37,119 bases of DNA. Source: Actinomycetota bacterium. Its GTDB lineage: Bacteria; Actinomycetota; Actinomycetes; S36-B12. The notes beneath the pieces were generated by a model that did no database searches, was not told the DNA's origin, and saw only the letters and a program-made list of their open reading frames with translations. Each line of letters starts with the position of its first letter. Position 1 is the first letter of the stretch. Shown here one piece after another: positions 1 to 37,119 of this stretch. Location: assembly GCA_030681835.1 (NCBI GenBank), contig JAUXRN010000106.1, positions 1-37,119 on the forward strand, read 5' to 3'. The position numbers were made by a program, and so were the translations under genes.

Positions 1-89
1 GCCTCGAGGTTCTCGCCAAGTCAAAAGCTGTCACCAGCACCGAAACGGAGGCCACCGAGGACATCACGCTGCAGGCGCTGAGCGCCTGA
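1..89 (+). CDS. C-terminal end of an unidentified protein (partial)
   Basis: An open frame enters from the left edge in frame 3 (codons from base 3) and stops with TGA at 87-89. Only 28 residues are visible, rich in Ala, Thr and Glu and ending ITLQALSA. I do not recognise the family. It does not resemble the part of a diiron monooxygenase alpha subunit that should precede the fragment starting near 139, so it is probably a different gene, or the flank of the deletion that truncated the alpha subunit. The codons look coding (no stop, high GC) but 28 residues are too few for more. Confidence 0.35.
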   Translation, partial: LEVLAKSKAVTSTETEATEDITLQALSA

Positions 90-138
90 ACCACGACGAC
101 GAAGGATCAGCCGTCGTACACCACCTCACAGGACTTGA

Positions 139-541
139 CCCTGGGAGGACAACTGGGGAGTCATGTGGGATGAGATCATCAAGAACGTCAACGATGATCG
201 GATTCAAGACACGCTCCCTGTGACTCTTCCGTCACTGTGCAACCTGACCCAGCTGCCAATCGGCTCCGCCATGTCGCGACACGATCTTGAGCCCCATCAA
301 CTCGTCTACAAGGAGCGCCTGTATAGCTTCGATTCGGAAATATCACAGTGGTGCTTCGAGCAGGATCCTGAGCGCTACGCGGGCCATCGGAGTTTCGTCG
401 ATCGGTTCATCGGAGGGGAGATTCTCCCCCCCCGATCTCGGAGGTGCGCTCGCGTACATGGGGCTGACTCCCGACGTAATGGGCGACGATGCCTACGGCT
501 ACGCCTGGGCGAAGGACTACGTAACTGCAGAAGCCGGCTGA
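139..541 (+). pseudogene. Soluble diiron monooxygenase alpha subunit, C-terminal remnant
   Basis: Only the last 130 or so residues of a roughly 500-residue TmoA/IsoA-type hydroxylase alpha subunit remain. Recognisable parts are WEDNWGVMWDEIIKNV, TLPVTLPSLCNL, WCFEQDPERYAGH and SFVDRFI in frame 1. After a run of eight Cs at 426-433 the homology continues in frame 2 as DLGGALAYMG and MGDDAYGYAW, to TGA at 539-541. Removing one C restores a single frame. Upstream homology ends at an in-frame TGA (136-138), and bases 1-135 do not encode the missing part. The two E...ExxH motifs that bind the diiron centre are therefore absent. An ATG at 163 with GGGGAG before it could start translation, but the product could not be an oxygenase. 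It lies 18 bp before the gamma subunit gene, the normal operon place. The truncation may be a real deletion or a misassembly, and the C-run shift may be a read error. Confidence 0.75.
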
Positions 542-559
542 GGGAAAGGGAGAGTTCAC

Positions 560-844
560 ATGGCACTATTTCCGATCACTGGCCGATTTGTCGGCGACTT
601 CATTCCGCACCTCGTCGCCGTGGATACGGATGACACGATGGCTGATGTAGCCGAAAAGGTGGCGACGCTAAGTGTCGGACATCGCGTCCCGATGCCCACC
701 GACCCGCCTGGATACGAAGTACTGCTCGACGATGTGGTCATCCCCGAATCGACGGTATTCGGCGCCGTCGTGGCCGAACACGACCTGATGCCACTGCAGT
801 GGTTCGACGTTCGCTTCCGCGAGCGGGCTTCCGTTGCTACCTGA
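560..844 (+). CDS. Monooxygenase hydroxylase gamma subunit (TmoB family)
   Basis: A 94-residue protein of the TmoB/IsoB family, the small gamma subunit that packs against the alpha-beta core of toluene-4-monooxygenase-like hydroxylases. The family pattern is clear: G-F-V-G-D-F near residue 12, VDTDDTMADVAEKVA, then VGHRVP and a C-terminal LMPLQWFDVRF segment. The start is the ATG at 560, preceded by a good GGGAGAG site. It follows the alpha remnant by 18 bp, and the Rieske gene starts inside its last codons, which indicates translational coupling. Length matches the family (about 85-95 residues). TmoB-like gamma plus a Rieske component places the enzyme with the four-component alkene/aromatic monooxygenases, not with methane- or propane-type enzymes. 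The substrate cannot be read from this subunit. Confidence 0.85.
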   Translation: MALFPITGRFVGDFIPHLVAVDTDDTMADVAEKVATLSVGHRVPMPTDPPGYEVLLDDVVIPESTVFGAVVAEHDLMPLQWFDVRFRERASVAT

Positions 845-1193
845 CTGCGGCGATGGCGCCGACTTCGTGGAAATCGTCGACGTGGACTCGCTGTGGGACG
901 GCGAGATGGAGTCGTTTGACTTGGACGACACTGAAGTTCTCATTCTCAAAGTATCGGGGGCGATTCGCGCCTACGACGGGATCTGTCCCCACCAGAGCTT
1001 CTCGCTCGTCGAAGGTCAACTTGAGGACGGCGTCCTTACTTGTCGAGCTCACGGCTGGGAGTTCGACGCTCTCACTGGAACGAGCATTAACCCGCGCGGA
1101 AATGCTCTCACGCGCTACGACCATCAGATCGAGGAAGGCATCATCCGCGTCCGACCGTGCATCCCAACACGATCCGCGGCAAAGGCACGTTGA
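834..1193 (+). CDS. Rieske-type ferredoxin of the monooxygenase (TmoC-like)
   Basis: A 119-residue Rieske [2Fe-2S] protein that would carry electrons from the reductase to the hydroxylase. The cluster ligands are complete: C51-P-H53 and C70-R-A-H73, separated by 16 residues as in T4MO TmoC. The chosen start is TTG at 834, which overlaps the gamma stop by 11 bases. No better in-frame ATG or GTG lies before the conserved fold, so the exact start is uncertain. The C-terminus after the cluster domain (PCIPTRSAAKAR) is short and basic. The gene sits in the canonical order gamma, ferredoxin, effector, beta, reductase. Confidence 0.87.
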   Translation: MLPDCGDGADFVEIVDVDSLWDGEMESFDLDDTEVLILKVSGAIRAYDGICPHQSFSLVEGQLEDGVLTCRAHGWEFDALTGTSINPRGNALTRYDHQIEEGIIRVRPCIPTRSAAKAR

Positions 1194-1248
1194 CTTGATG
1201 TTCACCAACCGCCGCAGCTTCAGCTGACGAGAGAGTCGAGAATCAGAA

Positions 1249-1578
1249 ATGACAGTCTTGGAGATGGACGCAACCTCGGAATCACTTGGCGATCTTGTTG
1301 GCCCGGTAATCCGCGCCGGCAATCTCGCCGAGGCGGTAATTGAAGCCGTCGACGCCGACAACCCGGACCGAGACGTCCTCGTGCTCGATCGTGATGATTA
1401 CGTGCGCATCCACATGGTTGGTGAGTGCCGTCTCACGCTCGCAAGCCTCGAGCGGAGCCTAGGTCAGTCGTACCAACTTGCTGCTCTTGAGATCGAGATG
1501 CCTGCCTTCAGGGGGCGGCTCAAGACCCGGACTGACGAATACGTGTGGTTCTACGATCAATCCTCCGCCGAAGCCTGA
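1249..1578 (+). CDS. Monooxygenase coupling/effector protein (MmoB/TmoD family)
   Basis: A 109-residue cofactorless regulatory protein of the MmoB/DmpM/TmoD family, which binds the hydroxylase and tunes oxygen activation and electron transfer. Family marks are VGPVIRAGNLAEAVIEA near residues 17-33, the D-D-Y-V-R-I-H segment near 49-55, and the C-terminal part around EMPAFRGRL. Length is typical (about 100-110). The ATG at 1249 is preceded by a weak purine stretch (GAGAATCAGAA). A 55-bp gap separates it from the Rieske gene, the largest gap inside the operon. The beta subunit gene starts 11 bp after its stop. Confidence 0.85.
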   Translation: MTVLEMDATSESLGDLVGPVIRAGNLAEAVIEAVDADNPDRDVLVLDRDDYVRIHMVGECRLTLASLERSLGQSYQLAALEIEMPAFRGRLKTRTDEYVWFYDQSSAEA

Positions 1579-1589
1579 AGGGCATACAA

Positions 1590-2618
1590 ATGAGTAGTCA
1601 AAAAGCGACCCCGCAGATCCGGACCCGCAGCCTCAAGACGTGGAGCGCGTTCGGCAACTTGGGGCGGCGTCCGACTGAGTATGAAATCACCGCGCATAAC
1701 ATGAATCATACGACCGGCGCAATCCCACTCGAATTGGGTCCGGATGTCAATGGCAACGCGTGGTTGCTCGAGCATCGCGACGCCACGAAACTGCGAGTCG
1801 CGGATTGGGATCTGTTCCGAGACCCCGCCGCGCTCACGTACGGGAAATACGTCGCTGAGCAGGACGACCAGGAGACGTACATCGAGTTGCTGCTCGAGCA
1901 GTTCGATCGCGACGGCGCCGACCGCACGCTGAGCGTGCAAGCCCTGGACATGCTGGGCCGCGCCCTAGCTCCGAGTCGCTATCTTGGGCACGGTCTTCAG
2001 ATGCTTTCGGCCTACCTTCAGCAGCTGGCATCTAGTAGCTATGTAGCCAACTGCGCCGCATTCCAGACTGCCGACCAACTTCGGCGTGTTCAGTTGAACG
2101 CTTACCGGACCACTCAACTGAATCGCAGCCATCCAGATCGCGGCTTTGCTACTTCCGAGAGGGGTCATTGGGAGAACGACACGAACTGGCAACCCATTCG
2201 GCGCGCCGTCGAACTGGCACTCGTCGAGTTCGACTGGGACCGTGCACTCGTCGCGACCAATCTCGTTGTCAAGCCGGTCGCCGATCTCCTCCTTATAGAC
2301 CTGCTAGGACGGCAACTCGCTGCGGCCGGAGACCATCTTGACGCGCTGATGCTCGACAATCTCTGGCGCGATTGTCGCCGTAGCCAGAGTTGGACCGCAG
2401 CACTAACCTCGTTCCTGCTTGAGTCGGATAGCAGCAACGGCCCAGTGCTTCAAGGGTATCTCGATGAGTTTGCGCCGCTGGGGTTCGCCATGATCGAGTC
2501 TGGCGTCCAGTTGCTCTCCGTCGACGGCGACCAGGAGTCCGCGCATCTCGCGGCTGGAGTCCGCGCGGACTGGGCGACGATTGTCGAGGCAGGCGGGTTG
2601 CGGCTAGGAACGGGATGA
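1590..2618 (+). CDS. Monooxygenase hydroxylase beta subunit (TmoE-like)
   Basis: A 342-residue hydroxylase beta subunit of the ferritin-like diiron monooxygenase superfamily. The family opening is seen (RTRSLKTWSAFGNLGRRPTEYE), with an R-D-P-A-A-L-T-Y-G-K-Y-V motif near residue 80 and the conserved L-G-H-G-L-Q-M segment near 135. Beta subunits do not bind the iron pair but form the scaffold of the (alpha-beta-gamma)2 hydroxylase. An ATG at 1590 with GAAGGG 7 bases before it is preferred to the upstream in-frame GTG at 1545, which would overlap the effector gene. Length is normal. The reductase start overlaps its stop (ATGA). Unlike alpha, this subunit looks intact, which makes the alpha truncation stand out. 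Confidence 0.86.
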   Translation: MSSQKATPQIRTRSLKTWSAFGNLGRRPTEYEITAHNMNHTTGAIPLELGPDVNGNAWLLEHRDATKLRVADWDLFRDPAALTYGKYVAEQDDQETYIELLLEQFDRDGADRTLSVQALDMLGRALAPSRYLGHGLQMLSAYLQQLASSSYVANCAAFQTADQLRRVQLNAYRTTQLNRSHPDRGFATSERGHWENDTNWQPIRRAVELALVEFDWDRALVATNLVVKPVADLLLIDLLGRQLAAAGDHLDALMLDNLWRDCRRSQSWTAALTSFLLESDSSNGPVLQGYLDEFAPLGFAMIESGVQLLSVDGDQESAHLAAGVRADWATIVEAGGLRLGTG

Positions 2619-3658
2619 ATGCGTTGACCAGCCCGCCTCGAGCCACCGTCTCTTTCCGTGGGATTGACACTCTCGTCGAATGCGCACCGGAAGAGACGAT
2701 CCTGCTCGCGGGACTTCGGCACGGCTTGGCGCTTACCTACGACTGCGCCAGCGGTGGTTGTGGCAGTTGCCGCGCGCAACTGACATACGGTTCGGTACGA
2801 CCCAGATGGGACGCCGCGACTGGACTCAGCGCCAGAGACCGCAGCAAGGGGAACCGCATTCTGATGTGTCAATCCCTACCCCAAGGCCATTGCGAAGTAC
2901 TCGCACCGCTCTCCGATGCGATCCCGGCACGCAGCGAGCCGAGACCCGCGAGGCTGCGCGGTCGACTGGCTCTGCGGGAGAGCTTGAGCGCCGACACCGC
3001 ACGATTCGTCTTCGACGTGTCAGAACCGGTTATCTACTTGCCAGGTCAGTACGTGCTGCTCGAGTTCCCTGATGGCGTCCGTCGCGCTTATTCAATGACG
3101 CGATCCTCTGGCGAAACGGCTGTGACATCTCTCGAACTGCTTGTACGAGCAAAGCCGAGTGGAGCAGCGACAGAATGGCTCTTCGAGCGCTTCGTTCCCG
3201 GATCAGACCTCATTATCGAGGGACCATACGGCAAGGCCTACGCGCAGTCGCCACGAGAGAGCCCCGTGCTATGTCTGGCTGGCGGAACAGGCTTGGCACC
3301 TATCCTCGCGATCGCCGAAGAATTGGCCGTCCATTCGCCTGAGAGGCGCATCGACCTGTACGTAGGATCCAGGCGCATGGCGGATATCGTCTTCGCGGAA
3401 CGCCTGACCTCGCTGGTCAACGCGGGTGTACGGGTAGTATCCGTCGTTGAGACAAATCCGGACTCGGCGCACCCGCTGCTTGGCCGGACCCGTACGGGAC
3501 TTGCGTTAGACCACCTCGCTGACGACTGGCCCGACCTCGCCCTTCATGACATCTACATGGCCGGGCCAGCACCCATGATCGACGCTGCACTGGTACGCCT
3601 GGTGAAGGACGGCACAGCAAGGGCCGACCGGATTTACTTCGACCGGTTCCTCGCGTAG
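2615..3658 (+). CDS. Monooxygenase NAD(P)H:ferredoxin reductase (TmoF-like)
   Basis: A 347-residue reductase feeding electrons to the Rieske ferredoxin. Order: N-terminal plant-type [2Fe-2S] domain with C44-x4-C49-x2-C52 and the fourth ligand C85 (ILMCQS); a FAD-binding beta barrel with the R-A-Y-S-M-T motif near residue 158; and an NAD(P)-binding domain opening with CLAGGTGLAPILAI near 220. Length matches TmoF/IsoF (about 340). It starts inside the beta stop (ATGA overlap at 2615-2618), so the two are translationally coupled. All cofactor residues seem intact. The aldehyde-dehydrogenase-like gene follows after 68 bp, probably on the same transcript. Confidence 0.9.
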   Translation: MNALTSPPRATVSFRGIDTLVECAPEETILLAGLRHGLALTYDCASGGCGSCRAQLTYGSVRPRWDAATGLSARDRSKGNRILMCQSLPQGHCEVLAPLSDAIPARSEPRPARLRGRLALRESLSADTARFVFDVSEPVIYLPGQYVLLEFPDGVRRAYSMTRSSGETAVTSLELLVRAKPSGAATEWLFERFVPGSDLIIEGPYGKAYAQSPRESPVLCLAGGTGLAPILAIAEELAVHSPERRIDLYVGSRRMADIVFAERLTSLVNAGVRVVSVVETNPDSAHPLLGRTRTGLALDHLADDWPDLALHDIYMAGPAPMIDAALVRLVKDGTARADRIYFDRFLA

Positions 3659-3726
3659 CGCATGGCCGCGCCCAACGACAGTATTTGTCGAGATCTCCAC
3701 GCCAACCACGACTCGAGGATGCACGG

Positions 3727-5115
3727 ATGAGCGTGCAACTCGAAACAACAGCGCATGGGATGCCTCTCGAGCATTACGGGCGCAACTTCATAGCCGGGAA
3801 ATGGCAATTCCCCAAGGCCCCATTTGAGTTCGAGATTCGCAACCCACTTGACAGCTCAATTAGCGGGGTCGTGCCCCTGTCGTCGCGATTCGACGTCGAA
3901 TCGGCCGTTATAGCGGGGAAGACTGCTCTGGCTGGTCCTTGGGCCAAGTCGACAGAGCGCGAGCTGCGCCTAAATGCGTTCCTTGACCGAGTGATGGCGT
4001 GTTCGCCTGAACTCGCGCACTTGCAGAGTGTCGAGTCGGGATTGTCGATGGATGACTCGTCTCGGTTACTAGCTGCAACTGTCGCCGCGGCGCGGGGACT
4101 GGTGCAATCGCCCGCAGCCGGCAGTCGCCAAACCATGCGGGGCGTCACCGGTCACATTCTGTCCTGGGGACTGGCCTTCACCGAGATGGTCACCAGCCTC
4201 CTACCGTCCCTAATTCGTGGTGACACCGTGGTTGTGAAGCCGTCACTGCGCGGTTCACTCACACCGGTCGCATTTTGCGTCCTCGCCGCCGACGCGGGCC
4301 TTCCTGGAGGAGTCATCAACCTTGTGCAGGGTACCGGGGTCGATGTTGGTGGCGAGTTGATCAGACGGCGTGACTTGTCTTCCCTGCATGTACGCGCCGG
4401 CGACCGAATCATCAGTCAGGCTCTAAGGCGAAGTGAACGCTCAGGAGTTGCGACGTACACGTTAAGCGCTGGAGGAAACGTCACAATCGTGGGGTCGGAC
4501 ACTGACATCGACGCCGCCCGACTCGCGGACGCGATCGCCACCGGCGTTCGCGTGCACAACGCCGGTGGTCCGTATGGGTTGCCCCTACTCGCTCTACACC
4601 GTGACCAGGTAGGTTCAGTACTTAACGAGTTGCTTCCCCTGCTCAGTCGTACAGTTCCGGCGCCGCTGCCAACCGAGCCGGTACGCCAGCGGGCGCGCGA
4701 TCGAGTTGACGCGCTGGTCGCTGTTGGCGCCGAGGTTCTGCTTGGTGGATCGAGCCTCCCTGACGATGTTGAGCATCGAATGGGGTGGCGGATGCGCCCA
4801 ACTGTCGTCTTGCTCGGGGAACCTGGATCACAGGCGGTAGCCGCTGAGCAAGCCAGCTCCCCGTTGGGGCCGGTGCTGAGCATCATCACGTGGAGCCATT
4901 GGCATGAGCTCACGGACGTATTCAATACGCAGCGGGCAAGTTCGGGAATCGCAACAGTTGCCCATTCCGTCGGCACGAACGCGACTGGGTTGCCACATGG
5001 TCTAGTCGAATCGGCGCTGTCGTCGCGCGACGCGTTCAATGCGGCGATCTTGCCCGCGGCATGGTGGGGCGGTGTTTGCGACAGTCCCGACACGTTAGAA
5101 CCGACGACTGACTAA
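3727..5115 (+). CDS. Aldehyde dehydrogenase superfamily protein lacking catalytic residues
   Basis: A 462-residue protein with the aldehyde dehydrogenase fold: FIAGKW near the start, RGDTVVVKPS with the usual NAD-contacting Lys, GLPGGVINLVQG, and a GPVLSIITW segment near the C-terminus. The active site is degenerate. Where the family has N-x-G-Q-x-C the sequence reads NAGGPY, with Tyr283 in the Cys position. Where it has LELGGK the sequence reads LSAGGN, with Ser247 for the general-base Glu. The FTGS motif is replaced by HVRAGD, and the Glu of EEIFGP is also gone. The frame is open throughout, so this is divergence, not frameshift. ATG at 3727 (GAGG upstream) is preferred to an upstream GTG at 3685. 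By position it could derive from a hydroxyisobutyraldehyde dehydrogenase, but with this site normal oxidation is doubtful. A structural or CoA-related role is possible. Confidence 0.7.
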   Translation: MSVQLETTAHGMPLEHYGRNFIAGKWQFPKAPFEFEIRNPLDSSISGVVPLSSRFDVESAVIAGKTALAGPWAKSTERELRLNAFLDRVMACSPELAHLQSVESGLSMDDSSRLLAATVAAARGLVQSPAAGSRQTMRGVTGHILSWGLAFTEMVTSLLPSLIRGDTVVVKPSLRGSLTPVAFCVLAADAGLPGGVINLVQGTGVDVGGELIRRRDLSSLHVRAGDRIISQALRRSERSGVATYTLSAGGNVTIVGSDTDIDAARLADAIATGVRVHNAGGPYGLPLLALHRDQVGSVLNELLPLLSRTVPAPLPTEPVRQRARDRVDALVAVGAEVLLGGSSLPDDVEHRMGWRMRPTVVLLGEPGSQAVAAEQASSPLGPVLSIITWSHWHELTDVFNTQRASSGIATVAHSVGTNATGLPHGLVESALSSRDAFNAAILPAAWWGGVCDSPDTLEPTTD

Positions 5116-5404
5116 GTGACGAATGCGCCGCACTGCGGTCGCTGAATGCTGCTGTTGAGTGCGTGTCAGTCACGATTGCAGAGTATGGGTCGCCGACAGA
5201 CTGGCCGACGGCCGGAGACTTTGGGCGAACGAGAATCCCAGCGTCAGCACTGCGGTGCATCCATGCTTACCGGAGGACGCAGATCAACGACATCACCATC
5301 CACGCCGGTGACGCAGGACGAAGCCGGCGTCGACTTCAGACGTTTGAGGAGGACAACTTACACCAGTTGCGACTCACCTTGGCTTGATCGGCTGCCGGAA
5401 GCAA

Positions 5405-6358
5405 TCAACTCCGCCGCCTTGCGATCTCCTCGGTCAGCTGAGGCACGACGCGCAGCAAGTCTCCAACGACGCCGAAGTCGGCGATGTCGAAGATTGGTGC
5501 ATCGGGATCCGTATTGACAGCCAAAATGGTCTTGGACGTTTGCATCCCGGCTCGATGTTGAATGGCGCCCGAAATTCCGTTGGCGATGTATAACTGCGGA
5601 GAGACGGTCTTGCCGGTCTGCCCTACCTGATTGGAGCGTGCATACCAGCCCAGATCTGTGACAGCGCGCGACGCTCCTACAGCGCCACCCAGCGCGTCCG
5701 CGAGGTCCTCGATCAGGGAGAAGTTGTCCGCGCTTCCAACGCCGCGACCACCCGAGACCACGACTGTGGCATCACTCAACTCGGGTCTACTTGACTGATC
5801 GTGGGGCGTTCGGTCGACGATCGTGGCGGCCATGGCCAACTCGCTAGTTTTCACGTCGATCTTGACGATGGTGGGCGTGGTTGGAGCGGCCACGGGGGTC
5901 GTCGAGTTTCGCTTTACCGTGATTATCGGAATTCCAGTCGCTACGTTTGCGCGCACGATGAAGGAGTCCGCGAAGACCGACTGCGTCGTGGTCAGGTCCG
6001 CAGCGACGTCGATCGCGTCGATGATGATGCCTGAGCCAAGTTTGACTGCCAACCGCCCACCAATTTCCTTACCCTCGGCGGACGAAGTGATCAGGATTGC
6101 AACTGGTGAAGACTGAACCGAAATGGTGACGAGAGCCTCAGCTGCTGGCAGCACGCGGTACTCATGAACGGCGGGGCGGTCGACAATGTAGATCTTGCCA
6201 GCTCCGTACTCAGCGAGAACTGATCGGGCAGACTCCGTAAGGTCACCTAGGTGGACCACCGCAGGCATTCCCATTCGACTGGCAAGGGTCAGCAACTCGG
6301 TAGTGCTCTTGCTAATCTGACCGCGTTCGTGTTCAGCAAGGACTAGAACCTCCCTCAT
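5405..6358 (-). CDS. etfA: Electron transfer flavoprotein alpha subunit
   Basis: A 317-residue EtfA, the FAD-carrying subunit of the ETF heterodimer, which takes electrons from acyl-CoA dehydrogenases and passes them to ETF:quinone oxidoreductase. The C-terminal FAD domain is clear: [12 protein letters not shown], then [20 protein letters not shown] and an IQHRAGM segment. Length is typical (about 310-320). The ATG at 6358 has GGGAGG upstream, and the gene lies 20 bp after etfB. It is last in the minus-strand series that begins with hcmB. The only acyl-CoA dehydrogenase nearby is mcd in the divergent operon, so this ETF probably serves methylsuccinyl-CoA oxidation (inference). The 289 bp to the convergent gene on its 3' side hold nothing I recognise. 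Confidence 0.92.
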
Positions 6359-6378
6359 ACCACGACCTCCCCTCCTGT

Positions 6379-7158
6379 TCAGATGAAACCGTTGGCCGCA
6401 AGGTAAGCGGCAGCCTGGATACCGCCGGAACCCTCATCGAGCACTTTGACCCCGGCGGCACGGGAGGGCGTCCTCGAAACGCTCGACATGACTGTCATTG
6501 CGCCTAAGAGACCAACTTGCGCCGGGTCGATGCCTAGCCCGGCTAGCGAGAGTCTCTCGATGTGCTTCTTCTTCGCGGCGAGGATTCCTTTGAACGAGGG
6601 ATACCGGGCCTCGCCGGTTCGGTCGGTGACGGAGACCACTGCTGGCAAGGTCGTCGTAATAGTTTCGGTTGCCTCGTCGTCATCACGACGAATCGTGACG
6701 TACTTGCCTTCCACCCGCAGCGCCGATGCGAACGACAGTAAAGGCAGACTGAGCCGCTCGGCAACCATGGCAGGGATGACCGAGAGGCCAGCATCAGTCG
6801 AAGCCATGCCCGTGAGTATGAGATCGGCGTCGATCCGGGCGAGCGCCGCAGCCAGCACCAAAGAGGTAGCCAGCGCGTCCGAGCCGGCCAAGCAGTCATC
6901 GACGATGTGCACCGCGTCGTCGGCCCCCATCGACAGCGCCCGGCTCAAAGCCGGTGCGGCATTATCGGGACCCATTGTCAGGACGGTAACTTGGCCCTCG
7001 CCGGCCGTCTCTACAAGTTGCAGGGCCTGCTCGATTGCGTACTCGTCAAGTTCGCATAGCAGGCCCTGGACGGCGTCCCGTTCGGTTGTGAAGATCGGAG
7101 TGAAGTGTCGATCTCCGGCTGCGTCGGGGACGTATTTCACCAAGACCGCAATTCTCAT
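6379..7158 (-). CDS. etfB: Electron transfer flavoprotein beta subunit
   Basis: A 259-residue EtfB, partner of EtfA, with the N-terminal opening MRIAVLVKYVPD and the family region LTMGPDNAAPALSRALSMGADDAVHI, which forms the AMP-binding part of ETF. The C-terminus (AAYLAANGFI) ends 20 bp before etfA. The ATG at 7158 has a GGAG 10-13 bases upstream. About 270 bp without a gene separate it from hcmA, so it may have its own promoter as well as readthrough. That gap contains a 10-bp palindrome (GCGACGTCGC, 7370-7379) but no convincing terminator. Confidence 0.92.
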   Translation of the reverse strand: MRIAVLVKYVPDAAGDRHFTPIFTTERDAVQGLLCELDEYAIEQALQLVETAGEGQVTVLTMGPDNAAPALSRALSMGADDAVHIVDDCLAGSDALATSLVLAAALARIDADLILTGMASTDAGLSVIPAMVAERLSLPLLSFASALRVEGKYVTIRRDDDEATETITTTLPAVVSVTDRTGEARYPSFKGILAAKKKHIERLSLAGLGIDPAQVGLLGAMTVMSSVSRTPSRAAGVKVLDEGSGGIQAAAYLAANGFI

Positions 7159-7428
7159 GTTTGGTCTCCGCTCTACGGGGTATGTGGCTGGGTGGTGCCT
7201 CCAGGCGATCTCTCTTCATTTCGCGAGTTCAGGCCCTTTCACGACCAACATTCCGGCGTCTCGGGGTTGTTGTTGGCCGTAAACATGGATGCTCGCCCGT
7301 ATTGCACAATGGTGGCCGTTTAGTACTTGTCGGCTCAGCCACCATCAGGGTTGGGTGAATCAGCGACTTGCGACGTCGCGAGGCGCGACGGGCGCTCGGT
7401 AGGCACCAAATTCGACATCGCCGTCTCA

Positions 7429-9141
7429 TCAGAAGACGGGAGTCTCGACGTATGAGCCGAAGACGTCACGTAGCGCACCCGTGATCTCTCCCATCGACAG
7501 ATGTGCCCGCACGGCCTCAATGGTGGCGGGCATGAGGTTTGCCTCCTTGTCCTGAGCCACGCGTAGGAGTGTGTCGAGTGCAGCGCTCGCTCTAACCGGA
7601 TCGCGACCAGCGCGGAGCTGCTGAAGTCGTGTGATTTGGCGCGACTCAGACTCTGGATCGAGCTGGTGGGTCTCGATCTTCTCACCAGGTCCGTCGTCGA
7701 TGTACTTGTTGACCCCGATGACTGGTCGTTCTCCACTGGCCTTTCGTCGCGCGAAGTCATAAGCGGTGTCTGAAATCTCCCGTTGGAAGTAGCCCTGGTC
7801 AATTGCTGCTTCAACACCTCCCATTTCTTCGACGTGTTGCATGATGTCTTCGATGCCGCGTTCAATCTCGTCCGTTAGGGCCTCGACATAGTACGAGCCA
7901 CCAAGTGGATCAATAACGTTCGTGACGTTGGTTTCATCGGCGATGATCTGCTGAGTCCGGAGTGCGATCTTCATCGCAGTCTCGCTCGGGATCGTGTACG
8001 CCTCGTCCAATCCGTTGGTATGGAGCGACTGCGCTCCGCCGAGAACTGCCGATAGTGCCTGCAAGGTCGTGCGGATAATGTTGTTCATGGGCTGCGGTTT
8101 GGTGAGGGTAGCCGCAGCGGTTTGGGCGTGGAAGCGCAGGCGCATCGAGTTTGGCATCTTCGCGCCGAAGCGCTCTTTCATCATCTTCGCGTAGTAGCGA
8201 CGGACCGCACGAAACTTGGCAGCCTCCTCGAAGAAGTCCGCCTGGCTGACGAAGAAGAACGACAGGCGAGATGCGAATTCGTCGACGTCAACGCCCGCCG
8301 CAACGACATCCTCGACATAGGCCCGCGTAATCGCCATCGTGAAGGCGACCTCCTGTAGTGCGCTCCCGCCGGCCTCGCTGATGTGGTACCCGCTGATGTT
8401 GACTGGGTTGTAGCGCGCCATATGTTCAGCGCAATAGATGATGCAGTCACGTACGATTCGCATGCTTGGCCTAACAGGAAAGATCCACTCCTTCTGAGCG
8501 ACGTATTCCTTTAGAATGTCGTTCTGAATCGTTCCGGAGAGTTTGTTGAGGTCGTATCCGCGGTCTTCCGCGACCGCCACGTACATCGCGAGCAGGATCC
8601 AGGCTGAGGGATTGATTGTCATTGACACTGAGATATTTTCCAGATCGATACCGTCGAAGAGTGCGGCCATATCCGGAAGCGTGTCGATGGCGACGCCCTC
8701 GCGTCCCACCTCCCCGAGGCTCATTGCGTCGTCGCTGTCGAGGCCCATCAACGTGGGCATATCGAAGTCGACCGATAATCCGGTCTGGCCCTGCTCAATC
8801 AGATATCGAAATCTCATGTTCGTTTCTTCCGCTTGACCGAAGCCGGCGATCTGACGCATCGTCCAGTTTCGGCCGCGATACATGGTCGGATAGGGCCCCC
8901 GCGTGTAGGGGTAACGGCCGGGAAGTCCGATCTCATGCCAGTTGCTCGGCAAGTGTTCGGGCGTGTAGACACGGTTGACGGGAAGGCCGCTACCGGTGAC
9001 GTAGGCATCTTTGGACTCCGGCGCCCGCACCGTGAAATCGGCCAGCTCGTTCAACTCCCAGTCCGCTCGCTCCTTGCACACCGCATGCACGAGGGCGTCG
9101 CTCCGAAGCAGTAGACCATCTCGTTCGTTAGGCCCGGTCAT
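7429..9141 (-). CDS. hcmA: 2-hydroxyisobutyryl-CoA mutase, large (substrate-binding) subunit
   Basis: A 570-residue B12-dependent acyl-CoA mutase large subunit without its own cobalamin domain; that is supplied by hcmB. The TIM barrel is complete (YPTMYRGRNWTMRQIAGFG, GQTGLSVDFDMPTLMG, SVSMTINPSAW, INISGYHISEAG). Methylmalonyl-CoA mutase has Tyr in RQYAGF, but here it is Ile98. In the barrel segment GLSVAFD the Ala is replaced by Asp125. These match Ile90 and Asp117 of Aquincola tertiaricarbonis HcmA (same 27-residue spacing), which define 2-hydroxyisobutyryl-CoA mutase. The expected reaction is reversible conversion of 2-hydroxyisobutyryl-CoA and 3-hydroxybutyryl-CoA. It lies 43 bp after its GTPase chaperone gene, and GGAGAT precedes the ATG. 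Length matches HcmA (about 560). Confidence 0.88.
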   Translation of the reverse strand: MTGPNERDGLLLRSDALVHAVCKERADWELNELADFTVRAPESKDAYVTGSGLPVNRVYTPEHLPSNWHEIGLPGRYPYTRGPYPTMYRGRNWTMRQIAGFGQAEETNMRFRYLIEQGQTGLSVDFDMPTLMGLDSDDAMSLGEVGREGVAIDTLPDMAALFDGIDLENISVSMTINPSAWILLAMYVAVAEDRGYDLNKLSGTIQNDILKEYVAQKEWIFPVRPSMRIVRDCIIYCAEHMARYNPVNISGYHISEAGGSALQEVAFTMAITRAYVEDVVAAGVDVDEFASRLSFFFVSQADFFEEAAKFRAVRRYYAKMMKERFGAKMPNSMRLRFHAQTAAATLTKPQPMNNIIRTTLQALSAVLGGAQSLHTNGLDEAYTIPSETAMKIALRTQQIIADETNVTNVIDPLGGSYYVEALTDEIERGIEDIMQHVEEMGGVEAAIDQGYFQREISDTAYDFARRKASGERPVIGVNKYIDDGPGEKIETHQLDPESESRQITRLQQLRAGRDPVRASAALDTLLRVAQDKEANLMPATIEAVRAHLSMGEITGALRDVFGSYVETPVF

Positions 9142-9184
9142 GGCAGACGATCTCCTCTGTTGCTGTAGTTGGAATCGTGTATCG

Positions 9185-10159
9185 CTAGCAGTTTGCGATG
9201 GGTCCGGCGATCAACTTCCTGGCCGCGCTCACCGGATCGGATTGCCGTGACACGACCGTTTCCACGGCCGCATCGAACGCCGTATCTCCGGTACGGAAGC
9301 GGCCGAGTACAAGCTCTTCGGCCGCCCACCGAATTCGCGTTGCTGCGTTTCGACGATGGCTGTCGGTGCGTGCGCCATTCCCTGCCAGCCACGCGGCATG
9401 GTCGTCGAATATTCGCATGAGGTCGTCGATCCCTTCATGACTTGACGCGACCGTCTGCTGAATCGGCACCTTCCACTGGCCCTCACGATGTGGGGAATGG
9501 CGCACGACGTCTCGAATCTCGGCGACGGTCCGATCGGCACCTGGACGATCCGACTTGTTGACAACGTGAATGTCCGCAATTTCGAGTAATCCGGCCTTGA
9601 TCGCCTGGACCTCGTCCCCCAAGCCCGGGACGCTGACGACAGCGATCGTCTGCGCCACGCTAATGACGTCGACCTCGGCCTGCCCGACGCCGACGGTCTC
9701 CAGAATCACAACGTCCATACCAGCTGCATCGAGGACGCTTACGCCATCGAGCACGGCCCGAGACAGACCGCCGAGGGCCCCGCGCGTGGCCATCGAACGG
9801 ATGAACACGTCGGGGTCACTCCCGAGATCGGACATTCGAATCCGATCTCCCAGGATCGCGCCGCCTGTGATCACGCTCGAAGGATCAACCGCGAGGATTC
9901 CCAGGCTGCGCCCCGTCCGTCGGTAGGCGGCGGCCAGCCCAGCAACCAACGTGCTCTTTCCGCTGCCTGCCGGGCCGGTGACCCCGACGACATGGGCACG
10001 GCCAGTCGCGTGATGGAGTGCCGCCAAGAGATCGTTGACGGCTGGAGTCCTGCGCTCGACCTGTGTCAGCATACGGGCAATCGCGCCGTGTTCGCCGTCG
10101 AGCACGCGTGCAACTATGTCTGAGTCGTCCGCCATGTACGCGGACGGCGCAAGGGACAT
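9185..10159 (-). CDS. meaB: MeaB/ArgK-type GTPase, B12 mutase chaperone (MeaH-like)
   Basis: A G3E-type P-loop GTPase of the MeaB/ArgK family. These proteins guard B12 mutases, gate adenosylcobalamin loading and eject inactivated cofactor. Motifs: Walker A GPAGSGKST, the switch region DPSS and DRIRM, a Walker B/switch II region ETVGVGQAEVDV, and the guanine-specificity motif NKSD. From the ATG at 10159 it has 324 residues, the family length. This start lies 8 bp after the ligase stop. A GTG at 10210 (341 residues) and an ATG at 10135 are alternatives, and none has a strong ribosome site. Its place between hcl and hcmA points to the hydroxyisobutyryl-CoA mutase as its client, as with MeaH of A. 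tertiaricarbonis. Confidence 0.88.
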   Translation of the reverse strand: MSLAPSAYMADDSDIVARVLDGEHGAIARMLTQVERRTPAVNDLLAALHHATGRAHVVGVTGPAGSGKSTLVAGLAAAYRRTGRSLGILAVDPSSVITGGAILGDRIRMSDLGSDPDVFIRSMATRGALGGLSRAVLDGVSVLDAAGMDVVILETVGVGQAEVDVISVAQTIAVVSVPGLGDEVQAIKAGLLEIADIHVVNKSDRPGADRTVAEIRDVVRHSPHREGQWKVPIQQTVASSHEGIDDLMRIFDDHAAWLAGNGARTDSHRRNAATRIRWAAEELVLGRFRTGDTAFDAAVETVVSRQSDPVSAARKLIAGPIANC

Positions 10160-10167
10160 CGGCCGGT

Positions 10168-11622
10168 TCAAGGTGAGACCTTCGGCATCGTCAAATCGCC
10201 TGCGGTCCACAGCTCTCGGCCGTCGATAACACGCCTCGCCTTGAATTCAGTACGCTCGAACGTGCCCTTCGGCTTCGGAACGACTTGGGCACCGACTCCT
10301 AGGACGGTACGCAGCCGTTCGGAAAGATCGGCACACCATGTGTCGACAGAGGAACCTGTGTCCGCGATGTTCTCGTGCTCGACCTCGACCACGAGAACAT
10401 CCATTGTTTGGTCCCGGCTTATCACGATCCGATGTTCACCGCCGTAGGCCTGATCGCCCATGACGACGTCGTCAATCGCGCTGGGGTAGATGTTCTCGCC
10501 TCGCACAACGAACATGTCGTCGATGCGCCCGTAGATGCCACGAGGCAAGAACGGGTACGTGCGACCACGTTCGGCCGATGGGGCCTCCCAATCTGTGAGG
10601 TCGTTCGAGAGCAATCGGATCATCGGCTGCGACGTGCGTTCCATCGTCGTATATATGGGTGTGCCTTGTGATCCGTACGGCACCCGGCGCAGCGTTTGTG
10701 GATCGCAGACCTCGGTGTACACGAGATCCTGCCAGCACATCAGGCCCGGAGCGTCGGCTGACGATCCGAGATGCATCCAAGGGCTGACCTCGGCCATGCT
10801 TCCTGAGTCGTAGACCGCAGCACCGAACGCAGAACTGATCCTCGTGCGGATCGACGGGATACTCGCCCCCGGCTCGCCTGAGAAGAATAACAGGCGTAGT
10901 CCGAGGTCCCGTGGGTCGATTCCAGCCTCCGTGGCGACCTCGGCCAGACGTAGTGCATACGACGGCGTCCCGTAGAAGACATCGACCTTCATCTGCTGCA
11001 TCCACCGGACGGTTCTGAGTGTTTGACCTGCGACACCGGCACCGAAGGGAAACACTGTGGCGCCCAAGCGCTCCGCGCCGAGATATGCGCCCCACGACCC
11101 CCAGTAGAGGGCGAGTGGGGAGCCGATGATTACCGTGTCTTGCGGCCGAATTCCCATGCCCCACATCACGCGTGCGTGCGCGTTGGCGATGGAGTTCCAG
11201 TCTCGCCTGTTCACTCCAAAAGTGGTCGGCCGGCCGGTCGTCCCCGACGTCCCATTGATATGTTTTACCTCGGATGGCGCCACGCATAGATAACTGCCAA
11301 ATGGCTCGTTCATTGCCTGATCAGCGCGTAACTCTTCTTTTCGAACTACGGGAACTTGCTCGAACGCCTCCCAACTGGTGATGTCCTGAGGTTCGAGTCC
11401 GGCGTCGCGCCACTTGCTCTTATAGAACTCCGATCGATCCCAGGCGTAAGACATAACCTGCTGTACGCGTCTCAACAAGAGCTCATCGCGTTCGTCAGCA
11501 TCCATAGTTTCGCGAACCGGGAACCAGTGCACCTGGTCATCAACCGGCCGGTACCCGTCGTCGTATTTGGGTGGCCAAGTCCAATCCTCAAGGGCTTTGG
11601 ACTCCGAGACGAGCGATGCCAT
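10168..11622 (-). CDS. hcl: 2-hydroxyisobutyrate-CoA ligase (PaaK-like AMP-forming)
   Basis: A 484-residue adenylate-forming CoA ligase of the phenylacetate-CoA ligase (PaaK) type. The AMP-binding loop is NGTSGTTGRPTTF near residues 123-135. A D-S-G-S-M-A-E segment and the hinge-region GRIDDMFVVRGENIYPSAI follow. The C-terminal lid ends with KGTFERTEFKARRV, with a possible catalytic Lys. PaaK-like ligases that activate 2-hydroxyisobutyrate occur beside hcmAB in known degraders, so ATP-dependent formation of 2-hydroxyisobutyryl-CoA is the likely reaction. The specificity comes from context, not from a residue I can read. Its ATG overlaps the hcmB stop by one base (TAATG), a sign of tight coupling. 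Confidence 0.82.
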   Translation of the reverse strand: MASLVSESKALEDWTWPPKYDDGYRPVDDQVHWFPVRETMDADERDELLLRRVQQVMSYAWDRSEFYKSKWRDAGLEPQDITSWEAFEQVPVVRKEELRADQAMNEPFGSYLCVAPSEVKHINGTSGTTGRPTTFGVNRRDWNSIANAHARVMWGMGIRPQDTVIIGSPLALYWGSWGAYLGAERLGATVFPFGAGVAGQTLRTVRWMQQMKVDVFYGTPSYALRLAEVATEAGIDPRDLGLRLLFFSGEPGASIPSIRTRISSAFGAAVYDSGSMAEVSPWMHLGSSADAPGLMCWQDLVYTEVCDPQTLRRVPYGSQGTPIYTTMERTSQPMIRLLSNDLTDWEAPSAERGRTYPFLPRGIYGRIDDMFVVRGENIYPSAIDDVVMGDQAYGGEHRIVISRDQTMDVLVVEVEHENIADTGSSVDTWCADLSERLRTVLGVGAQVVPKPKGTFERTEFKARRVIDGRELWTAGDLTMPKVSP

Positions 11623-12050
11623 TATCGTGATCTCACTGGAACCATGCGGAGCACCGTCTCGACGATCGACTCTGGCGGCGTGTCTTGCCCTAGCACTGCA
11701 GCGACACCCAGACGATGCAACTCCTCCACGTCCTCATCAGGCATCACGCCACCCGCCAGAAGAGTGAATCTGTGAGGCTCGGGCAGAGCGTCTAAGAGAT
11801 CGAAGATGCGTCGAAAGATCGACATGTGCGCGCCCGAGAGCAGACTCACACCGAGCACGTCAACGTCCTCTTGGACGGCCGCTGCGACGACCTGGTCAGG
11901 ACTGCGATGCAACCCTGTGTAAATGACCTCCATACCTGCATCCCTGAGCGTTCTGGCGACGACTTTCACCCCTCGGTCATGTCCGTCCAGCCCGATTTTT
12001 GCCAGCATCACGCGGATGGGGATTTCCCGATTGCTGACCGTTTGACTCAT
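11622..12050 (-). CDS. hcmB: 2-hydroxyisobutyryl-CoA mutase, small (cobalamin-binding) subunit
   Basis: A 142-residue cobalamin-binding subunit. The base-off/His-on motif is D22-G-H24-D-R-G27, with His24 as the lower axial cobalt ligand. It is followed by the SLLSGAH segment and LLAGGVMP, which complete the Rossmann-like B12 fold. HcmB of A. tertiaricarbonis is about 136 residues, so the length fits. The ATG at 12050 with AAGGAA upstream is chosen over a frame start at 12119, which would add 23 residues and run through the operator. It is first in the minus-strand operon, 29 bp downstream of a palindromic operator. It would dimerise with HcmA, as in other split mutases. Confidence 0.9.
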   Translation of the reverse strand: MSQTVSNREIPIRVMLAKIGLDGHDRGVKVVARTLRDAGMEVIYTGLHRSPDQVVAAAVQEDVDVLGVSLLSGAHMSIFRRIFDLLDALPEPHRFTLLAGGVMPDEDVEELHRLGVAAVLGQDTPPESIVETVLRMVPVRSR

Positions 12051-12500
12051 GGAGATTCCTTCGCAGTGGGCCGACAATGCTATGGTCAGACCATAGTATG
12101 CACAGTCCAATGAGCGCAAGAAGACGCGGGCGTGGTTCAGCCCTTAGAGCCGGATGGGCGGTTGCATGGGCACATGCTTGGTCGCTGCTCGAGTTATCCG
12201 CGACCCAGTGGTGTTCGCAGCAACCGCTTCGCCAATGGGACAGCGAAGACGACGAGTGATTGTGCTACGGATGCGTCGGCGATCAACGATGCCCAGGGCG
12301 CACCTGCGACGTCGGTCGTATACCGGCACATCGTCTGCTTCGTGCTCCGAAGTCATCTTGGTGTATGCCGCCAATCGAATTCGGGTGGCCGCGACTCGTC
12401 CGGTTTTCGGTAGGTGGAACGAACTCGGACCTACATTCATCGACGCTGGGTTTATTAGCTGAGGTCGAGTCCCTCGGATTACCCTTCTGAAGGGGGAAGT
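12051..12500. other. Divergent intergenic region between hcm and ccr operons
   Basis: A 450-bp spacer between two divergent operons with no convincing gene; small open frames on both strands resemble nothing known. It holds the FadR-type palindrome near hcmB. Beside ccr it holds a short inverted repeat CCCTTC-T-GAAGGG (12482-12494), whose right arm runs into the purine-rich AGGGGGAA before the ccr GTG. A structure there could affect ccr translation. The ccr promoter must lie here, but no clear -35/-10 pair stands out. Confidence 0.5.
12080..12096. promoter_or_regulatory. FadR/GntR-type operator upstream of hcmB
   Basis: A perfect inverted repeat CTATGGTC-A-GACCATAG. Its core TGGTCAGACCA fits the TNGTNNNACNA consensus of FadR-subfamily GntR regulators. 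It lies 29 bp upstream of the hcmB ATG, and a -10-like TACTAT on the minus strand overlaps one arm, so binding would probably repress the hcm operon. No GntR gene is present in the window. The regulator family is inferred from the half-site only. Confidence 0.55.
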
Positions 12501-13835
12501 GTGCAGGCGTTACTGGATGCCATTCTTGCGGGTGCTTCGGCGGAGACCTTTGCGGCGCTTGACGTTCCTGATACGTATCGGGCGGTGACGATCCACCGGG
12601 ATGAGCAGACCATGTTCGATGGGTTGGCCTCGCACCAGAAGGATCCGCGTCGGTCGATCCATGTGGAGGAGGTGCCGACGCCGCAGTTGGCTGCTGGCGA
12701 GGCGTTGATCGCGGTGATGGCGTCGAGCATCAACTACAACACGGTGTGGTCGAGCATCTTCGAGCCGGTGTCCACGTTCGGGTTCCTGGATCGGTATGCC
12801 AGGAGCACCCCCGATGCCCGGCGTCATGATCTGCCCTATCACGTGATCGGCTCGGATGCGTCCGGGGTGGTGCTCCGCACCGGACCTGGGGTCAGTGTGT
12901 GGCAGCCCGGTGATCGGGTGGTGGCGCACTGCCTGAGCGTGGATCTGGAGTCCCCGTTCGGGCACAACGACACGATGCTCGATCCCGAGCAGCGGATCTG
13001 GGGCTTCGAGACCAACTTTGGTGGCCTGGCCGAGCTGGCCATCGTCAAGGCGAACCAGTTGATGCCCAAACCCGAGCACCTGACCTGGGAGGAGGCCGCC
13101 GCCCCTGGCCTGGTGAACTCCACCGCCTACCGGCAACTGGTCTCCCGCAACGGCGCCGACATGAAGCAGGGCGACGTCGTGCTGATCTGGGGCGCGTCCG
13201 GCGGCCTGGGCTCGTATGCGACGCAGTACGCGGTCAACGGAGGCGCGATCCCGGTGTGCGTCGTGAGCTCACCGCAGAAGGCCGACCTGTGTCGGGCGAT
13301 GGGCGCCGAGCACATCATCGACCGCTCCGCCGAGGGCTACCAGTTCTGGTCCGACGAGCACACCCAGGACCCCCGCGAATGGCAGCGGCTGGGCAAGAAG
13401 ATCCGCCAGCTCACCGGCGGCGACGACCCCGACATCGTCTTCGAGCACCCGGGCCGCGAGACCTTCGGCGCGTCGGTCTACGTCACCCGCAAGGGCGGCA
13501 CCATCGTCACCTGCGCCTCCACCAGCGGCTACATGCACGAGTACGACAACCGGTACCTGTGGATGAGCCTCAAGCGGATCATCGGCAGCCACTTCGCGAA
13601 CTACCGCGAGGCCTACGAGGCCAACCGGCTCATCGCCCGCGGCATGATCCACCCCACCGTCTCCCAAACCTTCCCCCTCGATGACGCCGGCGAAGCCGCC
13701 TACCAGGTCCACCGGAACGCCCACCAGGGCAAAGTCGCTGTCCTCGCCCTCGCCCCCGAACCCGGACTCGGCATCACCCAACCCGACCTCCGAAACCAGC
13801 ACATCATCCAGATCAACCGATTCCGGCATCGCTGA
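12501..13835 (+). CDS. ccr: Crotonyl-CoA carboxylase/reductase
   Basis: A 444-residue Ccr of the medium-chain dehydrogenase/reductase family. It reductively carboxylates crotonyl-CoA with CO2 and NADPH to ethylmalonyl-CoA, the key step of the ethylmalonyl-CoA pathway. Family stretches are nearly canonical: [58 protein letters not shown] (NADPH loop) and [10 protein letters not shown]. The CO2-pocket residues known from Kitasatospora Ccr (Asn81, Phe170, Glu171, His365) appear here as Asn80, Phe169, Glu170 and His364. The GTG at 12501 is preceded by AGGGGGAA at very short spacing. The stop overlaps the ecm ATG by one base (TGATG). Third positions are G/T-rich at the 5' end and C-rich at the 3' end. 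Confidence 0.96.
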
Positions 13836-15812
13836 TGCGAGACAAGCCGTGGGTCATGCGGACCTATGCGGGGCATTCGTCCGCGCGTGAGTCGAATGCC
13901 CTGTATCGACGGAAGATCGAGAAGGGACAGACGGGTCTGTCGATCGCCTTCGATCTCCCGACGCAGACGGGCTACGACCCTGATCACCCCCTTGCTGTCG
14001 GCGAGGTCGGGAAAGTCGGAGTGCCCGTGACGTGTGTCCAAGACATGAGGGCTCTCCTCGACGGGATCCCCCTTGACCGCATGAATACATCGATGACGAT
14101 CAACGCGACAGCGATGTGGCTCCTCGCGTTGTACGTAACCGTTGCTGACGAGCGAGGCGTCGACCGAGCCATGCTGGCAGGGACGACGCAAAACGACATC
14201 ATCAAGGAATATCTCTCGCGCGGCACCTACGCGTTCCCTCCCGGACCGTCCATGCGATTGGCGACCGACACGATTGCCTGGAGTGTCTCGAACACGCCTC
14301 GATGGAATCCGATCAACATTTGCTCCTATCACTTACAAGAGGCCGGTGCGACGCCCGTGCAGGAGGTCGCATTCGCGTTGTCGACGGCGATCGCGGTACT
14401 CGACGCGGTGCGCGACTCCGGCCACGTGCCCCGTGAACAGATCGCCGATGTCGTCGTCCGAATTTCGTTCTTCGTCAACGCGGGCATCCGTTTCGTCGGC
14501 GAGGTCTGCAAGATGCGGGCGTTCGCTCGGATGCGGAACGAGATCACGCGCGACCGCTACGGCGCTACTGACGAGAAGGCCCGCCGCTTCCGATACGGGG
14601 TGCAAGTCAACTCGCTCGGGCTCACAGAAGCACAGCCGGAGAACAACGTGCAGCGCATAGTCCTGGAGATGCTCGGTGTCACGCTGTCCAAGTCGTCCCG
14701 CGCCCGAGCCGTCCAACTACCGGCATGGAACGAAGCATTGGGGCTACCCAGGCCGTGGGACCAGCAGTCGAGCCTGCGCATGCAGCAGGTGCTAGCGCTG
14801 GAGTCGGACCTGCTCGACTATGAGGACATCTTCGATGGGTCGCACGTGATCGAGGCGACAGTGGACCGCCTTGTCTCGCAAGCGAGCGACGAGATGGCGC
14901 TGATCGAGGCATTGGGTGGCACTGTCGCGGCCGTCGAGTCCGGCTACCTCAAGGGCGAACTCGTCACATCGCACACTGATCGGCGCCGCCGGATCGAGTC
15001 GGGCGACGAGGTCGTCGTCGGGGTGAATCAGTTCACAACGACGGAGCCCAGTCCTTTGACGTCCAACCTCGACACGGCGATCCTCAGAGTCGAGCCCGCG
15101 GTCGAGGAGCGCGCAATCGCTGCTCTCCACGCATGGCGCGCGCAGCGTGACCCGCAGGCCGTCGGAGCGGCACTCGCCTGTCTGCGCGTGGATGCGCACC
15201 GCGACGCGAATCTCATGGATGCCTCGCTGGAATGTGCACGTGCCGGAGTTACGACCGGGGAATGGTCGGAAACGCTGCGTGAGTGCTTCGGGGACTTTCG
15301 AGCACCGACCGGTGTCACCGGAACTGCAGGTTCGGGTGACCGACGTGGGCTCACGGCACTCCGCGCCTCGGTTTCCGCGGCTGAGGAGGAGATTGGGCAT
15401 CCTCCTCGACTGCTTGTCGCCAAGCCGGGACTTGACGGGCACTCGAACGGCGCCGAACAAGTAGTTGTGGCCGCTCGTGACGCGGGATTCGAGGTCATCT
15501 ACCAAGGCATCCGACTGACACCGCAGGAGATCGTCTCCGCGGCAGTCCAGGAGGACGTCGACTGCATTGGGCTGTCGATCCTGTCCGGGTCGCACCTGCA
15601 GATCGTTCCCCCGGATCGTAAATGCGCTGCGCGAAGCCGGCCTGATCAACGTCCCGGTGCTGCTTGGCGGAATTGTTCCCGAGCAGGACGCGCGATTGCT
15701 TGCCGACGCGGGTATCGATGCAGTGTTCACGGCCAAGGACTACGACCTCATCGCCGTCATGACCGAGGTCCTTGCGGTGATCCGAAGGAGCAGGCACCTT
15801 TCGCCTGCTTGA
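13835..15812 (+). CDS. ecm: Ethylmalonyl-CoA mutase, interrupted by a +1 C frameshift
   Basis: A B12-dependent mutase converting (2R)-ethylmalonyl-CoA to (2S)-methylsuccinyl-CoA. The barrel domain carries the Ecm form [10 protein letters not shown] (His after YAG, where methylmalonyl-CoA mutase has Phe), then [26 protein letters not shown] and [17 protein letters not shown]. The C-terminal cobalamin domain has D534-G-H536-S-N-G and GLSILSGSH. At a run of five Cs (15608-15612) the frame shifts. With four Cs it reads on as [25 protein letters not shown] and FTAKDYDL, to the TGA at 15810-15812, giving a normal protein of about 658 residues. As read, the shifted frame runs without a stop into mcl and gives a false 990-codon fusion. 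Either a homopolymer read error or a recent mutation; the rest is well conserved. It overlaps ccr by one base. Confidence 0.88.
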
Positions 15813-15847
15813 TGCTGCCCACCACCGCCCACGAACAGGAGTCGTGC

Positions 15848-16807
15848 ATGTCTGAGCAGTTGCGTTCTCGCCGGTCGAATCTGGCGGTGCCGGGTTCGAG
15901 TCCGAAGATGTTGGACAAGGCCAGGGGTCTGGCGGCTGATCAGGTGTTCATGGACATCGAGGACGCGGTCGCACCGATCGCGAAGCCGGAGGCCCGTAGG
16001 AACATCGTGGCCGCGTTGAATGAGGGTGGGTATGAGGGCAAGGTCCGCTCGGTGCGGGTGAACGACTGGACGACGGCGTGGACGTATTCCGATGTCATCG
16101 AGGTGGTTGGCGGCGCGGGTCCGAACCTGGACTGCATCATGCTGCCGAAGGTGCAGACCGCTGATCAGGTCGTTGCGCTGGATCTGATGCTGACGCAGGT
16201 GGAGAAGAGCAATGGGTTCGAGGTGGGTCGGATCGGGATCGAGGCGCAGATCGAGAACGCGCTGGGTCTGATCAACATTGACGCGATCGCCCAGGCCAGT
16301 CCACGGGTGGAGACGCTGATCTTCGGACCTGCAGATTTCATGGCGTCCATCAACATGAAGTCCCTCGTGGTGGGGGAGCAGCCGCCCGGGTATGACGTGG
16401 GCGATGCGTATCACTACATCCTCATGCGGATCCTCATGGCCGCTCGCGCGTTCGACAAGCAGGCGATCGACGGCCCGTATCTGGCGATCAAGGACCTCGA
16501 GGGATACGCCCGGGTGGCGGGACGCAGTGCGGCGTTGGGGTTCGACGGCAAGTGGGTCCTGCATCCGGGTCAGGTCGACGTCGCGAACGAGGTTTTCAGT
16601 CCCCGGCAGGACGACTACGACCACGCCGAGCTCATCCTCGACGCGTACGACTACTACACGTCCGCAGCCGGTGGCGCGAAGGGCGCCGTCATGCTCGGCG
16701 ACGAGATGATCGACGAGGCGTCGCGGAAGATGGCACTGGTCATCTCCGCCAAGGGTCGCGCCGCCGGCATGGCACGCACCCAGACCTTCGTGGCTCCGGA
16801 GGCGTGA
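15848..16807 (+). CDS. mcl: L-malyl-CoA/beta-methylmalyl-CoA lyase (HpcH/CitE family)
   Basis: A 319-residue CoA lyase of the HpcH/HpaI aldolase and citrate lyase beta family. In the ethylmalonyl-CoA pathway it cleaves beta-methylmalyl-CoA to glyoxylate and propionyl-CoA, and malyl-CoA to glyoxylate and acetyl-CoA. Visible motifs: [30 protein letters not shown], the Mg-binding Glu in [10 protein letters not shown] and Asp in FGPADFMAS, then [13 protein letters not shown]. The start is the ATG at 15848 with AGGAG (15837-15841) 6 bases before it. An apparent continuous frame from ecm upstream is an artefact of the ecm frameshift. mcd starts one base after its stop. Length matches the family (about 318). 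Confidence 0.92.
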
Positions 16808-16808
16808 G

Positions 16809-18020
16809 ATGACGCGCCTTGCGCAGACGGAGGGGCTCACGGCGGATCAGCGGGACATTCTGGCGGCCGTCCACGAGTTCGTGGAAAACGAGATCATTCC
16901 GGTGGCGACCGAGTTGGAGCATGCGGATGAGTATCCCCAGGCGATCGTCGATGGCTTGAAGGAGCTGGGCGTCTTCGGCCTGATGATCCCGGAGGAGTTC
17001 GGGGGTCTGGGCCAGTCGCTGCTGACGTATGCGTTGGTGGTGGAGGAGATCGCCCGGGGCTGGATGAGTGTCTCGGGGGTAATCAACACGCACTTCATTG
17101 TGGCCTGGATGCTGATGCAGCACGGCACCGATGCCCAGAAGGCGCAGTACCTGCCGCGGATGGCGACCGGCGAGGTCCGTGGCGCGTTCAGCATGTCGGA
17201 GCCGGGCTGCGGGTCAGATGTCGCGGCGATCACCAGCAAGGCCGTCCGTGACGGTGATAGCAGTGACTTCGTGCTGAACGGGGCGAAGATGTGGCTGACC
17301 AACGGCGGATCGTCGACGCTGGTCGCGGTCCTCGTGCTGACCCCCGGCGAGGTCGACGCGGACGCGAGTGTCTACAAGACGATGACCACGTTCCTGATCG
17401 AGAAGCCGGCCGGCTTCGGTCAGGTGCTGCCCGGACTGATGATCCCGGGGAAGATCGACAAGATGGGCTACAAGGGTGTGGACACCACCGAACTGGTGAT
17501 GGACGGATTCCGGCTGACCTCGGGCGACATCCTCGGCGGTGAGCCTGGTCGGGGCTTCTACCAGATGATGGACGGCGTCGAGGTCGGCCGCGTCAACGTC
17601 GCCGCCCGCGCGTGCGGCCTGAGCATCCGGGCGTTCGAGCTCGGTGTGGAGTACGCCCAGCAACGGGTCACGTTCGGCAAGCCCATCATCGAGCACCAGG
17701 CCGTCTCGTTCCGGCTCGCGGACATGGCCGTCAAGGTCGAGGCCGCGCACCAGATGATGATCATGGCCGCCCGCAAGAAGGACTCCGGCGAACGCAACGA
17801 CCTCGAAGCCGGGATGGCCAAATACCTCGCCTCGGAGTATTGCAAGGAAGTGGTCGAGGACTCCTTCCGCATCCACGGCGGATACGGCTACTCCAAGGAG
17901 TACGAGATCGAACGCCTCTACCGCGAAGCCCCCATGCTCCTCATCGGCGAAGGCACCGCCGACATCCAACGCATGATCATCGCCCGACGACTCCTCGAGG
18001 AATACAAGGCACGAACATGA
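16809..18020 (+). CDS. mcd: (2S)-methylsuccinyl-CoA dehydrogenase
   Basis: A 403-residue FAD acyl-CoA dehydrogenase. In this operon it should oxidise (2S)-methylsuccinyl-CoA to mesaconyl-CoA. Domains follow the family order: alpha N-terminal domain (FGLMIPEEFGGLGQS), beta middle domain (SMSEPGCGSDVAAI, then MWLTNGGS), C-terminal alpha domain (RVTFGKPIIEHQAVSFRLADM; FRIHGGYGYSKEYEIER). The active-site Glu position is filled by Glu381 in GEGTADIQ. It is shorter than the roughly 550-residue proteobacterial Mcd and lacks its N-terminal extension. It starts one base after the mcl stop. Electrons would go to ETF, and etfBA lies in the same locus. Specificity rests on the operon; the sequence alone says only short-chain acyl-CoA dehydrogenase. 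Confidence 0.88.
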   Translation: MTRLAQTEGLTADQRDILAAVHEFVENEIIPVATELEHADEYPQAIVDGLKELGVFGLMIPEEFGGLGQSLLTYALVVEEIARGWMSVSGVINTHFIVAWMLMQHGTDAQKAQYLPRMATGEVRGAFSMSEPGCGSDVAAITSKAVRDGDSSDFVLNGAKMWLTNGGSSTLVAVLVLTPGEVDADASVYKTMTTFLIEKPAGFGQVLPGLMIPGKIDKMGYKGVDTTELVMDGFRLTSGDILGGEPGRGFYQMMDGVEVGRVNVAARACGLSIRAFELGVEYAQQRVTFGKPIIEHQAVSFRLADMAVKVEAAHQMMIMAARKKDSGERNDLEAGMAKYLASEYCKEVVEDSFRIHGGYGYSKEYEIERLYREAPMLLIGEGTADIQRMIIARRLLEEYKART

Positions 18021-18058
18021 CCGACGGATAGTGCCACCCCAAAAATGAATGGAGCGAT

Positions 18059-18931
18059 GTGAGCGAGACTATTGATGCTGCGACAGGGCCGACCATCGGG
18101 GTAATTGGCTGTGGCCAGATGGGCGCCGGAATCTCGGAGGTGTGCGCGCGAGCTGGTCTGAACGTAGTCGTCGTCGAGTCGACCGCCGCATCAGGTGTGA
18201 CCGGTCGTCGACGCTTGGAGGCGTCGTTGCGCCGAGCTGAGCAAAAGGGCCTCATCCCGAGCGGAGAAGAGATCCTTGCGCGTATCCAGATCGTCGACCA
18301 ACTTGACGCCATGGCCGACCGAGACATTGTCGTTGAGGCGATCGCCGAAGATGAAGCCGCGAAAGTCGTCGTCTTCCAGGCACTAGACAGGATCGTGGCG
18401 TCGCCGAAGGCAATCCTTGCCTCGAACACGTCATCAATCCCCATTATGAAATTGGCGGCCGCTACGAATCGACCGTCCCATGTGCTTGGAATTCATTTCT
18501 TCAATCCCGTCCCGGTACTTTCACTCGTTGAACTCGTCCCAAGTCTCTTCACGGACGACGTCGTTCTTGGCCGCGCGCGGGAATTTGTTCAGACCCGCTT
18601 AGGCAAGCACGCAATACGATCCCAGGATCGCGCCGGCTTCGTGGTGAACGCACTACTAGTTCCATACATTCTTTCAGCGATCCGCATGATGGAGTCGGGA
18701 TTTGCTACAGCAGCCGATATCGACGAAGGCATGGTTCGGGGGTGTGCACACCCGCAAGGCCCTCTTGCGCTCGCTGATCTGATCGGCTTGGACACGACGA
18801 AGGCAGTCGCTGACTCGCTTTATCAGGAATTCAAGGAGCCCCTCTACTCGCCGCCGCCGTTGCTCGCGCGGATGGTCGAAGCGGGACTTCTCGGTCGCAA
18901 GAGTGGACGCGGTTTCTACACGTATGACTGA
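18059..18931 (+). CDS. hbd: 3-hydroxybutyryl-CoA dehydrogenase
   Basis: A 290-residue (S)-3-hydroxyacyl-CoA dehydrogenase: Rossmann domain with IGVIGCGQMGAGISEVCARAG, NTSSIPI, the catalytic His146 in HFFNP, and the C-terminal domain with DRAGFVVNALLVPYI and HPQGPLALADLIGLD. It interconverts 3-hydroxybutyryl-CoA and acetoacetyl-CoA. That gives the mutase product two fates: oxidation to acetoacetyl-CoA and acetyl-CoA, or, through a crotonase not in this window, crotonyl-CoA for Ccr. The start is a GTG at 18059 with GGAG 4 bases upstream. Base composition is lower in GC than mcl and mcd just before it and close to ecm and the hcm genes, so it may have joined the operon separately. A 38-bp gap separates it from mcd. 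Confidence 0.92.
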   Translation: MSETIDAATGPTIGVIGCGQMGAGISEVCARAGLNVVVVESTAASGVTGRRRLEASLRRAEQKGLIPSGEEILARIQIVDQLDAMADRDIVVEAIAEDEAAKVVVFQALDRIVASPKAILASNTSSIPIMKLAAATNRPSHVLGIHFFNPVPVLSLVELVPSLFTDDVVLGRAREFVQTRLGKHAIRSQDRAGFVVNALLVPYILSAIRMMESGFATAADIDEGMVRGCAHPQGPLALADLIGLDTTKAVADSLYQEFKEPLYSPPPLLARMVEAGLLGRKSGRGFYTYD

Positions 18932-19237
18932 GGCGGTGATTCGCGCGAGCGGGTATCTGACCCATCGACACTTGGCCGAGGAGTGCGCGACCGTTGCACT
19001 TCACGTCGGAACCGTCAACCGCCGAAGGACATCGACCGCCTCTGGATCGACTGGTGCATCGATCGGTGCCTACGCGGGCGCTGCTACGCTCGTTGAAAGA
19101 GGCGTCGACGAACCGCGGGCGGACGGCTGGAAGAGCGCGGAAACTAAACCGGAACAGTCGGTCTTAACCCGGTCTCAAGCGGTCAACAGCGGCCTCAGAT
19201 CCCTCACGGGAGGCGATTGCTTGGGGAGTCGTCGTCA
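18932..19237 (+). other. Junction region between catabolic block and att site
   Basis: About 300 bp without a recognised gene. An open frame beginning with ATG at 18924, overlapping the hbd stop, opens MTEAVIRASGYLTHRHLAEE and stays open through the tRNA fragment to 19307, but resembles no family I know. It could be a gene start cut off by recombination, or chance. No terminator was found after hbd. Confidence 0.4.
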
Positions 19238-19283
19238 ACTCGTAATGCGTAGGCCCGGGGTTCAAGTCCCCGAGGCGGCTCCA
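19238..19283 (+). other. tRNA-Thr(CGT) 3' fragment, integration attachment site
   Basis: The sequence runs from the anticodon loop (ACTCGTAA, anticodon CGT at 19241-19243) through a perfect T arm (CGGGG-TTCAAGT-CCCCG, 19256-19272) to the acceptor strand AGGCGGC, discriminator T and CCA (19281-19283). The 5' half is missing: the five bases before the loop do not pair with TGCGT after it, and no D arm or GCCGCC start lies upstream. This is the typical core duplicated when an element integrates into the 3' end of a tRNA gene. The recombinase gene ends 15 bp away. Confidence 0.8.
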
Positions 19284-19297
19284 CGGGAAATCCGTTG

Positions 19298-20089
19298 CTA
19301 TTGCTGAGGATTCCCCATCTCGCCGATGAATGCAACGGCTTCGCCTGGTGGCCAGGTCGCCCCCGAGGCGCCCCCGGAGGGGTGGAGCCCTGCCGCCAGG
19401 GGCTCCTCGTAGTGGTCCATGGCGGCGCGGAGGTGCTCGGCACCGGTGACGTGCCCGTAGAACCTCAGCGTCGTGGTGCGGGTGGAGTGCCCCAGGATGC
19501 CCTGGACGCCGAGGATGTCGGCACCACTCTGCAATAGGTTGGTCGCGGCGCTGTGGCGCATGTCCTGGATCCGCAGCCCTGCGGGGACGGTCTGGGTCCA
19601 GTGGACCTGGCCGCGGAAGTAGGACGGTTTCAGGGGCCCGCCGTCACTCCGGGTGACCAGGAGGTCCTCGCGGTCTGTGCCGTCAGCCCACTGGTCGGCG
19701 ATCTGCAGGGCGACGCGGGATAGCGGGACCAGGCGGTCGCAGTTGGCTTTCGTCGCCTTCACCAGTGGTGTGCCCTCGCCGCCAGCGCGCACGATGCTGC
19801 GGGTGATGGTCAGCACCGGCCCGGCGCGGACGGCTTGGACGATGTCGCAGGGTCGCAGGGCGATGAGCTCTCCCCACCGCAGCCCCGTCAAACCGAGGAA
19901 CAGCGTGACGTCCGCGAGGCGAGAGTGGTTGCGCTGCCTACGCCACACCGCGATGAGGTCGGCGGGCGCGAGGGTCACGTGACGTCGGGGTGGGCCGCGG
20001 CGCAGCGCGAGCTGGACACGGGCGGGGTTGACCTCGAGGTAGTGGTGGTCGACGGCGAACGCGAGCAGCGCGGCCAGGGACGCGACCAC
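19298..20089 (-). CDS. int: Tyrosine recombinase/integrase, N-terminally shortened
   Basis: A 263-residue site-specific recombinase whose stop lies 15 bp from the tRNA-Thr fragment. The catalytic domain is recognisable: Arg I in TGLRWGE, a beta-region Lys in KATKANCDRLVPL, box II as QDMRHSAATNLL with the second Arg, GHSTRTTTLRFYGH with the nucleophile Tyr. The first His of the usual H-x-x-R is Gln here. Phage-type integrases usually have about 100 more N-terminal residues (arm-binding and SAM-like domains). The frame is open only about 30 residues upstream of the chosen GTG before a stop near 20184, and no such domain is seen in other frames. It may be a decayed integrase. Its position identifies the left end of the conjugative element. 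Confidence 0.75.
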   Translation of the reverse strand: MVASLAALLAFAVDHHYLEVNPARVQLALRRGPPRRHVTLAPADLIAVWRRQRNHSRLADVTLFLGLTGLRWGELIALRPCDIVQAVRAGPVLTITRSIVRAGGEGTPLVKATKANCDRLVPLSRVALQIADQWADGTDREDLLVTRSDGGPLKPSYFRGQVHWTQTVPAGLRIQDMRHSAATNLLQSGADILGVQGILGHSTRTTTLRFYGHVTGAEHLRAAMDHYEEPLAAGLHPSGGASGATWPPGEAVAFIGEMGNPQQ

Positions 20090-20706
20090 GCGGCGCGCGG
20101 TCGCTGCCGCCCTTCGAGGGGACGCCTCATCTGGGCGCGACGAAATGCCCCAGATCTGCCCCGGTGGGTACCCTGGGACCTCTCATCGGGTGAGAACCCG
20201 CTGTGGACGTGTGTACCCTCGGCGCCGTTGCTGTTCCGTCATTCAGGTGTCGAGTAGTCGAGCCCCCCTAGGGCATGTGCCGTGGGAAGTCTCGGGTCGT
20301 TTGGCAGAGTCGAATTTGGGATCGGCGACAGGCCGCGAGCGACCGCTGGTGGATGCGTGGTCAAGGGATTCGAGTGTCGACGAAACCTTCGCAGTTCTTC
20401 ACGCGGCCATCGACTTGAGGCCCCCACATTCTGGGAATTGCCAACCCCCTCCGACCGACCGGGGTTGGGCCTCACCACCGCCTGCGGTCGTCGCGGCCGC
20501 CATCCGGGACCCACTCCTGGGAATCATGACGGCGGCGATTGACCGTTGACTGGCCGGAGGAGCCGCCCGCGCTCGACGCATGCCACATCGCCAGATGCTG
20601 CTCGTCGTTCAGCCGGATGACGGGCCGTTCTGGGGATGAACGGCTCCGCAGGCTGGGAGTCGGCCACAATGGGGCGACCAAGTCGATCGGAGCACACGGG
20701 GGTGAG
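20090..20706. other. Gap between integrase and restriction-modification gene
   Basis: About 600 bp with no gene I can support. The first 95 bp continue the integrase frame to a stop. The rest carries open frames without recognisable content and probably holds the promoter of the restriction-modification gene. An excisionase or the lost integrase N-terminus might have been here. Confidence 0.45.
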
Positions 20707-23700
20707 ATGAGCGAGGCGACGGGCGTCCTGCCTAGCAACCTCGTCGTCGCCGTTTCCCACGCCGTCTCCGCCTTCGGTGCGACCGTCAAGCCGCGGCTGT
20801 CCTCACCCGTTGGTGAGCCCGAGGACCAGATGCGCGGCCCCCTCGAGGTGCTGCTCGCCTCGGTCGCCGAGGTCGTCGGCGTGAGGTTCACGATGATGGG
20901 CGAGGCGTCGCTGTCCGACCTGAAGGTCCGGCCCGACTACGCCTGTCAGGTGAACGGCGCCATCAGCGGGTATGTCGAGGTCAAGGCGCCCGGCAAGGGC
21001 GCCGACCCGACCCGGTTCAAGATCAGCACGCACGACGGCAAGCAGTGGACCAAGCTCGCCGCCCTGCCGAATGTCATCTACACCGATGGCGAGTCCTGGG
21101 GCCTGTACCGGACCGGCGAACGCGTCGGAGACGTCGTCCGCCTCGACGGTGACATCCGCGTCGCCGGCGCGAAGCTCACCGACCCCGGCGACGGCCTCGC
21201 CCGGCTGCTGTACGACTTCCTTCACTGGGAGCCCATCGCCCCGCGCAACGTGACCCAGCTGGTCGCAACCGTCGCGCCCCTGACCCGGCTGCTTCGCGAC
21301 GAAGTCGCCGACACCCTGTCGCGGGAGAAGGGTGACGGTCCGTTCACCCACCTGGCATCCGACTGGCGTGAACTGCTGTTCCCCGACGCGACTGACGCCG
21401 AGTTCGCGGACGAGTACGCCCAGGCCGTCACCTTCGCCCTGCTCCTCGCCCGCTCCGACGGCATCGATTTCACCGGCAAGTCCATCGCCTCCATCGCCGC
21501 CGCGCTCGGCCGTCAGCACTCCCTGATGGGCAAGGCCCTCGGCGTCCTGACCGACGAGACGATCGGCGCCCTCACGGTCACCCTCGACACCCTCGTGCGC
21601 GTCATCTACGTCGTGGACTTCACCACGTTCCCCAAGCACGAGACCCGCGCCTACGCGACGCTGTACGAGTCGTTCCTCGAGACGTACGACAACGAGCTGC
21701 GCAAGCAGTCCGGCTCCTACTACACGCCGGCCCCCGTCGTGGCCGCGATGGCCGGGCTGACCGACCAGGTGCTGCGCCGCCGCCTCGGCGCGAAGGACGG
21801 CTTCGCGTCCCCGCAAGTCACCGTCCTTGACCCCGCAGCAGGCACAGGCCAGTACCCCGTCGAAGTCCTCGAGCTCATCGCTGCCGTCATCCAGTATCAG
21901 CAGGGCCCGGGCGCCGTGCCCGCGAGACTGTCACAGGCCGCCGAGCGCGTCATCGGCATCGAGAAGCAGGCCGGGCCGTATGCGGTTTCCGAGATGCGCG
22001 TCGCCGAGCTGCTTAAACGTCACGGCGCCGACGAGCCCAAGGGCGGCCTGCGGCTTTACGTCGCCGACAGCCTCGACGACCCGTTCGCTGAGGTCTCGCG
22101 CCTCGCTGCGACCTTGGAACCCATCGCGCGGTCGCGTCGCCTCGCCAACGAGGTCAAGGCCGAGACCCCCGTCATGGTCGTCATCGGCAACCCGCCCTAT
22201 CGCGAACTCGCCAGGGGCCACGGTGGCTTCATCGAGCACGGCGCACCGAACACCGAATGGAGCGAGCCGCTCATCGACGCCTTCCGCGAGCCCGGCAACG
22301 GCAGGTTCGAGGACAAGCTCGCCAACCAGTACGTGTACTTCTGGCGGCTGGCCACCTGGAAGGTGTTTGACGCAGTCGAGGCGGCGGAGGGCATCGTCTG
22401 CTTCATCACAACGTCGGGCTACCTCAAGGGCCCCGGCTTCGCGGGGATGCGGCGCTACCTGCGGGTGCACTGCTCCGAAGGCTGGGTCATCGACGCGACT
22501 CCCGAGGGGCACCAGCCCGATGTGGCCACGCGCATCTTCCCCAAGGTTCAGCAGCCCATCGCCATCGGACTGTTTGTCCGGACGATGGACAGCGACCCGT
22601 CCACGCCGGCCCGGATCCACTACCGCACCGTCACCGGGCGTCGGCCCGACAAGTTCGACCAGCTCAAGCGAGCCGACATCGACGACGGGGAATGGGAGGA
22701 CTGCGCCAGCGACTGGACGGCCCCACTCATGCCCCTGGGTGCCGACGAATGGGAAGCCAGCCCACTGCTCGGCGACCTCATGCCCTGGCAGTGCCCCGGC
22801 ATCCTGCCCAGTCGCACCTGGGTCTACGCGCCACTGCCCAGCACCCTCATCGAACGCTGGAACACGGTCGTCAACGCCCCGGCCGACGAGAAGGCCGCGC
22901 TGTTCGGGTGGAGCAGGGATGCCAACCTGGACAAGAAGAAGCCGGGGCTGGCCGGGTTCCCGCACGCGTCCATCCCGTTCTCCGAGGAGTTCGGGCCGTG
23001 CCCACCACCCGTGCCAATCGCATACCGCTCGTTCGACCGCCAGTGGCTCATCCCCGACGACCGGCTCATTCACGGCCCCAGCCCATCCATGTGGCGCGTG
23101 CGAGGCGACCATCAGACCTATGTGACCGAGCAGCACTCCCAGCACCTCAAGCCAGGCGGGCCGGCCCTCACCTTCGCCGGCGACCCGCCCGACTGGGACC
23201 ACTACAAGGGCAACGGAGGCGGCCGAGTACTGCCGCTCTACGCAAGCGCCGACACCAGCAGGCCCAACGTCGCCCCCGGCCTGCTCGAACTGCTGTCCAC
23301 CCGCCTCGGCCTGCCCGTCGACGCTGCCGACCTCTTGGCGTTCATCGCAGCCATCACCGCGCAGCCGGCCTTCACCGACCGCTTCATCGAAGACCTGCGC
23401 GTGCCTGGGGTCCGCGTCCCGCTCACCACCGACCCTGTCACCTGGGCCGACGTGGTCGAGCTCGGCCGTCGGGTTCTGTGGCTACACAGCCGTGGAGAAC
23501 GCTTCGTCGACGCCGCCGCGGACAGGCCGATCGGGCCGCCACAGGTTCTCGACCCGAGGCGCCGGCCCTTGGTCCGCACTGCGATCCCCTCCAGCCCGAT
23601 TGCAGACGAGCTCGCCTTCGACCCCGAGACCCTCGAACTCCGCGTGGGCGACGGCGTCATCGGTCCCGTGGAACCGCGTGTCTCCGCGTACGAGGTGTGC

Positions 23701-24063
23701 GGCATGAACGTCATCGCCAAGTGGTTCAGCTACCGGAGAGCGACACGGCCGAAGCCGGGAAAGTCCCAGACCCCACTCGCCGACGTGCGACCCGACACCT
23801 GGCCGAGCGAGTACACCACCGACCTACTCGACCTGCTCCACGTCCTGACCCTGGTCACCGACCTCGAAGCAACCCAGGCCGAGCTGCTGGAACGGGTCAT
23901 GGCCGGGCCGCGGCTCACCGTCACGGACTTGGGAGGGGCGGGCATCCTCCCCGTGCCCGACGGAGCCAGGACACCGCCCAAAGCACGCTACGAAGATCCC
24001 GTCCGGCAGCTGTGGCTGCTGGAGAACGATTCCCGGGACCCTGGGGAGGACACGGGTGGGTGA
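20707..24063 (+). CDS. Single-chain restriction-modification enzyme (type IIG/ISP-like)
   Basis: An 1118-residue protein joining nuclease, N6-adenine methyltransferase and target-recognition regions. The N-terminal PD-(D/E)xK nuclease shows Asp77 and E91-V-K93 in PDYACQVNG...GYVEVKAPG. The methyltransferase has motif I LDPAAGTGQYP near residue 373 and motif IV GNPPYRE near 494, followed by a CFITTSGYLKGPGF segment. The last 500 or so residues should hold the specificity domain. No helicase motifs lie between nuclease and methylase, unlike true type ISP enzymes such as LlaGI, so a IIG-like single chain is more likely. ATG at 20707 with GGGGGTG upstream is chosen over a longer frame from 20539. 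It would protect the mobile element or its host against foreign DNA. No partner gene is nearby. Confidence 0.85.
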   Translation: MSEATGVLPSNLVVAVSHAVSAFGATVKPRLSSPVGEPEDQMRGPLEVLLASVAEVVGVRFTMMGEASLSDLKVRPDYACQVNGAISGYVEVKAPGKGADPTRFKISTHDGKQWTKLAALPNVIYTDGESWGLYRTGERVGDVVRLDGDIRVAGAKLTDPGDGLARLLYDFLHWEPIAPRNVTQLVATVAPLTRLLRDEVADTLSREKGDGPFTHLASDWRELLFPDATDAEFADEYAQAVTFALLLARSDGIDFTGKSIASIAAALGRQHSLMGKALGVLTDETIGALTVTLDTLVRVIYVVDFTTFPKHETRAYATLYESFLETYDNELRKQSGSYYTPAPVVAAMAGLTDQVLRRRLGAKDGFASPQVTVLDPAAGTGQYPVEVLELIAAVIQYQQGPGAVPARLSQAAERVIGIEKQAGPYAVSEMRVAELLKRHGADEPKGGLRLYVADSLDDPFAEVSRLAATLEPIARSRRLANEVKAETPVMVVIGNPPYRELARGHGGFIEHGAPNTEWSEPLIDAFREPGNGRFEDKLANQYVYFWRLATWKVFDAVEAAEGIVCFITTSGYLKGPGFAGMRRYLRVHCSEGWVIDATPEGHQPDVATRIFPKVQQPIAIGLFVRTMDSDPSTPARIHYRTVTGRRPDKFDQLKRADIDDGEWEDCASDWTAPLMPLGADEWEASPLLGDLMPWQCPGILPSRTWVYAPLPSTLIERWNTVVNAPADEKAALFGWSRDANLDKKKPGLAGFPHASIPFSEEFGPCPPPVPIAYRSFDRQWLIPDDRLIHGPSPSMWRVRGDHQTYVTEQHSQHLKPGGPALTFAGDPPDWDHYKGNGGGRVLPLYASADTSRPNVAPGLLELLSTRLGLPVDAADLLAFIAAITAQPAFTDRFIEDLRVPGVRVPLTTDPVTWADVVELGRRVLWLHSRGERFVDAAADRPIGPPQVLDPRRRPLVRTAIPSSPIADELAFDPETLELRVGDGVIGPVEPRVSAYEVCGMNVIAKWFSYRRATRPKPGKSQTPLADVRPDTWPSEYTTDLLDLLHVLTLVTDLEATQAELLERVMAGPRLTVTDLGGAGILPVPDGARTPPKARYEDPVRQLWLLENDSRDPGEDTGG

Positions 24064-24431
24064 GGTGTTCCTTGCGACGGTGGGCGCGGTCATTGGGCCA
24101 GTCGCCGCCTAGCGTCGGTAGATCCTTTCCGCGAAGGCAACGCTCACACGTTGTGCGTGTTCCTCGGGCTGCTGTCCGATGAGGCGGATCATCCCGTTAT
24201 CTGGCCGTCGATGGGACCTGACCGCAAGATGCCGACCTCAATCGGCGCAATGCACGGGGGCAACAGTGGCCTGCCTTCGATTCTCAGGAAGTCGTTGGCG
24301 GGCCCGAGGACCTGACAGCGGCGAGTCGCCCACCGGGACCACATGCAATCCCCCAGAAGTCCGACCTACAGGGACGACGCCGCCTCGATAGTCGGGGTTC
24401 GTGTGGACGACGGCGTAACTCCGAAGCAAGT
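24064..24431. other. Intergenic region after the restriction-modification gene
   Basis: About 370 bp between convergent genes with nothing recognisable. Short frames on both strands have no family features. The sequence is somewhat lower in GC than the flanking genes. No clear hairpin terminator was found. Confidence 0.4.
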
Positions 24432-25181
24432 TCACACGCTTGAGTAGTCTCGATTCGCCTCGACCCGAATCTGGTGACGACCCTCTCGACACGCCCAAAC
24501 GGCGAGTCCGGCCATGCACGCTACGGTGATGGCACACCACACGATCCCCGCCCAAGTCAGCTGCTCGCTGAGGTGATTCACGACGGCCGTGGACCGACTC
24601 TTGGCGAGCAGGTCGAGCTGGTTCGGGAGCCACCATCCAGCGAGGATGGTGGCCGCAACGAGAATCCCCGCCCATGACAGGGCCGTGGCGATGTTCGGTG
24701 GGCAGACCTGGCGCTCGATGGGATGCACGTTCCCATTGAGCACCGTTCGCCAGGCCGATCGGCGCAGGCGATAGCGCGCCCACCAGACCATCCACGCGGC
24801 ACACACGGCGAGTGAGGCGACGATGCCGAAAGCGGCACGGGCGGCACTGGCGGCAAGGGCCTGCGCGGCATTGGCCCTCAAAGAAGCGGAGAGTCCTTGG
24901 TCCACGATGTCGTTCACCGTCGGCAATCCAAAGTGGGCAGTGGCAATGAGACTCGCCGCCAGCATCACGAGGCCGGTGCCGGCGATCATCGGCGAGGGCC
25001 GTTGTGGCCGGAACACAGTCATGCGCTCGTGTCCCCGAGACATCGTGACGGGCAGCGGCGCGGTAGACCGATCCAGATGGCTGGAGGCGTCACGTTGGGA
25101 CGTCGGCCACTCACGCCCGACGATGTCATTGAATCGAGCCGCCTCGAGTTTGGTGAGGTAGGTGCGCTCGTCGTCGGTCAC
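24432..25181 (-). CDS. Membrane protein of unknown function, about four segments
   Basis: A 249-residue protein I do not recognise. The N-terminal 60 residues are soluble and charged (DDERTYLTKLEAARFNDIVG). There follow about four hydrophobic segments: near residues 66-82, 112-135, 167-188 and 212-230. A long cytoplasmic or external loop before the third contains NGNVHPIERQVCPP. The start is a GTG at 25181 with GGAGG upstream. It overlaps the stop of the small upstream membrane gene by four bases (GTGA), so the two form one operon. In the element it may act at the cell envelope, but no function can be assigned. Confidence 0.65.
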   Translation of the reverse strand: MTDDERTYLTKLEAARFNDIVGREWPTSQRDASSHLDRSTAPLPVTMSRGHERMTVFRPQRPSPMIAGTGLVMLAASLIATAHFGLPTVNDIVDQGLSASLRANAAQALAASAARAAFGIVASLAVCAAWMVWWARYRLRRSAWRTVLNGNVHPIERQVCPPNIATALSWAGILVAATILAGWWLPNQLDLLAKSRSTAVVNHLSEQLTWAGIVWCAITVACMAGLAVWACREGRHQIRVEANRDYSSV

Positions 25182-25363
25182 GGCACCTCCACCTCAACGG
25201 GGGTGCCTCGCCGGCCCGGCAGGCACGCGATGGCCAGGGGGTCGTGACGTACGGGTGGGCGTCGGCACGCGAACGCCACCACGATCAGGACGATCACGGG
25301 CAGCGCGAGCCCGGCGGTGCAGACGACCGCGAAGACGCTCGCGATGATGATGAAGATCGGCAT
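25178..25363 (-). CDS. Small membrane protein of unknown function
   Basis: A 61-residue protein with one long hydrophobic stretch (residues 2-31, then CRRPP) and a soluble tail rich in Pro and Arg. An excellent GGAGGG site lies 7 bases before the ATG, and its last bases overlap the GTG of the next membrane protein gene, which supports it as a real coupled gene. Unknown family. It could be a small partner of the four-segment protein. Confidence 0.6.
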   Translation of the reverse strand: MPIFIIIASVFAVVCTAGLALPVIVLIVVAFACRRPPVRHDPLAIACLPGRRGTPVEVEVP

Positions 25364-25428
25364 CGAGTCCCTCCGGTGTACGCGGGCCGAAATTTACCTA
25401 CAAAATATCTAAACAATGTAAACAGTGG
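25364..25428 (-). promoter_or_regulatory. Probable promoter of the two-gene membrane operon
   Basis: A conspicuously AT-rich stretch in a high-GC region, just upstream of the small membrane protein gene. On the minus strand TTTACA is followed after 16 bases by TAGGTA, a loose -35/-10 pair. The outer TTTAC and GTAAA also form a small inverted repeat that could be an operator. Confidence 0.35.
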
Positions 25429-25451
25429 GGTCCGGGTCTGACACCCGGACC
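25429..25451 (-). terminator. Hairpin after the secreted-protein gene
   Basis: A perfect 9-bp stem GGTCCGGGT / ACCCGGACC with loop CTGAC. It lies 13 bp beyond the stop of the secreted protein gene at 25464 and before the next promoter. There is no immediate T-run on the minus strand, so it may be a stem-only actinobacterial terminator or an mRNA-stabilising hairpin. Confidence 0.55.
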
Positions 25452-25463
25452 TCACATCCGGCC

Positions 25464-26696
25464 TTACGCGGGGACGACGGTGGCGACCTTCGCGGTGGTC
25501 TGCACCCACGCGGTCCCGTTGTCGGCCCAGCCCGAGGGGATGGGGTCCTTCTTCGTCCAGGCGCTGCCGGTGTCGGTCGCTCCGGCCGGGGTGGTGTCCT
25601 TGACGTTCTGGGTTCCGATGACGGCGTTGTTCCCGTACACCGCGTTGCGGCAGTAGGGGTCGCCGTTCGGCCAGTTCCCCGACGTCCCGGTGCCGGTGCA
25701 GTGCCCCCAGGCGTAGGCCCAGTCGACCTGCCCGTACCCGTAGATGTTCTCCGGGTGGTAGGTGTAGGCGGTGGTGGTGTACGTGTACGGCGCGGTCTTC
25801 TCGCACACCCCGGCGCTGTTCTCCGGGAACCCTGCTGGGCAGACGTAGATCGTCTTCGTGGCCGGCCCCGGGGCTGGCGCTGGGGAAGGGGCTGGTGCGG
25901 GAGCCGGCGCCGGGGCGGGCGCTACGGGCGCCTCAGGTTCGGGAGCCGGTGCCGGGGCAGGGGCGGGAGTGATGGGTACCGAGGATGCGGCGCCCAACTC
26001 GGCCAGAGTGCGGGTCATCGTCGCGACGCTGGCCTGCCCGGTGCTGGCACTGTTGCGGGGGGTGACCGACAGGACGTACCTCACCGCTGGGTCCAGCGCC
26101 ATCGTGGTGACCAGGGTGGTCGTCGTGCCGGAGATCGCAGGGGCGTCGCTCGCGCGGCCGATCGTCGCGATCGGGGTCGCGGTGACGTCGTAGGAGACCT
26201 GGGCACCTTGGCCCTTGGCGGGCCGCTGGCTCCAGGCGAGCAGCACCTCATCGGCGACAGCCGTGGTGGACACGGTCAGCCCGTAGGCGGGACCGACAGC
26301 GGCGACGGGGACACCGGTGCCGACCCTCGCCCCGCCGATGGCGACGGCGTAGGTGACTCCGGGGGTGAGCTGGCGAAACACCGCCACGGCATTGGCCTTC
26401 GGGGTCAGGGTGCGGGGCTTCTCTCCTCGGGCGGTCAGGGTGACGGTCGCGCCCTTGGCTCCCGTGATGACCAGGCCGTTCACGATGCTGGCGTCGATGC
26501 CGACGACCCGCGCGACTGTCGCGGCCACTGGGGTCGCGGGCGGGGCGGTCGGCGGGGCGGGGGCGGGGTCGGTGGCGATCACCGTGTCCGCCGGCGTCGC
26601 GGCGCTGGCACTGCCAGCCAAGGCAACGGACGTGGCGATCACGGCCAGCGCTGTCATCACGGTCGCCATGCGGGCGGCCATCGCGGGTCTTGTCAT
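25464..26696 (-). CDS. Secreted protein with Pro/Ala-rich linker
   Basis: A 410-residue exported protein of unknown function. A typical Sec signal peptide covers residues 1-32 (hydrophobic ALAVIATSVALAG, then SASA-A cleavage). A Thr/Ala-rich region and one or two beta-sandwich-like, fibronectin-type segments follow to about residue 235. Then comes a long PAPAPAP linker (about 245-285) and a C-terminal module starting YVCPAGFPENSAGVCEKT, with four Cys in all and many Tyr, Trp and Gly. The linker suggests a surface-exposed protein that spans the wall. It lies in a conjugative element and is divergent from a TetR gene, so it may be induced during transfer or help mating contact or exclusion (inference). 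Confidence 0.75.
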   Translation of the reverse strand: MTRPAMAARMATVMTALAVIATSVALAGSASAATPADTVIATDPAPAPPTAPPATPVAATVARVVGIDASIVNGLVITGAKGATVTLTARGEKPRTLTPKANAVAVFRQLTPGVTYAVAIGGARVGTGVPVAAVGPAYGLTVSTTAVADEVLLAWSQRPAKGQGAQVSYDVTATPIATIGRASDAPAISGTTTTLVTTMALDPAVRYVLSVTPRNSASTGQASVATMTRTLAELGAASSVPITPAPAPAPAPEPEAPVAPAPAPAPAPAPSPAPAPGPATKTIYVCPAGFPENSAGVCEKTAPYTYTTTAYTYHPENIYGYGQVDWAYAWGHCTGTGTSGNWPNGDPYCRNAVYGNNAVIGTQNVKDTTPAGATDTGSAWTKKDPIPSGWADNGTAWVQTTAKVATVVPA

Positions 26697-26747
26697 CGTG
26701 CGGTCCTTTCCATGGGGGCGCGAACTGCGCCAGCAACCTGACAGTGA

Positions 26748-26759
26748 CGGGTATACCCG
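26748..26759. promoter_or_regulatory. Palindrome between tetR and the secreted-protein gene
   Basis: A perfect 12-bp palindrome CGGGTATACCCG in the 116-bp divergent spacer, about 50 bp from each start. Its place is that of a TetR autoregulatory operator controlling both genes. Its short length is at the lower limit for TetR proteins, so a larger imperfect site may surround it. Confidence 0.45.
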
Positions 26760-26812
26760 GACGTGTGCGGGTGTAAACCACTAAATGCCACGACGTTGGT
26801 ACGGTTCGGGAC

Positions 26813-27484
26813 ATGGCCACCCCGAAGAAAGCCCCGACTGCCACGAAGCCAGCGACGACGGTGGACCCGAACCCGGAGAACCGCACTGCGGGCGGACGCC
26901 GCCGCGTGCCGCTGGGGATCCGGGAGGGCGGTGCGGAGTGGGAGCGCCTGCACACCGACCTGGCCGTCACCGCCCTGGAGGTGCTGGCCGAGCGGGGCTA
27001 CGCCGACATGGTCATGGACGAGGTCGCGGAACGCGCCGGAGCGAGCAAGCGCACCGTCTACCGGCACTACCCCACCAAGGTCGACCTCGCCGTCGCGGCT
27101 ATCCGGCAGGTACCGACGTACGCGGGCTGGGCAGAAGGCTCCGGGACCGTCGCCGATCGTCTCGCCCGCGCCATCGGCATCGGGGCGGACCGGGCGCCGA
27201 TGTTCGTGCCCGTCCTGGCGACCGCAATGGTGCACCGCGACACCGTGCCGGAGCTCCTCGAGGCCGTCCGGAACCACGTGGTCGTGCCACGCCAGGCGAT
27301 CATCGCCGGCTTCATAGCCGAAGGCATCGCGGCAGGGGAGATCCGGCCAGACATCGATCCCTTGGCAGTGTCGGCGTTGCTGACCGGAATCCATGTCCAG
27401 CACCTGGATGGCACTCGCCCGCTGGGTGGCAAGGCAGGTGCGCGCGTCGACTTCGACCACGTATGGCCACTGCTGCGCGCCTGA
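26813..27484 (+). CDS. TetR family transcriptional regulator
   Basis: A 223-residue TetR-type regulator. After a basic, Pro/Thr-rich N-terminal tail of about 40 residues comes the DNA-binding domain: ALEVLAERGYADMVMDEVAERAGASKRTVYRHYPTK, with a standard helix-turn-helix near residues 68-90. The C-terminal ligand-binding domain (VADRLARAIGIGADR onward) gives no clue to its ligand. It is divergent from the secreted Pro/Ala-rich protein gene, with a palindrome between, so that gene and itself are the likely targets. The ATG at 26813 has only a weak site (TTCGGGAC). Confidence 0.85.
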   Translation: MATPKKAPTATKPATTVDPNPENRTAGGRRRVPLGIREGGAEWERLHTDLAVTALEVLAERGYADMVMDEVAERAGASKRTVYRHYPTKVDLAVAAIRQVPTYAGWAEGSGTVADRLARAIGIGADRAPMFVPVLATAMVHRDTVPELLEAVRNHVVVPRQAIIAGFIAEGIAAGEIRPDIDPLAVSALLTGIHVQHLDGTRPLGGKAGARVDFDHVWPLLRA

Positions 27485-27545
27485 GGCCCACCGTGCGCGC
27501 ACCGATGGGCACGTCGCGGTGGCGCACGGCCGCGGCCGCGGCAGG

Positions 27546-28244
27546 TCACAGCACACGGGTCGCCCTCCAGGTCGTGTAGCCCGGTCGGGACGGGGCTGAC
27601 CACGTGACCGTGACCGACGTGCCCGATGCCACGTTCAGCTGGGCGCCGGTCATGGTGCAGCCGGACCCCGGGGAGCACGCGACGGTCACCGACACGGGTG
27701 CACCGGACGTCAGCCGGGGCCGGGTAATGGTGGTGGAACCCACCTGAAGGGCGGGCGCCCGCCATGAGTTCCTCGTCGCGGTGCGCCGCACGGCAGGGGC
27801 AGACGGTCGCGGGACCGAGGGGGTTGCGGCAGGAACTGGTCGTGCCGGTTCCCGTTCCAGTGTCGGTGCCGGCCGGGGCGGGGTGGCTCGATGAGTCGGG
27901 GTGCTGGACGGTGTCTCGGAGGTCGTCGTCGGCGACGGCTGCGGCAGGGACGCGGTGGAGCTCGCCGTTGGCGCCGCGGTGGGGGTCGCGGTGCCGGGCT
28001 CCGTGGCACGAGCCGCGCCAGTCGGTGCCGAGGACCTCAGTGCCCCCGTTCCTTCCGCGGCCCCGCCGGCCGGTGACGGCGTGGATGGATCAGCCGCTGC
28101 CTCCGTGGCCGGGGACGTTGCCGCGGTCTGCGCTTCGGAGTGGGCTGCGGAGGCGAGGTCGAGACTGGCCATGATGCCCAGCACGGTGCATCCGGTCACC
28201 GTGGCGACCATGGCCATGCCGAGGGTGCGGGGGGTCAGGTGCAT
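27546..28244 (-). CDS. Exported low-complexity protein of unknown function
   Basis: A 232-residue protein. Residues 8-34 form a signal peptide or anchor (MAMVATVTGCTVLGIMASL), possibly with a lipobox-like TGC. Residues 36-155 are a Ser/Thr/Pro/Ala linker. The last 75 residues resemble a small beta domain with a Cys pair (ACSPGSGCTM) and a final VTVTWSAPS segment. No family recognised. It overlaps the stop of the helix-turn-helix gene upstream by 10 bases, so they share a transcript. With the 410-residue protein it is the second wall-spanning-type secreted protein in the element. Confidence 0.6.
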   Translation of the reverse strand: MHLTPRTLGMAMVATVTGCTVLGIMASLDLASAAHSEAQTAATSPATEAAADPSTPSPAGGAAEGTGALRSSAPTGAARATEPGTATPTAAPTASSTASLPQPSPTTTSETPSSTPTHRATPPRPAPTLEREPARPVPAATPSVPRPSAPAVRRTATRNSWRAPALQVGSTTITRPRLTSGAPVSVTVACSPGSGCTMTGAQLNVASGTSVTVTWSAPSRPGYTTWRATRVL

Positions 28245-28645
28245 GAGGGGTCCTTGGCGCGGGCCAGCCAGCGGCTGACGGTGGACTCGCTCGTCCCGCC
28301 GATGCGGGCGGCGGTGCTGACGGTCATCCCGGGCACCTGGAGCAGCAGCCGCCAGCCGACCGCCTCGACCGATGCGGCTTCGGCGACCTCGGCGCGGTGA
28401 CGGTCCTGCGCGGTCTTCAGCCGGTCGTCAGCCCGGGCCTTCAGCGATGCGTGCTTGCGCTGCGCGGCTTGCAGGCGGGTCGCCGCGTCAGCTGACGCGG
28501 CGAGGAACGCGTTGCCCACGACGGACTCCGTCCTGCCGGTGAGGCCGTCACGGTTGCGGCCTCCTACACGGTCAACGGTGTGAGCCGGCTTGGTGCCTCG
28601 CATCCGGCCCGGCACTGGGTGCGCAAGCGCCCGGTTGCGCGGCAC
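28235..28645 (-). CDS. Helix-turn-helix DNA-binding protein
   Basis: A 136-residue protein with a C-terminal helix-turn-helix: MTVSTAARIGGTSESTVSRWLARA near residues 106-129, of the kind seen in small plasmid and element regulators. Residues 50-95 are Ala/Arg/Lys-rich and helical, perhaps a coiled coil for dimerisation. The start is uncertain: GTG at 28645 or ATG at 28603 (122 residues). The gene lies divergent from the relaxase gene, and its 5' end lies within an inverted-repeat pair, a good place for autoregulation or control of transfer genes. Confidence 0.6.
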   Translation of the reverse strand: MPRNRALAHPVPGRMRGTKPAHTVDRVGGRNRDGLTGRTESVVGNAFLAASADAATRLQAAQRKHASLKARADDRLKTAQDRHRAEVAEAASVEAVGWRLLLQVPGMTVSTAARIGGTSESTVSRWLARAKDPSCT

Positions 28646-28666
28646 CGAGGCCTCGACACCGTTGAC
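28571..28666. repeat. Inverted repeat pair before the relaxase gene (oriT or operator candidate)
   Basis: GTCAACGGTGT at 28571-28581 and its exact complement ACACCGTTGAC at 28656-28666 face each other across 74 bp. They overlap the start of the helix-turn-helix gene and lie about 130 bp before the coupled small gene and relaxase. Widely spaced inverted repeats beside a relaxase gene suit an oriT or a two-site operator. No nic site can be read directly. Confidence 0.45.
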
Positions 28667-28794
28667 AGGTCAGGAGGTCCGCTCCTGTGCACACGGCCCC
28701 CGTAGCACCAAGCCACTCGATCGACCCTCAGCCACGAGACCGACCAACGACCACGACGACCACCCGATCCACCACCAGCCACGAGGAGATCCAG

Positions 28795-28983
28795 ATGACC
28801 ACCACCCCACCCCAGCGCGACACGACCTCGACGCACGGCCAGGCCACGAACCGAAAGAGCCGAAACACCAACGGGGCTGGCATCACGATGGTGCGCGCCG
28901 CCGCTGGCCCGCACCGACTGGCCGCGCGAACCCGGATTTCTGGCGCAGGTTCTGCCGCTGCGGTGGTGTGCTGTGGCGCGTAG
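28795..28983 (+). CDS. Small protein coupled to the relaxase gene
   Basis: A 62-residue frame opening MTTTPPQRDTTS with a strong GAGGAGAT site 5 bases before its ATG. Its last 11 bases overlap the relaxase GTG, so at the least it acts as a leader for translational coupling. The product is basic and Thr/Ala-rich and matches nothing I know. A longer frame starts at 28687 but without a good ribosome site. Confidence 0.4.
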   Translation: MTTTPPQRDTTSTHGQATNRKSRNTNGAGITMVRAAAGPHRLAARTRISGAGSAAAVVCCGA

Positions 28984-31900
28984 CGGACACGTCGAAGTGC
29001 TCAAGCACGGCACTGGTCTGGCCGCCCAAGTCGGGTACCGGCTGTCCGGTGCGACACCCGAGAAGTCGGCGTCCCGCCTGGCCCAGGAGCGGCAAGTGGA
29101 CTACCGGCTCGGGGCCGGCGCAATGGACTCCCGACGGGTGTGGTTCCTCGGCTCCGGCGCCACCGCGGAGCACCTGGCGTACCGACCCGGGGAGGTGCTT
29201 CGGGCCTCGGACGGGCAGATCGTTCGCGACGCGATGTTCGGCATCGACCGCGCCACTGGCGAGCGGATCGCGGTCAAGACCCGGCACAATCCGCACGCCC
29301 AGATCGCCGCCCACCCGTACTACGCCGAGATCACCGACGCCTGCGCTACAGCCGGCGTCGACCTCGCCGACTTGTATCGCGGCATGGGCAGTGCGGCACG
29401 TTGGCGGTCCCTAGCTAAGACCGCCGCGCGCCTGCCCGGGGGCACGGTCGTGTTCCGCACCGCGGAGGCCCTGCTCCGCGGAAATGAGGCCGCATGGGAG
29501 CTGCATGACCGCGGCCCGTCGACGCGCGGGGTGAGTCATCCGCGTCCGGTCGTGCGGTTCGACCGTGCCCGGATCCTCACCCGCCTCGGTGCCCATTACC
29601 GGCGCCTCGCGGCCGCAGGAACCGAGAACCTCCCCGGCGATCCACTCGACTTGTCCCTGCCCGACGGCGAGCTGGGCGCGGTCGTGCACGGAGCGGTTGC
29701 CACGGACTATGAGCGGCTCGTGCCGTACGGGAACGCCGGGTATGAGCAGACGCTGACCTGCCCGAAATCGTTCAGCGTCGCCGCTTTCACCGCCGATGAG
29801 GACACCCGTGAGCAGTGGCTCGACCTCGTGCATGACGCGACGGTCGCCGCGACCGACGGGTTGATGGCTCGGGTTGGCAACGCCCGCACCGGGCACGAGG
29901 GAGATGGCCAGAGCGCGGAGCTGATCGACGGCGACGGGTACGCCGCGACCGTCAGCATCGAGTCCTACTCCCGGTCCTTGGATCCGCATCTGCACGGGCA
30001 TGTCATGTTCCCCAACCGCATCGTCTGCACCGACGGAGCAGAGCGAGGTGTCGCCAACGGCGGACGGGACCTCATCAACCACGCCCCGTGGTTCCAGGCT
30101 GAGTACGAGCGGCACCTGCGCGGCCTGTCCGTGGACCGAGGGCTGGTCCCCGGGTGGGAGTTCGACACCGTCAACCAGCAGTACGAAGTCGCCGGCAGCG
30201 ACCCGATCGTGCGCGCCCTGTTCTCCCGTGGTGGCGCTGACGTGGACGGCGAGCTCGCCGCTCTCCTCGAGGACGAAACCGACGCCGTCACGACGCGTCG
30301 CCGGGAGGGGCTTCGTGCGCGCGCGAAGCGCACCGTCACCGCCAGCAAGGAGGACCAGACCCGCACCTGGGCCGATATCCGCACCCGCATGCACGACCGC
30401 GCCGACGAGGACGACTTCGACCTCGCGACCGCCTTCACCGCCCCGCGCCACCCCGCCTATTCGCAGCCGGAGAACTGGGACGACGCCACCTGGGCCGTGG
30501 CGATCGACGAGTACGTCTGCGAACACCAGTCCTTCGCCCTCGACGTCCAGATCGAGGCCGCGGTCCGCGCCTTCGCCCCCCACACGTGGAGCGACGGCGA
30601 CGTGCTGCGCGCCGCGGAGGCCGCCAAGGCGATCGCATTCCTCCCCGGTGCCGCGACCGACCAGCCCAGTCGCCGCGGCCGCATCGGAGCGGCCGAGTAC
30701 GCGTCCATCCGCGTCCTGGAGGCAGAGAAGCGCGTCGTCGCGACGTTCACCGCCGGCTTCGACGCGAACACCCACCGCCTCCACCCCGTTGATGCTGACC
30801 GGCTCCTCGCGGAGTGGCTGGAGCACTCCGGAAGCCTCGGCGCCGGGCGGACTCTCACCCCCGGGCAGTTGGACCTGTACCGGCAGATGACCACCGGCCG
30901 CGACCTCATCGGCACCGTGGTCGGGTCCGCGGGCAGCGGCAAGACCACCGCCCTGGACGCCGTCTCCTACGCCCTCGGACGGCGGGGCATGACGATCTAC
31001 GGGGTATCCACCGCAGCGATTGCCACGCAAGGACTCAAGGACGCCGCCCATATCGATGGCAGCACCGTCGCCCGGTTCCTGGCCCGCATCGACTACGCCA
31101 CCGACGACCAGCACCCCGCCCGACTGCGCATCGACCAGCTCGAACGCAGCGGACGCCGACGCGACCACCAGCGCGCCCAGGCCATCCGGGCGACGTTCGA
31201 TCTCCCCCGCATCGACCACCTCATCGTGGATGAGGCCTCCATGCTCGCGGCGCCCGAGAAGGCCCGGATCCTCGAATGGGCCATCGCGCAGGACGTGTCC
31301 GTGACCTTGGTCGGAGACCGCAAGCAGCTCCAAGCCATCGGCCCCAGCTCCCTGTTCGGCTGGATGCACGAGACCCGCGGCGGCGCGGAACTGACCGAGA
31401 ACCTCCGCCAGAAGACCGACCTGGGCCGCGAATGCGCCGCCCTTCTGCGTGACGGATACGCCTACGACGCCCTGCAGATCCTCGCCGCCGCCGGCCACTT
31501 CCAGGTCGCTAGAAGCGAAGTCGACAAGAACAGGCTCCTCATCGAATCCTGGCTGACCAAGGCCGCAGCATTCGACAACTCCGGTGACCGGATGCGCCTG
31601 ACCGGGCTCGAAGCCTCCCGCAACGACCAGGTCGACGTCCTCAACCACCTCGCCCGCCACTGGGCCCGCCACCAGGGATGGCTCACCGGTCAGGACGTGG
31701 CCTACAAGCACGCCGGGAACGAGCGCACCTACGCCGTCGGCGACCACATCCAGATCACCCGGAACATCCGAAGACACGGTCAGCAACGCGACCTCAACAA
31801 CGGCACCCGAGCCCTCGTCACCGCAGTCAAGAGCGACGGCGTGCACCTGACCTACTGGGACGCTGACGGCCAGCATGAGGACCGCCTGACCGTCGAGCAG

Positions 31901-32305
31901 GCCGTCACGCACAGCCGACACGGTTACGCCACCACGACTCACAAGCTCCAGGGCCAGACCGTGAAATCCCTGTCCATCGACCTCGGCGGCGACCGCGACC
32001 TGTCCAGCGCCTATGTCGCGTTCACCCGCAGCGAGGACGAGTCCTTCGCCGTTGTCAATGTCTGCGACATCGCTGACGGCGCCCAACTCGAGACGCTCCT
32101 CAAACTCGACCCGGACGCGCGCCGCGACGCTGTGCTATCCATCATGGCAATCCGGATGCAAGATGCTGGGTTCAACGAGGATCGCACCGCACATTCGGTG
32201 GTCGGCGAACGACTGAGCGGTGAACGGCCAACTGCCAGAAGCCCGATGCCAACGGGAGGCCGGCATAGAGATCGCGCAGAGCTCGGCTCAACAACACTGG
32301 GATGA
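28973..32305 (+). CDS. MobF-type conjugative relaxase-helicase (TraI/TrwC family)
   Basis: An 1110-residue relaxase that would nick oriT, stay bound to the 5' end and unwind the plasmid strand. The relaxase domain covers about residues 1-450, with the metal-binding triad His339-L-His341-G-His343 (SLDPHLHGHV). An N-terminal Tyr in VDYRLG is a candidate nicking residue. Tandem RecD-like helicase domains follow: Walker A GSAGSGKT at 651-658, Walker B HLIVDEASM, GDRKQLQAIGP, and the C-terminal YATTTHKLQGQTV and AFTRS motifs. The GTG start at 28973 overlaps the upstream small gene. The N-terminus is longer than in most TrwC proteins, with about 40 extra residues before the W-x-GSGA motif. It defines the element as self-transmissible or mobilisable. 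Confidence 0.9.
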   Translation: MARSGHVEVLKHGTGLAAQVGYRLSGATPEKSASRLAQERQVDYRLGAGAMDSRRVWFLGSGATAEHLAYRPGEVLRASDGQIVRDAMFGIDRATGERIAVKTRHNPHAQIAAHPYYAEITDACATAGVDLADLYRGMGSAARWRSLAKTAARLPGGTVVFRTAEALLRGNEAAWELHDRGPSTRGVSHPRPVVRFDRARILTRLGAHYRRLAAAGTENLPGDPLDLSLPDGELGAVVHGAVATDYERLVPYGNAGYEQTLTCPKSFSVAAFTADEDTREQWLDLVHDATVAATDGLMARVGNARTGHEGDGQSAELIDGDGYAATVSIESYSRSLDPHLHGHVMFPNRIVCTDGAERGVANGGRDLINHAPWFQAEYERHLRGLSVDRGLVPGWEFDTVNQQYEVAGSDPIVRALFSRGGADVDGELAALLEDETDAVTTRRREGLRARAKRTVTASKEDQTRTWADIRTRMHDRADEDDFDLATAFTAPRHPAYSQPENWDDATWAVAIDEYVCEHQSFALDVQIEAAVRAFAPHTWSDGDVLRAAEAAKAIAFLPGAATDQPSRRGRIGAAEYASIRVLEAEKRVVATFTAGFDANTHRLHPVDADRLLAEWLEHSGSLGAGRTLTPGQLDLYRQMTTGRDLIGTVVGSAGSGKTTALDAVSYALGRRGMTIYGVSTAAIATQGLKDAAHIDGSTVARFLARIDYATDDQHPARLRIDQLERSGRRRDHQRAQAIRATFDLPRIDHLIVDEASMLAAPEKARILEWAIAQDVSVTLVGDRKQLQAIGPSSLFGWMHETRGGAELTENLRQKTDLGRECAALLRDGYAYDALQILAAAGHFQVARSEVDKNRLLIESWLTKAAAFDNSGDRMRLTGLEASRNDQVDVLNHLARHWARHQGWLTGQDVAYKHAGNERTYAVGDHIQITRNIRRHGQQRDLNNGTRALVTAVKSDGVHLTYWDADGQHEDRLTVEQAVTHSRHGYATTTHKLQGQTVKSLSIDLGGDRDLSSAYVAFTRSEDESFAVVNVCDIADGAQLETLLKLDPDARRDAVLSIMAIRMQDAGFNEDRTAHSVVGERLSGERPTARSPMPTGGRHRDRAELGSTTLG

Positions 32306-32505
32306 CGAGCTACACCACCGTGCGGGTACGCGACTAGCATCGGTGGTCGAGCGCTTGCGGCATGGCCCGCATTCAGGAAGTCTGTCGATCCGGAGCATCT
32401 GGTGATCGGGTCCTCTACGTGCTCGTCTGCCGTGGCTCTGGAAATCGATCGAGCACCTTGCACCTATCGCAGCACCGGGGTGGTTGGCCTCGTAGGGTCG
32501 TGACC

Positions 32506-33288
32506 ATGAAGCTGATCGTCACCGTGAAGGCGTACCCAACCGTGACGCAGTCGGAGGGCGAGACGGTCTGTGTTGCAGGCGTTCGGACCGACACTGCTAC
32601 TCCGGAATGGGTTCGTCTCTGGCCGGTGGGATTCCGTGAACTGCCGGATGCGGCGCGATTCGCAAAGTGGCAGGAAATCGAGATCGGCGCTGCCCCCTCG
32701 GCTGCCGACGCAAGACCGGAATCGCACCGACCGAACCTTCAGACGCTGCGTCTGGGGGCGAAGGTCGACACGCGTCGAGACTGGGGACTTCGACGCGGTG
32801 TCCTCGGTCCTCTGTTGGGACAGCGCACTCTCTGCGAACTGATGGGTCTACAAGGCACGGCGGCGGCGCCTTCGATAGGCCTTGTTCGGGTCAGGCCCGG
32901 TGCCGTAGCGACCATTCATTCGGCGCCGGACTGGGAGCCTGCGAAACACTTGCAGGCGGAGATCACGGCTGCACCACACTTGTTGCGAGACCAGGCGCTG
33001 GCCGTTCTTCGACCGCCGCAATTCCAGATCCGATACCGCTGGCACTGCCTGGACACTGACTGTCCAGGGCACACACACAACTCCTGCGATTGGGAGGTGG
33101 GTGCGGCGACGATCAAGTTCAATCAGAAGTATCCGGCGGACCAAGTGCAGGCCCACCTACTAGCGAAGTTTGGTGAGCAGATCGTCGGCGAGGGCAAGGA
33201 GACGTACTTCTTCATGGGCAATCAGCATCGGTATCCGGAGACCTTCATGGTGCTTGGGGCGTTCTACCCCAAGGAGAAGGCCAACTAG
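32506..33288 (+). CDS. Uncharacterised Cys/His-cluster protein, convergent with DUF488 gene
   Basis: A 260-residue protein opening MKLIVTVKAYPT and GETVCVAGV, then WVRLWPVGFRELPD. The C-terminal half has a compact C-x4-C-x2-H-x4-C cluster (CLDTDCPGHTHNSC) followed by DWEVG, probably a zinc site, and ends YPETFMVLGAFYP. I know this pattern from uncharacterised proteins but no activity. ATG at 32506 is preferred to a frame start at 32362, since homology begins at MKLIV. The last four bases overlap the convergent DUF488 gene end. The pair interrupts the conjugation genes, between relaxase and coupling protein, like a cargo module. A defence or nucleic-acid role is possible, but unsupported so far. 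Confidence 0.7.
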   Translation: MKLIVTVKAYPTVTQSEGETVCVAGVRTDTATPEWVRLWPVGFRELPDAARFAKWQEIEIGAAPSAADARPESHRPNLQTLRLGAKVDTRRDWGLRRGVLGPLLGQRTLCELMGLQGTAAAPSIGLVRVRPGAVATIHSAPDWEPAKHLQAEITAAPHLLRDQALAVLRPPQFQIRYRWHCLDTDCPGHTHNSCDWEVGAATIKFNQKYPADQVQAHLLAKFGEQIVGEGKETYFFMGNQHRYPETFMVLGAFYPKEKAN

Positions 33289-33737
33289 GCATGGAGCAGC
33301 GTCGCTGAGTCTCCGAGCCGCGCTTGGAGTTCATCAACAATGACCTGTCGGTGACACCGCTCGTGCTCTCGCTCGAAGCACAGCACGGCGGTTAGGCCGT
33401 CTCGCGCGAGAGCCTCCAACTGATCCATCGCGGCGATTGACGCCGGTCGTGCCAAGAGCTTGCTGAAGCGGACACATCCCGCTGCAGACTCGCCCTCGCG
33501 GAACGACTCACGGTTGTCGCGCGGGTTGCCAAGCGCTGGCAAGTGCACGTAGGCGATCCGGACATCGTCCAGCGACGCAGACAGTTTCGTCTTCGAAAGA
33601 CCGGGCTTGCGGGACAGCGGAGTGAGGCGCACATCGACCAGAGTCACAACCTTAAGGTCCGTCAGTGTGCCGATGAGATCCTGGGCACATCGTCCCTCAT
33701 AGCCAATCGACACTAAGCCCCACTGCCTTGTACTCAC
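33285..33737 (-). CDS. DUF488 family protein
   Basis: A DUF488 domain protein of about 150 residues: SIGYEGR near the start, then LVDVRLTPLSRKPGLSKTKL, YVHLPALGNPRDN, and near the C-terminus the LCFEREHERCHRQVIVDEL motif with conserved Cys, Glu and CHR. The family has no established biochemical role. The GTG at 33737, shortly before the domain, is chosen; the frame stays open to an ATG at 33869, but the extra residues look non-coding and would overlap the next gene. Its 3' end overlaps that of the Cys/His-cluster protein by four bases, and the two are probably a functional unit. Confidence 0.78.
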   Translation of the reverse strand: MSTRQWGLVSIGYEGRCAQDLIGTLTDLKVVTLVDVRLTPLSRKPGLSKTKLSASLDDVRIAYVHLPALGNPRDNRESFREGESAAGCVRFSKLLARPASIAAMDQLEALARDGLTAVLCFEREHERCHRQVIVDELQARLGDSATLLHA

Positions 33738-33834
33738 TGCGTCAGTATGGCTCAGCCGTGGCAGTCGTGTGACAAGAGCGGTGTTCCGGGGGTGTGCGCA
33801 TCCTGGCCATAGTGGAGTTTGCGGCTGATGGAGG

Positions 33835-34401
33835 CTAGCCGCCTGCACTGGCTTGACCGATGACAGCAATCAATGTGGCGAGGTCAGGGATTGAGACCGC
33901 AGGAAGTGCGGGGGCCGTTTCGTGCTGGTGCCTGCAGCGACCGCGGTAGGTATTCGCGAGGCGGTCTTTGAGGACGTCGGTGCGTTCGTGGAAGGTGACG
34001 CTCTCGGCGATGTGGGCGCTGGGGTTGCGGATGTAGCTCTGCCAAAGGCCCCACCAGGCGGTGATCTCTTCGAACACGTCGGTGTGCATCCACCAGCAGT
34101 GGTAGGGGAATTGTTCGGTGGTGAAGTTCCAGCGGGGGATGGCCCATTCGAGGAATGTGCACAGGGCGCCGAAGGTGTCGGAGAAGTCGTCGTCCTCCAT
34201 CGCGTGCCAGTTGACCGACGTGCCGAGGTCGCCGCGCGGGCCTTCGCCGGGTCGGGCCAGTGGTGATCCGGGGTCGTGCCAAGGGGTGTTGTGCTGGTGG
34301 GCGTGCTCGGCGTCGACGCGGGCGAGGACCGCTTCGAGCTGCTGCTGCTTCTTCGGGTTGACCGGCGGTTCATCGGCGCTGTGCTCGCTGGCCCCGGTCA
34401 T
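33835..34401 (-). CDS. DUF4913 family protein of the conjugation operon
   Basis: A 188-residue protein matching the actinobacterial element family DUF4913: an aromatic-rich core FPYHCWWMHTDVFEEITAWWGLWQ near residue 100, followed by a HERTDVLKDRLA segment. An N-terminal Gln/Glu-rich helix (NPKKQQQLEAVLARVDAEHA) precedes it. Such proteins are found with TraG/VirD4 and VirB4 genes in integrative elements; the role is unknown. The ATG at 34401 overlaps the stop of the zinc-ribbon gene (ATGA). The frame extends much farther upstream, but only as an antisense shadow of other genes. It is last in the minus-strand operon. Confidence 0.75.
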   Translation of the reverse strand: MTGASEHSADEPPVNPKKQQQLEAVLARVDAEHAHQHNTPWHDPGSPLARPGEGPRGDLGTSVNWHAMEDDDFSDTFGALCTFLEWAIPRWNFTTEQFPYHCWWMHTDVFEEITAWWGLWQSYIRNPSAHIAESVTFHERTDVLKDRLANTYRGRCRHQHETAPALPAVSIPDLATLIAVIGQASAGG

Positions 34402-34577
34402 GGCGCCTGCTGGTTGGTGGCGGTTCCGTGCTTGACGGGTCGGGTGAGTCGGCCGAGGTGCCATCCGGCGCAGGCGTGGCAGTAGTAGGCGCGTCGGGGT
34501 GCGTCGGGGTGCCGCTTGCGGTGGGTTCGGGCTTGGGCGCGGGTGTCGAAGGTCCGCTTGCCGGTGGGGCAGGTCAT
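34398..34577 (-). CDS. Small zinc-ribbon-like protein of the conjugation operon
   Basis: A 59-residue basic protein with MTCPTGKRTFDTRAQARTH and YYCHACAGWHLGRLT. The C-x2-C-x2-WH pattern, with a further Cys near the N-terminus, suggests a small zinc ribbon, a type common in actinobacterial mobile elements. Overlaps of four bases with the coupling protein stop and with the DUF4913 start show it is a genuine link in the operon. The ATG at 34577 is fixed by these overlaps. Confidence 0.7.
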   Translation of the reverse strand: MTCPTGKRTFDTRAQARTHRKRHPDAPRRAYYCHACAGWHLGRLTRPVKHGTATNQQAP

Positions 34578-36406
34578 GGCGACTCCGGTGCGGGCTGGGG
34601 CGTCCAGGGTGTGGCCAGGCCGGTGCCGCCGGAGTCCAGGATCGCGTCCTCGACGTGGCGCTGCTGGGCGGTGATCCGGGCGGCGTCGGGTCGGGCGGTC
34701 CACGGTCGCATCCGCAGGGGGAAGGGGTCGGTCTGGGATTGCAGCATGACGGCGGACCCGAAGGGGATGGCGCGGATGGCGTCGGGGGGCAGGATCGGCA
34801 CCTTCCGTAGCGAGGTTGATGTGGTGGCACCGCTGTCGATGGCGAGGGCGTGGGCGGAGTGGCTGCTGGTGGTGTACCAGTCGTCGCGTTCGCCGATGAG
34901 TCCGGAGATGTCGCGGCAGTCGTCGGCGTCATCGGAGCCGCCGAGGATGAGCTTGATCTGGCTGGCGCTGAACACGGTGGAGGCGTCCTCGTCGCCGAAG
35001 CGGGAGCGGACCTGGGCGAGGGTTTGGAAGATGGGGATGATCGTCAGCGATTGGCCGCGACCGTCGGCGAGGAGGTTGGGCAGGGAGGGGATGGGGGCGA
35101 CGTTGGCGCATTCGTCGAGCAGGAACAGCACGGGCGGGTCCATCCGCCCGCCGGGGGAGCGGGCGGCGGTGACGCGGGCGGTGTAGGCGACGTCCTCGAT
35201 GAGGGCGGACACGAATCCGGCGGACGCGGCGGCGCCGCGGTCGGTGGCCAGGCAGTAGAGGGTGCCGTGGTCGCGCAGCAGCGACTCCGCGGAGATCGCC
35301 GGTCGGGTGGGGGTGGGGGTGAGGGCGGCGCGAACGGTCGGCAGGGACAGGGGGGTGATGGCGGAGGATACGACGCTCATGACGGATCCGACGAACCGCG
35401 GGTCGGGGTTGTGGATGAGGCCGCGCAGCCGGGAGTCCCAGGTGATGGCCGCGTCGGGGTGGTTCTCGAGGATCGCCAGGGCGATGTCCATGGCGTGGGG
35501 GGACTGCATCCACCGGTAGGCGGTGTCGATGTCCGCCCCGTTGAGGGCGGCGGCGTGGAGGACGGCTTCGATGATGGTCTTGGCGTGGCCCCGCCAGACC
35601 GCGTTCTCGCCGTTGGTGGCGATGCCGGTGTTGGCGGCGAGGGCTTCGGCGCGGGTGGCGGCGCGGATGGGGTCCTCGCAGCCGGCGATCGCATCCCACG
35701 CGACCTGATGGTCGAATCCCGCGCCGAGCATCCCCTGCGGGTCGAATACGCCGACCGGACCGAGGCCGGCGCGTGTGGTGAGGGTGGCCTTGATGTTGTC
35801 GGGTTTGGTGGAGGTGGTGATGACGGCGCCGGGGGCGTCGAGGATCGCGTTGATCGCGATGTGCAGGCCCTTGCCGGAGCCGGGGGGTCCGACGACGAGG
35901 ATGCTGCGCTCCACTGACGCCCACACCGCTTGCCCGCGGGAGGTGCCGAGGTAGTAGCCGACATCGGCCGGGGTCGGCTTGTCCAGTGTCGGGCGCAATA
36001 TGGCGGCCTGGGCCATCAGCGTGCGGGGTGAGGCGGCGCGGGTGACGGCTTCGCGGGTGGCCCAGCCGTCGCGGGTGTCGAACGCGGCGGCGCGATGCTT
36101 CGGTGCCGTGGTCCGGTAGCGGCGGTGCCGCTGCACCCGCATGATCACTAGGGTGACCGCTGCGGCGAGGAGCAGCAGGACCGCGGCGTGGACGGCCACC
36201 GGGACACCGGGCACGTACGGGGTCATTCCCAGGGCGCGGACGGCGCGGGTGAGGGTGAACCGCGGCGTGGGGTGCGCGGTGAGGACGGCGAGCAGCCAGC
36301 CGGTGGCGTGGATCGCGGCGACCAGCGCGAGGCCGGTCGCGGCGATGATGACGACCGTCTTTTCGATGACTAACGCCCCCGGGTTCGGCGACCCCGACGC
36401 GCTCAC
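34574..36406 (-). CDS. Type IV coupling protein (VirD4/TraG family ATPase)
   Basis: A 610-residue coupling protein that would bring the relaxase-DNA complex to the secretion channel. Two N-terminal membrane segments lie near residues 14-43 and 68-89. The ATPase domain has Walker A GPPGSGKG near 173-180 and Walker B VLFLLDECANVAP near 425-437, followed by the family segments PNLLADGRGQSLTIIPIFQTL and FSASQIKLILGG. The GTG at 36406 is chosen because it overlaps the upstream ATPase gene stop by four bases (GTGA). A frame start at 36475 would add 23 residues antisense to nothing helpful. It is the middle gene of the conjugation operon. Confidence 0.88.
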   Translation of the reverse strand: MSASGSPNPGALVIEKTVVIIAATGLALVAAIHATGWLLAVLTAHPTPRFTLTRAVRALGMTPYVPGVPVAVHAAVLLLLAAAVTLVIMRVQRHRRYRTTAPKHRAAAFDTRDGWATREAVTRAASPRTLMAQAAILRPTLDKPTPADVGYYLGTSRGQAVWASVERSILVVGPPGSGKGLHIAINAILDAPGAVITTSTKPDNIKATLTTRAGLGPVGVFDPQGMLGAGFDHQVAWDAIAGCEDPIRAATRAEALAANTGIATNGENAVWRGHAKTIIEAVLHAAALNGADIDTAYRWMQSPHAMDIALAILENHPDAAITWDSRLRGLIHNPDPRFVGSVMSVVSSAITPLSLPTVRAALTPTPTRPAISAESLLRDHGTLYCLATDRGAAASAGFVSALIEDVAYTARVTAARSPGGRMDPPVLFLLDECANVAPIPSLPNLLADGRGQSLTIIPIFQTLAQVRSRFGDEDASTVFSASQIKLILGGSDDADDCRDISGLIGERDDWYTTSSHSAHALAIDSGATTSTSLRKVPILPPDAIRAIPFGSAVMLQSQTDPFPLRMRPWTARPDAARITAQQRHVEDAILDSGGTGLATPWTPQPAPESP

Positions 36407-37119
36407 GCCGCACCACCCGCTGGGGCAGTCGCGCGCGCGGGCCGGTCGTTCATCGCAAAGGTGGTGTCCCACCACTGGAGCTCATACGGGTGGAGGTCGA
36501 CCTGGAGGCGGTAGGAGCGCATGCCGTGGATGGTCTGCAGCTTGACGAGGAACTCCCCGCGGGAGGCGGTGGCGATGATGTGGGCCTCGGCGGCGGTGAG
36601 GTCCAGGGCCCGGGTGGTCAGGGGGATCTCCTTGGCGGGCTGGTAGCCGATGATCTTCGTGCCCGCCAGGGCAAGGAGGGATTCGGCCTTGTTGCGTTCG
36701 GCCGAGTCGGCGGCGCCGATGTTGAGGGTGTCGCGCAGGTTGTGCAGCACCAGGACGTTCGACAGGCCCCAGGAGCGGGCGAGTCGGAACTGCTGCTGCA
36801 GCCGGTCGATCGCGCCATGCGCATGCGCCAGTACCCGCCACGCCTCGTCGTAGACGGCGAACCGCTGCCCGTTCCCAGGGGTGGCGAGGGCGGCTTCCAT
36901 CCAGGCGGAGGCGCAGGTGAACGCGATCGACAGGTTCGCGTTGTCGTTGTAGAGGTCGGACAGGTCGATCGCCACGATCGGGGCAGTGGAGTCGAACCGG
37001 GTGGTCGACGGGCCGTCGAACAGGTCCTTCGCGACAGTGGACAGCAGTCCGTCGAACGCCCACCGGGCGGTGTTCCCGGAAACGAGCACCTCGGACACGG
37101 TGCGGGCGATGCCGGCCGC
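36403..37119 (-). CDS. VirB4-like conjugation ATPase, C-terminal part (partial)
   Basis: The last 238 residues of a larger protein that continues beyond the right edge; the frame is open to base 119 of the last block. It shows the RecA-like core of VirB4/TraC ATPases: PIVAIDLSDLYND, a Walker B-like QRFAVYDEAWRVL, RLARSWGLSNVLVLHNLRD, and a C-terminal GEFLVKLQTIHGMRS. These proteins power pilus and channel assembly in type IV secretion. The Walker A part is outside the window. Its stop overlaps the coupling protein GTG. Confidence 0.75.
   Translation of the reverse strand, partial: AAGIARTVSEVLVSGNTARWAFDGLLSTVAKDLFDGPSTTRFDSTAPIVAIDLSDLYNDNANLSIAFTCASAWMEAALATPGNGQRFAVYDEAWRVLAHAHGAIDRLQQQFRLARSWGLSNVLVLHNLRDTLNIGAADSAERNKAESLLALAGTKIIGYQPAKEIPLTTRALDLTAAEAHIIATASRGEFLVKLQTIHGMRSYRLQVDLHPYELQWWDTTFAMNDRPARATAPAGGAA

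Follow-up and report, generated by a model that had tools for sequence, protein, structure and literature searches.

The window analysed here, a stretch of 37,119 nucleotides from an actinobacterial contig, carries behind an alkene monooxygenase operon a protein of the aldehyde dehydrogenase (ALDH) fold, P0001, which very probably is not an aldehyde dehydrogenase, judging from the catalytic residues missing in its sequence. A non-catalytic accessory function at the monooxygenase step is its probable role, and on balance we favour the fuller reading that P0001 represents IbcG/AldH2 in an alkene monooxygenase operon of the isobutylene type, with such an accessory role; any one named mechanism is considerably more doubtful. 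The gene is the following:

3727..5115 (+): P0001, ALDH-fold protein without catalytic residues, 462 aa, homologue of IbcG, isoprene AldH2 and Xaut_4863 (Pfam PF00171, positional test, tree, AlphaFold2 model)

Translation of 3727-5115 gives a stop-free frame of 462 residues, in agreement with the intact frame of 462 codons claimed in the original prediction; the ATG at 3727 agrees with the N-termini of the homologues, and an in-frame TTG lies upstream at 3685. The sole Pfam family in the protein is one stretch of Aldedh (PF00171; 109.8 bits against a cutoff of 23, E 1.6e-31, residues 34-403). An AlphaFold2 model, for which the window protein was combined with ordinary ALDHs from viral contigs as alignment depth, is of middling quality (mean pLDDT 74.7, pTM 0.76), and its last 37 residues (426-462) are of low confidence and not trusted. 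The PDB structures nearest to this model are all ALDHs (Foldseek, best E 7.7e-30), and it superposes on 1bi9 with a Z of 31.9 over 398 residues and an rmsd of 6.0 (VIA-align). P0001 is thus a full-length ALDH fold, as had been proposed from the letters. Ordinary enzymes such as PnpE (4go3), AldC (6x9l) and betaine aldehyde dehydrogenases share with it the fold, about 20-25% identity, the Lys of VVxKPS and the glycine-rich adenosine-binding stretch, but they keep the catalytic Cys, Glu and Asn, of which P0001 has none. Directly 3' of P0001 (5146-5517, +) lies a 123-aa open frame without Pfam match, which overlaps the opposite-strand ETF alpha gene and may not be a gene; Rfam gave no match within the window.

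Alignment of five family members with 36 ordinary ALDHs from fetched loci placed the active-site positions of P0001 as follows:

4570..4572 (+): Pro282, in the column of catalytic Cys302, motif AGGPYG; C in 36/36 canonical ALDHs, P/G/P/P/P in the family
4462..4464 (+): Leu246, in the column of general-base Glu268, motif TLSAGG; E in 35/36 canonical ALDHs, L/H/L/L/L in the family
4165..4170 (+): Trp147-Gly148, Trp168 kept and oxyanion Asn169 replaced by Gly (LSWG versus PWN); N in 36/36 canonical ALDHs, G/S/G/G/G in the family
4237..4248 (+): Lys171-Leu174 (KPSL), Lys192 kept and Glu195 replaced by Leu; K in 36/36 canonical ALDHs and 5/5 family members, Leu in 5/5 at the Glu195 column

Catalytic Cys, Glu and Asn are each present in 0/5 family members, and with all three gone ALDH chemistry should be impossible. 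The original prediction was right in that the Cys and the Glu are lost; the residues that it put in their place, Tyr283 and Ser247, are each off by one, the aligned positions being Pro282 and Leu246, one earlier. The oxyanion Asn (now Gly148) is a further loss that it had not listed. Loss of the FTGS motif (VRAG in P0001) and retention of the Lys of VVVKPS (Lys171) were likewise borne out, while the predicted loss of the EEIFGP Glu holds for P0001 (Ser378) and the Py2 member but not for the three closest relatives, in which this Glu is present. The Glu399 equivalent is not kept in P0001, and the PFGGxKxSG end motif is absent. A Cys supplied to the active site by another part of the chain, named beforehand as an observation that would overturn the idea, was sought in the five-member alignment: no Cys column is common to any two members and the Rhodococcus-type member lacks Cys altogether, so that a relocated nucleophile is excluded by sequence and this candidate was rejected. 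The adenosine half of the NAD site is retained in P0001 (K171 and the glycines G202/G204/G208).

P0001 is the last gene of an operon with the order alpha-gamma-ferredoxin-coupling-beta-reductase-P0001, the order of the components being that of XAMO:

1..540 (+): hydroxylase alpha subunit, C-terminal part, cut by the contig end (whole gene, L016 427-1911)
559..842 (+): monooxygenase gamma subunit, 54-59% identity to the gamma of G555, ELW1 and Py2
833..1192 (+): Rieske ferredoxin, CPH...CRAHGWEFD motif (L016 ORF 2204-2563)
1248..1577 (+): small ORF, presumed coupling protein, located between the ferredoxin and beta genes, gene order as in XAMO (L016 ORF 2619-2948)
1589..2618 (+): hydroxylase beta subunit, likely ATG 1589 (open frame from 1545), Phenol_Hydrox E 5e-57, 57-60% to isobutylene/isoprene-type beta
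2615..3658 (+): monooxygenase reductase (2Fe-2S, FAD and NAD domains by Pfam), 46-53% identity to the ELW1 and isoprene-type reductases

L016 is a near-identical contig of a second genome (99.9% over 15 kb) that completes the alpha gene cut by the window, and the window coordinates of the ferredoxin and coupling ORFs are carried over from its ORFs (a shift of 1371 is given for the coupling ORF). The window alpha subunit shows 69-70% identity to XamoA of Xanthobacter Py2 and 79-85% to isobutylene/isoprene-type alpha subunits. The reductase lies directly upstream of P0001, at a gap of 68 bases.

This position directly after the monooxygenase reductase is shared by the family in 6/6 places: the window, its G002 copy, G555, an ELW1-type plasmid contig, G914 and Py2 pXAUT01. 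The sample is small, the six known places including the near-identical G002 copy and thus holding five distinct members. In the window, L020, L047, L048 and L054 the neighbouring reductase is that of a group 2 diiron monooxygenase. L020 carries the member of Py2 plasmid pXAUT01, Xaut_4863; L048, a contig of 221,756 bp, has the gene order of plasmid pELW1-1, and its member is taken as IbcG; L047/L055, from the Mycobacterium draft G555, hold an isoprene-type cluster in which isoGHIJ adjoins the family member; and L054, from G914, a large-genome relative of the same family, carries gshB and a CoA-disulfide reductase gene, as isoprene clusters typically do. Like P0001, IbcG of isobutylene-degrading Mycolicibacterium directly follows a group 2 reductase (ELW1 plasmid copy, 44% identical), and AldH2 of Rhodococcus AD45 (SZ00_06085) has the same position (isoprene-cluster copies, from genomes other than AD45, 45% identical); the IbcG and isoprene-cluster copies read show the Cys/Glu/Asn losses of P0001. 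Xaut_4863 of Xanthobacter autotrophicus Py2 also stands after the alkene monooxygenase operon, in the same clade and without Cys/Glu/Asn, but differs from P0001 in being 31% identical and 387 aa long, without the C-terminal region, and in keeping the GS of FTGS. Its gene (L020 11956-13119) ends about 75 residues before its relatives, and similarity searches found no continuation in the following 300 bases.

Against the 36 canonical ALDHs the family is monophyletic (100/100 support, 200/200 bootstrap trees), and from this single clade the catalytic loss would most simply have happened once, in the common ancestor of the family. Whether the changes are conserved in homologues from other alkene clusters, a point raised by the original prediction, can be answered: Cys, Glu and Asn are missing in 5/5 members, which come from independent assemblies including two plasmids, and this is not chance. 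The frames are intact in five divergent genomes at 30-61% identity, and the differences are concentrated at codon position 3 (58-68% versus 23-37% at position 2). Pairwise identities within the family correlate with those of the monooxygenase components (Spearman 0.90 for the reductase, 0.92 for the beta subunit); among mycobacterial genomes with a related alpha subunit (n = 42), a family member occurs in 2/2 with an alpha at least 80% identical and in 0/40 of the others. Judged by these patterns, the family is under purifying selection and travels with the monooxygenase. The suggestion of a pseudoenzyme is thus well supported, with three conserved catalytic losses in every member, one operon type and purifying selection.

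The family is rare in the sampled sets. Profile searches at E 1e-50 found only the window's own member in 386 genomes of its phylum, one member in 301 genomes of a Mycobacteriaceae-like family and, in 28 genomes of the genus concerned, one member from that same genome; 398 genomes of the phylum of a gammaproteobacterial genome gave none, in a set without positive control that shows little. A plasmid search with Xaut_4863 gave no new members, only ordinary ALDHs at <60% identity, and in viral contigs only ordinary ALDHs matched. A wide distribution of the family was rejected on these profile, plasmid and viral searches.

The genes themselves are already known and have names. In PMC13188929, IbcG is an additional aldehyde dehydrogenase after the monooxygenase in ELW1 and other isobutylene strains, with a gene in the same position in AD45 and Py2; a role in oxidising products of 2-methyl-2-propen-1-ol is suggested for it, and the genes of ibc cluster 1, ibcG included, are all induced on isobutylene (about 18-fold transcript, log2 about 4.2). 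According to PMC4676930, aldh2 of Rhodococcus AD45 follows isoF within 22 isoprene-induced genes, its function is left open, and the cluster is strongly induced by epoxyisoprene as well as isoprene. IbcG and AldH2 differ from P0001 in label, being published as additional or putative aldehyde dehydrogenases. Missing catalytic residues are not mentioned in the text searched of PMC13188929 and PMC4676930; a published report of catalytic loss in the family was not found in the open literature searched, and a literature search with the locus tag Xaut_4863 gave nothing. A plasmid-cured strain with isoABCDEF without aldh2 has an active isoprene monooxygenase (PMC9004368), and isoprene is also oxidised by Variovorax WS11, which has no aldH2 (PMC7143210). 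Gene naming varies: aldH1 (499 aa, a canonical ALDH) is placed directly after isoF in PMC12917321, while in PMC6849523, L047 and L054 the canonical aldh1 precedes isoA and it is the dead AldH2 that follows isoF; aldH1 and AldH2 may have been mixed up.

The window holds further pathway genes:

5405..12119 (-): ETF alpha/beta, HcmA-type mutase, MeaB GTPase, AMP-forming CoA ligase and HcmB-type B12 protein, a 2-hydroxyisobutyryl-CoA mutase set (Pfam/NCBIfam)

Another contig of the source genome (G000:C85, L144 6703-11534, -) encodes homologues of IbcJ (65%), IbcH (71%) and IbcK (epoxide hydrolase, 76%) of ELW1. The IbcJ homologue has the full catalytic triad (row L002 in the ALDH alignment), a predicted working ALDH that is available for the aldehyde step in the source genome. 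Taken together, the monooxygenase operon, the mutase set and the IbcJ/IbcH/IbcK homologues indicate an organism with the gene set for isobutylene use. The pathway so predicted from the window and L144 belongs to an actinobacterial lineage outside the Mycobacteriaceae; only Mycobacteriaceae are known to use isobutylene, as stated in PMC13188929. The wording “this pathway” in the original prediction has to be broadened: the family is not confined to the hcm (2-hydroxyisobutyrate) pathway and stands behind alkene-oxidising group 2 diiron monooxygenases of isobutylene, isoprene and propylene pathways alike.

Further along, the window carries the following genes:

12501-13835: crotonyl-CoA carboxylase/reductase (TIGR01751, 598 bits), adjoining the mutase-lyase fusion
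13835-16807 (+): 990-aa fusion of an acyl-CoA mutase (methylmalonyl/ethylmalonyl type), a B12-binding domain and an HpcH/HpaI-type C-C lyase
16809-18020: acyl-CoA dehydrogenase, adjoining the fusion region
18059-18931: 3-hydroxyacyl-CoA dehydrogenase, in the same region
19301-20089 (-): integrase-like gene, within the stretch matching G002:C27
20539-24063: type ISP restriction-modification gene, within the same matching stretch

The genes at 12501-18931 resemble an ethylmalonyl-CoA pathway in compact form, in which the mutase-lyase fusion is unusual. Over almost its entire length the window is 99.7-99.9% identical to G002:C27, a contig whose genome belongs to the same genus but is classed as a different species; the match may reflect recent transfer or a mobile element present in both.

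Several other explanations of P0001 have to be weighed. Annotation, fold and the literature proposal for IbcG (PMC13188929) would make it an active aldehyde dehydrogenase, which is very improbable with Cys, Glu and Asn in 0/5 members and no relocated Cys. The chance of a decaying gene or an assembly artefact is next to negligible: the rarity of the family and the Py2 copy shortened to 387 aa could be so read, and against them stand the intact divergent frames, the surplus of changes at third codon positions and the recurrence of the same replacements across independent assemblies, two plasmid sequences included, on which pseudogene and assembly error were rejected. It is unlikely, if less so, that P0001 is still an enzyme whose remodelled ALDH pocket carries out other chemistry, such as a reaction of epoxides or of an adduct with CoA or glutathione, with Ser146, Arg175, Arg238 and Thr245 as candidate residues. 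The pocket changes are conserved and not random, and 22 columns invariant in the family are absent or rare (<10%) in canonical ALDHs, polar ones near the motif positions included; several of the invariant residues are, however, hydrophobic and need not be catalytic, the downstream chemistry is different in all three pathways, and we know of no unassigned step common to them.

ALDHs assemble as dimers or tetramers, and the ELW1, isoprene-type and window genomes each encode a canonical ALDH besides the family member, so that P0001 might be an inactive subunit that oligomerises with the pathway's working ALDH (IbcJ or AldH1). This is quite improbable: no further ALDH is annotated in the Py2 stretch L020, the C-terminal part is missing from Xaut_4863, P0001 has lost the end motif and its C-terminus is poorly modelled, and the true ALDH of the source genome lies on another contig, beside IbcH/IbcK and not P0001. 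Slightly less improbable is a sensor or regulator that would respond to bound epoxide, alkene or NADH by adjusting expression or activity; the retained adenosine-side residues would suit it, as would the response of the AD45 cluster to epoxyisoprene (PMC4676930), but Pfam finds no DNA-binding or signalling domain in the 462 aa, and published clusters have separate regulators of their own such as marR and lysR (PMC12917321 and PMC4676930).

A non-catalytic accessory of the monooxygenase step accords better with where the family occurs. Downstream, the pathways run through glutathione (isoGHIJ, L055), an epoxide hydrolase (L048, with a homologue in L144) or coenzyme M (Py2); because these routes differ and alkene epoxidation is the only common step, a shared role should concern epoxidation, and a family common to three pathways and absent with more distant monooxygenases should serve that step. 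Since isoABCDEF alone works and WS11 lacks aldH2, the reaction as such can proceed without this protein, which is not an obligatory subunit; a role in assembly, stability or regulation is therefore more likely. In the accessory reading, an ALDH-fold ancestor would have lost aldehyde chemistry and then been retained in the service of alkene epoxidation, and P0001 would act through binding rather than catalysis. With the Lys and the glycine-rich stretch kept and the nicotinamide/catalytic half lost, nucleotide binding is possibly retained, and the adenosine half of the NAD site may hold NAD(H) or CoA. P0001 may also contact a monooxygenase component, and this contact might help the oxygenase to be assembled, stabilised or regulated, or shield it from its own reactive epoxide. 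Only tentatively do we propose, in this specific form, that the operons of alkene-oxidising group 2 diiron monooxygenases encode a seventh partner so far overlooked, the dead ALDH, which would keep its nucleotide site and dock onto the reductase or the oxygenase so as to tune, protect or assemble the enzyme.

ALDH16 proteins have two ALDH domains per chain, and P0001 has a single Aldedh stretch in its 462 aa. To our knowledge, dead bacterial ALDHs retained in a catabolic operon have been little described. Dead ALDHs as such are already known from human ALDH16A1, which like P0001 is an evolutionarily kept ALDH fold without catalytic triad and is thought to act via protein contacts, but whose loss took place in another lineage, P0001 belonging to a bacterial catabolic operon (PMC10650815).

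Within the open literature searched, the catalytic death of the whole family appears to be new, as does the divergent member that the window adds outside Mycobacteriaceae and Xanthobacter. The published “aldehyde dehydrogenase” job of the family is probably wrong, and catalytic loss across it would correct models of the propylene, isoprene and isobutylene pathways that give or guess an aldehyde oxidation here, recasting an induced, conserved gene as the question of what service a dead ALDH renders to an alkene monooxygenase. Isoprene and propylene oxidation are relevant to climate chemistry and biocatalysis, and alkene monooxygenases are hard to express, so that an accessory factor, if true, would be of practical use. 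Should the reading as a seventh operon partner hold, P0001 and its relatives would represent a new kind of diiron monooxygenase accessory protein.
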